Source of the DNA: Posidonia oceanica | Lineage: Eukaryota; Streptophyta; Magnoliopsida; Alismatales; Posidoniaceae | Length of the DNA stretch: 64,000 nt | Assembly (NCBI GenBank): GCA_037176725.1 | Contig: JAZBRS010000020.1 | Location: 86,870,001 to 86,934,000, forward strand | Direction: 5' to 3' | Part shown: positions 1 to 64,000 of the stretch, piece by piece | How positions within the stretch are numbered: the first letter of the stretch is position 1 | Layout: every line of letters begins with the position of its first letter | The notes under the pieces: model-generated | The model's input: the letters and a program-made list of their open reading frames with translations, nothing else | Told to the model about the DNA's origin: nothing | Databases searched by the model: none | Position numbers and translations under genes: made by a program

Positions 1-56
1 TCGAATATAATGTCAATAAAAATACGTGATATAACATTAGTTAATAATATGGGTAA

Positions 57-511
57 TGTTGGATCAACCGCTCAACACAATTCAAGGCCGGATAGTCCTA
101 GAACGATTGGTTTGAGGGACGAACAGGCGTTATGTCCCAAGTGATCTGCCAGGTGTGTTATGCCACAACATCTTTGGCAAACAACCCACGTATGATGTGG
201 AATTGGACTCTCGGTCTAGTTCGAGGCTGAGAACACATCTTATTTTTTTATGTATATTCGAATATAGTGTTGAAATTAACATGTGGTTAACATACATAAT
301 ATTTGAGAAAGATATCAGATTAAACACGTCTTATTGAATATAATGTCGATAAAACACATGCTCAAATGTAGAATTAGATATAATATTGATCTAGTTATGA
401 GATCAAACATGATTTAATTGGATTAATGCTAAAATAAATAGAATATAATGTCAATATGGATTTGGTTTATGATATCATATTCCATCTCTTATCATATGTC
501 AAAAGGATAAG
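57..511 (-). repeat. Diverged LTR-like fragment, related to the LTR at 512-1747
   Basis: This stretch begins TGTTGGATC and follows the same order of short blocks as the sequence starting at 512: an 'aacaggc(g/a)tta' block, a 'gtgatctgccaggtgtg' / 'gatcgactgacacctgtg' block, 'gccacaacatct' / 'gccatgacatct', and 'tatgtatattcgaatat'. It is AT-rich, has repeated 'gaatataatgtc' motifs and no credible ORF. I infer an older, diverged LTR copy of the same family as element F, cut at 511/512. The orientation is inferred from F. Bases 1-56 look like its flank and show nothing else. Confidence 0.3.
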
Positions 512-1747
512 TGTTGGGATCTGGTCCGGTCGATCAGCTTGAAAGCTGTGTAGGAGAGAACTAGGTCCAAACAGGCATTACACCCCTAAGGGATCGACTG
601 ACACCTGTGGCAATCAGCCAAATGAGTCATGCCATGACATCTATGATGAGCGACCCTTGTATGATATGAGATCGATCGCCCGACCCAGTTTAAGATCGAA
701 TGATGTAAGCCACACCAATGCTAGGGCTGAATGAGCGCCAAGTATAATCACATACAATTTTTATGTATATTCAAATATATTGTCGAAGAAATGAATGTGA
801 TTATGTTTCGAATATGTAGAATTGTATTATTGATTATAATGTCAAAACATCGTACAACATCGTACGATGTTGCATATAGGGACAACATGAGGTATGTGAA
901 TCAAGTGTTGTACATATGGGTTTGTATTATTGAATATATTGTCAAATAATACATAATGTGATATTGCATATAGTAGCAATAAGAAAAATATGTGGTTTCA
1001 ACATCGTGTTAATGGTGATTTGTCATATACATGTAGTTCGGGTGCATATATAGCTCTACAATGGAGCGAACTTGAAAGGGGTACAGGAAACCTTACAATA
1101 TTGAGAGGTGTTTTCCTTGTTACCTTCTCCTTGAACATGGGTGGATGCAAGTGCAAGGACAAGCGCTGTGACGAAGTCTCTATCTCAGTTGTTGGTGTCG
1201 AGGTCTTTGTGTCTACCTCTACATCTCTGTCGGTATCTGTCTCATATCGATCTAGGGATGTATGTGCAGGATGTTGATCTCTCTAGGTAGTAGATCGTTC
1301 GTGGATGGGTACAGATGTAGATTGTAGGTCTCTGTCTATATCGCCAGGGTGTGCATGTGTGTGTTTGTGTTGTAGATCTCTATGTCGCAGATCCTTCTCA
1401 ACGAAGGAGAGGGCCTTCATTTATAGAGAGGCCGCTCATCTTGAATTCAAATAAGGATATCTTTTGAATTTTAAGTTCAAAGTAACCAAGAGTAGAATAT
1501 CTTGGCAATATCTTATACCCTTTTCAAAATAATAATGCATGCCGTAGAATTTGTTGAGATGCGCTTGCTATCTTGTTGGTAGGTTTGCGAGTTGGTGCAA
1601 TTTGTTGGTGCATCCTCTCATGTAGGTGGATCAGTGGGCTAGCCTAGCCTCCTTTCGTAGGGGTGTGTCGTGCATATTGAGTCCAATTTTGGTGGGCTTC
1701 AATTCGTCATGGGCTTGTATTGGGCTCAAAATTTCTTGATGTCAACA
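512..1747 (-). repeat. 3' LTR of gag-only gypsy relic F (minus strand)
   Basis: Read on the minus strand, this 1236-bp block starts TGTTGACATC at 1747 and ends ATCCCAACA at 512, so it has the TGTTG..CAACA inverted ends of an LTR. A gag fragment on the same strand lies directly next to it, and a purine-biased stretch (AAAAGGAGTGATCG) precedes its start, which would be the polypurine tract. A TATA box sits inside at 1419-1428. There is no second LTR in the window, because the other half of the element lies beyond the insertion of D. The boundaries are inferred from the ends and context, not from a pairwise match. Confidence 0.5.
1419..1428 (-). promoter_or_regulatory. TATA box in the LTR of F
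   Basis: The minus strand reads CTCTATAAAT here, followed by a pyrimidine-rich stretch, about 320 nt after the LTR start. This is the expected place for the U3 promoter of a plant LTR. Confidence 0.4.
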
Positions 1748-2343
1748 AGCAGTCGATCACTCCTTTTGCAGTCGTGGGGGTGTGGTCGATGCTCTTCCTT
1801 GTGATCTCTATAAGAATCCACCCGAGAATCTACCTGAGGGTTAGTTCTTGACTACTCTCTCCTCTGCATCATTATCTTTGCTTTGTCCAGCTCATCTACT
1901 ATTATGTATTTGTTCACTCTTTCCAATGCCTCAAAAAGCATGGCCACCTCATTCAGGTTATACATGCGAGTGAGCCCAGATGGTGTCAACATCTTCTTTC
2001 AGCTCAAGCACATCAATGAGTGTAGCGTTTCACTGCACATAGCTCCTTAGTGTCTCCTTTGGCCTTTGGACGATGGAGAAGAGATGGTTGGAGACCTTCA
2101 CCCTTCTCCTCTTCCCTACGAAGTGGGTGCAGAAGGCACGACTAAGCTCTTCAAACTTGGAGACGAAACCTATTCTCAAACCAAAGAACCATACCCAACT
2201 TGGCCCTCTCAAAGTGGTAGGAAATATTCTACACAAAATGGCATCAGAGACCATCTACAATCCCATCAAATCTTTAAAAGTCATGACATGGTCGATTGGG
2301 TTGGTCGTCCCATTGTATCACTCAAGATGGGGCATCTTGAATC
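1748..2343 (-). pseudogene. Ty3/gypsy gag fragment of relic F
   Basis: Minus-strand translation gives a plant retrotransposon gag core: SDAILCRIFPTTLRGPSW, then FEELSRAFCTHFVGKRR, then a block ending in LRSYVQ (2254-2030), with stops below that. A second in-frame stretch (about 1980-1858) reads LNEVAMLFEALERVNKYI and DELDKAKIMMQRRE, which matches the end of this gag domain. Capsid assembly is the family role. No zinc knuckle, protease or polymerase follows; the LTR begins only about 110 nt later, so this copy was gag-only or lost its pol. The N-terminal side is cut at 2343/2344 by copia element D. Confidence 0.6.
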
Positions 2344-3657
2344 TGTTGAAAAATAACTGTGATATATTTAATTTTGATGATAACAAATGGAATTAATGAT
2401 ATTACTTGAGATTATATTATTCAGTTGATTTTAAGATAGGTGGATTATCTGAGAAAAGTCAACCATTGAAGAATATCAAGTATAGCATGGAACGCAGAAG
2501 AGAATTCTACATCAGAGACTACATAAGGACAAAAAGAAAGATCAAGACAAAATGTATTCATGTTGTAATTATTTGTATGCATTTTTTTATCATTGTACTC
2601 TAAGAAAGGATGTAAAAGATCTCCAAGAACATCCCAAAAACATTTAGGAAAACACCCATACCTGAACCTGAGGAATACACTTAGAAAAGCTTCAAAGTTT
2701 AGAAGTCAGGTTAGAAATGGAATACCGATTCTCATCAGTATACCGTTTTACGGGTTATAGGGTTAAACAGTAGAAATATCATTTAAATATAACCGTTGAG
2801 TAAAAACGGAAAACCGACTCCCACCGGCATACCGTTTTTTGTAAAGGTTACAGTAGAAATATTATTTAAATGTGACCATTGAGCAAAATCGGAAAACTGA
2901 TTTATAACGGTATACCGATACCTGGAATAGGATCCATAGCTCCGATATCCACCAGAACACCGGTAGTATATATCTACAGCTAAGATTAATATCGGAACAC
3001 TATTTCTTAACAGAATACCGATTTAGTCAAAAGTTAGAGATTTTCGGTCGACCGATTTATTTCGGAATACCGATTATACTAGCCGTTTGTGAACAGTGAG
3101 CCAGTCGTTAGACACAGCCTTGGGTCATGATATATCTATAAATAGGACCCTCTAGGACCTACCAAGACACATTACCATTGACAAGATTGTGTACTACTCA
3201 TTTCCTAAGCTACAAGCTCCAAACCAGTGAGAATACTCCCAAAACTTCCAAAGAGGTGACATCTTGAGCAAATTCCATCGGGAGATCAAAAGAGATACTA
3301 CTTAGCTTACTGTAAACAAGGAACATACTTCTCGGGTTGTGAGAAGAGCTCTACGGGTTTTTGCAGAGGAGGTTTTTTCTTCATCAAGTAAGTGTTGTTT
3401 ATTTGATAAAGATTAAGAAAACTTAGAGGGGATCTAGGAGTGGACTAGGCTGGGTTGGCTAAACCACTATACATACTGTGTCTTATATCATTACCTCTCT
3501 TCCCCTTCTGTGATTGTTGTAGTAATTATTCAAACTGCTCAACTTATATCTTTCATTTTGAATATTACTTATTGATTTCTTAAATTTGGTTAAAATTCCT
3601 TTTAAACTTAAAATACTCTATTCAACCCCCCTCTAGAGTAGCCTCTCGATCCTAACA
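2344..3657 (+). repeat. 5' LTR of copia element D
   Basis: This 1314-bp LTR runs from TGTTGAAAAATAAC to ATCCTAACA, directly before the primer site. Both ends are supported by element E, whose LTRs begin TGTTGGCAAAATTG, share TTTTGATGATAACAAA near the start, and end in a very similar CCCCTCTAG..CCTAACA block. Between about 2720 and 3080 it is dense in short palindromes such as CGGTATACCG and CGGTCGACCG, upstream of a TATA box. It holds no ORF of note. Confidence 0.75.
3137..3144 (+). promoter_or_regulatory. TATA box in the LTR of D
   Basis: TATAAATA followed by GGACCC. The same TATAAATAGGACCC occurs in the LTRs of copia element E on the other strand, so this is very probably the U3 promoter. 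Confidence 0.6.
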
Positions 3658-3659
3658 AT

Positions 3660-3671
3660 TGGTATCAGAGC
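3660..3671 (+). other. Primer binding site of D (initiator-Met tRNA)
   Basis: TGGTATCAGAGC lies 2 nt after the LTR end. It is the standard complement of the plant initiator-Met tRNA 3' end used by Ty1/copia elements. Confidence 0.85.
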
Positions 3672-3720
3672 TAGGTTGTCTAGAAGTTAAGATCTAACAA
3701 TTTTTTTTAGACAAAGAAAA

Positions 3721-5295
3721 AAGGTCTCTAATAGTAATAATGCAATTGAGGGTCAAAGCATTAACCGACCTCCATTTTTTTATGGAAACAACTACACCTA
3801 TTAGAAATGTAGGATGATAATATATTTAAAATCAACAAACTTCAAACTATGAGATATAACAATTAATGGATTTCCTAAAATTGAAAAACCATATAACGAC
3901 TGGAGTGAAGAAGATGAGAGATTAGCCACTTTAGATACAAAAGGTCTTAATATAATTTTTTGTGTTGTAAATAATAAACAATTCAATAAAATATCAAACT
4001 GTACAACTGCACAAGAAGCATGGCACAATCTTGAAGTGACCCATGAAGGGACCAACCAAGTTAAGAAAACAAAAATCAATATGCTTGTACATAAATATGA
4101 ACTTTTTAAAATGAAACCAAATGAGTCTATAAGAGAAATGTTTACTAGATTCTGTGATATTACAAACTCTCTTCAAGCTCTAGGAAAAACTTATCCTCAA
4201 AGTGATTTAGTTAGAAAAGTATTAAGATCTTTAACCCCTGAATGGGAAAAGAAAACTACTGCTATTGAAGAAGCTAAAGATCTATCCACTTATCCCCTAG
4301 AAAATTTAATTGGTAATTTAACCTCATATGAAGTTCAAATGCAAGAAAAAGAAAATGATAAACAACCAAGTAAAAAGATAATTGCACTAAAAACAACCAC
4401 CAACTCAGAAACTGAAAATGAAGATGATGAGGAAATAGCTCTCCTTACTAGAAAATTCAAAAAATTTATAAGAAACAAAAAGTTCTCAAGGAAAGGAAAA
4501 TTTAATGAACAAGAAGAGGCACCTTTGTGTTTTAACTGTAACAAACCAGGACATCTCAAGAGAGATTGCCCATTGCTTAAATTAAAGAATTTTAGAAAAG
4601 AAGATAGAAGGCCTAAGAAAAAGGCTCTCCAAGCCACATGGGATGAGACTGATTCTTCCTCTGATGAAGAATCATCCTCTGATTTTGAAAAGGCAAACAT
4701 GTGCTTCACGGCACAAGAAGATTGCCCTATCTCCCAAGGTGATGACATGGAAGAGCTACTTGAAGCCTTTAATGATTTATATGAAAAATATAAAACCCTA
4801 AAATCATCCTCAAAAGTTCTAAATCAACAAAATAATGATTTAACAAAGAAGAATGATGCACTAGTAAATGTAGGAGAAAAATTATTATTTGAAAATGAAA
4901 ATCTGAATCTGAAGAATACAGAATTAAATATGGATGTAAAACACATGAGATATAAGATTTCAAATTTAGAAAAAGATATAAAAACCTTGAAGGATAAGAG
5001 TAATGATCTCTATAACACTGTTGTAAAATTTACAAAGGGAAAGCAAAATCTAAATTTATTATTATCTAGTCAAAGATCCTCAATGTACAAACAAGGTATT
5101 GGTTATTCCTCTTTTAAGGAGAAACCATACAAAAATGGATTTATTAGAGAAACAACTCATGAAAAATACATATTTGTAATAAAGAAACCAAATCCATCTA
5201 AGTAGGTAGAAAGGAATAGATTTGGAAACAGTAGATTTCGTCCTACCAAAATTTGGATTCCTAAAGCTTTGTTGTCCTCTAATGTAGGAGCTTGA
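3721..5295 (+). pseudogene. Copia gag of D, start lost and stops inside
   Basis: This is the nucleocapsid/capsid precursor of the element. The reading frame aligns with the intact gag of E from GQSINRPPFF near the start to WIPKALLSS near the end. The codon matching E's ATG is AAG at 3721. Stops at 3802 (TAG), 3850 (TGA) and 5203 (TAG) all stand where E has Trp, and the frame ends with TGATGA at 5293. Visible parts are the UBN2-type gag core (about 3900-4370), a CCHC zinc knuckle CFNCNKPGHLKRDC at 4528-4569, an acidic Ser/Asp-rich segment, and a long Asn/Lys-rich coiled-coil-like tail (about 4740-5070). The knuckle would bind the element's RNA. Confidence 0.85.
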
Positions 5296-8183
5296 TGAAC
5301 TCAAAGTGGATCTTGGACAGTGGTTGCTCTCGTCACATGAGCAGAGATCATAATCTTCTGAGCACTCTTAAGTCCAAAGATGAAGGAGTAGTTACATTCG
5401 GAGATAATGCCAAAGGGAAAATTGTCGAGATAGGAAATGTCGGTAATCCTGAAAATCCCTCTATTGAAAATGTTCTGTTAATTGATGGCTTGAAACATAA
5501 TTTGATTAGCATTAGTCAATTATGTGATATTAGTTACAAAGTTTTATTTGATAAAAAGGAATGCACTATTTTTGAATCAACTACAAATAAAATAATATTT
5601 ACTGGAAATAGAAAGCATAATGTGTATAAAATTAAAGTTTCCTATAAAACAAATAAAATAATATTATGTTTCGCTTCTACAAATGATGATGCTTGCTTAT
5701 AGCATAGAAGACTCGATCATGCCAATATAGGACAATTATCTAAATTATCTAAAGGTAATTTTATTCATGGTTTACCAAAGGTAGATTTCAAAAAGGACAG
5801 ATTATGTGATGCTTGTTAATATGGAAAGCAAATTAAATCCTCTTTCAAAACAAATAAAAATGATGTGTTTTCTGAATTTCAAAAGTTTTGCAAAATGGTT
5901 CAAAATGAAAAAGGGCTAAGTATTATTAAAATAAGAAGTGACCGTAGAGGAGAATTTGAGAATGAAGTTTTTGAAAATTTTTGTGAAGAAAACGGTTTTC
6001 AACATAAGTTCTCTTTTCCTAGACCTCCCCAACAAAATGGAGTTGTTGAAAGGAAAAATCAAACAATACAAGAAATGGCTAGAACAATGCTTTGTGAAAA
6101 CAATTTATCTAAGCATTTCTAGGCCGAAGTTGTCAATACAGCTTGTTATATTTTAAATAGAGTTTTACTTAAACCGATTTTCAATAAAACTCCTTTTGAG
6201 CTTTGGTTTTCCAAGACTCCGAGAATTTCATATTTCAAAGTTTTTGGTTGCAAATGTTTTATCCTAAACACCAAAGATAATTTGGATAAGTTTGATCCCA
6301 AATCTGATGAAGAAATATTTCTTGGATATTCCTCTAGAAGCAAAGCATATAGAATATATAATAAAAGAACACTCACTATTGAAGAGTCAATGCATGTAAA
6401 CTTTGATGAAAATTGCAACAAAATCATAAATCTAGATAATGAAGAAAATGATCAAGAAAATCAAGTAAGAAAACTTGAAAACAATGAAAACATAAATAAA
6501 CTTGAAGAAGTTAAAAATGACTCATATAACTGGCAATTCATTCAAGGTCATCCTAAAGAACAAATCCTTGGAGAAATATCCAAAGGTATATTGATCAGAT
6601 CCCAATTGGATCACGAATGTGCCTCATATGCATTCATTTTATCTATTGAGCCCAAAAATGTAAATGAAGCTTGCAATGAAGAATTTTGGATGATTGTTAT
6701 GAATGAAGAATTAAATCAATTCAAACGAAACAATGTTTGGGAATTAGTTCCAAACCCCAAAGATCATCAAATTATTAGAACAAAATGGATCTATAGAAAT
6801 AAGTTAGATGAATTTGGAAACATAGTTAAAAATAAGGCTAGGTTAGTGGCACAAGGATACAATCAAGAAGAAGGAATTGACTTTGATAAAACTTATATCC
6901 CAGTAGCCAAACTAGAATCAATAAGAATGTTATTAGCTTATGCAAGTTCAATGAACTTCAAGCTATATCAAATGGATGTTGAAAGTGCCTTTTTAAATGG
7001 GGTGATTGAGGAAGAAGTATATGTGAAACAACCCCCCGGATTTGAATATGAATTATATACAGATCATGTATTCAAATTGAACAAAGCTCTCTATGGCCTA
7101 AAACAAGCTCCTAGAGCTTGGTATGATAGGTTAAAGAAATTTTTGATTGAAAAAGGCTTTGTTATTGGAGTTGCTAACACAACATTATTTATCAAGAAAA
7201 ATGAAAAAGGCATTCTATTAATCCAAATCTATGTTGATGATATCATCTTTGGATCAACTAATGAAAATCTATGTGAAGAGTTCTCTAACACTATGCAAAA
7301 AGAGTTTGAGATGAGCATGATGGGAGAATTAAATTATTTTCTTGGTTTTCAAGTAACGCAAATGAATGAAGGAATATTCGTTTACCAAGAAAAATATACG
7401 AAAAAATTATTAAAAAGATTTGGAATGGAAAATTCAAAAGATGCTAAAACACTTATGAGTACAAATACTAAGTTAGACAAGGATGAAAATGGGAAAAATG
7501 TAGATTAAAAGATGTTTAGAGGTATGATAGGTTCTCTACTTTATTTAACTGCTAGTAGACCAGATATCATGTTTAGTGTATGTCTTTGTGCCAGATATCA
7601 AGCTGCACCAAAGGAGTCTCATCTGATTACAGTTAAGAGAATATTTAGATATCTACATGGAACTACAGAATTAGGTCTAATTTATCCTAAAAATACAAAC
7701 TTAGAGTTAATAGGTTATAGTGATGCTGATTATGCTAGATGTAAGGCAGAGAAAAAGAGCACTAGTGGAACTTGTCAATTTTTAGGGCATTCTTTAGTTT
7801 CTTGGTTTAGTAAGAAGTAAAATAGTGTTGCCCTATCCACTACTGAGGCAGAATATATAACAGCTGGATGTTGCTGTGCCCAAATATTGTGGATGAAACA
7901 AACATTAAAAGATTTTGACTTAATATTTAACACAACACCTATAATGTGTGATAATACAAGTGCAATAAATCTTTCTAAAAATCCTATAAATCATTCAAGA
8001 ACCAAACACATTGAAGTGAGACACCATTTTCTGACAGATCATGTTGCAAACAAAAATATAAAATTAGAATTTATCTCAACATCTGATCAATTAGCAGATA
8101 TCTTTACAAAACCTCTTGATGAAACACAATTTGTAAAAATTAGAAGACATCTAGGTGTATGCAAGATTTGTGATCTTAAATAA
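5292..8183 (+). pseudogene. Copia pol of D: protease, integrase, reverse transcriptase, RNase H
   Basis: One frame runs throughout, different from gag, broken by stops at 5700, 5817, 6120, 7506 and 7818. Protease: WILDSGCSRHM at 5307, the usual copia DSG site. Integrase: the HHCC part around HRRLDHAN, then a deletion of roughly 60 residues near 5850 that removes the first catalytic Asp; IRSDRRGEFEN and NGVVERKN keep the second Asp and the Glu. Reverse transcriptase: WELVPNP, KARLVAQGYNQEEGIDF, LYGLKQAPRAWYDRL and the catalytic YVDDI at about 7230. RNase H: SDADYA, STTEAEY, TKHIEVRHHF and LADIFTKPL. The stops replace Trp or Gln of the family consensus. The enzyme set would copy and insert the element; this copy is dead. 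Confidence 0.9.
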
Positions 8184-8199
8184 ACATTTTATAAAAATT

Positions 8200-8660
8200 A
8201 TCATCTCAGAAATCAAAATCGGTATATCGAAATTCATCAGTTTTCCGTTTTCTGTATAAATCTGACAATATTTTTGAAGCACCATTTCTGACCGGTTTTC
8301 TAAAATTCCCTAATTCGGAAGATCATTTTTGACTAGTTTTCCGAAATTCTCTGATTCGGAAGATCATTTTTGATCGATTTTCTGAAAATCCCTGATTCGG
8401 AAGAACATATTCAACCGGAATTCCGAAATTCCCTGATTCGGAAGTTCATTTTGGTCCGGTTTTCTGATTATGCAGAAAAACGAAAAACCTGTAGATTTGT
8501 CAGTGAACCGATATTCACCAGTTTTCCGAAATTCCCTGATTCAAAAGTTCATTTTCGTCCGGTGTACTGATTAATACTTAAAAACAAAAAAATTATATAG
8601 GTTTTCATCGGTGAACCGATTTTAATCGGTGTTCCGATAATCCCTAATTCGGAAGAGAAT
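8200..8660 (+). repeat. Diverged tandem repeats after pol of D
   Basis: A unit of roughly 45-55 bp built on 'ttccgaaattccctgattcggaag' and 'ttcattttgrccggttttc' recurs about seven times. Motifs of the CGGTATACCG / CCGATTTTCGG kind are embedded. The same units occur reversed in element E at 27600-27885. It is noncoding, and lies 100-550 bp upstream of the internal TATA box at 8765. Confidence 0.6.
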
Positions 8661-8764
8661 TTTGCTCCGGAAGAATGAATCAGAATACCGTTATAATTTC
8701 GGTATACCATTTTTTATTTTTAAATCATTTTTTCAGTTGTAAACCCTATGTTTCAAACCGTTTC

Positions 8765-8772
8765 TATAAATA
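8765..8772 (+). promoter_or_regulatory. Candidate internal promoter (TATAAATA) before the third ORF of D
   Basis: TATAAATAGTGCATC is followed by about 215 nt of pyrimidine-rich sequence resembling a plant 5' leader, then ATGGCGCC at 8989. The palindromic motifs upstream are the same type as upstream of the LTR TATA box. Promoter activity is inferred from this arrangement. Confidence 0.4.
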
Positions 8773-8988
8773 GTGCATCTTCCGTTTTTGGTCGACATTT
8801 CCACCCTAAGCCCTAAGCCACCAAAAACCCTCACGCGCTCCTTAGTTCTCCGACGATTCTTCTCTGATCTTCGACAAGTCTCCGACCTCCATCGCTTCTT
8901 CAGCCTCCGGCGTCTCTCCGCCGTTTGTCGTCACCTCTCAAGACTCCGTTACAGTCGGCTCTTCCTCCTACTCCTCCTCCTCTTCTAA

Positions 8989-9309
8989 ATGGCGCCAAAG
9001 AAAAGCCTAGCACAGAAGCCCAAGAGGAAGGCTCCGTCCGTCAGCAGTGACTCCTTTGATGACGACCACACTCATGGAAACAAGTTCCTCCACTTCATCG
9101 ATGAGGAAGCTATGAAAGCCCACTAGGAGAGATTTGAAAACTGAGAAGTCCTCACCGGCAGAAAAGTAAACTTCCAATCCTTGGGTGAAATTCGCTCTCT
9201 CTTTGATGCACAATCTTTAACTCCATTTCTAGCATCTATGGGCGACAATAAGTATTATCCACACCTAGTATCTGAGTTTTATGCCATCCTCTTGATATCA
9301 GCTGATATC
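8989..9309 (+). pseudogene. Third ORF of D, N-terminal part, plant-transposon-protein-like
   Basis: The frame starts MAPKKSLAQKPKRK, a basic stretch that could be a nuclear signal, followed by a Ser/Asp-rich segment. The part from about residue 45 (ERFEN, TGRKVNFQSL, SLTPFLASMG, YPHLVSEFYA) resembles the N-terminal half of the widespread 'putative plant transposon protein' domain found in ORFs carried by plant retroelements. Stops at 9124 (TAG) and 9142 (TGA) stand where Gln and Arg are likely. The frame is cut at 9309/9310 by the LTR of element A. The function is unknown; SIRE elements are known for an extra, sometimes env-like, ORF in this position, but nothing here shows a signal peptide or membrane segment. 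Confidence 0.5.
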
Positions 9310-10106
9310 TGTAGACACCCCATTTTGACGGCCTAGAAGATGGTGGACCCTCCTGCAAGCTCGCTCGGACTCTAGGATAGCCAACTTCCACTCAAACCTG
9401 CCCAAACCCACCTAAACCCATCCTAAAACATCACCAAACCTCAACCTAAACTTTAACCCAAGTCTCAAACCAAAACAGCCTTTAAACCAACCTTGGGACG
9501 TTAGACGCTGGCTGTGCTAGTGTCCAACGTGTCGGCCACAGTAGCCCTTTGGCTCGCCCTCCGCCGTGCCCAGGGCCGCCCTCCACTAGCTCTGCCGCTC
9601 CCCTCAGACTGCCTAGCCACTTGGCTCACCCTCGGAGTCGGTGCCTCACCCTGGTGCCGCCCGTATAGCATGCCACCTGCCCCACTTTCCCGCCACGCGT
9701 TCGTTTGGACGTTTCCAACTAGCTTTTGCCAACCTGCTCCGCTTCGTGCACGCCACCTCCTCACCTACCATGGCAGTCTCCCAAAGCCCGCTCCCGTGCA
9801 CGCCACCTCTGGCCTCCAACCCCGCAGCATGCTCCTACTAGCCCTGCCAAAGCCTCTGCAACTCCACTGCCATTGCTAGAGGAACCCAACAAAACCAAAA
9901 CTTCACCGAATCCCACAGCTCACTACACCCATTCATGAGAGAATCCAGAGCTTGTGCGACCTTGAGTGAGCTCCCACAAACACTCTCGAGCCTTCAGCCA
10001 AGTTCCCTAGCCTCCCCTCGCGCCCAGAGAGCTCACCGGAGTTAGCCTACTGCCTCCTTCCGTGCTGACCGACCAAGTGCAAACACACCACCTAAGCTGC
10101 TAACAG

Positions 10107-10112
10107 GTAGGC
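10107..10112 (+). other. Candidate splice donor in the LTR of A
   Basis: AACAG|GTAGGC aligns with CCAAG|GTAAGT at 17784 in B, with similar sequence ahead of it (gctgaccgaccaag / gctgaccaag). A matching acceptor lies before gag at 45673-45674. Splicing is inferred. Confidence 0.3.
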
Positions 10113-10370
10113 TTTCTCCACTCCTATCTTGTACGTGCATGTGGTAGCATGATAAGGTAGCTTTTACATGTCTTAGCACAGCACACACACCCCCTCACCT
10201 TAGCTTTCCGGCCGTGAGGAGGAGGAGGTGGGTGGAGCAATCCACCCACCTATTTCTGGCATCGAGCACATGGACATGTTCGTCGTCACTCACTCTTGCT
10301 TCCTAGCAAGTTAGTTTGGGATTTTTGGCCGATTTGGCCACTGATCTTGGCCGGGAAACTTCCCGACCTG

Positions 10371-11765
10371 TTGGACGCACATGCTGGTGCGTCCAACGTT
10401 GGACGTGCCCTGAGGCAGCGTCCAACAACCCTACAGGTCTTTTATTTCATTTTGCTTCTTTTTGCTTCCAAGTTGTTATGCTTTAGTTGCATCTCTATGA
10501 GATTAAGTTACATGCTTTCTCTTATGCTTATAGATGCTATGGCATGTTTTATATCAAGTTTTGATCCTAGTTTGGATCAATGTTTCTTGCTTCTGAATAC
10601 TATGCCGTTTACCTGTATTGGACGCTGGAGCACACCGCGTCCAACGTTGGACGCTGGCGTGTCCAGCGTCCTTCTGCTTTGCTTGTTTATACTTACTGCC
10701 ATGCTTGAGTGCTGCTTCCTTTTGGGTTAAATACTTGCTCCATGTATGTGTAGTGGTGTTTGGCCTCCATGGCAACTATGTTTAAGTTTGCAAGTCTCTT
10801 TTCAAGTTGCATGTTGGTTTACATGGGTTTTTGTTCACTTATTTCCTTATACATGCTTCTTATAATGTTCTATATGGAATACTTGCTTGATCTGTGTTTC
10901 ATGCCTTGGTTTAACCCTCTTTCAATAGCTTGCATGCATGTTTTGGTGGTCTCTAAGCTCAGTTCTTCCTTGCAGCTTGATATGCCTCTTTTATGTGTTG
11001 GACGTAGGTACACTCTGCGTCCTATGTTGGACGTAGATGTGCTCTGCGTCCTCTGTTTCTGCTTAGCTGCTCTTGCTTTAATGCTTGCATGATGTTGTTA
11101 TCTCCCATGCCTACTTAATCCATGCTTGCATGTTTGTGTTTAGCCCTAATAACAACTGTTGTCAAGCTTTTACGGCTTTTTTACCAAGATTTTATGCAGG
11201 TTTCTTCCATGTCCTTGCCTTCCTTTGTGTTGGACGCAGGTACTGCTTGCGTCCTACATAGGACGCAGGTGGTGCTTGTGTCCTACACACTGGCTATGTC
11301 TCTCCTTGTGCATGCTTTGCAAATGCTTTTCCTTTTTGTATTTTTATATGATCCATGTATGCATGCTTAACCCTAGCCCATTTACAGCAACTTAAATGTA
11401 TGCCATGATATTTCCTCTATCGCTTCGCATGCTATTTTGTTGTATGCCTGTCTACACCTTGTCGGACGCTGAGTGCTCCAGTGTCCTGTGTTGGACGCTG
11501 TGTACTCTAGCGTCCAACACCCTGCAATGTTTAAGTCCAGTTCATGCTTGCTCCAAGCCATTAAAACTCTCCTTTGGCTATTTCCCTTGATTGCTTTGCA
11601 TGATATACATGTCTTCAATTGCTTCATTGCATTTGCATCGCATCCATACATCTAGAATGCATGTTTTCCAAGATTGCATGGTTCCTGCTGTCTTCCATCT
11701 GTCTGTGTTGGATGCTCTCTAGTCCTACGTCCAACATTGGACGCAGGTCATTGCTGCGTCCAACA
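10371..11765 (+). repeat. Six paired-hairpin modules in the LTR of A
   Basis: Modules of about 55 bp stand at 10371, 10618, 10998, 11230, 11463 and 11708; a single half-module lies near 9502. Each holds two inverted repeats in a row, of the form TTGGACGC, about 10 nt, GCGTCCAA. They are joined through AACGTT or a variant, which itself forms a palindrome across the joint. Stems are 6-8 bp and often perfect. Spacing is 232-247 bp except one gap of 380. The sequence between modules is only loosely similar, so the hairpins are the conserved part. No coding role is visible. Confidence 0.75.
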
Positions 11766-12138
11766 CTTACAGTTGGCTAAACATTGTTTTAAAGCGTTGA
11801 TTTCATTACGCTTGCTGCTTTCCGCATTTTATTGCCTCCAACATGTGCCTTGACACCCATGCATGCTGTCGAACCCCTGTTTTCAATTTTACGCCTTGCA
11901 TCGCCCGCTTTCCTGTGGTTTTCCACGTCGGTTTTCTTTCCCCATTGCATGTCATACTTGCATCGTGTGGTTTTCTCTTGGTTTATCGAATCCATTTCCT
12001 TTCCCCTTTGCTTGTTTTACACTTGCATTGTGTGGTTTTATTTGGCTTTTTCGCCCTTGTTTCCTTTCCGCTTTGCATGTCGTACTTGCATTGCGTGGTT
12101 TTATCAGTGTTTTGTTTTATCGCCTGCATTTGCATTAG

Positions 12139-12199
12139 GGTAGTGATGCTTACTGTCTGGAGTTCTCACGAACCAGGGTTCGCCCATTTCGGAACACAG
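12139..12199 (+). other. Conserved LTR block 1, shared by A and B
   Basis: A block containing GTAGTGATGCTTACTG, GGAGTTCTCACG and CCAGGGTTCGCCC is nearly the same at 18497-18565 and 44862-44929 in the LTRs of B, where the sequence around it is more diverged. Its role is not known; it lies within the putative leader intron. Confidence 0.5.
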
Positions 12200-12354
12200 G
12201 TAGCGCTGCTGAGTACATAGGCTGCAAGTTTAATTTCCCATGCATGGCATTCAGGCATTTAGGCATTAAAGCATTCATAGCATCCATCGCCCCTCGGGTG
12301 TACAGTTAAAAGCAATCATTGCCAAAATTCCTGCAAATGCGAGCATTTAGTCAA

Positions 12355-12418
12355 GAAAGACCGATTCCTCAGGCGTGTCGAGGGTGCCTAACACAATGCC
12401 CACACGTAACAGGAGTCC
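12355..12418 (+). other. Conserved LTR block 2, shared by A and B
   Basis: A block with AGACCGATTC, GGCGTGTCG, GGGTGCC and CACACGTAACAGGAGTCC recurs at 18720-18780 and 45074-45131. Very similar 'gggtgctaatacc..cgtaacc' blocks are, from memory, common near the end of Tat/Ogre LTRs in many plants, which suggests a function in the transcript such as 3'-end formation or RNA structure. The role is inferred. Confidence 0.5.
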
Positions 12419-12559
12419 TTTCCCTCTCTTTGGACCCACAATGACCATTTTGCCCTCGTCCTTGGCATGAGTCATTCTTCTTTTGCATAGCATTGCATTC
12501 ATTTGCATGTTTTCTTGCATTCCCCTGGTTTTCCTCGTCTCCCGATTGAATAGACTACG

Positions 12560-12570
12560 TGACGACTCCC
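12560..12570 (+). other. Primer-site-like copy inside the LTR of A
   Basis: TGACGACTCCC lies 119 nt before the real primer site and aligns with TGGCGACTCTG at 18947 in B, with CTCCCGATT.GAAT before it in both. One mismatch separates it from TGGCGACTCC. Confidence 0.45.
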
Positions 12571-12678
12571 TTTGTCATATCTTTTTGTTTTCCCTCTTCG
12601 TGTCGCTCTATCTGTGAAGTTCCACTTCTTGTTCGGACCCCCTCCGGTCCGGATCCGCGGGATCAGGCATTCATAGGC

Positions 12679-12696
12679 TGGCGACTCCACTGGGGA
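12679..12696 (+). other. Primer binding site of A (Arg tRNA)
   Basis: TGGCGACTCCACTGGGGA has one mismatch to the complement of the plant tRNA-Arg(ACG) 3' end with CCA. An Arg-tRNA primer is usual in the Tat/Ogre group. Confidence 0.8.
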
Positions 12697-13440
12697 TTTA
12701 GACTCTGGCTTTCGTTTTGACTTTTCGCTTGCATGGTTTTTCGCTTGTGCTTGCCTTATGCCTGCTACTTTGCTTTATTACCTGCCTTATGCATGTTTAT
12801 TTGCTTACATTATTCTTGTTTGCTTTGTTTATGCTTTATACATGCCTTTTGAGTGGTAAATGCTTTGTTCTACACAATTGCTATGCCACTACACATGCAC
12901 ATGCCATGCATATCTGCTTTTTGACATGATAAGTGTTTTCCTTTTCACTATCATGCTCACAAACACCTGCACATGCCATGCGCATGCCTTTTGTGATGAT
13001 GTATGTTGCTTGCTTACCGTGTTTGGATGATTTTCTTCCCTTTTTGCATTAGACCTAAGGACAACTAGAGACTGGTTGCTTCCCCCCTTGGCAATTAAAA
13101 ACAGCATGTAAAAGTCAAATCTAGGAGCAACTAGACACGCCAACACACATTCACCCCCTTTGGGTTAATAAAACATGCAAGATAAAAAAACTTTAATCAT
13201 TTTGCATGAATCATCATATAGGGCATGCATCTTCTCATCTGAGTCCACCTATCAGTTTGAGAAGGATAGTCCCGGTCCCTCGTTCGGTTCCTTTGGCACA
13301 GCGTGAGTTGATCGGTCTGTCCCCCCTTGTCAGGGGTTGTGTCGGTGCTACTAGAGGATACAGCCCATGCTTCGGCAGGGTCAAGGCCACTAACATGCCA
13401 CCCATTATACCTGAGCTATGGCCAGCGTCTAGATGGGAGC
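12697..13440 (+). other. Leader of A, first part
   Basis: This is noncoding leader between the primer site and gag. From about 13020 it matches B's leader at 19640-20085 (gactggttgcttcc, gggcatgcatc, gagtccacctat, cttgtc.aggggt, ggtgtcggtgcta). It stops at 13440, where B is inserted, and resumes at 45479. Short hydrophobic frames at 12717-12929 have no sign of being genes. Confidence 0.7.
13436..13440 (+). repeat. Left target-site duplication of B
   Basis: GGAGC stands directly before B's 5' LTR. AGAGC follows B's 3' LTR at 45479-45483, so 4 of 5 bases agree. Element A's leader joins up across the two sites when compared with B's own leader. Confidence 0.65.
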
Positions 13441-16400
13441 TGTAGACACCCCATTTCGACAAGCAGAATCAGTGCAATCCTTCTGGTGGCTTCTGAACCC
13501 AAACCTAAACCCAAAACCACATCCTTCTCTTCAATTCAAACCCAAAACCAAACCTAGAATCACACCCATCTTTCTAACCCAAAAACTATCCAAAAACCAT
13601 AGGAAAACCCACCCTTCCTAACCTAGAAAATCCTCCAAAAAATCCTTAGAATTTCAAACCAAAACCACTCCCAAAAACCCTAGAAAACCTAGGTAAATCC
13701 CCCTTTTTTTTCTACACCCAAAACCTTTCTAAAACCTTCCAAAGTCCCACTTCAAACCCTAGGTTAAACACTAGAAACCCTAGGTCACACACTCACCCAA
13801 TCCCACCTCCATTTCCAAGCCTCTATCCCTCCCCATCTCTCCAAATTATCCTTTTCTCTCTCCAAAATTATTCTTTTCTCTCTCCTCTCTATCCTCCATC
13901 TTATTCTCCTTCTTTTCCTTCCCTTCTCTCTGCTTTTCTTGCTTGGCAGTGGGCCCACCTTGTGCATCTTTCCTTCTCGTATGTTACCTGTATTTTTATT
14001 TTATTTTTATCCTATCTCTTGATTTTCTAATATTTAATTTCTTTCCTCCCCTCTCTTTCTTCTTTCTTTCTCCATTTCTTTCTTTTCTTCTTCCTCTCCT
14101 TTCCCTTTTCCTTTCTTCTACTAAACCTTTAAAACTTTAATTAATAAAAAAAGGAAAACAAAAGAGAAACAAACCAAAACCTTAAAAAGAAATAATTAAA
14201 AAAACTTGGACAAACAATTAAGAGAAAAACCCAACTAAAACCAACTAAAAAACTAAGAATGCAATCTAAAAAATACAAAACAAACAAGAAGAAAATACTA
14301 TTAAAAACAAATAAAACAAAAATATAATCAAAACAAACAAAAAGCAAGAACCCTTTTAAAAAGTAACAAAAATAGAAAACCCTAGGAAAGAAGAAACAAT
14401 TAAAAAACCCTAGGATAAGTAATTAAAAGAAAACAAGTAACAAATCTAAAGAAACAATTAAAACTTAAAACAATTTAAAAGACTTAATTAAAAAGAAAAA
14501 GGAGGAAAAACTTAACAAGAAAAACTTAACTTAAAAACAATTAAAAAACTTAACAAACATTTAAAACAAACTTAAAAACAATTTAAAGAAAACGTAAGAA
14601 AAACCATAAAAACTAAAATCAAAACTAAAACCCCTCCTAACCCTAATTAATTAATTAAAAAAAAAACAATCCTTTAAAAGCTAATTAAAAATCTCAACTT
14701 AAAACAACTACTTTAAAATATTTCCAAATCTTTTTATTTCATTTTAATTTTTTTCTTCCTTTTCTTCCTTTCCTTTTTTCTTTTCTTCCCCATCTCCTTC
14801 CTTTTCTTTCTTTTTTTTTTCTTTTCCTTTTTTGGTCCGGCCCAGCCCACTACACCTCCTTTCCTTCTTTTCTTTTTTCTTTCTTTCTTTCTTTTCCCGC
14901 GGCCCACCCTGCTCCACCTGCCTGCCTCATCCTCCTTCCCTCCTTTCCTTCTTCTTCCTTCTTCTTCTGCTTCTTCTTCTCTCCCGCGAATCCCAACTGC
15001 AACAGCTTTCCCCCCTCCTTTTAAAATCCAAAATCTCCCCCTCCATCACCTCCAGCAACAGAACCCTCTCCTCTCTCACCCTCTCTCAGCTTTCCCATCT
15101 CCCTCTTCGGCGGCATTAATGCCCGTCGTCTCGCCGGTTGCAGCCATCAGCTGCAGTCTCCCTGCCCAGTGGAATTTGAATCCACCAGCACCCATTCCTC
15201 CTCCTTGTTAAAACCAGCCCTTCAGCATTCCTTCCCCACCTTTTGCCATCTGAGAGAGCTAGAGAGAGCGTGAGAGCCAGCAGAATTCTCCTCCTTCTTC
15301 CCTCTAAAATTCAGCATCTTCCCTCTCCCAACAGACCCCTCCACAGACCTTCAAACCATCCCAAATCGTTCCCCAAACTTCACCCAAAATGCCAGCAATC
15401 CATCTCCACTCTTCCACGACCAGAACCAACCCAAACTCCCCCCCAAACACCTGAAATTCCTCACCAGGACCCAACTCCACCTTCCTTCAGAATTCCCAGC
15501 TTTCCAGACGCCAAAACTCTCCCCAAATCTTCCCAGCAACTCATCGAAACCCCAGCTTTCCAGACCCCCCGGCCTTCAGCCCAGCACCCCACCACTGCCT
15601 GAACCATCCACAACAAACAACTACGCCAGATTCTGTCCAAATCCACCTCATCAGCCAACTTCCACCACAGCACTCCACTGCCCAATTCAAGCCTCCACAC
15701 ACCTTCACCAGACACCCAGCTACCCAACGGAGCCCTCCACTCAGCCCGAGGAGCAACATTTCACTCCCCCCACCTCCGGCAATCTCTGTGAAACCCAAAA
15801 GAGCCAACTTCTTCCTCCGGTCTGCAAGCTTGTACCTGAGCATCCAAGAAGCTCCAAAGCGACGCCTGGAGTGGATCCCGACCTTCGCGAGCCGCCAGGA
15901 ATGCCTACACCTGCTGGATCACCACCGCCAACCTCTGCTAAAGCCACTGACGTCGGGGGAGCGACTCAGCCACCGAAACAAGTATCTCTTCACCCCCGTA
16001 GCTTAGATTTCTTCCCCTTCTGCTTCCTGACCCATTAGATTAGGGTTCTGGTCTGTGTCGCGCGAAGTCATCGCCACTGAGGACTTGTCTTCTCCAGCGA
16101 GCTTCTACGCGTAGACCTCGCTCCGGGCCCGCTCGTCCCTCGCCGTCAATCCTCCGAGCATCGTGGAGCTTCCAGGAGTCCGTCTCCGTCCTCGATTTCT
16201 GCCGAGGATGCTTCCCTCCTCTGGTCTGCTTCCAGAGCTTCTGCAGAACTCCGCCACCTTCTCCAGTCCGCTCCAAACTCTATCATGGTCTGCCAACACG
16301 CCTCCGGCCTCCGGGAGCGTCTGGCGCAGCTTCCCAGCCCTCCAGCACCGTCCGATCACCCTTCTTCTCCGGCCAGCAGCTCTGCAAACATTTTGCTACA

Positions 16401-17052
16401 GTGTTTTCATTTGTTTAATGCCGTTCGTTTGCTTTGCTTTTATTTTTCCTTAACTTACGAATTTTTCCATGAAATTGTATTTCTACCATGCTGTTTTGTT
16501 TATTTGCTTTCCAGTCTTGCCACCGTTTAAGATTCATTTAATTCTGAATAAAAACCATATGAAATTGCATGAAAAATACGTAGTTTTGCTTATTTGCATA
16601 TTAGTCCTGCTACTGTATAAAAACTTCTATTTTCTTTTAGTTTAAGCCCAGCTCTTTATTTTTATTTACATGTTAGTCCTTTGCAGTTACAGCTTTTTTA
16701 GTTTTATTTATATCCAGCCCAGTTATTTATTTTATTTGCATGTTGATCCTACTCTAGTTCAAATAACATTTCTGTTTCTTATTTTCCAGTCTAGCAACTA
16801 TTCTATTTTGCATCTAAGTCCTGTGGTTGTTAAATGTCATTTAAATATCTGCTTTTACCTTATTACATTGCTTTTTAGTCCTGCTTTTTATTTTATTTGC
16901 AAGTCAGTCCTCTATTCAGTTGATTAATTCATTTAATTTCTTATTTTACCTTACTGCATTGCACTTTTATCCTATCTTTTTTTTATTTTTGCATTTTGGT
17001 CCTCTGCATGCATGCACAACATCATTTAATTGCATTTTTTCCTTATAAAATT

Positions 17053-17350
17053 GCATTCTGGCCCCTACATGATTTTAAATTGCATTTTAGTCCTCTGCAT
17101 GTTTACAAAAATCATTTAATTGCATATTTTTCCATATAAAATTGCATTCTGGCCCCTGCATGATTTTAAATTGCATTTCAGTCCTCTACATGTTTAGAAA
17201 AATCATTTAACTGCATATTTTTCCATATTAAATTGCATTTTAGCCCCTACATGTTTTCAAATTGCATTTCAATCCTCTGCATGTTTAGAAAAATCATTTA
17301 ATTGCATCTTTACCATATAAAATTGCATTTCAGACCCTGCATTTTATTTT
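17053..17350 (+). repeat. About 91-bp tandem repeat in the 5' LTR of B
   Basis: Three full units and a partial one begin TTGCATTCTGGCCCCT.CATG and end ATTTTTCCATATAAAA. The 3' LTR carries four full units at 43349-43735, so the arrays differ by one unit. Confidence 0.6.
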
Positions 17351-18239
17351 AATTGCATTTAGACCCTTAACTTTTCAAAAACTATGCATATAGGCTCTTA
17401 AGTTTTCAAAAACATTGCATTTAGGTCCCTAACTTTTCAAAAACATTGCATATAGGTCCTTAACTTTTCTAAAACATCACACTTAGGTCCTTTGTTGCAT
17501 TTTTGCATGCATTGCACCCATGCATCTCTGCATTTAGCATTTTTGCACACTTTTAAGCACTTTTAGCTCCCATGTATGTGGGAGGACCTGTTCTGCACAC
17601 CTCTAGGACCCCTTTTACACTTAGATCCCTTCTCTTCCCCTAGCCCTTGGGCCTTCTGCCTTGAAGCCTAGATATCTTCTGATCGGACCGCCGGATCTTC
17701 GCAACCAAGCTACCTGGACCACCCTGTGGAGCAGACTTCAATGCTGACCAAGTTTATCTCAGATCAGGCCTCAGATCCCCAAGGTAAGTCCTTCTAAACC
17801 ACTGCACAGCATCTTTGTTTGCATATCATTCGCATTGCATGCATTGTTTTCGCCCCACGTTTTCCATGCATGTAGATTAGGACTTCCTCTTCTTGCCTAT
17901 CAATTCTATCTCCCCTTTTCGCATACTCCTAGTGTTTTTGGGTTGAGTTCTCCTTGGATTCACTACTAATTGTGACCTTCTTCCCCCTTTTCCATGATTC
18001 GATTGCACCGCGAGCTTTAGGCAGTGTGCGAGACACATCGTGGGACACTTTGGTGGGAAACAGTCACAAGATAGTGGTGATCCCTCCACTTGCTTCCTTT
18101 CCCCTTTGTAGGTCTTTACACCTACATTGCGTGGTCCTTAAGCGGTATTCGTTCTTACACTTACACCGCTTGCATCTCCTTACTTCTCTTGCTCTTCCCC
18201 TTTGCATGTTTTTACATCTGCATTGCATGGTTTTTACGA

Positions 18240-18440
18240 TGTTTTGTTTCGCTTGTTTCTTGCACCGATTTGCGTGCCTGCTTTGTTTCTTGCACCATTT
18301 TGCGTGCTACTTTGTTTCTTGCACCGTTTTGCATGCCGATCTTTGTTTCTTGCACTATTTTGCATGCCTATTTTATTTCTTGCACCGTTTTACGTGTCGA
18401 TCTTCGTTTCTCGCACCATTTTGCGTGTTTGCTGTTGTTT
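18240..18440 (+). repeat. 29-bp tandem repeat in the 5' LTR of B
   Basis: About six units of TTTGTTTCTTGCACCRTTTT plus GCRTGC.. are visible; the 3' LTR has five units at 44630-44795. The repeat makes long false open frames. Confidence 0.6.
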
Positions 18441-18496
18441 TCTCTTGCATGTCGCTTGCATTGCCTGGTTTTACCGCTGTTTTGTTTTATCGTCTG

Positions 18497-18780
18497 CATT
18501 TGCATTTAGGGTAGTGATGCTTACTGCGTGGAGTTCTCACGGACCAGGGTTCGCCCGGTTCGGAACACAGACCGCGTTGTTGAGCGCTTAGATAGCACGT
18601 TTAATTCCATGCATCGCATTTCATCACTTAGAGCACACCTTTGAGCATCTAATTAGGCATTCATGGCACTTAGGCATTCAAAGTCTGCATTTCCCTGCGT
18701 ATGCGAGCGTAAGCCTAGAAAGACCGATTCTCGGGCGTGTCGGGGGTGCCTATAACCTTCCCCACACGTAACAGGAGTCC
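18497..18780 (+). other. Conserved LTR blocks 1 and 2 in the 5' LTR of B
   Basis: These match blocks 12139-12199 and 12355-12418 of A and 44862-45131 of B's 3' LTR. They are clearly better kept than the sequence between them. Confidence 0.5.
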
Positions 18781-18946
18781 TTGCCCTTTCTCATAGCCCG
18801 CAATGACCATATTGCCCTTATCCTAGGCATGAGTCACATCATTTGCATCTCATTTCTTTTGCATTGCATTGCATCTTTTGCTTGGTTTTGCGTGTTTATT
18901 CACGCATTTCCTCGATTTTCCTTGTCTCCCGATTTAATTGACACGG

Positions 18947-18957
18947 TGGCGACTCTG
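18947..18957 (+). other. Primer-site-like copy inside the 5' LTR of B
   Basis: TGGCGACTCTG repeats the first 11 bases of the real primer site, 174 nt upstream of it and inside the LTR. The 3' LTR has TGGTGACTCTG at the same place. Confidence 0.5.
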
Positions 18958-19120
18958 ATTTGGCTTATCTTCTTCTTTTCTTCCCTCTTTTCCCTTTTTA
19001 AGTGTTTTCGAGTTAAGTCTTCCTTCTCAGACACGGCCGCAAATAGTGAGCCTGATTCTGATCGGTGCACGCGATCTTTGGCAGTGTGCATGGACGATCT
19101 GAACACTGAGATTACTACAG

Positions 19121-19138
19121 TGGCGACTCTGCTGGGGA
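19121..19138 (+). other. Primer binding site of B (Arg tRNA)
   Basis: TGGCGACTCTGCTGGGGA starts 2 nt after the LTR's last base (one spacer base) and has one mismatch to the complement of plant tRNA-Arg(ACG). Confidence 0.85.
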
Positions 19139-20457
19139 GATTGTACTCCGACTTTCGTTATTGGCTTTTTTGCCGCTTGGGTTTTGCTTTCTTTGTCTGC
19201 CTTGTGCCTTTGTCTGCCTCTTTTGCCTATTTTGTTTGCTCCTCTGTGCCAACTCCTAGCGAGTCACCTTGTGGCTACTCTGCTTAGGTTTGGCACCTGC
19301 CTCGCCTGCTTCGCCTTGGCTTTTGCTTTGCCTTGCTCTGCTCTGTCTCTTTTGCTTGTTTACTTGCTTTATTCCTTGCTCTATTCTTATCTGCTTTACT
19401 ACTTACCTGTCTTTACTTTCTTTACCTGTTTGCTTATTATTGCTTTATTTCTCGCGCAATGCATGTCTACTTGTCTGGCAACAATACATGCTTTTTGAGT
19501 GATGAATGCTTCTTTTACACACTTGCTATGCCACTACACAAGCACATGCCCTGTATATATGCTTTTTGACATAATGAATGCTTTCCCTTCACTATCATGC
19601 TCACAAACACCTGCATATGCCATGCACTTGCCTTTTGCAGTGATATATGTTGTTTGCCTGCCATATTTGATTGATTTTCTTCCCTTTTGCACATACCATG
19701 TCTAGGATAGTAGAGACTGGTTGCTTTCCCTGTGGCTAACTAAAAATGGCAAGTAAAAATAAGTTCTAGGAGCAACTAGAGACCTCAACAAACCTACACC
19801 CCCCTTGAGTTAATAAAACATGCAAGATAAAAAACTCTAATCATTTGCATAAGCATCATATAGGGCATGCATCCTCTTATCTGAGTCCACCTATTAGTCT
19901 GCGAAGGACGGTCGCGACCTCTTGTTCCACTACTTTTGGCGTGGCCCAAGTCAGTCGGTCTGTCCCCCTTGTCCAGGGGTCGTGTCGGTGCTAGTGGAGG
20001 GTACTACCCACGCTTTGGCGGGGTCAGGGCCACCAACGCACCACCCTGTTATTACCTCAGCTTTGGCTAGGATTTCGACAGGGGACCTGTTTTTCTGACC
20101 TGAGTCGGTGACCCGTACACCTATGAGTACCCGAAGTAAGCTACCTACTAGGATACACTAGATTGGTGAGGGAGAGCATGCTAGAAAGCATACATATCAT
20201 TCATGCCATTTAACTTAACTCATTTGCATCTTTCATTCAATTTCTAATCCCTATTTGTTTCTGTTTGTGTCAGTAGTGATTGGTAAGCGAGTTCTCTTGC
20301 TGGAGCTTGAGTACTGTCCCCTTCTAACACCCCTGTTGCGACCTTTGTTCGCGACCATGCCCCTTTTGAGCTATCTGCCTTTGCGATGATAGCTCCTACT
20401 AGGACTCGTCCTCTTCATCCCTGTCGCAGCCCTATCCTCACGCGCTCTCGGTCGGCA
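19139..20457 (+). other. Leader of B before gag
   Basis: This is noncoding sequence homologous to A's leader (12697-13440 plus 45479-45854). It contains pyrimidine-rich low-complexity sequence at 19150-19480 and a conserved 'gcatgctagaaagcata' near 20177. No real ORF is present; hydrophobic frames in the first 400 bp reflect composition. Confidence 0.65.
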
Positions 20458-22914
20458 ATGGCCCAGTACGTTAGTGAGCCTCTCTTTACTCTTGTCACGG
20501 AGGGTGTTTCCGCTTCGGCCCCTCCGGTTGCTCCTTCAGTTCCCTTTGTGCCTCCTGTGACGTCAGGGTTTCCCCCCCTGACGCCTCTGGTATCTCAGTT
20601 CGTCCCGGGACATTTGCAAGCATCTGTCCCTCTAGATCCGGTCGCCGAGTCCATCTTGATGACCATTACTCGTGTTCCAAAGATGCCTTTGGCCCCTCCT
20701 TCCCAGGGATACGTCACCATTGACATCTCTTCTACCGTTGCTGCGACTCTTACTGTAGGACCTGTTTCTCCTAGACAGTCTGTGTCAGTGCCACTTGCTT
20801 CTCAACCCTCGCCGGCACTGCACTTCAGCATTCCCGCTGACGGGACGCTTGAGGCACAGTACCAGCACTTGATGGAGCTTGCCTAGAGACTGCAGGGCAT
20901 GGCTCTATTGGTTCATCCCTCCTTCACTCCTGTCGCTCCTGAGGTTCCCTGGCGGCCAGTTCCTGCATATCATGCATTTGCCACAACACCTTGGCCTCGA
21001 CCATCGTCTCAACTGCTCACGGTTCCGACGATGGGGGCCCGATTGCCGCCTCCCACAGCACAACACATAGCACAGCATGCACTTCCGCCCCCTGGTGGCC
21101 AGTCCTTTGGGCTGGCTAGAGCACAGTACCCCACTAGCTCGCTGTCTGGCACCCCGCCTGGGCAGCAACTGGTGCTCCAGCACACTACACCTTCCATAGC
21201 ACATCATGTCATTTATCCCCCTCCCTTGCATCAGGCCCAAAACCCTGCATACATTCCTGCATACACAGTTCCACCGCACGGATACGCCGGCCATCCCATT
21301 GCTCCACCAAGCGACGCTATGGTAGATCCAGAGGAGCACTTAGGTGCGATCCATTCGGCGTATGTGCTCACTACCCCTGCTGATCCCTCTCTTGCGGCAG
21401 CAAATCCAGACACTATCAATAACAGGATGGACGTCCTGGAGAAGGCACTACGACTAGTGCAAGGTACTGAGCACCAGACCTACCAGTTCCGGGACCTTTG
21501 TTGCTTTCCAGAGGTGGTACTCCCTCCGAAGTTTAAAATCCTGGACTTTGACAAATATAATGGTAGGGGCTGTCCCGTAGCACATCTGAAGGCGTATCAT
21601 GGTGATCTCGCTCAGCTCTAGGCTGATGAGAGGTTGCTGATCCGCCTGTTCCAAAAGAGCTTGACTGGGCCGGCACTCAAGCGGTTCACTTCGCTTGATA
21701 TGTCAGCCATCAAGACTTGGAACGACCTCAGTCAGGCGTTCCTAGAATAATATTCCTTCAACCTCGACCTGGTCCCAAAGCGCGCGGACCTGGTCGCAAC
21801 CAAGCAGAATCCCAACGAGCCGTTCGGGGAGTACGTCGGCCGCTGGCGCACTCTTGCTTCACAAGTCCGAGATAGACCCTTTGACGAGGAGTCTATTGAG
21901 ATCGTTATCATGGAGGCGGAGCCATCTCTCGGGGCTCTGCTTAGCATTCAACCTGTCACTACTTTTGCAGTACTAATCCGAGTTGGAGCACGCATAGAGA
22001 GTTCTTTGTGGAGTGGCAACTTCCCTACTCTCTCTGCGTTCGCTAAGCAGGCCGCGATCAGCAGTAACAGCGCCAACAGCAGCACCTCCAACAACAACAG
22101 CAGTAGCAGCAACAATCGCCCCAAGAAGAAAGACTCTCCGAAGACCGCTGTTGCATTTGTCAATTCTCCTGCTGCGCCTATTCACCTGCCGTCCTGGCCT
22201 ACCGTAGCTTAGATGGTGTATGCTCCTGCACCTAGGAATCCACCCACACCACAGATCACTACCACCGCTAGACCGGTTTATCCCGTCGCACCAGTTCAGC
22301 AAGGCTCATACCCGAGGCAAAGAAGGCCACCCACTGAGAAGCGGAAGTTCGCCCCACTGGTGGAACCGCTCACGGCCATCTTGCCAAAGGTTGCACCGCT
22401 CCTGAGATTCCCAAAGGTTCGCCCGCCCCCAAATCCCTTGCCGTATTGGTATAAGGCGAACCTCTTTTGCAATTTCCATCGAAGTGTCGGGCACTCGACG
22501 AACAATTGCTTCACCCTACGAAATGCTATTCAGGACTTGATCGAATCGGGAACGATTGTGATCAACACGCACGAGGCATCCACTCATGCACCCACTCATG
22601 CATCTGCTCTTTCATCTGTTCCCCCTCATTCTGGCATCGTCCGCCAACCTCTACCAGAACACTCTTATCCGGGAGGTGCAGGAACCTCAGGTATTCACTC
22701 TCTTTTCCCTTCTGGGCCTACTACATCTGTAGTTGACCCTTCTGATCTCATCTCTGATGTCTCTGAGCCTTTTCCTGTAGCTCTTTATCTTGTGGCTATT
22801 GCCGACTCTGAGTCGGGAGTTCACATGATCCGACCGTGTGCCAGGCCGAGCGCCCCCTACTATGCCTCCTCAGGCTCAACCCCCTGTACACCTCCTAGCT
22901 TGGGCCCAGCCTAG
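20458..22914 (+). pseudogene. gag of B
   Basis: This is the structural polyprotein. The start is placed at ATGGCCCAG (20458), which A also has at 45855; an in-frame ATG at 20386 is not kept in A. A Pro/Ser/Thr-rich N-terminal third is followed by the capsid part from FKILDFDKYNGRG (about 21535), LLIRLFQKSLTGPAL and EYVGRWRTLASQV. Then come an Asn/Ser-rich run and a CHHC zinc knuckle (CNFHRSVGHSTNNC, about 22468-22510) of the Tat type. In-frame stops are at 20884 (TAG), 21619 (TAG), 21748 (TAA), 22210 (TAG) and 22912 (TAG). Element A reads Gln at most of these. The frame stays open after 22912 into the protease, so gag and protease were one ORF. Confidence 0.85.
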
Positions 22915-24996
22915 ATCCCCTGTCCATCTCTTAGGGCGGCCCTAGTTAGGATCCCCTGTACACCTTTTAGGCAGACCTCAGCCAACCCCTGCCTTCCCTC
23001 CCCAACAACCTTACCTTTCTCCCCAATATCCAGTAGGCCCCTTGCAGCCCCTCCTATGCTCACAGCACGTGCTCCTGTGGTTATTGATTTAACTCAGGAC
23101 ACCCATCGCATACCCTACAGCTACGTCATAGAAATGTGTGCAGAAGTAATGCGATCGGGGAGGGTCTATAGACCCCCAGCACCGGCAGTTAGGCCAAACT
23201 ATCCAGAACCTGCTATGCCCCCACCCTCTAGCCAACCCATAGCAGACCAAGCCTTTAGCCAACCTGTAGCAGGCCAAACCTCTGCCCAACCTATAGCAAG
23301 CCAGGCCTATAGCCAATCCCTTGTAACTGTCCCTTTAAAGCTTGCCGCCAAAGCCACCCCTCCTACTGCCAAGAAGAACCAACCTAAGGCTGACATTACC
23401 TCTCAACTTAAGAAGTTAGAGCCGACATTTCCATTTGGGACCTGATACATACCTCTACCAAACACCGCGAAGCTTTTCTTTGTGTGTTCCAAGCCGCCCG
23501 TGTGTCCCAGTCTATTGAGCCCTCAACCTTGGAAAGCATGGTAGGGATGATTGCGGAGCCTCAAATCATCTCTTTTACTAGTGATGAACTGCCTCCGGCA
23601 GGGATTAATCACAACCAACCCTTGTTTGTCTCGGTTCAGTTCAAAAACTTTCGCATTCCTCCCACGCTGGTTGATAACAAGTCAGGCCTTAATGTCTGCC
23701 CTTTGCGTACTGCAACAAAGCTCGGATTCAAAGCCAAGGATATCACACCAACTATAAAAGGAATGACAGCTTTTGACAATACCCACCATGACACTCTAGG
23801 GATCCTAATTATTCCTCTTGCCATTGGCCCGGTTGTATTCGATGTAGAATTCTATGTCGTCGACTTGAAGCCAAATTTTAACTTCCTGCTTGGGCGCCCT
23901 TGGCTCCACAAGCATCAAGTCCTTCCCTCGACCCTCCATCGCATGATAAAGTACCGCTGCGGCGATGATGTCATTGTCGTCATGGCGGAGAACTTTGAGA
24001 AGGAGCGGATCAAGGCAGTCTCCCCCGTCTCTTCACAAACCATTCCTTTTGACCCTAAAACCTCCGATGCTTTGTATCGTGTTAATCGGTGTGAGCTGGT
24101 TAACTTCATTCCTCATCTTGAACGCGTCAACTCCTTGGCCGTTCACAATAACCCCTTTCGAATGGTCAAGAATGTATGTCACAGATGGGGTTACGTTAAG
24201 GGTACACCGCTCGGGCGTCACGGCCAGGGGATCGCAGAGCCGATCGTAGCAGTGGAGCGGAGGAAATCAGAAGGCCTCGGTTACGAGCCCAAGCCCAACG
24301 AAGATGACTGCTTTCAACTGAAGAATCAGAAGACGGTCATCCCCAGGGACATCACTAACTTCACCAGTGCAGGTATTCTAGGATCAATTGATGGTCAAGC
24401 CGCGATGTCGGCAAAAGATTGGGTCTGCATTGAGGACTACTACTCGGATGAGGAGCAGTCTGGCACAGTAGAGGCAGTCCCAACTGGTGGCAAAGCTCTG
24501 ATCAGCACGGAGGCACCTTGGTCGGTTTGTTTGGCCCTACCTTCAACAGATACAACAGTCAACTTAGCAGGCCCTGTGGCAGCACTGACAAGCTTTCACA
24601 TTTCTGCAGCCACATCAGTATTACAAGCACAAGCAGCAGCGGCAACTCAGAAGTCAGGGACACCCCTTCAGGCACAATCAGCCAGTCAACCTACGGTCGC
24701 AGTCGCATTAGTACCGCTGTCACCCTCTCAGGAGGGACAGTCAGTCAATTCAGTCAGCAGTGCGACTCGGCCCACTTCAGTAGCTGCATCACAGAAAATG
24801 GAGCTGGTGCCGTCTGCTACACATCTTCCTGTCGCAAAATAGCGACCCTCGTGGTAGACCCCCATGGTGTCAAAGGCCGCACCCTCACTGTTACAACTAG
24901 ATGCAGAGGTCCAGTCGAGCAACACAGCCTCCCAACCATTGGGTCCTCAGAAGAGCACCACTGCCTACCCTCCAACTACAGCAGTAACCTTGGCAG
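22915..24996 (+). pseudogene. Protease and linker of B
   Basis: The frame continues from gag to about 23415, where one base is missing relative to A, and then runs 23484-24842. Landmarks: VIDLTQDTHRIPYSY (23080); the pre-protease helix region DIS.WDLIH; the active-site region LVDNKSGLNVCPLRT (Asp at 23673), where A has DNGSG and many Tat elements have DNGS rather than DTG; the flap side GMTAFDNTHHDTLG; and LLGRPWLHKHQV. A G-patch-like GTPLGRHGQGIAEP follows at about 24200, and acidic EDYYSDEEQSG at 24430. The Gly of the active site is Lys here. A stop at 24840 is shared with A (50121). The linker is then cut at 24996 by element E. Confidence 0.8.
24992..24996 (+). repeat. Left target-site duplication of E
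   Basis: GGCAG stands directly before E and GGCAA directly after it (30645-30649), agreeing in 4 of 5 bases. Confidence 0.6.
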
Positions 24997-26107
24997 TGTT
25001 AGGATTCTAGGCTTCACTAGAGGGGGGTGAATAGTGATTTAAAGGATAAGTGCGGATTTTAAAATACTCTTTAACTATTTTAAGCAAATTAGTAAGTAAA
25101 TGAAATATGGAGTTATGGATTTGAATGTTTAAAGTAAAACATGCGTAGAAGGGGATGAGAGGCAATGAAAATATACACAAGTAATTTTATAATGGTTCAG
25201 CCACCCCAGCCTAGTCCACTCCCCGAGAAATCCCCTCGAGAGTTACCTTAACTTTGATCTTGTTTTGGGCCAAGATCTTGCCTTACACCTTGACGAGACC
25301 ACGCCAAGCTCCCGCAAAAACCGCGGTTACCCTTCTCGCTCCCGGAGAAGAACTCACACAAGAAAACTGAAGATTACAACTCTATTGACTCTTTTCTTTA
25401 TCTCCCAAAACTCTTTTGGCAATGTGAAAATGATGGAAATGTATCTCTCTTGCTTTGGGAATCTTTCTCACAAAATAGGAGTAGAATACTTGGAAAATGA
25501 TGTGGCTTGAAGCTCTATATGATGTGGTATCTCTATGTGATGAATGGGGGTCCTATTTATAAGAAAACATGGGTAAAAGTTTGTCTCTAACGGCTCTTTC
25601 AACGTTCACAAACGGCTAGTCAAATGGTAGACCGAAATTTTTTGGTATGCCATTTTAGCTCAGATTGCTAAAGCAAAAACGACCAAATCGGTAGACCGTC
25701 AAAATTCGGTATACCGAAAATCTCTGATTCGGTAGACTGTAAAATTTCGGTAGACCGTTTTGCATGAAAATTCTGTATTTCACCATTTCCATGATTTTGA
25801 AGCTTTTTGCAAATTTTCTCGAACCACTTGCTCATGGACCTAAATGCTTCTAACCTAGAGTACTCTAGGGTTAACTAGGTCACTCTTTCATGATTCTTGG
25901 GGATTTTATAAAAGACATATTACAACTCAAACATATTACAAAAGTTACATATTTAGAGTTGAACACAAGTCTTCATTGAAGCTCCATGAGTCATTTCGCC
26001 TTCTTCTTTTTTAAGGTCTATAAGAATGCTTTCTTAACTAATAAGAATGGTTAGAACACAAAATATTTTGTTATCATCAAAACCAAGATGAGGCAATTTT
26101 GCCAACA
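24997..26107 (-). repeat. 3' LTR of E
   Basis: On the minus strand it starts TGTTGGCAAAATTG (26107) and ends CTAGAATCCTAACA (24997). It matches 29534-30644 over its whole length with only scattered single-base differences, and holds the same TATA box (25554-25561) and CGGTATACCG-type palindromes (about 25625-25770). Confidence 0.9.
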
Positions 26108-26122
26108 ATCTCCCCCTTTTTG
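26108..26122 (-). other. Polypurine tract of E
   Basis: The minus strand reads CAAAAAGGGGGAGAT directly before the 3' LTR, a typical copia plus-strand primer. Confidence 0.8.
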
Positions 26123-28069
26123 ATGATGACAAAAACCATAAATATACAAAGCTATAGAACTGGCTCCCCCTTAGAATATGCATGAATATATGTCAATAAA
26201 ATCTTAATGCACCCCCTCTTATCTTATAATAACATGATAAGCTCAAAAACATAGCTTTGGAAAACCTATCCTATTCTTCTCCCCCTTTTTGTCATAAGCA
26301 AAAAGAATAGAAGGCATAAATCCAAAGAAATATATGCAACATAAGCAAGAGAATTATCAAAACAGATATTCAACTAAGTATCAATATAAGCTTCTCCCCT
26401 TTTTATTAATATAAGGATATTCAATAAGGCATCAAAACCAGTGTTAAAATATTTAATAGGAATCAACTTCATCCTCAAATGTAAAGTAAAATTCAATAAG
26501 CATCGAAATCTTAAAAATATTCATAGATATTCAGTAATCTCCCCTTTCCTTCAAGCATAGATATTTATTTGCCAAAATTTACCATTTGTTAAAAGATACC
26601 AATTGTTAAAAATACCAATTTATAATAAGATGTCAATTTGTGAGAAAAAATACCAAGTGTAAAAAAAAATCAACTTTTGTAAGATTTTTAATAAGAAATT
26701 ATCAAAATCATCTTCAAAAGGTAACTGATAAGCGATAAGCATCTAAAACAATTCTTTTGTTCAATAATAATCAATAAGATTAGAAATCATTTTTATTTAA
26801 TCAACAATATGATGAGTAAATAATATTCAATCAATTTCAACTTCATATGATACATGATATGCATGAATTTCAATTTCATATGGTAAAGTCAATTGATACC
26901 AAATGTTAGATCTATACCAATATGTTAGATCAATAGGCATCAAGATCAAAAGATATTTTGTGAGAATCATCAATTGTAAGATAGTCAATGAATCATAGTA
27001 AGCTCCCCCTTACACCAATCATGGGTAAAAAGAAAATTCAGATATTCAATAAGCTTGAAATTCATTAATTTTTATAAGAGATACCAATCAATTGTTAAAA
27101 GATACTCAATGTTGATACCAATTGTTGGAAAATATTCCATTAAAACTTATCATCAAATCAAATGCCAAAATTAATTAATATGATACCCAATGTTGAATCT
27201 ATATCAATTAATAGGCATTGATATCAAAATATTATGATGTAAAAGATATTCAATATGCTCCCCCTATCAACAAGCATATGTAAAATAGTTCAATATCAAG
27301 TAGTGATAACATTAAGAATTAAAAACTCTCATTTTCATTTCAACATGAGCAAAATGATATAACAAGATATTAACATTATCAAGACAGAGAATTACATTAA
27401 GTCAATCATGATAATAAGATAAAACACTATAACCCTTCCTAAGATGAGATATGTTAATTTAAACACAATTACATAGGATTAAATTCTGTATATAATGATT
27501 CAAAATTTTTATCAAAGGCATAAAATATCAATAAACAGAAAGATCATAAGCCATGAATATTATTTCAAATAAAAAAAATTTAGTCAAGAAATTTAAATTT
27601 TCAAACTTTCAGTCATTTCGGCAAACCGGATAAAAACGGCAAACCGAATCAGGAATTTTCGAAAAACCGGTCAAAAATGAATTTCCGAATCAGAGATTTT
27701 CGGAAAATCGGTAAATATCGGTTCACCAAAAAATCTACAGGTTTTTCATTTTTTCTGCATAATTCGTACACCGGACGAAAAAGAACTTCTGAACCAGGGA
27801 TTTTCGAAAAATCGGTCAAAAATGAACTTCCGAATCAGGGATTTTCGAAAAATCGGTCCAAAAAACAGTATTCCGAACTAGTTTAAAACAGAGATATATT
27901 TTTATAGAGAATAACACCAATTGTTTGTGATGTAAATTCATGATAAATTAAGTGAAATTCTATCCAAATAATTTCATTAATCAATGAGTTAAAAACATCC
28001 TTTTTAATGGGATTTCCAAATATTTGTCAATGATTGATAGTCCCATGTTCCTTCTCCTTCTTGGAGAAA
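26123..28069 (-). other. Noncoding 3' region of E
   Basis: About 1.95 kb between gag and the polypurine tract is very AT-rich, with 'ataccaattgttaaaagatacc' and 'gatattcaat'-like short repeats and several 'ctccccctt' runs (minus-strand AAGGGGGAG, like extra polypurine tracts, e.g. near 26170, 26280, 26395, 27005 and 27260). No ORF with a recognisable product. At 27600-27885 it has the repeats shared with D. Confidence 0.7.
27600..27885 (-). repeat. Repeat block shared with element D
   Basis: On the minus strand this repeats 'ttcgaaaatccctgattcggaagttcatttttgaccg' style units, matching 8280-8600 of D, including 'tgcagaaaaa.gaaaaacctgtagatt'. It marks the place after gag where E and D are still alike although all of pol is missing. 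Confidence 0.65.
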
Positions 28070-29476
28070 TTAAGTACCAAGCAGAGATTTTGGTACCCAC
28101 TTAATTTTGGGTCCAAATGGATTAGTATTATTATTTCTCATTTTAGAGATCCATTTATCTCTGTTTTTCTTTTTCATGACAAATTCATAACTTTCATTAT
28201 TTTTCGGTCTAATAAAACCATTTTCATATGGAATAGCATTTTCAGGTACATTTCTATACTTTCTTCCATCAAGAGTTTTCTTTCTAACATCAATTAGTAA
28301 ATTCTCACTTTTGATTTTTAAAGATGCAATGTTGCTTTCCAACAAATCAAATCTACCTTTCATGATATTCAACTCATTTTTCAAAATATCATTTTCTATT
28401 TTAAATGATTTATTCTTAGATCTCAATTTTTCATTTTCATTTGAAATCAACTCCTTTTCATGAGATATATCCATAAGACTCTTGTTTATACTTTTGTTTT
28501 TGCCAATCAAAGACTTATGTTTCAAATATAGCTCATTGAAGGCATCACGTAATTCATCAATTGCGAAATCTTCAATATTGTCCAAAGATGTTACCTCACT
28601 AGACATAGCCATAAAACATGAGTGAGCCACTTCACCATCTTCATTGGAGGTATCGCTATCATCCCATGTAGCTTGAAAAGCCTTCTTTTTCTTGGTTTTT
28701 CTTTTGTCCTTCTTTTGAATCCTTTCTTTCTTTAAGAATGACTTGAACTTGTTAGCAATAAAAACAAAATCTTCCTCATCCGAATTATCCGACTCATTTG
28801 AGACAATAAATGCAATACTATTCTTTTCTGGAACTTTTTTTATTTCTTTTTCAATCAATTGCACTTCATAGGAGGTGAGATTTTCTATGAGTTCTTCTAG
28901 TGAATAATTTGAGAGGTCTTTTGCCTCTTCAATGGCAGTAGTCTTTTTCTCCCATTCTAGAGTTAAAGATCGAAGAATTTTTCTAACTAGATCACTTTGA
29001 GAAAAACTTTTACCAAGTGATTGCAAATTATTTGTAATATTAGAAAATCTAGTAAACATGTTTCCAATGGATTCATTAGGTTGCATTTTAAACATTTCAT
29101 ACTTATGTATAAGCATATTAATTTTTGTTTCTTTTACATGGTTTGTTCCCTCATGAGTTACTTCAAAAATATGCCATGCATCATGAGAAGTACTATAATT
29201 AGAAATTCGATTGAATTCATCTTGACTAATAGCACAAAATAAAGTGTTCAATCCCTTAGCATCTAAAGTAGCTAAGTTTATTCCATCTTCATTCCATTTC
29301 TTATAATCTTTCTTACTAGGAGTATAACCATTTATAACAATGTTCCATAAATTAAAACCAATAGATTTGAGGTAAATTTGCATTCTACACTTCCAATAAT
29401 TATAATTTGTACCATCAAAGAAAGGAGGTCTATATATGCTTTGTCCCTCTACAATGTTATTGTCAAATGAAGCCAT
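28070..29476 (-). CDS. gag of E, intact, zinc knuckle missing
   Basis: A 468-residue ORF on the minus strand, start MASFDNNIVEGQ, stop after KWVPKSLLGT; the only full-length open gag in the window. It has the copia gag N-terminus (SIYRPPFFDGTNYNYWKCRM), the core around AWHIFEVTHEGT and NESIGNMFTRF, an acidic segment (SNESDNSDEEDF), a Lys-rich patch (KKERIQKKDKRKTKKKK, about 28690-28745) and a coiled-coil-like C-terminal half. Compared with D, about 33 residues holding the CCHC knuckle are absent exactly at the Lys-rich patch, which may replace it in RNA binding. Its stop corresponds to the natural end of gag in D. It would form particles in the cytoplasm. Expression is likely from the LTR at 29534-30644. 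Confidence 0.85.
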   Translation of the reverse strand: MASFDNNIVEGQSIYRPPFFDGTNYNYWKCRMQIYLKSIGFNLWNIVINGYTPSKKDYKKWNEDGINLATLDAKGLNTLFCAISQDEFNRISNYSTSHDAWHIFEVTHEGTNHVKETKINMLIHKYEMFKMQPNESIGNMFTRFSNITNNLQSLGKSFSQSDLVRKILRSLTLEWEKKTTAIEEAKDLSNYSLEELIENLTSYEVQLIEKEIKKVPEKNSIAFIVSNESDNSDEEDFVFIANKFKSFLKKERIQKKDKRKTKKKKAFQATWDDSDTSNEDGEVAHSCFMAMSSEVTSLDNIEDFAIDELRDAFNELYLKHKSLIGKNKSINKSLMDISHEKELISNENEKLRSKNKSFKIENDILKNELNIMKGRFDLLESNIASLKIKSENLLIDVRKKTLDGRKYRNVPENAIPYENGFIRPKNNESYEFVMKKKNRDKWISKMRNNNTNPFGPKIKWVPKSLLGT

Positions 29477-29519
29477 TTAAACTAGAAGATGTTTAAATCT
29501 TATATTCTAGAAAAACGAA

Positions 29520-29531
29520 GCTCTAATACCA
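29520..29531 (-). other. Primer binding site of E (initiator-Met tRNA)
   Basis: The minus strand reads TGGTATTAGAGC just inside the 5' LTR, one mismatch from the standard TGGTATCAGAGC. Confidence 0.8.
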
Positions 29532-29533
29532 AT

Positions 29534-30644
29534 TGTTAGGATTCTAGGCTTCACTAGAGGGGGGTAAATAGTGATTTAAAGGATAAATGTGGATTTTAAA
29601 ATACTCTTTAACTATTTTAAGCAAATTAGTAAGTAAATGAAATATGGAGTTATAGATTTGAATGTTTAAACTAAAACATGCATAGAAGGGGATGAGAGGC
29701 AATGAAAATATACACAAGTAATTTTATAGTGGTTCAGCCACCCCGGCCTAGTCCACTCTCCGAGAAATCCCCTCGAGAGTTACCTTAACTTTGATCTTGT
29801 TTCGGGCCAAGACCTTGCCTTACACCTTGATGAGACCACGCCAAGCTCCCGCAAAAACCACGGTAACCCTTCTCGCTCTCGGAGAAGAACTCACACAAGA
29901 AAACTAAAGATTACAACTCTGTTGATTCTTTTCTATATCTCCCAAAACTCTTTTGGCAATGTGAAAATGATGGAAATGTATCTCTCTTGCTTTGGGAATC
30001 TTTCTCACAAAATAAGAGTAGAATACTTGGAAAATGATGTGGCTTGAAGCTCTATATGATGTGGTATCTCTATGTGATGAATGGGGGTCCTATTTATAAG
30101 AAAATATGGGTAAAAATTTGTCTCTAACGGCTCTTTCAACATTCACAAACGGCTAGTCAAATGGTAGACCGAAATTTTTCGGTATGCCGTTTTAGCTCAG
30201 ATTGCTAAAGCAAAAACGACCAAATCGGTAGACCGTCAAAATTCGGTATACCGAAAATCTCTGATTCGGTAGACTGTAAAATTTCGATTGACCGTTTTGC
30301 ATGAAAATTCTGTATTTGACCATTTCCATGATTTTGAAGCTTTTTGCAAATTTTCTCGAACCACTTGCTCATGGACCTAAATGCTTCTAACCTAGAGTAC
30401 TCTAGGGTTAACTAGGTCACTCTTTCATGATTCTTGGGGATTTTATAAAAGACATATTACAACTCAAACATATTACAAAAGTTACATATTTAGAGTTGAA
30501 CACAAGTCTTCATTGAAGCTCCATGAGTCATTTCGCCTTCTTATTTTTCAAGGTCTATAAGAATGCTTTCTTAACTAATAAGAATGGTTAGAACACAAAA
30601 TATTTTGTTATCATCAAAACCGAGACGAGGCAATTTTGCCAACA
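29534..30644 (-). repeat. 5' LTR of E
   Basis: 1111 bp, the same length as the other LTR. It lies upstream of gag on the minus strand and would drive it. It carries TATAAATAGGACCC and upstream palindromes. Confidence 0.9.
30091..30098 (-). promoter_or_regulatory. TATA box of E
   Basis: TATAAATA on the minus strand followed by GGACCC, as in D at 3137. The palindrome cluster (about 30165-30300) lies 70-210 bp upstream. Confidence 0.6.
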
Positions 30645-32679
30645 GGCAACGCACCCATCTGCGGCCCCGCTGACCAATCTGTTTGGATCTCCGATCTTGA
30701 AGACGCCGTAATCAGGCGCGCCCGCGGGCCAGACAATGCAAGCATCGAGGGCGGTAATACATCTAGCAGCCGGGCCAGAGCTGCAGGCCCCCGGCACCTA
30801 CTACGTCGACTCACCCTCGGATGAGGAGGAAGGAGTGGCGGTAGAAGCCCAGGTCGATTCATGGATGGGAGACTTAGAGCTACTTTACCAGGAACAGCTC
30901 AAGTCGATAGCAGAGGACTTGGCAGAGCACCAAACTGTAGAGAGGAAAGGGAAAGCCGTGGTTACAGACCCTCCCCCGCAGGAAGACCATGCCTCTATCA
31001 TGGTCTTAGAAGAAGACTCAGCAACAGCGGACTTCCCTAGACCGGATGAGCTCATTACTCTGCAACCAGAAGGCGGGTCTAGGTGGTTTGTGCAGCACAT
31101 GCCCTACTCAGGCAGTGTAGCAAGCGACAGTGCCCAGATCAGCCGCCAGTTCGGCATATCCTCCACAAGTATACTAGAAGACGTGGGGAAGGAAGCATCA
31201 ACAGTCCAAGCAGCAATTGAGCCAACAGAGCTGAAAGTAGCATCAGTAACAGAGTTATCAGCAGCATTAGTAGCAGGGCCATCAGTAGTGCCATTGACAG
31301 AATCAGCAGGGCCATCAGTAAAGTCAGTAACAGAGTGCTTAGCAGAATCAGTCAGGCTGGAGCTGGCAGAGGAAGTTCCCAGGACGGAGGTCGTGCACCG
31401 AGGATACAAGAACACTCGAGTAAGCATGACCATCCTGAAGCGTCACCAGGGCCAAGCAGCGGAATATATACACTCTTTCGGTATCACAAACCCTTCTTTT
31501 GAGAAAGAGATCCTCTCAGAACTTATTGCCTATGGAGAGGAGGATGATACGGGCGAAGACGAGATAGATGAACCATTGCCCGAGTTCCAGCCCTATGACA
31601 ACGACCCACAAGGCCCCAACCTGCATGTTGAAGAAGAAACAGAGGTTATTAACATCAGTACAGCTGAGGAGGCCAGAGAAGTTCTTATTAGTGCCCAGCT
31701 GTCACCCCAGGCCCGAGAAGAGTTTATCGCATTCCTGAAGGAGTATGCGGATGTCTTCGCCTGGAGCTTCGAAGATATGGTCGGCCTTGATGTAGAGATA
31801 GTGGTGCATAACTTGCCCTTGAATCCAGATGCCAAGCCAGTAAAGCAGAAACTGAGAAGATGGCAACCGCAGTGGCTGCTTATGATCAAAGAAGAGATCA
31901 TGAAACAGCACAAAGTCAATTTTTTGAAGGTCGTCCTTTATCTTGAGTGGCAAGCAAACATTGTACCTGTGCCCAAGAAAGATGGCCGAGTCCGGATTTG
32001 TATCGACTATAGGGAGCTGAACAAGGCGAGTCCCAAGGACGATTTTCCATTGCCCCACATTGACATCCTGGTCGACAATACAGCGGGCCACAAGATGCTT
32101 TCTTTTATAGATGGCTTCTCCAGATATAACCAGATCAGATTGGCAGAAGAAGACAAGGAAAAGACTTCATTTATCACCCCCTGGGAAGTCTTCTGCTACC
32201 AAGTTATGCCGTTTGGGCTGAAGAATGCTAGCGCAACCTATCAGAGGGCCATGACTGCGCTGTTCCACGACCTCATGCACCAGGAAGTGGAGGTCAATGT
32301 AGACGATATGATCGCCAAAACCAAAGAACCTGAGGATCACCTTGCCTGTTTGAAAAAGCTCTTTGACCGCCTAAGAAAGTATAAGCTGTGCCTCAACCCC
32401 AACAAGTGTGTATTCAGGGTGTCTTCTGGCAAACTTCTGGGCTACATTGTTAGCCAAAGGGGGATTGAAGTGGACCTGATGAAAGCAAAAGCTATCATGG
32501 ACATGCCACCCCCTAGGACTGAAAAGGAGGTCAGGGGCCTGCTATGGCGTTTACAATATATCAGTCGCTTCATTGCACAGCTTACGCCCATCTACGAGCC
32601 AATATTCAAGCTCCTGAAGAAGAATGCACAGATTGATTGGAGCGAGGAGTGTCAGGCTGCATTTGCCAAGATCAAGTAG
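30645..32679 (+). pseudogene. Reverse transcriptase of B
   Basis: B resumes after E with the linker; from 30736 one frame is open to a TAG at 32677. An acidic, Ala/Ser/Val-rich linker leads to the pre-RT region (HIHSFGITNPSFEKEIL-like, about 31480). The polymerase has KKDGRVRICIDYRELNKASP (about 31975), DNTAGHKMLSFIDGFS, VMPFGLKNASATYQRAM, and the catalytic box at 32296, which reads NVDD instead of YVDD. The thumb and connection follow (CVFRVSSGKLLGYIVS). The product would copy element RNA to DNA. The Tyr-to-Asn change comes from a single base change and probably spoils activity. The TAG at 32677 is also present in A at 52320. Confidence 0.85.
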
Positions 32680-33636
32680 CTGTTGATCAAGCCTCCTGTC
32701 TTGGTTCCCCCCACACCAGAGAGACCTTTGCTTCTCTACCTTTCTACCACGCAGCCTTCCATGGGCGCCGTCTTGGGCCAACATGATGAGTAAGGTAGAA
32801 AGGAGCGCGCCATTTATTACTTGAGCAAGAAGTTCAATGAATGCGAAGCCAGGTACAGTACAATAGAGAAGACCTGCCTATCTCTTGTCTAGGCTGCACA
32901 GAAATTAAGGCATTATATGATGGCATACCCAGTTCAACTCTTGTGCCGACATGATCCTATCAAGTTTCTCTTTCAGAAACTGGCCATGGTAGGCAGATGT
33001 GTTAAGTGGCAGGTGCTACTGTCTCAGTACGACATCACCTTTGTCACTCAGAAGTCCATGAAGGGCCAAGCTATGGCAGACCATCTTGCTGATTTCCCTC
33101 TGCCTGAATACCAGCCACTCCAGACACAGTTCCCAGATGAAGATATTCTCTTTGCAATGGAGGACTCTGAAGAGAAAGACCCTGAAGATCAAGAGCAGTG
33201 GCAGTTATACTTTGATGGTGCTGTGAACAAGAAAGGCTAAGGAGGCATAGGCGCAGTGCTGACAACGCCTCAGGGACAGATGATTCCCTTCGCCAGGAAG
33301 CTGACCTTCAAATGCATCAACAACGAGGCAGAGTATGAGGCATGCATCCTAGGACTGAATGTTACCCTCGAGCATGAGGTACAGAAGCTGCTTGTGCACG
33401 GCGACGCCATGCTGGTGATTTCTAAAGTAAATGGCGACTGGAAGACAAAGGATCCAAAGTTACTGCCATATCATGAACACCTGCTGAAGCTGATAGAACA
33501 ATTTGCGAGCATCCGCTTCACATACATGAACCGAGCAAGGAACGCATATGCAGATGCGTTGGCAACCCTGGTGTCCTGGCTCAGCATACCTGAAGACAGC
33601 ACAGTGGATGTATCTGTTACTCGCATAGAGCAACCT
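32680..33636 (+). pseudogene. RNase H and second (Tat-type) RNase H of B
   Basis: The same frame continues through stops at 32791 (TAA), 32890 (TAG, where A has Trp) and 33238 (TAA). The first RNase H shows RAIYYLSKKFNECEARYS and EKTCLSLV. It is followed by FVTQKSMKGQAMADHLADFP and a second, archaeal-like RNase H with LYFDGAVN (about 33207), NNEAEYEACILGL, HGDAMLV and NAYADALATL, so its D-E-D-D residues are present. Dual RNase H domains are a mark of the Tat lineage. Confidence 0.8.
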
Positions 33637-34926
33637 ACACACTGCATGAACATAGAAAAGGCAGATCCAGCAGAAGAGCAGCCCTGGTATCAAGACATAA
33701 AAGCTTTCCTGGAATCTGGCAGCTTTCCACTCGGTACCTCAGCAGCAAATAAAAGAACTCTGACACGTCTGGCGTCAAAGTATGTATTAGGGGCGGGACA
33801 GCTGTACAGAAGGTCATACAATCAAATGCTCCTGTGCTGCTTGAACAAATAGGAGGCTGACACGCTGATGCTTCAAGTGCATGCGGGGACTTGCGGCCCA
33901 CACATGAACGGCGTCCTCCTGGCCAAGAAGATAATGCTTCAAGGATACTTTTGGCTAACTATGGAAGTAGACTGCTGTCGGTTTGTGTGCAGATACCACA
34001 ACTGCCAAGTGCATGGTAACTTCATTCGGGCGCCCCCACAAGAATTGCATAGCATGTCGTCACCGTGGCCCTTCTCCACCTAGGGGATTGATGTCATTGG
34101 CGCCATCCACCCTGTAGCTTGCAATGGTCATCGCTACATTCTGGTAGCAATTGACTACTTTACCAAGTGGGTGGAAGCGGCCTCTTACAAAATAGTAACT
34201 GCCGTGGCTATAGAAAAGTTTATCAGAAACAATATCATAGCCCAGTATGGGGTCCCGCATGCGCTCATCTCTAATAACGGCACGAATTTCATTGCCAAGA
34301 GGATCGAAGACTATCTGCAGAGCTTCAGCATCAAACACCATAGATCCTCACCTTATCGACCGTAGATGAACGGCGCGATAGAGTCCGCCAACAAGAACCT
34401 GGTTAAGATCCTGAAAAAGATGGCGGAAGCTCATAAGGACTGGCACGACAAGCTTCCTTACACACTCTGGGCATACAGGACATCTGTCCGAACTTCAACA
34501 GGAGCCACCCCATACTCTCTGGTGTATGGCATGGAGGCGGTGCTGCCTATCGAGGTAGAGATCCCATCACTACGGATCCTACGGGAAGCTGAGTTGGAAG
34601 AAGCAGAATGGGTCGAAGGCTGCTGCTTCCAACTAAATCTGATTGATGAGCACAGGCTGCAAGCTATGCATAACGCTCATTGCTACCAGAAGCAAATGGC
34701 TAGATCATACTTGAAGAAGGTTCAGCCTAGAGGATTCCAGTCAGGAGACCATGTTCTGCGTGCCATTCACTTACCTGATGGTCGAGGGAAATTCCAACCT
34801 AACTGGCGTGGCCCCTTTGTGGTCAAGCAGGTCTTCTTGGGCGGCACTGTAACTCTTGAGGATATGGATCAGGTCGAGCAGTCTGAGCCCGTCAACCTAT
34901 GCTACCTCAAGAAGTACTATCAGTAG
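33637..34926 (+). pseudogene. Integrase of B
   Basis: The N-terminal zinc part holds HAGTCGPHMNG and CRYHNCQVHG. The core has GIDVIGAIHP (first Asp), then LISNNGTNF at about 34270, where the family has D-N-G: the second catalytic Asp is Asn. NGAIESANKN (Glu) follows and then the C-terminal part VLRAIHLPDGRGKFQPNWRG. Stops are at 33850 (TAG, Gln expected), 34081 (TAG, Trp expected) and 34363 (TAG, Gln expected). The natural end is TAG at 34924 after LKKYYQ. The enzyme would insert the DNA copy; this one is inactive. Confidence 0.85.
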
Positions 34927-36415
34927 CCTTGGGCAACCCCGTTGCAGATGCTTCTCCCCAATCTATCCACTTGCATTCTCATTCCTTGTACATCCTCCCT
35001 TTATCTCCTATCTTGCCTCTTGCATCTCTATTCCTGTATATTTTCTCATGCTTCTATCCTTCTCTTGCATTTCTACTCCACTGCACATCCTCATGCATTT
35101 TGTCCTTCCCAAACATCATCATTTTTCAAATCATCATCGTCATCCTCATAAATCATGCATTGCATTTTTTTGCCCGGTGATGAAAACTGGAAGTGCTTGC
35201 CTGCTCTGGAAGGAGTCCACCTTGCCTCACCCAGCACTACTTGGATGTCTTAGCTAGTGAGGAAGCCACCACCCATCATGACGGGCGAATTGCCCAAACT
35301 CATAGGACATACACTTCTGAGGGATAAAAAATGCCAGGATGTGAGCCAAAAAAGAGATTAAACATCTAAGCTTGGGCATATGGAAAGGAACAGAAGGCGA
35401 AGACAGAAGCTGGCCCTAGAGATAGGGGTGTGCAGTCTAACCTTGCTCCTTCTGCTCATCTCAGAGGGGACCCAAAGCCCACATTCATGAACCTAAGCAC
35501 CCGTTTTCCTTACCTCCAAAATGGGGATAGCGGAAGCCTGTGAAAAAAGAGAAAAAGAAGAAGAACAAACAAACAAAAAAAAAGAGAAAAAGAAAAGAAA
35601 GCAAGTAAGAAAATAAAAAAAAAGAGGAAAAAGAAAGAGGTTGGACAAAAGTCAGCCCAAAAATATAGGCAATATTATCCCCCCCATATCCTAGAAGAGA
35701 ACCAAGGGTGCAAGCCTAAAGGATCTACAACTGGCCACCTCAAAGATAGACACTTATCATCTCCAAGTCAGGGGCAGAGAAAGCTTGCACACCCATGTGG
35801 GAGAAAACAAAAAAAAAGAGAGCAAAAAAAAAAAAAAGAAGTAGGTGTAGGTCCTGAAGAGTTTGGCAGGTAGCCTGTCCTCACCACACCACCACCAGAA
35901 TACCATTAACACCCCTTCCGGAGTGCCACCAACAAGTTAGGAGTCCAAGTAGGGCCCAGTGAGTCAAGGACCACTCCCTTCCTCTACAGCAGGCACCAAA
36001 GCACTCCGTATGCTGAGGGCAAAGCATACTAATCACATTTAAAGCATATTAACCTGCATCATGCATATCTACATCTCCAATCATCCCTTTCCTCTCTTCA
36101 ATCATTCCGCTCTGCAAGACTTGCCTCGGCTGTGAGACAATACTTTTACCAAGCACGCGTTGACGCCGTTCGAGCTGCGCTGGTCCAGAACTCCTGCCAG
36201 TCCTCGCCCCCATGTCAATAGAATCCCCTTGCTTATATGTGCTTAGCTGCTATGTTCTCATGTTAACTGCTGAATATATTGAACTGCTTTACCAACTTCA
36301 GATTCTGCTTTCAGTTAGCGATTATATGCCTGTGTGATCTGACTATCTACAGCATTGATAACAGGTACCTTGAAGACTCTGCAGCATCTGTCTGTTTCAC
36401 TCTGCGGCCTGCGCC
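34927..36415 (+). other. Noncoding stretch of B between integrase and extra ORF
   Basis: About 1.5 kb with no convincing gene. It starts pyrimidine-rich (34970-35160). Strong purine tracts lie at 35545-35640 and 35810-35845 (A/G only for tens of bases), which could act as internal plus-strand priming sites; this is inference. Confidence 0.6.
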
Positions 36416-37618
36416 ATGGGTTACCCCACTCTCGAGACCCCAGTACACTGCTTTGAGACCCTACGAGGTTGGATAGACAAGCTCACCCAGGATGACTGCG
36501 AAAAGCTGCGCCTCTGGGACATACCAACTAAACTGCTGAAGGCAGTTGATGTCGAAGTAAGCTGACACCTCCTGTGCGCTGCTGCAAGATTCTGGAAGCC
36601 GGCGCACCATGTCTTCCGATTCGGAAGGACAGAGCTGACACCTACATTGGAAGAGGTGCGCCGTATCTGTGGCTTCTCCCAGCTAATGGGACCGCCCATC
36701 TTTATGAGGCGTGACAAGTACATAACAGTCCTGTGTAAACTATCTAGGCTCTCTACTGGCCAGTGCCAACAAAGATTGATCTGCACCAGCAACCTTACGC
36801 CCATGCTATGCCTGACTTACTTTGATGAAATTGGGGACAAGCGTGCTGAGCTCAGAGATGATCTTTGGCTTCGGGGATTTGTCACCTGATTTCTGGGCGA
36901 GCTGATATTCACACATGGCCAGATGACAGTTGCAATAGAAATTGCTAAAATCGCACTAGCTATGGTGACTAGGCAGATAGATCTAGCACCAGTTGTCTTG
37001 GCTAAAATTTACTGCGGGCTGGACCGCATCTCTCACCGCTGCTGCCACTTCCACGGCTGCGGAGTGCTGGTACAGATCTGGCTGGCTGCACATCTGGAAC
37101 TGGACATACTGCGCCCCTGGGGCAATGCTACCGAGACATACTGCAATAGCAGCCACGCCAGGACAATCAAAAGTGTCCCAGAAGAATACAAGAAACTATT
37201 AGAGCTGACGGACGACATCGTAGCATGGCGCATCATCCCATCCGCGACTGAGCCTTTTACTATCTTCTTTGATACCCACGATGCGCAACTTGTTGTGCTG
37301 CCTGGATTCACCGGAGGTGTGGAATATCATCCCGTCTGGGTCATGCGGCAGTTCGGCCTCCAGTAGGGCACCTTCATAGACAGCACCGCCGCCAGGCTCC
37401 TCCAGGCATATCCTTTTGGTTCAACATCTGCTACAACTGAACTAGCTGATCTAATGCAGCATGGAATGCGGTCTACTGACATAGCATCTACGCAAGGCTC
37501 GGGATGCACCCCTGAATAACTGACAGAGGTGCAGGCGCTCTGGCCCATCAGTGAGATACCTCCTAGCGCTCCCATGTTCCCCGACTCCAGAAAGTCAAAG
37601 AAAGCTCGGATCGACTAG
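36416..37618 (+). pseudogene. Extra ORF of B, plant-mobile-domain-like
   Basis: A 400-codon frame from ATGGGTTACCCC to TAG at 37616, with stops at 36563 (TGA), 36887 (TGA), 37364 (TAG) and 37517 (TAA). Parts such as RFWKPAHHVFRFG with ELTPTLEEVRRICG, PVVLAKIYCGLDR, and HFHGCGVLVQIWLAAHLE resemble the plant-mobile-domain / DUF7745-like proteins that Tat elements often carry after integrase. The C-terminal tail is basic (KSKKARID). The role of this domain in the element is not known. Composition is balanced and frame use is consistent, unlike the flanks. Confidence 0.6.
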
Positions 37619-38111
37619 AGCATCTGTGTAGTTGTCTGCCTGTTTAGTTCTTATGCTGTATCTTTTGGCCTGCCACAGGCGTGTAATCAAGTTCTATCAA
37701 TACAAAGGCGTTCTGAGCCACCTATTTGCATTTCAAATCTACTCCAGTGCATGCATGATCGCATCAATCGCATTGCAGGGCCCCTAGCCAAACTTGCTGC
37801 CAAACACCGCAGGAAAGTCCTCCTCAATCAATCCGAGTGCTGACCCATGCCATCCAAACAAGTAAAGCCACCGAGCACCATCATCCGGATCTTCTTCTAG
37901 GGGCTGGTACCCCAAACTACTCGTCTGGCAAACGCGTCAGTTTTGTCTTCACCTTTGTTTTCGATGCCAAGGACGCGCTGGCCAACCCCTGGCATCATCC
38001 TGATACTAGGGGCATCTTTTTGATCGCCCCTTGGTATCATTCCCCCTCTCTTTCCTCCATGATATTCCTGGATATCACGGGATGATCCGCTCTCACAAAA
38101 CCTATTCTCTT
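37619..38111 (+). other. Noncoding spacer of B
   Basis: About 490 bp between the extra ORF and the hairpin array. No gene is seen. Confidence 0.5.
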
Positions 38112-39240
38112 GCCGGTCGATAAGTCCGATATCTTATCATCCATTCATTTGCCGACCGATAAGTCCGATATCTTATCACCTATTCTTTTGCCAGCCGATA
38201 AGTCTGATATCTTATCACTCATTCTTTTGCCGGTCGATAAGTTCGATATCTTATCATCCTCTCTTTGCCAGCCGATAAGTCCGATATCTTATCAATCAAT
38301 CAATCAATCACCCCTTTCCGGTTGATAGGACCGTAAACTATCGCTTCCGGTTGATAGGACCGTAAACTATCGCTTCCGGTTGATAGGACCGTAAACTATC
38401 GTTCTTTGGCTGATATCCAAAACTATCACCTGCAGTTGTGTTATACAGCTGATATCCAGTAACTATCACTCGCAAACGCCCTTTCCGGTTGATAGGACCG
38501 TAAACTATCGCTTCCGGTTGATAGGACCGTAAACTATCACTTCCGGTTGATAGGACCGTAAACTATCGCTCCCGATTGATAGGACCATAAACTATTGCTC
38601 TCTGGCTGATATCCAAAACTATCGGGGGCATTTGCGTTTTCTGGCTGATATCCAGTAACTATCACTCATGATTGTACATCCGGTTGATAGGACCGTAAAC
38701 TATCACTTCCAGTTGATAGGCTCGTAAACTATCGCTTCCGGTTGATAGGATCGTAAACTATCGCTCTCCGGCTGATATCCAAAACTATCCTGCGCAATCA
38801 TGTTTTCCGGCTGATATCCAATAACTATCACTCGCAAACGCCCTTTCCGATTGATAGGACCGTAAACTATCGCTCTCTAGCTGATTTCCAAAACTATCGC
38901 GGGCATTTGCGTTTTCCGGCTGATATCGAGTAACTATCACTCATGATTGTGCTTCCGGTTGATAGGACCGTAAACTATCGCTTCCAGTTGATAGGCCCGT
39001 AAACTATCGCTTCTAGTTGATAGGACCATAAACTATCACTCTCCGGTTGATATCCGAAACTATCCTGCGCAATCATGTTATACGGCTGATATCCAGTAAC
39101 TATCACTCACAACTGCACCTTCCGGTTGATAGGACCGTAAACTATCGCTTCCGGTTGATAGGACCGTAAACTATCGCTTTCGGTTGATAGGACCGTAAAC
39201 TATCACCCCCCAGTCGATAAGTCCAATATCTTATCACTTC
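38112..39240 (+). repeat. Tandem hairpin array in the 3' region of B
   Basis: About 30 short units are each an inverted repeat. Type 1: CGATAAG, TCCGATAT, CTTATC, five copies at 38118-38294 and one at the far end (39213). Type 2, 29 bp: TTGATAGG, ACCGTAAA, CTATCG. Type 3: CTGATATCC, AAA or AGTA, ACTATC. Types 2 and 3 alternate in blocks, mostly three of type 2 then two of type 3, starting near 38321, 38484, 38679, 38848, 38956 and 39120, which gives a higher-order repeat. Tandem repeats just before the 3' LTR are known in Tat elements and can seed satellites. Confidence 0.8.
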
Positions 39241-39722
39241 TTCGCACGACTTTGTTCCAGGAAGGCAAAGTCCCACATCTCCCTGCGGTAGGAGAGGATG
39301 CCCCTCTCCCTTCGTGCTTCTTTTTGCTTGCTTGCTCCCCCGAGCGGGGACAGGCTACCCTTTTTCTTTCCCTCCTTGTTGCGCAAGTTTGGGCTAGCGG
39401 CCAAATTTTTGCGCTGCATCGCAGTTTCTCTTTTAGCATTCCTTTTGCATTAATTCTGCACTTCTTTATAACATTGCATAATAGACTAACTGCATCAACA
39501 TCATCAGCATCATCAGTATCATCTGCATTGCATCAGCATTAGCATGCATTGCATACATTGCATTCCATATGCACCTGCATTTTGCATTGCGGCAACGAGC
39601 CACGACGTTCGGTGCATCCGCCAAATAAGTGACTCATGCCAATAGCAATTTTCTGCTCCCGTCGGTTAGATGGGGTGTCTTGTCAACCTAGAGCAGCAGC
39701 CTCGCTTCGCTTGACCTCATTT
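39241..39722 (+). other. Last noncoding part of B before the polypurine tract
   Basis: No gene. Contains 'gcatcagcattagcatgcattgcat' style short repeats at 39500-39590. Confidence 0.5.
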
Positions 39723-39735
39723 AAGGAGGGGCATC
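39723..39735 (+). other. Polypurine tract of B
   Basis: AAGGAGGGGCATC directly before TGTAGACACC of the 3' LTR; this is the usual Tat form of the plus-strand primer. Confidence 0.75.
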
Positions 39736-42700
39736 TGTAGACACCTCATTTTGACAGGCTGAATCAGTGGAATCCTTCTGGTGGCTTCTGAACCCAAACC
39801 TAAACCCAAAACCACATCCTTCTCTTCAATTCAAACCCAAAACCAAACCAAGAATCACACCCATCTTTCTAACCCAAAAACCATCCAAAAACTATAGGAA
39901 AATCCACCCTTCCTAATCTGGAAAATCCTCCAAAAAACCCTTAGAATTTCAAACCAAAACCACTCCCAAAAACCCTAGAAAACCTAGGTAAATCCCCCTT
40001 TCTTTTCTACACCCAAACCCTTCCAAAACCTTCCAAAGTCCCACTTCAAATCCTAGGTTAAATACTAGAAACCCTAGGTCACACACTCACCCAATCCCAC
40101 CTCCATTTCCAAGCCTCTATCCCTCCTCATCTCTCCAAATTATCCTTTTCTCTCTCCAAAATTATTCTTTTCTCTCTCCTCTCTATCCTCCATCTTATTC
40201 TCCTTCTTTTCCTTCCCTTCTCTCTCCTTTTCTTGCTTGGCAGTGGGCCCACCTTGTGCATCTTTCCTTCCCGTATTTTACCTGTATTTTTATTTTATTT
40301 TTATCCTATCTCTTGATTTTCTAATATTTAATTTCTTTCCTCCCCTCTCTTTCTTCTTTCTTTCTCCATTTTTTTCTTTTCTTCTTCCTCTCCTTTCCCT
40401 TTTCCTTTCTTCTACTAAACCTTTAAAACTCTAATTAAAAAGAAAAGGAAAACAAAAGAGAAACAAACCAAAACCTTAAAAAGAAATAATTAAAAAAACT
40501 TGGACAAACAATTAAGAGAAAAACCCAACTAAAACCAACTAAAAAACTAAGAATGCAATCTAAAAAATACAAAACAAACAAGAAGAAAATACTATTAAAA
40601 ACAAACAAAACAAAAATATAATCAAAACAAACAAAAAGCAAGAACCCTTTTAAAAAGTAACAAAAATCAAAAACCCTAGGAAAGAACAAACAATTAAAAA
40701 ACCCTAGGATAAGTAATTGAAAGAAAACAAGTAACAAATCTAAAGAAACAATTAAAACTTAAAACAATTTAAAAGACTTAATTAAAAAGAAAAAGGAGGA
40801 AAAACTTAACAAGACAAACTTAACTTGAAAACAATTAAAAAACTTAACAAACATTTAAAACAAACTTAAAAACAATTTAAAGAAAACTTAAGAAAAACCA
40901 TAAAAACTAAAATCAAAACTAAAACCCCTCCTAACCCTAATTAATTAATTAAAAAAAACAATCCTTTAAAAGCTAATTAAAAATCTCAACTTAAAACAAC
41001 TACTTTAAAATATTTCCAAATCTTTTTATTTCATTTTAATTTTTTTCTTCCTTTTCTTCCTTTCCTTTTTTCCTTTCTTCCCCATCTCCTTCCTTTTCTT
41101 TCTTTTTTTTTCTTTTCCTTTTTTGGTCCGGCCCGGCCCACTACACCTCCTCCCCTCCTTTCCTTCTTTTCTTTTTTCTTTCTTTCTTTCTTTTCCCGCG
41201 GCCCACCCTGCTCCACCTGCCTGCCTCATCCTCCTTCCCTCCTTTCCTTCTTCTTCCTTCTTCTTCTGCTTCTTCTTCTCTCCTGCGAATCCCAACTGCA
41301 ACAGCTTCCCCCCCTCCTTTTAAAATCCAAAATCTCCCCCTCCATCACCTCTTGCAACAGAACCCTCTCCTCTCTCACCCTCTCTCAGCTTTCCCATCTC
41401 CCTCTTCGGCGGCATTAATGCCAGTCGCCTTGCCGGTCGCAGCCATCAACTGTAGTCTCCTCGCCCGGTGGAATTTGAATCCACCAGCACCCATTCCTCC
41501 TCCTTGTTAAAACCAGCCCTTCAGCATTCCTTCCCCACCTTTTGCCATCTGAGAGAGCTAGAGAGAGCGTGAGAGCCAGCAGAATTCTCCTCCTTCTTCC
41601 CTTTGAAATTTAGCATCTTCCCTTTCCCAACAGACCCCTCCACAGACTTTCAAACCATCCCAAATCCTTCCCCAAACTTCACCCAAAATCCCAGCAATCC
41701 ATCTCCACTCTTCCACGACCAGAACCAACCCAAACTCCCCCCGTACACTTGAAATTCCTCACCAGGACCCAACTCCACCTTCCTTCAGAATTCCCAGCTT
41801 TCCAAACCCCAAAACTCTCCCCAAATCTTCCCAGCAACTCAACGAAACCCCAACATTCCAGACCCCCCAGCCTTCAGTCCAGCACCCCACCACAGCCTGA
41901 ACCATCCACAATAAATAGCTACACCAGATTCTGTCCAAAATCCACTTCATCAGCCAACTTCCACTACAGCACTCCACTGCCCAATTCAAGCCTCCACACA
42001 CCTTCACCAGACACCCAGCTACCCATTGGTGCCCTCCAATCAGCCCGAGGAGCAACATTTCACTCCCCCCACCTCCGGTAGTCTCTGTGAAACCCAAAAG
42101 AGCCAACTTCTTCCTCCGGTCTGCAAGCTTGTACCTGAGCATCCAAGAAGCTCCGGAGCGACGCCTGGAGTGGATCGCGACCATCGTGAGCCGCCAGGAA
42201 CGCCTGCACCAGCTGGATCACCACCACCAAGCTCTACTGAAGCCACTGACGTTGGGGGAGCGACTCAGCCGCCGAAACAGGTATCTCTTCGCCCCCGTAG
42301 CTTAGATTTCTTCCCTTTCTGCTTCCCGACCCAATAGATTAGGGTTCTGGTCTGTGTTGCGCGAAGTCGTCGCCGTCGAGGACCTGTCTTCTCCGGCGAG
42401 CTTCTGCGCGCAGACCTCGCTCCAGGCCCGCTCGTCCCTTGCCGTCAATCCTCTGAGCATCGTGGAGCTTCCAGGAGTCCGTCTCTGTCCTCCATTTCCG
42501 CCAAGGATGCTTCCCTCCTCCGGTTTGCTTCCAGAGCTTCTGCATAGCTCCGCTACCTTCTCCGGTCCGCTCCAAGCTCTGTCATGGTCCATCGACATGC
42601 CTCCGGCCTCCGGGAGCATCTAGCGCAGCTTCCCAGCCCTCCAAAGCCGTCCGATCACCCTTCTTCTCCAGCCAGCAGCTCTGCAAACATTTCGCTACAG

Positions 42701-45478
42701 TGTTTTCATTTGTTTAATGTCGTTCATTTGCTTTGCTTTTATTTTTCCTTAACTTATGAATTTTTCCATGAAATTGCATTTCTACCTTGCTGTTTTGTTT
42801 ATTTGCTTTCTAGTCCTGCCACCGTTTAAGATTCATTTAATTCTGAATAAAAACCATATGAAATTGCATGAAAAATACGTAGTTTTGCTTATTTGCATGT
42901 TAGTCCTGCTGCTGTATAAAAACTTCTGTTTTCTTTTAGTTTAAGCCCAGCTCTTTATTTTTATTTACTTGTTAGTCCTCTGTAGTTACAGCTTTTTTAG
43001 TTTTATTTATTTCCAGCCCAGTTATTTATTTTATTTGCATGTTGATCCTGCTCTAGTTCAAATAACTTTTCTATTTCTTATTTTCCAGTCCAGCAGCTAT
43101 TCTATTTTGCATCTAAGTCATGTGGTTGTTAAATGTCATTTAAATATCTGCTTTTACCTTATTACATTGCTTTTAGTCCTGCTTTTTATTTTATTTGCAA
43201 GTCAGTCCTCTGTTCAGTTGATTAATTCATTTAATTTCTTATTTTACCTTACTGCATTGCAGTTTTATCCTATCTTTTTTTTATTTTTGCATTTTGGTCC
43301 TCTGCATGCATGCACAGCATCATTTAAATGCATTTTTTCCTTATAAAATTGCATTCTTGCCCCTGCATGATTTTAAATTGCATTTTAGTCCTCTACATGT
43401 TTACAAAAATCATTTAACTGCATATTTTTCCATATAAAATTGCATTCTGGCCCCTGCATGATTTTAAATTGCATTTTAGTCCTCTACATGTTTACAAAAA
43501 TCATTTAACTGCATATTTTTCATATAAAATTGCATTCTGGCCCTTGCATGATTTTAAATTGCATTTCATTCCTCTACATGTTTAGAAAAATCATTTAACT
43601 GCATATTTTTCCATATTAAATTGCATTTTAGCCCCTACATGTTTTCAAATTGCATTTCAGTCCTCTGCATGTTTAGAAAAATCATTTAATTGCATCTTTA
43701 CCATATAAAATTGCATTTCAGACCCTACATTTTATTTTAATTGCATTTAGACCCTTAACTTTTCAAAAACTATGCATATAGGCTCTTAAGTTTTCAAAAA
43801 TATTGCATTTAGGTCCCTAACTTTTCAAAAACATTGCATATAGGTCCTTAACTTTTCTAAAACATCACACTTAGGTCCTTTGTTGCATTTTTACAGGCAT
43901 TGCACTCATACATCTCTGCATTTAGCATTTTTGCACACTTTTAAGCACTTTTAGCTCCCATGTCTGTGGGAGGACCTATTCTGTACACCCCTAGGACTCC
44001 TTTTACACTTAGATCCCTTCTCTTCCCTAGCTCTTGGGCTTTCTGCCTTGAAGCCTGGATATCTTCTGATCGGACCGCCGGATCTTCGCAACCAAGCTAC
44101 CTGGACCACCCTGGTGGAGCAGACTTCAATGCTGACCAAGTTTATCTCAGAACAGGCCTCAGATCCCCAAGGTAAGTCCTTCTGAACCACTGCACAGCAT
44201 CTTTGTTTGCATATCATTCGCATTGCATGCATTGTTTTCGCCTCGCATTTTCCATGCCTGTAGATTAGGACTTCCTCTTCTTGCCTATCAATTCTATCTC
44301 CCCTTTTCGCGTACTCCTAGTGTTTTTGGGTTGAGTTCTCCTTGGATTCACTACTAATTGCGACCTTCTTCCCCCTTTTCCACGATTCGATTGCACCGTG
44401 AGCTTTTGTGCGAGACACATCGTGGGACACTTTGGTGGGAAAAAGTCACAGGATAGTGGTGATCCCTCCACTTGCTTTCTTTCTCCTTTGTAGGTCTTTA
44501 CACCTGCATTGCGTTGTCCTTAAGCGGTGTTCGTTCTTTCACTTACACCGCTTACATCTCCTTACTTCTCTTGCTCTTCCCCTTTGCATGTTTTTACATC
44601 TACATTGCATGGCTTTTACGATGTTTTGTTTCGCTTGTTTCTTGCATCGATTTACGTGCCCGCTTTGTTTCTTGCACCGTTTTGCGTGTCGATCTTTGTT
44701 TCTTGCACTGTTTTGCATGCCTGTTTTGTTTCTTGTGCTGTTTTACATGTCGATCTTCGTTTCTTGCACCGTTTTGCGTGTTTGCTATTGTTTTCTCTTG
44801 CTTGTCGCTTGCATTGCCTGGCTTTACCGTTGTTTTATTTTATCGCCTGCATTTGCATTTAGGGCAGTGATGCTTACTACTTGGAGTTCTCACGGACCAG
44901 GGTTCGCCCGGTTCAGAACACAGACAGCGCTACTGAGAACTTAGATAGCACGTTTAATTCCTTGCACGCATTTCCATCACTTAGAGCACACCTTTGAGCA
45001 TTTAATTAGGCATTCATGGTACTTAGGCATTCAAAGTATGCATTTCCCTGCGTATGTGAGCGTAAGCCTAGGAAGACCGATTCTCGGGCGTGTCGGGGGT
45101 GCCTAACACCTTCCCTGCACGTAACAAGAGTCTTTGCCCTTTCTTATGGCCCGTAATGACCATATTGCCCTTATCCTAGGCATGAGTCACATCATTTGCA
45201 TCTCATTTCTTTTGCATTGCATTGCATTGCATCTTTTGCTTGGTTTTGCGTGTTTATTCACGCATTGCCCTAGTTTTCCTTGTCTTTCGATTTAATAGAC
45301 ACGGTGGTGACTCTGATTTGTCTTATCTTCTTCTTTTCTTCCCTTTTTTCCCTTTTTTAAGTGTTTTCGAGTTAAGTCTTCCTTCTCGAACACAGCCGCT
45401 AATAGTGAGCCTGATTCTGATCGGTGCATGTGAGCTTTGGCAGTGTGCATGGACGATCTGAACACCGAGATTACTACA
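39736..45478 (+). repeat. 3' LTR of B
   Basis: This 5743-bp LTR matches 13441-19119 throughout and ends ATTACTACA. The 64-bp length excess is about what one extra ~91-bp unit (43349-43735) and one missing 29-bp unit (44630-44795) would give. It is followed by element A's leader, not by a primer site, so it is a true 3' LTR and not the start of another copy. Single-base differences to the 5' LTR are frequent, so the insertion is not recent. Confidence 0.9.
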
Positions 45479-45854
45479 AGAGCCTTACTTTCTGACCGAA
45501 TCGGTGACCTATACACTTGTGGGCGTCCAGAGTAGACAACCTACTAGGACACACTAGATTGGTGAGAAAGAGCATGCTAGAAAGCATACCATTTGCATGA
45601 ATGCATTCATACCACCAATTAAACATTTGCATTTTCCTTCAGGTTTTAACACCTATTTGCTTTGTTTGTAACAGAGATCAGTGAGCGAGTTCCCTAGTCG
45701 GAGCTTGAGTACTTCTTTTCACTAACGCCTCTATTGTGACACTTGCTCTCGACCCTCCTTTTCCGAGCTACTCGCCTTTACGACTATAGCTCCCTGTAGG
45801 TGTCGTCCTCCCCCTTTTCGTTGCAATCCTATTTTTACTCGCTCACGGTCAGCC
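45479..45854 (+). other. Leader of A, second part
   Basis: It starts with the AGAGC target duplication of B. From 45490 it matches B's leader from 20093 (tctgacc, tcggtgacc, cctactagga, cacactagattggtgag). An acceptor-like TTTGTTTGTAACAG ends at 45674. No gene. Confidence 0.7.
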
Positions 45855-48297
45855 ATGGCCCAGCGCCGTTGAGCCCCTGCTTACTGTTGTCACAGAGGGG
45901 ATTTCCGCTTCGGCCCTTTCGACGATCTCTTTGACTTCCGTTGTACCTATGCCTCCCCCTCAGGTACAGCTGCCTCCCCTTTATTCTGTGGGGCAGTGGC
46001 AGGCTCCAGACCCGGTCATCGAGTCCATCATGGTGACCACCACCCGTGCCCCGGAGGCACCACTGTCTCCACTCTCTCAAGGCCATGTCCCTTTTGACAC
46101 CCTTGCTACTGCAGCGACTCCCACCATAGGATCCCATCCTCTTGGACAGTCTGTGTCCTCCCCTCTTGGATCTGGTCCCCTGCTGGTATTGCACTTCAGC
46201 ATCCCCACTAACGGGGCCCCTGAAGCACAGTACCAGCGCTTGATGGAGCTTGCCCAGATATTCCAGGGCATGGCTCTGTCTGCTCACCCCTCTTCGGCTC
46301 CCTCTGCTCCTGAGGTCCCTCTATACCCTGCTCCTGCTCTCCAGCCTTTCCCTGCTACACTGCCACCCTGGCCATCGCCTCAGCTGCTCTCTTCTTTGGT
46401 GATAGGGGCATAGCCTCCGCCCTCTACATACACACCATTCACTGCACTGCATGCACCTCCGCCACCTGGTGGCCAGCCCCTCGGGTTAGTTAGAGCACAG
46501 CACTTTTCTGGCCCATTGCTTGGCACCGTGCCACTATAGCAGCTGCTGCTCCCACAATCTCCACCACTCACTACACAGCATCATGCTTACCCTTACCCTG
46601 TGCATCAGCATGTTCCTTCCCCTGCATACATTGCACCACCCACTGCACCCACTGCACCCGTGCATGGATACGCCGACCATCACGTCGTGCCACTAGGCGA
46701 CGCTATGGTGGATCCAAAGGAGCACCTCGGTGCGATCCAATCGGCGTACGTGGTCCCTGCCCCTGTTGCCCCATCACCTTTGGCAGCAACTCCAGAGTCC
46801 AACGACGACAGGTTCGCCGTTCTAGAGAAGGCACTTCGTCAAGTGTAGGGCACGGACCTCCACTCCTACCAATTCCGGGACCTCTGTTGCTTTCCAGAGG
46901 CAGTGCTCTCACCGAAATTCCATATCCCGGATTTTGAAAAGTACAATGGTAGGGGCTGCCCCATCGACCATATGAAGATGTATTGCGGAGACCTTGCTCA
47001 GCTCCAGGCTGATGACAGGTTGTTGATTCGCCTGTTCTAGAAAAGTCTTACTGGCCCGACCCTCAAGTGGTTTACATTACTTGATATGGCCACCATCAAG
47101 ACTTGCAACGACCTTGGCAGGGCATTCCTGGAGCAGTACTCCTTCAACCTTGACTTGGTCCCTAAGCGCGAGGACCTTGTCGCTATTAAGCAGAGAACCA
47201 ACGAGCCGTTTGAGGAGTACATCGGCCGTTGGCGCGCCCTTGCCGCGCAAGTTCACGATAGACCCTCTGACGAGGAATCTATCGATATTGTGATCCGAGA
47301 CGCTCAGCCATCTACTAGGGCTCTGCTTGCCATCCAGTCTGTCACTAACTTTGTGTCACTGATTCGGGTTGGCACTCGTTTGGAGAACTCCTTTTGGAGC
47401 AGCAACTTCCAAGCACTCTCTGTCTTTGCCAAGCAGGCCGGCTCTTCCAGCAGCAGTCATGGCGGTAGCAGTGGCAACACCAACAACAACAACGGCGGTA
47501 GCAACAACAACAACCCCAGGAGGAGGGATCCTTCACAGACTGCCGTCGCGTACGTCGACTCGCCTGCCGCTCCCATTCACATGGTGGCTCAACCTGGCCC
47601 GAATCAGGTAGTTTATGCACCTACACCTAGTGCACAACACACACCACAGATCACCACCACCGCCCGACCAGTCTACCCAGCCGCACTGGTCCAGCAAGGG
47701 AAGAGACGGCCTCACCATCAACGTCGCTTCACTCAGCTAGTGGAACCGCTGAGCGCCGTCCTCCCTAAGGTTGCGTCGCTCCTCACGCTCCCCGAGGTCC
47801 TCCCACCACCGACCCCTCTTCCGAGGTGGTATAGCACAGATCAATTTTGCGACTTTCATCGAGTTGTCAAGCACTCGACGAATAGTTGTAGCACTCTACG
47901 GGATGCCGTGCAGGACCTGATTGACCGAAAGGTCATGAATATCAATACACAGGAGGCAGCATCAACATCCACCCCTCCATCAGCATCTTCCCCTACATTA
48001 GGGTCTGCACCCCCCAATCCAAGCATTGTCCACCAACCATTGCTGGAGCATTCTAACCCAGGAGGCACGGGGACCTCAGGTGTACATTCTCTCTTCCCCT
48101 CTGGGTCCGCTACGTTTGTGGTGGACCCTTCTGATCTTATTCAAGACATCTCCGAGCCTTTCCCTTCTGCTCTCTATCATGCGATGCTTGCCGATTCTGA
48201 GTCGAGGATTCACATGATCCGACTGGACACCAAGCCGGAGCGTGCTGTCGTGAGGCCCACCATGCAACGAGAGGCTCAATCCCCCATTTGCCTGTAA
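45855..48297 (+). pseudogene. gag of A
   Basis: Starts ATGGCCCAG; two bases are missing at about 45870 relative to B, after which one frame runs to the end. A Pro/Thr/Ser-rich N-terminus precedes the capsid part (DFEKYNGRGCPI at about 46933, LLIRLF, EEYIGRWRALAAQV at 47212), an Asn/Ser/Gly-rich run, and a CHHC zinc knuckle CDFHRVVKHSTNSC (about 47848-47890). Stops at 46411, 46537, 46846 and 47038 are all TAG; B has Gln at the last two. TAA at 48295 stands near the place of B's 22912 stop, and the frame is largely open beyond it into the protease. Confidence 0.85.
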
Positions 48298-50493
48298 GCC
48301 AGGCCCCAACTAAAGCCATTACAGCCTCCCTAGCAACATCCCTTACCTCTCCACCAACCAGCCAATACCTCGGCAGCCCCTCTCGAGCTCACAGCTCGTG
48401 CTGCCCTAGTGGTCAACCTGACCAGGGATACCCACCACATTCCATACGACTACGCTGCAGAAATGTGTGTGGACGTCACGCGATCAGGGAGGGTTTACAG
48501 ACCTGCAGCCCTAGTAGCCAGGCCTAACCCCCCGGAACCTACTCCACCAGCAGGCCAACCAGCACCAGCAGGCCAACTTGTGCCACCAAGCCAACCACCA
48601 GTAGGCCAATCCCCTGGTCCCCCCATAGTAGAACCCTCTACCAGAGCCACTACCTCCACCTCCAAAAAAGACCAGCCTTCAGTTGACATTACGGCCCAAC
48701 TGAAAAAAGTCAAGGCTGACATCTCTATTTGGGACCTAATACATTCATCCCGCGAACACTGTGAGGCTTTCCTCCGTGTGTTCCAGGCCGCCCATGTGTC
48801 CCAATCCATCAAGCCTACAACCCTGGAGAATATGGTGGGTATGATCACGGGGCCGCAGGTCATCTCTTTCTCGAGCGATAAGTTGCCTCTAGCGGGGACT
48901 AACCACAATCAGCCCCTATTTATCATGGTGCAGTTCAAAAGTTTCTACATTCCCCTCTCGCTGGTTGACAATGGGTCAGGCCTTAACATCTGTCCCCTGC
49001 GTACAACACTCAAGCTCAGATTCAAAGCCAAGGACATCACGCCAGCTGTGAAGGGAATGACCTCTTTTGACAATACGCATCATGACTCGTTGGGGATCCT
49101 GGTTATTCCTCTTTCTATTGGCCCGGTCGTATTCGATGTAGAATTCTACATTGTCGACTTAGAGCCCTCTTTTAATCTCCTGCTTGGGCGCCCTTGCCTA
49201 CACAAGCATCAAGTGATCCCCTCGACCCTCCACCGCATGATCAAGTTCCGCTACGGCGACGACATTATCGTTGTCATGGCGGAAAATTTTGATAAGGAGC
49301 GGATCAAGGCGGTCTCTTTTGTCTCCCAGCAGATTGTCCAATTTGACCCTAAGCCCTCAGATGTCATGTTCCGGGTTAACCGGTTTGAGCCGATTAACTG
49401 TATCCCTATTCTTGAACGCGTCAGCTCTCTGGCCGTTCATTGCAGCCCCTCCTGGATGGTCGAGAACATTTGCCGCAGATGGGGCTATGCGAAGGGAACG
49501 CCACTTGGGCGACACGGCCAAGGGATCACCGAGCCAGTTGCAGTTGAGGAGAGAAGAGATTTTGAAGGTCAGGGGTACGAATGGTAGTCCCGCGATGGTG
49601 AGCGCCTGCACTCGAGGAATCGGAAGCTCGTGATCCCTCGGGACCTCACTAACTTTGTCAGTGTAGGTGTTCTTGACCCGAAGACGAGCCTAGCCTCAGC
49701 CCAGCCAGTACTGTGCCAGAGCCCCCCACTACGACAGAGGAATGGGTCTACATAGAAGACTACTATTCTGATGAGGAGCAGTCTGGCACAGTAGAAGCAG
49801 CCTGGGCCAACAAGGAGCTCCAATCCAACCCTACAACCTCCCGGTCAGTTTGTCTGGCCCTTCCCTCTACTGATACAGTGGCAGATTCAGCAAGCTTTGT
49901 GTCAGGGATGACAGTTTCTCCCCCTTCTACAGCTTCATCAGTGCCTTTGACAGCCACATCGACAGCTCCAGAGTCTAGAGCACACCTTCAAGCACTAGCC
50001 ACCTGTCCATTCGCAGCCGCAGCCACACCAACACAGAGGTCACTATCTCCGGCGGCACAGTCAATCGAATCAGGTGACATCGGGACTCGACCCGCCTCAT
50101 CAGCAGCACCACAAGCAAAGTAGGTGGCTCCATCAGCCATACAGCCGTCAGCTTTAGCAGATCCAACCTTGTGGTGGGCCCTCGCGGTCGGTATAGTGAG
50201 ACAACCACCATCACTCATGGGTGCCGGCACTTTGTCCCCCAGCACAACCATCCAGCCGTCGGACCTCTTGAAGAGTGCCTCTGCCTCCCCTCCAGCCACA
50301 GCACTAACCCTGTCGGCGCAACAGCCAGTCGCAGCAATGGTCGACCTATTTGCATCTCTGATCGCCACAGTACCGCGAACGACCGCGCCAAGAGATCAGC
50401 CAACCAGCAACAGAGCAGATGCCCTAAGCAGTGGTATGTCTGGCAGCCAGAGCAGACCCCGTAGGCAAAGGAATTGCTGGGTAGGACTCTGAA
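48298..50493 (+). pseudogene. Protease and linker of A
   Basis: The gag frame continues to 49587 with one TAG near 48331. Landmarks: LTRDTHHIPYDYAAE, DISIWDLIHSSREH (about 48718), active-site region LVDNGSGLNICPLRT (Asp at 48967), LLGRPCLHKHQV, and a G-patch-like GTPLGRHGQGITEP at about 49495. After TAG at 49585 a frameshift leads to EWVYIEDYYSDEEQSG (49740) and a Ser/Thr/Ala-rich linker, with TAG at 50121 as in B (24840). The DNG active site in place of DTG is, from memory, common in this lineage. Confidence 0.8.
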
Positions 50494-52322
50494 GAGGCTG
50501 TCTATGCCTACTACGTCGACACACCCTTAGATGACGAGGAAAGTGCGATTGCAGAAGCCCTAGCGGATAATATGCTCGGAGACTTGGAGCTGCTTTTCCA
50601 AGAACAACTCACGGCATTGGCTGAAGACGCTGCCGAACAACAAACGCTGAGAAAGCCGTGGTCACGGATCCCTCCCCGTCGCAAGACCATTCCTCAATCA
50701 TGGTCTTGGAAGAAGAACCAGAGGCAACACCCACTAGACTAGACGAGTTGATCACTCCGCTGCCAGAGGGCAGGTCTAGATGGTCCGTGTAGCGCATGCC
50801 CCACACGGGCAGCGCATATGGCGACAGTACACAGATTAGTCGCCCAAAGGACAATTATCCACCCCCAACACTTCCCGCGAGTACATCTGAGAACACGGAG
50901 GAGGGGACAGCAGTAGTCACAGCACAAGCAGTGACAGAGGTAACAGTTTCAGTAGTCCAGGCAGCCCCAGCAGTGTCAGAGCAGGCAGAACAACCGGATC
51001 AGTCAGCAGGACCAGGGGCCACTCAAGCAGACGTCACCCACCGAGCTTATAGAAATACTCGAGTGAGCGTAACCATCCTGAGGCATCATCAGGATCAAGA
51101 GGCGGAACATATTCACTCCTTTGACATTACAAACCCAACATTTGAGAAGGAGATCCTCTCAGAACTCATTGCATATAAGGAGGAGGATGATACAGGCATA
51201 GATGAGAATGATGACCCACCGCCTGAGTTCCAGCCTTACGATGATGACCCAAAAGGGCCTAACCTCCATGTCGAAGAAGAGACGGAGGCAGTCAATATTG
51301 GCACAGTTGAAGATATCAAGGAGGTCCGCATCAGCGCCCAATTGTCCCCCCAGGCTAGAGTGGAATTCATTGCATTCCTTATGGAATATGCAAATGTCTT
51401 CGCCTGGAGCTATGAAGACATGGTCGGCTTTGATGTCGAGATTGTGGTGCACAACTTGCCTCTGGATCCAGATGCGAGGCCGGTAAAGCAAAAGCTCCGG
51501 AAGTGGCGACCACAGTGGCTACTTAAAATCAAAGAGGAAATCATAAAGCAGCACAGCAGTAGTTTTCTCAAGGTCATCCTCTATCCAGAATGGCTCGCGA
51601 ATGTCGTGCCAGTGCCCAAGAAGGATGGTCGAGTCCATATGTGCATTGATTACAGGGATCTAAACAAAGCCAGTCCTAAGGACGACTTCCCACTACTGCA
51701 CATCGGCGTCCTGGTGGACAACACTGCAGGGCACAAGATGCTCTCCTTTATAGATGGCTTCTCCGGCTACAATTAGATTAGAATGGCAGAAGAAGACATG
51801 GAAAAGACTTCTTTTATCACTCCCTGGGGAGTCTTCTGCTATCAGGTTAAGCCGTTTGGGCTTAAGAACGCTGGAGCAACATACCAGAGGGTGATGACAA
51901 CATTGTTCCACGACCTCGTGCACCAAAAAGAAGAGGTCTACGTGGACGACATTACTGCGAAGCCTAGAGAGCCTGAGGATCACCTCATCTGCCTCAAGAA
52001 GCTTTTTGATCGCCTGAGGAAGTACAAGCTTCGCCTCAACCCTAGCAAATGTGTATTCGGGGCATCATCTGGCAAGCTGCTGGGCTACATTGTCAGCCAG
52101 AGGAGAATTGAAGTGGACCCGAGCAAGGCTAAAGCCATCGTAGACATGCCACCCCCCAAGACTGAGAAAGAAGTCAGAGGCCTGCTAGGGCGTCTGCAGT
52201 ATATCAACCGATTCATTGCGCAGCTCACGCCTATCTGCGAACCGAGTTTCAAGCTCCTAAGGAAGAATGCACAGATCAACTGGAGCAAGGAGTGCCAAGC
52301 TGCATTTGACAAGATCAAGTAG
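50494..52322 (+). pseudogene. Reverse transcriptase of A
   Basis: AYYVDTPLDDEE at 50506 begins the pre-RT part in one frame; a frameshift near 50645 moves to the frame used up to 52322. Landmarks: HIHSFDITNPTFEKEIL (51110), KKDGRVHMCIDYRDLNKASP (about 51620), MLSFIDGFSGYN followed by TAG at 51774 in place of the Gln of YNQI, KPFGLKNAGATYQRVM, and the intact catalytic YVDD at 51939. The TAG at 52320 is shared with B (32677). It is more than 70 percent like B by eye. Confidence 0.85.
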
Positions 52323-53198
52323 CTCCTAATCAAGCCTCCTATCCTGGTTTCTCCCGTGCTAGGGAGACCTCTGATTCTCTACCTTTCTACCACACAGTAT
52401 TCCATGGGCGCCGTCTTGGGCTAGCATGATGAAATAGGTAGAAAGGAGTGTGCCATCTATTACCTGAGCAAGAAATTTACTGATTGCGAAGCTAGGTATA
52501 GCACCATAGAGAAAACCTGCTTGTCTCTAGTCTGGGCCGCACAGAAGCTAAGGCATTACATGATGGCGCACCCGGTCCTGCACCTATGTCGGTATGACCC
52601 CACCAAGTTCCTCTTTCAGAAGCCGATCATGGTAGGCCGATGTGTCAAGTGGCAGGTGTTATTGTCCCAGCATGACATCACCTTCGTCACGCAGAAGTCA
52701 ATGAAGGGGCAAGCCATGGCAGATCATCTGGCCGATTTCCCCCTGCCTGAGTATCAGCCGTTGGATACACAGTTCCCTAATGAGGACATTCTATTCACCA
52801 TAGAGGATTTAGAGCAGAAGGATCCTGAAGACGAACTACAGTGGCATCTGTACTTCGATGGCGCAGTTAATAGAAGGGGCAGAGGCATCGGCGCTGTTTT
52901 AGCAATGCCGTAGGGAGAGCTGATCCCATTTGCAAGGAAGATGACATTCTTTTGCACCAATAATGAGGCAGAGTACGAAGCCTGCCTTCTTGGACTGCAA
53001 GTCGCACTCGAGCATGATGTGCGCAACTTGCATGTATAGGGAGATGTGATGCTGGTCATCTCCCAGGTCAACGGCGACTGGAAGACCAAGGACCCCAAGC
53101 TAGTACCTTACCATGAATGCCTGCTAAAGCTGATAGAAGTATTTGAAAGTATCCGCTTCACATACATGAATAGAGCCAAGAACGCCTATGCATATGCT
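52323..53198 (+). pseudogene. RNase H and start of second RNase H of A, cut by C
   Basis: Same frame, stops at 52423 (TAG), 52911 (TAG, B has Gln) and 53038 (TAG). Landmarks: CAIYYLSKKFTDCEARYS, EKTCLSLVWAAQKLRHYMM, KGQAMADHLADFPLPEYQP, then the second RNase H with LYFDGAVNRRG (52850), NNEAEYEACLLGL and FTYMNRAKNAY. The gene stops at 53198/53199 with the insertion of C; the last catalytic Asp codon has become Tyr just before the break. Confidence 0.8.
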
Positions 53199-53410
53199 TG
53201 TAGATACCCCATTTTGGCACTCCCTTCATGTTAGGATAGTCTCTTGCATTAGGTCGCTCTTAGAAGTCCTCCACCCATTCTTGAATGTCTCACTTGAGCC
53301 AAATGTTCCCCTCAAAGTCCAAAATGCTATCCTTATCTAAGCCCCAAATGTTGGCAACCTGAGTGTTCTTCACGTCCTGACTAAATTTGGAAGTTAAACT
53401 GATTAAGGGT

Positions 53411-53726
53411 GTTGTCCGCTGGCTTCTCAGCGTACAACGTTGGCCGCTGGTTCTCCAGTGGCTAACATTGGCCGCTGGTTTTCCAGCATCCAACGTGGCA
53501 ACCCAGTCAGCCCAAAGCTTTTCTTATTTGGCCTAATCCAAAAATCATGTTTTTGCCTTCTTTGGAACCTGTTGACCAGTCAAAGCCATCAAGGCTGAGT
53601 TTAATCACACTTAAAGACTCCTTAATTGGAGAATCTTCTGTGATCCTGGCAGTTATGCCTTGGAGGTCGTTATACGCGGGGACTCTCACTTATAACATTA
53701 TACGTTGGTTTTCCAGCATATAACAC
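53411..53726 (+). repeat. Hairpin modules in the LTR of C
   Basis: 53411-53495 is a run of three imperfect inverted repeats of the form GTTGGCCGC, about 11 nt, GC..CCAAC joined through AACGTT or AACATT. 53668-53726 is a pair of the form GTTATACGC..TATAAC. They are the same design as the modules in A's LTR. Confidence 0.6.
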
Positions 53727-54437
53727 TTCTGAAACAGGAAACTCTACTGATTTGGCATTTGTATCCTTTTTTTGTTCCTCCCCTGCTTCTATAAAAGCAA
53801 GGGTACCCCCACAGGATTCAAGGCTGGAATTTTGAGAGAGAAAAGTAGTGGTGGAATTTTTGGAACTCACATGCTCTCTTGAGATTAAAAATCTTAGAAA
53901 AGTGAGGTCCTTAAGAATTGAAAGAGGGAAGAGAGATTTGGAAAGGAGGAGAGTCTTTGAAAAGCTTGAGTGTCCCTTTGTCGTTGTTGGCTTCATGTCA
54001 ACACAGTTTGCACCTTGTGCATAGACAGAGGGGGCTCTATTTCATTTGTTTTTCTTTTCATTTCTGATATCACGTGTTTAATTCCATAGCATAATCAAGC
54101 ATTTTATTTTCAAGTTCATATATTGTTTTAGCTAGGCATACATCTCTATTAGTTGCAACCGGGGGGATCAAACCCCTCGAGTACGTATCTCACTACGCTT
54201 TCTTTATTTTCTTTTCTACTAATCCTAGATAAGTTACTGCACATATTGATCCATCTTTGTATTGTTTTGTTTCTTTTGCTTTGCTAACATTTGTCATACA
54301 AGGAGGAAGAAGGAAGAAAGAGCTCACCAAGCACGGGCACCCTTGGGCAACGCTGGCGTTGTCCCAAGGTAGCTGAACCCGCAACTACATCACATCTCCC
54401 CAAGGCGTCTCGAGGGCCGGCGAAAGCGAACCGAGAG

Positions 54438-54447
54438 TGGCGATCAC
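54438..54447 (+). other. Primer-site-like copy inside the LTR of C
   Basis: TGGCGATCAC repeats the first ten bases of the real primer site, 146 nt upstream of it. Confidence 0.5.
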
Positions 54448-54583
54448 ACCGATTCTATCACACGTAGAGTGACGGAGTTGGATACAAAAAGGGGACCCCG
54501 AGAAAGAGAAGATAGAGCAAGTAAAAGGGCAAAACAAGCGGCCTCCCTCTCTTTCCTCCTCCCAAAACCCCATATCCACAGTC

Positions 54584-54600
54584 TGGCGATCACGGTGGGA
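54584..54600 (+). other. Primer binding site of C
   Basis: TGGCGATCACGGTGGGA starts 4 nt after the LTR end. It begins TGG as required for a CCA end. I cannot name the tRNA with certainty; an Arg isoacceptor is plausible for this group. Confidence 0.6.
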
Positions 54601-56146
54601 TGACTAAAAGTGCCCCTGTGCAAGGTGAGTAAGCCTTTCTTCCTTCTTCCTCCTCCATTATTGACATTCTTAGTTTAGTTTTAATTTCTTAATTTTTTCC
54701 ATAAGTTTTAAGGTAGCGGTGAAATTCCTCGTAGTGTTTTGAGGCACCGTGACCCTTTTTGTTTTTTTTCACGTCCAAATAAACTGAAATCACCTCCCCC
54801 TTTTCTTTGGATTCTCGGGAGTGGAGGTGGTTTGTAAAAGCCACTGTCTTTCTGAAAAGAAAAACTCTGTCATTACGTTATACGCGTGATCTGGCGCATC
54901 TAACATTAGACGCTGCAATATCCGCGTCTAACGACTACTGAACAGAAACCTTCTGTTTTAAATTTTCTCTTATTTTTCTTTTCATAACTGGCCCAAGGAC
55001 TGAGGTGTGAGGTGATCGGCTTTGCCGTAGGGACCAGAACTTCAGTTTCTTTGAGTACTTTGCAAAAAAATAACAAAAAATCAAATCTTTTTATATGACT
55101 TGCATGTCCCTCGTTGGGAACTAATTGCTTGTGTCATTTCTTAGGTTATACAAGTCACCGTCTAGGTCCCAAGCACCTTTGTTGCAAAGGGCTTAGGAAA
55201 GGTACTTGTATTGTCATTGTCTTTCACTAGGGGCCCTCCTTCTCCCTTGGCCTTTTGTGAAAGATAATTAGAACCTCAAGCTTTGACTTGTATTCTTCCC
55301 TCCCCCTTTCGGTGGTTTGTTTATTTCATTGTTGTGCGTGAGCGACCCGATCAATCCCGAGTACGCTGGGCTCTACCTCTATGGGGTACGGACCTAAGTA
55401 TATTCGAGCTCCCCCTACCATCCTCAAGAGTTGAGGTAGGGGGTAGTACCAATAATATTCACCCATTTTGTGAGGAGCCCTAGAAATTCCAATAAAGAAG
55501 CCATACCTAAGCCTTATGGAACCCAGAGAGCTACAGCAGGTTTAAAGTACTAATCTCAAAGCGAAAACAAAAATTAAAACCATAAATCGCTGTTTGAAAG
55601 TGTTTCTGTGCAGTTCTTTGAAACAAGGCGTTAGCCGCTGAGATCCCTGCGTTTAACGTTATATGCAGCAGGTTCCGCGTCTAACGCATTCTTTGTGTGG
55701 CTGTTATATTTTAGCTCCTTTGTGATTTGTTTGGCAAGGGAAGACATTGGAAAAAACCCATAACGGTGACAGTTCTGTTTTATTTTTTACCTCTTTTAGG
55801 AATCTGTATTAAAATTTCCCAAGTTCTTATAATTTCCTTTTCTTTGCACTTATAAATCCTTCAAAAAGAAAAGCCAAAAAAAAAGAAGAAAAGAAAAATC
55901 ATATAAAAAAAGAAAAATTAAAAGAAAAAGAGAGCAAAAAAAATCAGAAAAAAAAAGAAAGAAAAAACAGAAAACAAAAAAAAGGAAAAAGGAGAGAAAA
56001 GAAAAGCTAAAAAGAAAAGACAGGAGAAGAATAGAGGAATACTGTTAAGGGTGTTGTACGCCTGAAATAGTGTGTCCAACGTTATATGCCTTACTCTGAG
56101 GCGTATTACGCCCTGAAGCCAATTCTCATTCTCAAAAGCTGCAGGA
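54601..56146 (+). other. Leader of C
   Basis: 1.55 kb noncoding leader. It has a donor-like CAAG|GTGAGTAAG at 54625 and an acceptor-like ACCTCTTTTAG ending at 55799, which would give a 1175-bp intron. Paired-hairpin modules lie at 54877-54932, 55629-55685 and 56053-56109, and a purine-rich tract at 55860-56035. No gene. Confidence 0.6.
54877..56109 (+). repeat. Paired-hairpin modules in the leader of C
   Basis: Three modules of about 56 bp: 54877 (second half TTAGACGC, 10 nt, GCGTCTAA, perfect 8-bp stem), 55629 and 56053. Each is two inverted repeats joined by AACGTT or AACATT, as in A's LTR. Spacing here is 752 and 424 bp. Confidence 0.65.
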
Positions 56147-57997
56147 ATGATGAACCAAATCCATGAAGCTGAGCAGCCAGAAAGAGAGAGGTTAGACTCA
56201 GCAAGTACCTTGGGAGAGGAGCCCACAATCTACCACCCAATCACCGGAGAAGCCTTAGATCCGGACTCAATCCAATACAAAGCCATGTACCAGTTCTTAA
56301 ACGAAGAGACATCAGTCCCAATGAGGCCATGTCAGAACAACCTCCAGCAGCCACCCCATCTCGGTGAAGGACAACGAAGGCCAATTGTGGACCATACCCC
56401 TGAAGATCTATACCAGGGACAAAATGGCAACCCACTGCCAGACACAAACCACCCAGGTCAGGGCACAGCGCTCAACGGAGCTTATAACTCAAGGGCCAAC
56501 CCCTTGATTCAGGAACACAATTACATGCCACATGGTGAGTACAAGGAAGGAGTCTATCCAAGTCATCATCTCCAACCACCTATGGCAGGCAATCAGCCTA
56601 GGCCAGATCATCACTACCATCAAGCATCTCCGCCGCGATATGAGCAGGTCGCACCTCAACACTTCTGCAACAGCTACCTCCATCAGCAGCAGAACCATCC
56701 ATCCTTCAATTCACATGTCCCGACCCCATCAGCTGGGATGACAAATTTGGATGAGATGAGAAAAATGCTCAGTGCATTAGGGGTACATACCCAGGCTCCG
56801 GCAAACTTTGACATGAGCCGGTTTCCCCCGTTCAAATTACCTCCAAGCTTCAAGTACCCGAAGACTCCCAAGTTCAACGGAACCACTAACCCACTTAGTC
56901 ACCTAGTGCGGTTCCAAATGGAGTCAGCCCCCTACTTTCATGATTTGGGGCTTGTGATACACCTGTTCTTCTACTCACTCGAAGGAGAGCCCATGGATTG
57001 GTTTCTCACTCTCTCCAAGGAAGACCTCAGCAGCTTTGATAAAATGAGAGAGAGCTTCCTCACAAAATACCAGCACAAGATAGACCCCAAGCCAACCTTC
57101 CACAAGCTAAGCAAGGAGGTCATGAAGCAAGGCGAAAGCTGGGTGACATTCGCCAACAGATGGCGGGAAATGGCGGCCAGATCAGGGCTGACCATTCCGG
57201 AGAGACAGGTGGTCCAGACCCTCATTGCAAACACCATTGGACCAATGAAGAAGGGGCTCGTAAATGCCTACTTTCCTAATGTGACGGCCTTATATGAAGT
57301 GGCGGCCTTCGTTAAAGAAAATTTGCATGAATTCATGGAGGAGCCAAAGAAGAGCCGGAAAACACAGGTAGTAGAGGACGTGACCGGAGTCGTCAACAAG
57401 ATGGACTCCACACCTAGGCCATTCGAACAAAGGGCTATACTAGCTTCACAGCAGCCAACCTGGAGCCACCCTCCTCCTCAGCAACAACAAGCATGGAGCC
57501 ACCCTCCTCCTCAGCAACAGCAAGCATGGAATAACCCTCCTCCTCAGCAACAGCAAGCATGGAGCCACCCTCCTCTCCAACAACAGCAAGCACGAAGCCG
57601 CCCACCTCAGCAACAGCAGGCATGGAATAACCCTCCCCCTCAGTAGCAAATCTACCCTATGTGGAATGCTCCCTGGCAGCAATGGACTAGGGACAATCAA
57701 AATGGCCAGGCCAACAACACTGGGAACGGGAGCGGTTATCACAATGTTCCTCCTCCATTGCCACGCAAAAAGGGAAGAAGAGACCATTACCCTCCTCTAC
57801 CAGTCACACTGGTAGATATATTCATAGAGCTAGAGGAGGCAAAAGTAGTCGAATTCCCGCTGGCTAGGCCTAAATTGCCAAATTGTGACCAGAGCAAATA
57901 CTGCCCGTTCCATAGAATACATGGTCACCACATCAATGATTGCTGGACTTTCAGAGACATAGTCTATGACATGGTAGAGGCAGATGTATTTGAATAG
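56147..57997 (+). pseudogene. gag of C
   Basis: Starts MMNQIHEAEQPERER. The N-terminal third is rich in Pro, His and Gln. The capsid core runs from FPPFKLPPSFKYPKTPKF (about 56822) through EPMDWFLTL, ESFLTKYQHK and TFANRWREMAARSGL. Then a Pro/Gln repeat of about 11 residues (AWSHPPPQQQQ type, six copies, 57461-57645) with one TAG at 57644 where Gln is expected. The frame continues through a basic segment to a CHHC zinc knuckle CPFHRIHGHHINDC (57901-57942). TAG at 57995 ends it; the same frame, with another TAG at 58022, goes on to the protease region. Open for 499 codons, so better kept than in A and B. Confidence 0.85.
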
Positions 57998-58084
57998 GAT
58001 GTCCTCGTCAAAAGAGCCAAGTAGAGAAAGCAGACAGGGACGTCTCAACAGGTCTACAGTGATCCTCTCCCTAAGCATCAAGTC

Positions 58085-58999
58085 ATGGCATTCCAGGACG
58101 AGAAGCTCCCTGATCCGCTAAAGGACTGGGACAACCATGTGATACCAGAAGCAAACTGGGACAGCCAAGCTGAGCATTGGAAAGTAATTTCGGATGATGA
58201 TTGGGACAGCGAGGCAGATGAGGGACTAACAATGAAGGAGCTCCTTAGCCAGTTCAACCTCACAGTAGTAGTGGAGGAACCACAAGAAGATACAGAAGAA
58301 GAAAGCCATGTTCAAAAAGCCAATCAGCAATTTGAACGAGAAAATATAGTCTTCAAAGATTCGGAGCTTCCGCCCCCACATAAGCAAGAATTGCCGCTTG
58401 TCATCACAGTGGGCATCAATGATCATGTGCTGCAAGGAGTATTGGTTGACACTGGAGCAAGCCGAAGCCTCAGTTCTCTCTCCACACTCCAGAGCTTAGG
58501 GCTAAATGAGGGTGAGCTGGATAGAACTCCATTTATGTGCATTGGGTTTGATCAGAAGGAGAAATTGGCACTAGGGACAATGCCCATGGAAATCACAGTC
58601 GGTCCTTTGACCAGTATCACTTCGGTGATCATTATGAAGGAGAAAGTCCTGGAGCCACTCATCCTAGGGAGGTCTTGGCTAGCGGAGGTCGGGGCTGTAG
58701 CATCTTCAGTTCATCAAATGCTAAAATTCAAATACCAAGGAGCGGTTGTCAACATTCCAGCTAATCGATCGGGGATTCTATGCACATTCAAGATGCCAGA
58801 GCCACAAATTGCAACCCTTCGGGAAGAGGAGGAGTCACAACGTCTGCCATGGAGAAAATCACTGCTGTGGGATCCCAAGCCGCTGTCGCCACCGGTCTCC
58901 CCAATCTTCAAGGCAGCTAGGCCACCATCAAGTCAATTGCCGGCCCTCAACACTTCGGTATTCCGAAGCACTACTACTCTGTCATCTCCAATCTTCTGA
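58085..58999 (+). pseudogene. First retropepsin-like domain of C
   Basis: In frame with gag. An acidic segment (SDDDWDSEADEG) leads to an aspartic protease fold: VITVGINDHVLQGVLVDTG with active-site DTGAS at residue 122 (Asp codon 58448), LGTMPMEITVGPL, then LILGRSWLAEVGAVAS and HQMLKFKYQG. The motif order (DTG, flap part, ILGR-W) is that of a full single retropepsin chain, which acts as a dimer. It is open to a TGA at 58997, after which the frame stays open nearly to the second domain. A and B have no equivalent. It could be an active second protease, a decayed duplicate, or a domain for substrate binding; both catalytic residues are kept. Confidence 0.75.
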
Positions 59000-59170
59000 G
59001 TGCCAACAAAGCAACAAGCTAGGACCACAAAGCCACCAGAGCTTGGCGGATCTATACAGAAGGAGTCCATCTTTGCTTGGCCGTTCAAGAAGGGAGCATC
59101 CAACAACCCATGCAAAGGAAATGAGGCTGCTGCGCCCATTACCAGAGGAGGGAGGCTGTCAAACTGAATC

Positions 59171-59926
59171 ATGCCACCAGCAAAGCAAACAGAGCCGATC
59201 AGACCTGAAGTAGGACCCAGGTCGGCGGAATATGACATCCTAGAGCAAGTAAAGAAGATGCAAGCCAGGATCTTGATCTACGACGTCATAAACAGCTCAA
59301 ATCAACACTGGAAAGCTCTACTAGAAGTGCTAGAGAAGGCCCAAGTTGCCCCAGACATGCCAGCAGAGGAACTCCATGTTATAGCTACAGCGGCCTTTGT
59401 AGAACCAATCATTACCTTCACTGATAGCGAGTTGGCACCAATAGAGAGGAGAAAAGCTCCATTGAATGTAACCATTTCTATAAACGATCACTTAATTTCT
59501 GAAGTGCTCATAGATACTGGTGCATCAATGAACATTTGCTCGCTGAATACAATACGAGCCTTGGGCGTAAATGAGGCCTCCTTAACCCCCATTCATATGA
59601 CGATTGCCGGGTATGATGACAGCAAAAGAAAAGCGCACGGCAAGTGGACCACAAAGATAGGGATAGGACCAGCTCAGGTTCTAACCCAACTAATCGTCAT
59701 AGACATCAATGTACCATATCAGATCATCCTGGGGAGACAATGGCTAGACAGTTTAAAAGGAGTATCATCTCCTCGGCACCAATGCTTCAAATTCCCTCAC
59801 GATGGGAAAATCATCAAGATAGCAGGAGACATACCAGGCCAAGAAGCGGAGGCAAATGTGATATACCTGCCGTACCAGTTCAGTGTGCGAGAAAAGCCGA
59901 CTTACGCTGAAAGGGCAAGAATGTAG
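59171..59926 (+). pseudogene. Second retropepsin domain of C (equivalent of A/B protease)
   Basis: Same frame as the first domain, entered after a TGA at 59168. The pre-protease part (VKKMQARILIYDVINSS, KALLEVLEKAQV) aligns with A's VKADISIWDLIHSS, so this is the domain at the usual place. The fold shows VTISINDHLISEVLIDTG with DTGAS at residue 115 (Asp codon 59513), YDDSKRKAHGKW, and IILGRQWLDSLKGVSS. The two DTG sites are 355 codons apart. TAG at 59924 ends the ORF. Its job would be to cut the gag-pol polyprotein. Confidence 0.8.
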
Positions 59927-60016
59927 TATCTATGGTCAAGCTAAGGGACAAGTGGGCCAAGCCTAGGCTATTTCACAAAAGGAAGGAACCCTCAAAAAGC
60001 AAAAGACCCTCCATGA

Positions 60017-60325
60017 ATGTGGGATGGGATCATGAGGAGAATTGATTACAAGAAAGGCCAGAGCTTAGGCCCAGAAGGAAAGGGAATGAAGGAGCCAGTA
60101 AAGGCCTATGACAAAGAAGGAAGGGGAGGACTCGGTTTCGACCAGTTCCCTGACAGACGACCATTACAGTGGAATCTACAAGGACATTTTACCAGTGTAG
60201 GGATATTCGACTCGAATTCATCCCCCCCTAAGAAATATTATTTTGGCATAATCAACCAAACACACTCTCCAAAGTGCAGAGGACACAGCCGACGTAAACA
60301 TTTTCGGCTTATTCCAAACACTTGA
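60017..60325 (+). pseudogene. G-patch-like segment of C after protease
   Basis: Same frame again (from about 60017): RRIDYKKGQSLGPEGKGMKEPV, KEGRGGLGF, then LQGHFTSVGIF. The glycine spacing resembles a G-patch, a nucleic-acid-binding motif known to follow the protease in some retroelements; A and B have GTPLGRHGQGITEP at the same place. Ends at TGA 60323, with a frame change around 60250. Confidence 0.5.
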
Positions 60326-60326
60326 A

Positions 60327-60845
60327 TTGCCAGCAGAACCTCACGAAGGTCAGACTGCAAGAGAGTTGACAGCAGAGCTTCACAAAGGCCAAACTGTAGC
60401 AGCAGAGCCTCACGAAGGTCAGACTACAGAAGAGTTGCCAGCAGAGCCTCACGAAGGTCAAACTGCAACATCACCGCCACCACTGTTAGGCGCACCGGCC
60501 CCCGAACCTCCTGATCGGCCACCTCTTTCTTCTTCTCCCTCTTCTTCCGGCGCCACCGCTCCCGAACCTCCGGATCGGCCACCTCTTTCTTCTTCTCCCT
60601 CTTCTTCCGGCACTGCCGCTTCCAAGCCTCTGGCTCCTCCAGCTCCGAACATCTCTTCCTCTTTGGAGCAAAGGCCGGGGCAAACTCTACGCAAGTCACA
60701 ACAACTCGTAGACAGGGTCCACCGCCTCACGGCTGATCTCTCTGAAGGTCTGCAACCTCAGAGACCTGAAGTTGACCCCGATCTAGGGGCCGACCATGAG
60801 CTTCTCGAAGATGATGGGAACGTCAACCCTAACGAGCCCGCCTAG
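60327..60845 (+). pseudogene. Repeat-rich linker of C between protease and reverse transcriptase
   Basis: In another frame (preceded by DVNIFGLFQTLELP). It carries an 8-residue repeat AEPHEGQT in four copies (one as AELHKGQT) and then a Pro/Ser repeat PDRPPLSSSPSSSG twice. The last part (SQQLVDRVHRLTADLSEG) is acidic and ordinary. It is probably a flexible linker of the polyprotein; a homologous linker in A and B has other repeats. There is no ATG that clearly belongs to it. Confidence 0.5.
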
Positions 60846-61049
60846 AGAGGCTCCTACCTCTACTGATGGAGGTAACTCTAGGGGCATCCCCCTAGATGCT
60901 GTAAATAAAACTTTGTTTAATTCTGCATTATTTTCATTTCCTAGGAATAAAGGTAATTTACTTTCTATTTTCAATAAGGGAGAGGATCACCATGTTAGTT
61001 CTAGCAGCTCACGGTCAACTTCGACCACCACTTCCAAAACTGTGCACAT

Positions 61050-62216
61050 GTGTCAATACACGGAGGCATTCCTCAGGAGCTGGCTACTGCCAACATGGAC
61101 TTCCTAGCAGAAGAGTTTGACCGGTTTGGGAAGTGTGCAGGAATAGAGACGTATGAGTTGGTTAGCTGCAATGATGAGGAAGAAGATCAAGAGGCTGACT
61201 CAAACCTCCTTAAGCACCTCATGGACAAATATGATGAGCAAACCAAGGCAGCTGAAGAAGAGACCGTGGAGGTCAACCTGGGAACCGCCGAAGAGCCAAA
61301 ACCAATACTCATAAGTGCAAGCCTGAGCCCAAGAGAGCGGGAGGAAATGGTCCAAATCTTGAAAGAATTTGTGGATGTGCTAGCCTTCAAGTACGAGGAT
61401 ATGCCTGGACTACAATCAGCCCTAGTGGAATACCTGCTTCCACTAAACTCTAGAACCAAGCCCGTCAAGCAGAAGCTAAGGCGACTAAGGTCGGAACTCG
61501 CTCTCAAAGTCAAAGAAGAAATTGACAAGCTCCACAAAGCAAAATTCATCAGAGTAGTTGTGTACTTCAGTTGGGTCTCAAATATAGTTCCAGTGGCCAA
61601 AAAAGACGGGAAGGTTCAGGTTTGCATTGACTATCGCAACCTCAACGCCGCCTGTCCCAAGGATGACTTCCCTTTGCCACATATTGACTTGCTAGTGGAC
61701 AATACAGTAGGGTTTGAGATGCTATCTTTCATGGATGGTTTCTCCAGTTACAACTAGATTAAGCTAGCAGAGGAGGACCAAGAGAAGACGTCGTTCATCA
61801 CACCATGAGGGACATACTGCTACGTAGTCATGCCATTCGGTCTCAAGAATGCCGGCGCAACATATCAGAGAGCGATGATGGCCATCTTCCACGACATGAT
61901 GCACGATTGCATGAAAGTGTACGTTGACGGTATCTTGGTCAAATCAAGAACAAGGGAGGCACACTTTGAGGCATTAAGAAGGGTACTGAGTAGAGCAAGG
62001 CAATATCTGCTGAAAATGAACCCAAAGAAATGTGTGTTTGGGGTAACTGCCAGGAAACTACTGGGCTTCATCATCAGCAAAAGAGGAATCGAGGTGGACC
62101 CACAGAAGGCCAAAGCAATAGCACAGATGCCGCCACCCCGAAACATCAAGGAACTCAGGGGACTTATCGGCCGTTTACAGTTCATCTGGAGATTCATCTC
62201 ACAGCATGCAGATTGA
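61050..62216 (+). pseudogene. Reverse transcriptase of C
   Basis: The frame is the same as that of the linker, with TAG-rich sequence at 60843-61030 between them. Landmarks: KPILISASLSPREREEM, VKQKLRRLRSELALKVK, KKDGKVQVCIDYRNLNAACP (about 61600), MLSFMDGFSSYN then TAG at 61755 (Gln of YNQI in other copies, stop also in A), TGA at 61806 (Trp expected), VMPFGLKNAGATYQRAMM, and the catalytic box reading YVDG at 61920-61931, so the second Asp is lost. CVFGVTARKLLGFIIS and GLIGRLQFIWRFIS follow. TGA at 62214 probably replaces Arg. Confidence 0.85.
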
Positions 62217-63248
62217 TGTAAGCCGTTTTATGAGTTACTAAAGGGAGGAAGGGAATTCACCTGGGATGAGAAATGCCAGAAAGCTTTTGATGAACTCAAA
62301 GCATATCTCATGACTCCCCCAGTCTTGTCAACGCCTATGTCAGGGAAGCCCTTACTACTCTATGTGGTAGTCACTACATCATCAATAGGGGTAGTGCTAT
62401 CTCAACATGATGAGGATGGGAAGAAGGAAAAAGCTATCTACTATTTGAGTAGAACTTTCCTGGGTTACGAAGAGAAGTATACAATCATAGAAAAGCACTG
62501 CTTGGCCTTGGTATGGGCATCTCAAAAGTTGAGACACTACTTCCTAGCCCATAAAGTCTGTTACATTGCCAAGATGGACCCAATCAAATATATGTTCGAG
62601 AAACCAGCCCTCTCTGGAAGGTTGGCAAGGTGGCAACTCCTCACTGAGTTCGACTTGCAATATGTGTCCCAGAAGATGGTCAAGGGGCAAGCCATTGCAG
62701 ATCACCTGGCAGAACTACCAATAGAAGATTATCAACCAGTCCGAACAGACTTCCCCGATGAGGAGATACTGGAAATACAAGCCACCGAGTCTCCCATTCA
62801 ACAATGGACTCTCTACTTTGATGGAGCACTCAACAGACAAGGGGCAGGCATCGGAGTAGCACTTCTCACTCCGGAAGAAGTTCTCATTCCTCGAGCTGTA
62901 CAGCTAAACTTTGCCGTAAATACCAACAATGTTGCAGAATACGAGGCCTTGATCCTCGGATTACGCCTAGCACTGGAGCTAGGGGCAAAGCGGTTGAAAC
63001 TCATTGGGGACTCCCAATTGGTTCTAGGACAAATTCTGAACAAATATAGAACCCTCAACCCAAGACTAGAAGAGTACAAAGGCATTGCACGCCTCCTATT
63101 GGCGCAGTTTCAGCAAGTGGTGTTTGTCCATAGCCTCCGGAGTCATAACCTACTAGCAGATGCTCTCGCTTCACTAGCTTCCTCAATCGAGTTCCCCATC
63201 AATATCCGGGAGCAAACAATAATGGTTCAGCAGCACGGGATACCTTGA
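62217..63248 (+). pseudogene. RNase H and second RNase H of C
   Basis: Same frame, open from 62217 to TGA at 63246. First RNase H: LLLYVVVTTSSIGVVLSQHD, KAIYYLSRTFLGYEEKY, EKHCLALVWASQKLRHYF. Then KGQAIADHLAELPIEDYQP, and the second, archaeal-like RNase H with LYFDGALNRQGAGIG (about 62812), NNVAEYEALILGLRLA, GDSQLVLGQI and NLLADALASLAS, with all four acidic residues. This is the longest intact part of pol in C. Confidence 0.85.
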
Positions 63249-64000
63249 CTTGACTGAGCCATGGGCCGTGGAGCTTAGACAAAAAGCTGGGGAATCAAGG
63301 GTAGGTATGTTTGAAGTTTGCTACAACATAGAGGATGACAGGAACGCATGGTTCTTTGACATCCAGAACTACATTCAAGACGGGATCTTCCTCGACTACG
63401 CGACTTCACAAGACAAAGAGGTAGTTCGAAGGATGGCTACAAGATACTTCATGAGAGCCAAGGTCCTTTTCAAAAGGTCTTTCAGCGGAATAGAGCTGCG
63501 CTGTGTCACTTATGAGGAGGTTGAAGTTATCATCGGAGAAATGCATGAGGGCATATGTGGGGGAGACATCAGTTCTTAATTCATGGCAAAAATGATACTG
63601 CGCAGAGGGTACTACTGGCCCACAATGGAGGCAAATTGCGCAAACAAGGTGAGAAGGTGCAAGCCATGCCAGATCCATGCAGACAGAATACATGCGCCAA
63701 CATCAGAGTTGAATCTGACTCAAGCGGTGTGGCCTTCTCCATGTGGGCATTTGATGTCGTGGGACCATTCGACACTGAAAAGCAGAATAGGTTCATCCTC
63801 ACAGCCACTGAGTACTTCACTAAATGGGCTGAAGCGGAGGTGTTCACTGAAATCAAAGCTTCAAATCTTTGCAAGTTCGTGCGGAAGAATATCCTCTCAA
63901 GGTTCGGGATCCCAAAGAAATTGGTAGCAGACAATGGCGCAATCTTCGTATCCCAAGACTTCAAAAGGCTCTGTAAGAAGTTTAAGATCGATTTGCATCA
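63249..64000 (+). pseudogene. Integrase of C, N-terminal part, runs off the window
   Basis: A frameshift near 63246 leads to WAVELRQKAGESRVGM and the zinc-binding part: MHEGICGGDISS, TAA at 63577, then MILRRGYYWPTMEANC and CKPCQIHADR. One base is missing near 63735, after which the catalytic core goes on in another frame: FSMWAFDVVGPFDT (first Asp, about 63753), EYFTKWAEAE, FGIPKKLVADNGAIF (second Asp). The window ends before the catalytic Glu. Confidence 0.8.

What the first reader, a model, noticed from the sequence alone, without database searches (positions are those of the whole stretch)
58085..59926. Two consecutive retropepsin domains in one retrotransposon
C encodes two aspartic protease domains in the same frame, Asp codons at 58448 and 59513, both DTGAS followed by a downstream ILGR-W motif. 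The second aligns with the protease of A and B including its N-terminal extension; the first is extra and only distantly similar to it, so the duplication is old and both active sites have survived. LTR elements normally have one retropepsin that dimerises. A heterodimer, a separate substrate, or a non-catalytic gag-binding role are possible.
Basis: partly seen in the sequence, partly recalled or inferred. Interest (0 to 1): 0.75.

Follow-up and report, generated by a model that had tools for sequence, protein, structure and literature searches.

The report
Plant retrotransposon with two tandem proteases
A large, many-copy plant jumping gene carries two protease domains one after the other where its kind normally has one, and both have been kept in working-looking form, which is unusual for this class of enzyme, whose known members work as pairs of identical halves.

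Summary
Confirmed, with corrections. Element C (window 53199 to beyond the window; 24,405 bp, 1,382-bp LTRs 97.3% identical, 5-bp target duplication) is a Ty3/gypsy element of Tat type. It has two retropepsin domains, PR1 (58319-58774) and PR2 (59366-59839), same frame, Asp codons 58448 and 59513, both DTGAS and ILGR. Each passes Pfam gag-asp_proteas and each is predicted to fold as a retropepsin. In C itself two TGA stops lie between them; they recur in only 3 and 5 of 39 other copies. Of those 39, 38 have PR1 and 39 have PR2. dN/dS is 0.29 for PR1, 0.21 for PR2, 0.34 for gag, 0.45 for the linker. PR1 and PR2 are each other's nearest lineage (38% identity; best tree, weak support), so PR1 is not a distant extra. 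PR1-type proteins 54-64% identical in the core come from other contigs. Best reading: an old tandem duplication gave two retained retropepsin subunits. Whether they pair with each other or each with itself is open. My literature searches found no such element; the main plant reference set removed elements with repeated domains.

The parts
53199..54580 (+). 5' LTR of element C (TG...CA); its partner is L049:2222-3603 (C19:86946222-86947603)
   Evidence: 1,382 of 1,382 aligned without gaps, 37 mismatches; ATGCT on both outer flanks
56117..57643 (+). gag frame; Retrotrans_gag-like match at 56963-57217
   Evidence: Pfam PF03732 E 1.6e-4, 22.3 bits, below its cut-off of 24.1
57647..57994 (+). continuation of the gag frame with a Cys/His-rich stretch, upstream of PR1
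   Evidence: piece 57860-57994 at least 70% covered in 35 of 39 copies
58319..58774 (+). PR1, first retropepsin domain (Asp codon 58448, ILGR 58661)
58775..59235 (+). linker between PR1 and the PR2 extension; holds the TGA stops 58997 and 59165
   Evidence: these codons are stops in 3 and 5 of 39 other copies; protein P0004 covers most of the stretch without stops, 64% over 149 aa
59236..59365 (+). N-terminal helical extension of PR2, shared with A and B
   Evidence: helices in the model
59366..59839 (+). PR2, second retropepsin domain (Asp codon 59513, ILGR 59726)
60017..60322 (+). frame with a G-patch domain downstream of PR2
   Evidence: Pfam PF01585 E 1.9e-6, 28.1 bits, cut-off 22
61005..62213 (+). 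reverse transcriptase region (RVT_1 match in 61809-62213)
   Evidence: tblastn to A and B at 54-61%; Pfam PF00078 E 2.2e-16
62217..63245 (+). RNase H (RT_RNaseH_2, RT_RNaseH) followed by a second RNase H (RVT_3, 62817-63176)
   Evidence: Pfam E 6.5e-27, 3e-23 and 6.4e-17
63549..63998 (+). start of integrase (rve); the element runs on beyond the window
   Evidence: Pfam PF00665 E 1e-9

Best explanation
Element C belongs to a many-copy family of Tat-type Ty3/gypsy retrotransposons. In its ancestor the retropepsin domain (without its N-terminal helical extension) was duplicated in tandem between gag and pol, giving gag - PR1 - linker - PR2 - G-patch, with RT - RNase H - second RNase H - integrase downstream. 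Shown here: both domains are retropepsins by profile and by predicted fold, both keep DTG and ILGR, both are present in nearly all copies examined, and both show codon-level purifying selection of about the strength seen in gag and RT. Inferred: the tandem duplication itself, and that both are catalytic subunits that process the polyprotein. Because a retropepsin active site needs one Asp from each of two subunits, and both subunits sit on the same chain about 200 residues apart, I think a PR1-PR2 pair (pseudo-heterodimer) is about as likely as two separate homodimers with divided substrates. Retention of the Asp in both fits either and fits a silent scaffold poorly.
Against: No catalysis or dimer is shown. 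PR1+PR2 sisterhood is weak (45.8/74) and four alternative placements are not rejected (AU p 0.07-0.19). Inside the family DTGAS is not more conserved than the average stretch (34th and 31st percentile). P0002, a PR1 relative, has DTR. The linker's dN/dS (0.45) is little below its two other forward frames (0.52, 0.75). The copies are related, so the dN/dS values are pairwise averages and not a branch test. Of the copies only 15 of 38 have PR1, 19 of 39 PR2 and 9 of 39 the linker free of stops and frame breaks, and 1 of 39 is open through PR1-linker-PR2. The copies were picked by linker + PR2 similarity; a set picked by RT could not be read at PR1.
Confidence: 0.62

Rival explanations
1. PR1 is a kept but non-catalytic domain: a scaffold or gag-binding module, by analogy with dual RNase H elements, in which the older RNase H lost its catalytic residues and came to resemble a tether.
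For: Precedent for a tether in dual RNase H elements (PMC5348765, passages). PR1 lacks the helical extension of PR2 and evolves a little faster (dN/dS 0.29 against 0.21; intervals overlap). P0002 has DTR.
Against: In that precedent the catalytic residues are lost; here DTG is kept in 31 of 37 readable copies and in P0001 and P0003, and ILGR in 33 of 39 copies.
Confidence: 0.2
2. PR1 was not duplicated within the element but captured from another retroelement lineage, so PR1 and PR2 are separate acquisitions.
For: Trees joining PR1 to the Tat group or to the P0035 group, and trees joining PR2 to either group, are not rejected (AU p 0.08, 0.07, 0.19, 0.17). Both domains are far from A and B (24-27%) although RT is 54-61% identical.
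Against: PR1+PR2 is the best tree by 10-12 log-likelihood units. In the identity table the PR1 of C is 38% identical to the PR2 of C and at most 32% to any other lineage shown, and the PR2 of C at most 35%.
Confidence: 0.25
3. The two domains are independent homodimeric proteases with divided substrates (for example Gag sites and Pol sites) and do not pair with each other.
For: Each has a full predicted retropepsin fold, each keeps its own Asp, and they are only 38% identical, enough for changed specificity (inference).
Against: No substrate data. Sitting on one chain should favour pairing of PR1 with PR2; this is inference.
Confidence: 0.35
4. Artefact: a nested insertion or a one-off rearrangement in this copy.
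For: C carries five in-frame stops between gag and PR2 and more just after PR2.
Against: The same order is in 38 of 39 further copies on many contigs, and the linker is read openly in P0004.
Confidence: 0.01

Closest known systems
Tat lineage of plant Ty3/gypsy LTR retrotransposons (Ogre and relatives)
   Same: Order gag - protease - RT - RNase H - second RNase H - integrase, large size, protease with an N-terminal extension as in A, B and several database relatives
   Different: The group is described with one PROT domain in the order GAG-PROT-RT-RH-INT; C has two. REXdb removed elements with several copies of one domain type as likely mispredicted (PMC6317226 section 6)
Dual RNase H of Tat elements and retroviruses
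   Same: A second copy of an enzyme domain held next to the first in the polyprotein
   Different: There the second domain was acquired and the original lost its catalytic residues (PMC5348765 passages); here both copies keep theirs and are probably an internal duplication
Pepsin-type (A1) aspartic proteases
   Same: Two retropepsin-like halves, each giving one Asp, on one chain, suggested to come from duplication and fusion (PMC2761423, start of abstract in listing)
   Different: [quoted passage not shown] PR1 and PR2 are still 38% identical, are about 200 residues apart, and no A1 (Asp) model was among the Pfam matches up to E 10
Ddi1 retroviral-protease-like domain
   Same: Nearest solved fold for both domains
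   Different: Cellular, single domain per chain; a homodimer (recalled)
Betaretroviral (type D) protease with G-patch
   Same: Protease followed by a G-patch. That type D retroviral polyproteins have a G-patch is stated in PMC9289625 (passages)
   Different: One protease there (recalled); two here

Membership tests
Retropepsin-like aspartic protease (gag-asp_proteas), PR1 | profile match above curated cut-off | tested here: met
   29.1 bits, cut-off 28.2
Retropepsin-like aspartic protease, PR1 | DTG/DSG catalytic motif and hydrophobic-hydrophobic-Gly motif | tested here: met
   DTGAS at 58448, ILGR at 58661
Retropepsin-like aspartic protease, PR1 | retropepsin fold | tested here: met
   predicted model, pLDDT 84.6; Ddi1 and retroviral proteases in Foldseek and VIA-align
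Retropepsin-like aspartic protease, PR2 | profile, motif and fold | tested here: met
   29.0 bits against 28.2; DTGAS 59513, ILGR 59726; predicted model
Retropepsins | active as a dimer, cleaves the polyprotein | not testable with these tools
   needs biochemistry
LTR retrotransposon | paired LTRs with TG...CA ends and target-site duplication | tested here: met
Ty3/gypsy, Tat lineage | order PROT-RT-RNase H-integrase | tested here: met
Ty3/gypsy, Tat lineage | second RNase H (aRNH) after the first | tested here: met
   RVT_3 E 6.4e-17 downstream of RT_RNaseH; no aRNH-specific phylogeny was made
Ty3/gypsy, Tat lineage | placement in an RT tree | not tested
   only 54-61% RT identity to A and B
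Ty3/gypsy, Tat lineage | primer binding site of the lineage | not tested
   the bases after the 5' LTR were printed but not matched to a tRNA
Usual architecture of plant Ty3/gypsy elements (one PROT; not a defining feature of Tat) | a single protease domain | tested here: not met
   two domains; this is the new feature
Pepsin family A1 | match to the A1 (Asp) profile | tested here: not met
   no such match up to E 10 for PR1 or PR2 scanned apart

The most novel reading that the evidence does not exclude
PR1 and PR2 pair with each other, within one chain or across chains, into an obligate asymmetric protease: a retroelement that has repeated the duplication step proposed for the origin of pepsin, while the two halves are still recognisably alike and both still on the polyprotein.
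Probability: 0.33. Interest if true: 0.82.

Novelty: new variant of a known kind. Interest (0 to 1): 0.62.

Why it matters
Known retropepsins act as dimers of one domain, which ties protease activation to the meeting of two polyproteins (recalled). An element with two diverged, selected retropepsins on one chain could escape that rule or split its substrates, and gives a directly testable analogue of how two-lobed pepsins may have begun. It also shows a blind spot: elements with a repeated domain were filtered out of the main plant reference set, so such architectures may be under-reported.

Tried and rejected
Viral contigs gave no relatives of PR1 or PR2, nor did genome contigs for PR2. Sequence search of solved structures found no significant relative (best E 0.65 and 0.19, the PR2 list including a retroviral-like aspartic protease at 0.78), so the fold route was used.

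Paper searches that bear on a tandem or second retropepsin: 933 papers, 20 listed; 114, 30 listed; 1; 0 papers for six phrases; 442, 20 listed; no title listed was on this subject, and the unlisted papers were not seen. Searches asked about Ogre introns, G-patch and pepsin origin. Only open-licence PubMed Central text was searched.

Rejected idea: that the stops at 59924, 59942 and 60014 are a family-wide end of the protease frame (and notebook entry 2). The alignment shows this came from projecting copies on C's own frame; the break after PR2 is C's own (one other copy looks alike there).

An earlier count gave the linker stops as 4 and 6 of 39; those counts include C, and one search gives 3 and 5 of 39. 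The same entry gives DTG in PR1 as 31 of 38; 37 copies have all three codons readable. The RT piece first tried gave 0 copies because the fetched stretches end short of it; a shorter piece was used.

Not achieved: an unbiased set of copies picked by RT. The search worked (40 scored of 5,059 candidates) but only 8 loci, C included, came with DNA, beginning at window-equivalent 59600 or so; 7 of 8 show the second half of PR2, 8 of 8 the G-patch piece, and PR1 lies outside them. Searching the own genome with PR1 DNA or with P0001 did not complete, so whether the older PR1 relatives also sit beside a PR2 is unknown.

Full report
What is there. The window lies in a 2.96-Gb genome of 80 contigs whose name is not given. 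C is a complete LTR retrotransposon: 5' LTR at 53199-54580, 3' LTR 1,382 bp long beyond the window, 37 mismatches between them, ATGCT on both flanks, total 24,405 bp. The LTR distance (K2P 0.027) corresponds to about one to two million years at plant rates that I recall (1.3e-8 and 7e-9 per site per year). Downstream of gag come PR1, a linker, PR2, a G-patch, reverse transcriptase, RNase H, a second RNase H of the RVT_3 type and integrase. This is the Tat arrangement, with one protease more.

The observation. DTGAS codons at 58448 and 59513 and ILGR codons at 58661 and 59726 are exact. Each domain passes the Pfam gag-asp_proteas cut-off on its own, narrowly. Each piece is predicted to fold as a retropepsin, from alignments of 27 rows that contain each other's relatives: PR1 mean pLDDT 84.6, PR2 80.1. 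The nearest solved structures are Ddi1 domains for both, with retroviral proteases also listed. C is a decayed copy.

Is the pair a property of the family? DNA of the linker plus PR2 (59000-59900) found 40 scored copies among 5,255 first-look candidates. All 39 others were fetched. PR1, which lies outside that query, is at least 70% covered in 38 of 39; the exception is a copy with no gag match in the stretch fetched. PR2 is covered in 39 of 39. The codons of the two linker stops of C are stops in only 3 and 5 of the other 39. An independent protein from another contig, P0004, runs from the PR1 tail through the linker to the start of the PR2 piece without stops, 64% identical over 149 residues. 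The family therefore carried both domains in one frame. Decay is heavy: free of stops and frame breaks are PR1 in 15 of 38, the linker in 9 of 39 and PR2 in 19 of 39 copies, and the whole PR1-PR2 stretch in 1 of 39. Limits: the copies were picked for linker and PR2, and I could not read PR1 in copies picked by RT.

Is PR1 under selection? Mean pairwise dN/dS (Nei-Gojobori, copies plus C) is 0.29 for PR1 (39 rows, codon bootstrap 0.21-0.39), 0.21 for PR2 (40 rows, 0.15-0.29), 0.34 for gag (37 rows, 0.28-0.42), 0.34 for the PR2 extension (40 rows, 0.18-0.64) and 0.45 for the linker (40 rows, 0.32-0.59), and 0.32 for the 5' RT piece (36 rows). Reading the same alignments in the two other forward frames gives 0.73 and 0.99 for PR1, 0.70 and 1.30 for PR2, 0.67 and 0.82 for gag, 0.54 and 0.94 for RT, and 0.52 and 0.75 for the linker, where the true frame hardly stands out. 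One reverse frame gives 0.35 and 0.31 for PR1 and PR2, as expected where third codon positions coincide. Third positions differ about two to three times as often as first and second in both domains. So PR1 was held by selection about as strongly as gag and RT before copies decayed. DTG is kept in 31 of 37 readable copies for PR1 and 34 of 39 for PR2, in both in 26 of 39. Against a special role of the motif within this family: it is not more conserved than the average stretch of the domain. Deeper comparison is more telling: P0001 and P0003, 54% and 64% identical to PR1 in the core, keep DTGAS, while P0002 (56%) has DTR.

Origin. PR1 with P0001-P0003 forms one clade (SH-aLRT/bootstrap 100/99), PR2 with P0005-P0008 another (99.6/100). 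They are sisters in the best tree, with weak support (45.8/74). Four other placements are 10-12 log-likelihood units worse but not rejected (AU p 0.07-0.19). PR2 has the N-terminal helical extension of A and B and other relatives, and PR1 does not. The simplest history is a tandem duplication of the catalytic part, with PR2 the ancestral member. That is favoured, not proven.

How it may work. A retropepsin active site is built from two subunits, each giving one Asp (established knowledge). With two diverged subunits on one chain, three arrangements are open: a PR1-PR2 pair, two homodimers with divided substrates, or PR2 as the enzyme with PR1 as a scaffold. Kept catalytic motifs in PR1 make the scaffold least likely. 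Dual RNase H elements, where the older domain lost its catalytic residues and resembles a tether (PMC5348765, passages), show what a scaffold history looks like, and PR1 does not look like that. Between the first two I see no decisive evidence.

What is known. The plant reference survey REXdb gives the order GAG-PROT-RT-RH-INT for Ty3/gypsy and states that elements with multiple copies of the same domain type were in every case removed as likely incorrectly predicted (PMC6317226, section 6). A screen for unusual domains in plant LTR elements filtered the protease category out as common (PMC9289625, passages). So by these statements neither study would have reported a second protease. My searches of open PubMed Central text listed no report of a tandem retropepsin. 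This covers only that library, those phrases and the rows listed.

Verdict. A real, selected tandem retropepsin, present in nearly all copies examined of a Tat-type family: a new variant of a known kind, with an open and testable question about subunit pairing.

Noticed in passing
window 23412-24080 (Asp codon near 23673) and 48655-49338: The proteases of elements A and B have DNKS and DNGS in place of DTGAS, and many of their relatives also read DNG; how a retropepsin works with Asn in place of the Thr is unclear.
   Followed up: partly
window 23412-24839, 48334-49584, 60017-60322: All three elements carry a G-patch domain just downstream of the protease, as type D retroviral polyproteins do (PMC9289625 passages).
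   Followed up: partly
L048:551-10000 and L049:1-2221: More than 11 kb lies between the integrase frame and the 3' LTR of C; the L048 part has several open frames of about 90-170 codons (L049 not looked at). Content unknown, possibly extra genes or a nested insertion.
   Followed up: no
window 43228-43771: A tandem array with a unit of about 91 bp in the part upstream of element B's gag.
   Followed up: no
window 57449-57649 and 60331-60608: Short coding tandem repeats: 30-33 bp Gln/Pro/Trp-rich units at the end of gag, and 60- and 69-bp units between the G-patch and RT of C.
   Followed up: no
window 13440-17490 and 39735-43816: The upstream parts of A and B share a 4-kb stretch at 94% identity although their gag and protease DNA is only about 70% identical, which suggests exchange between families.
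   Followed up: no
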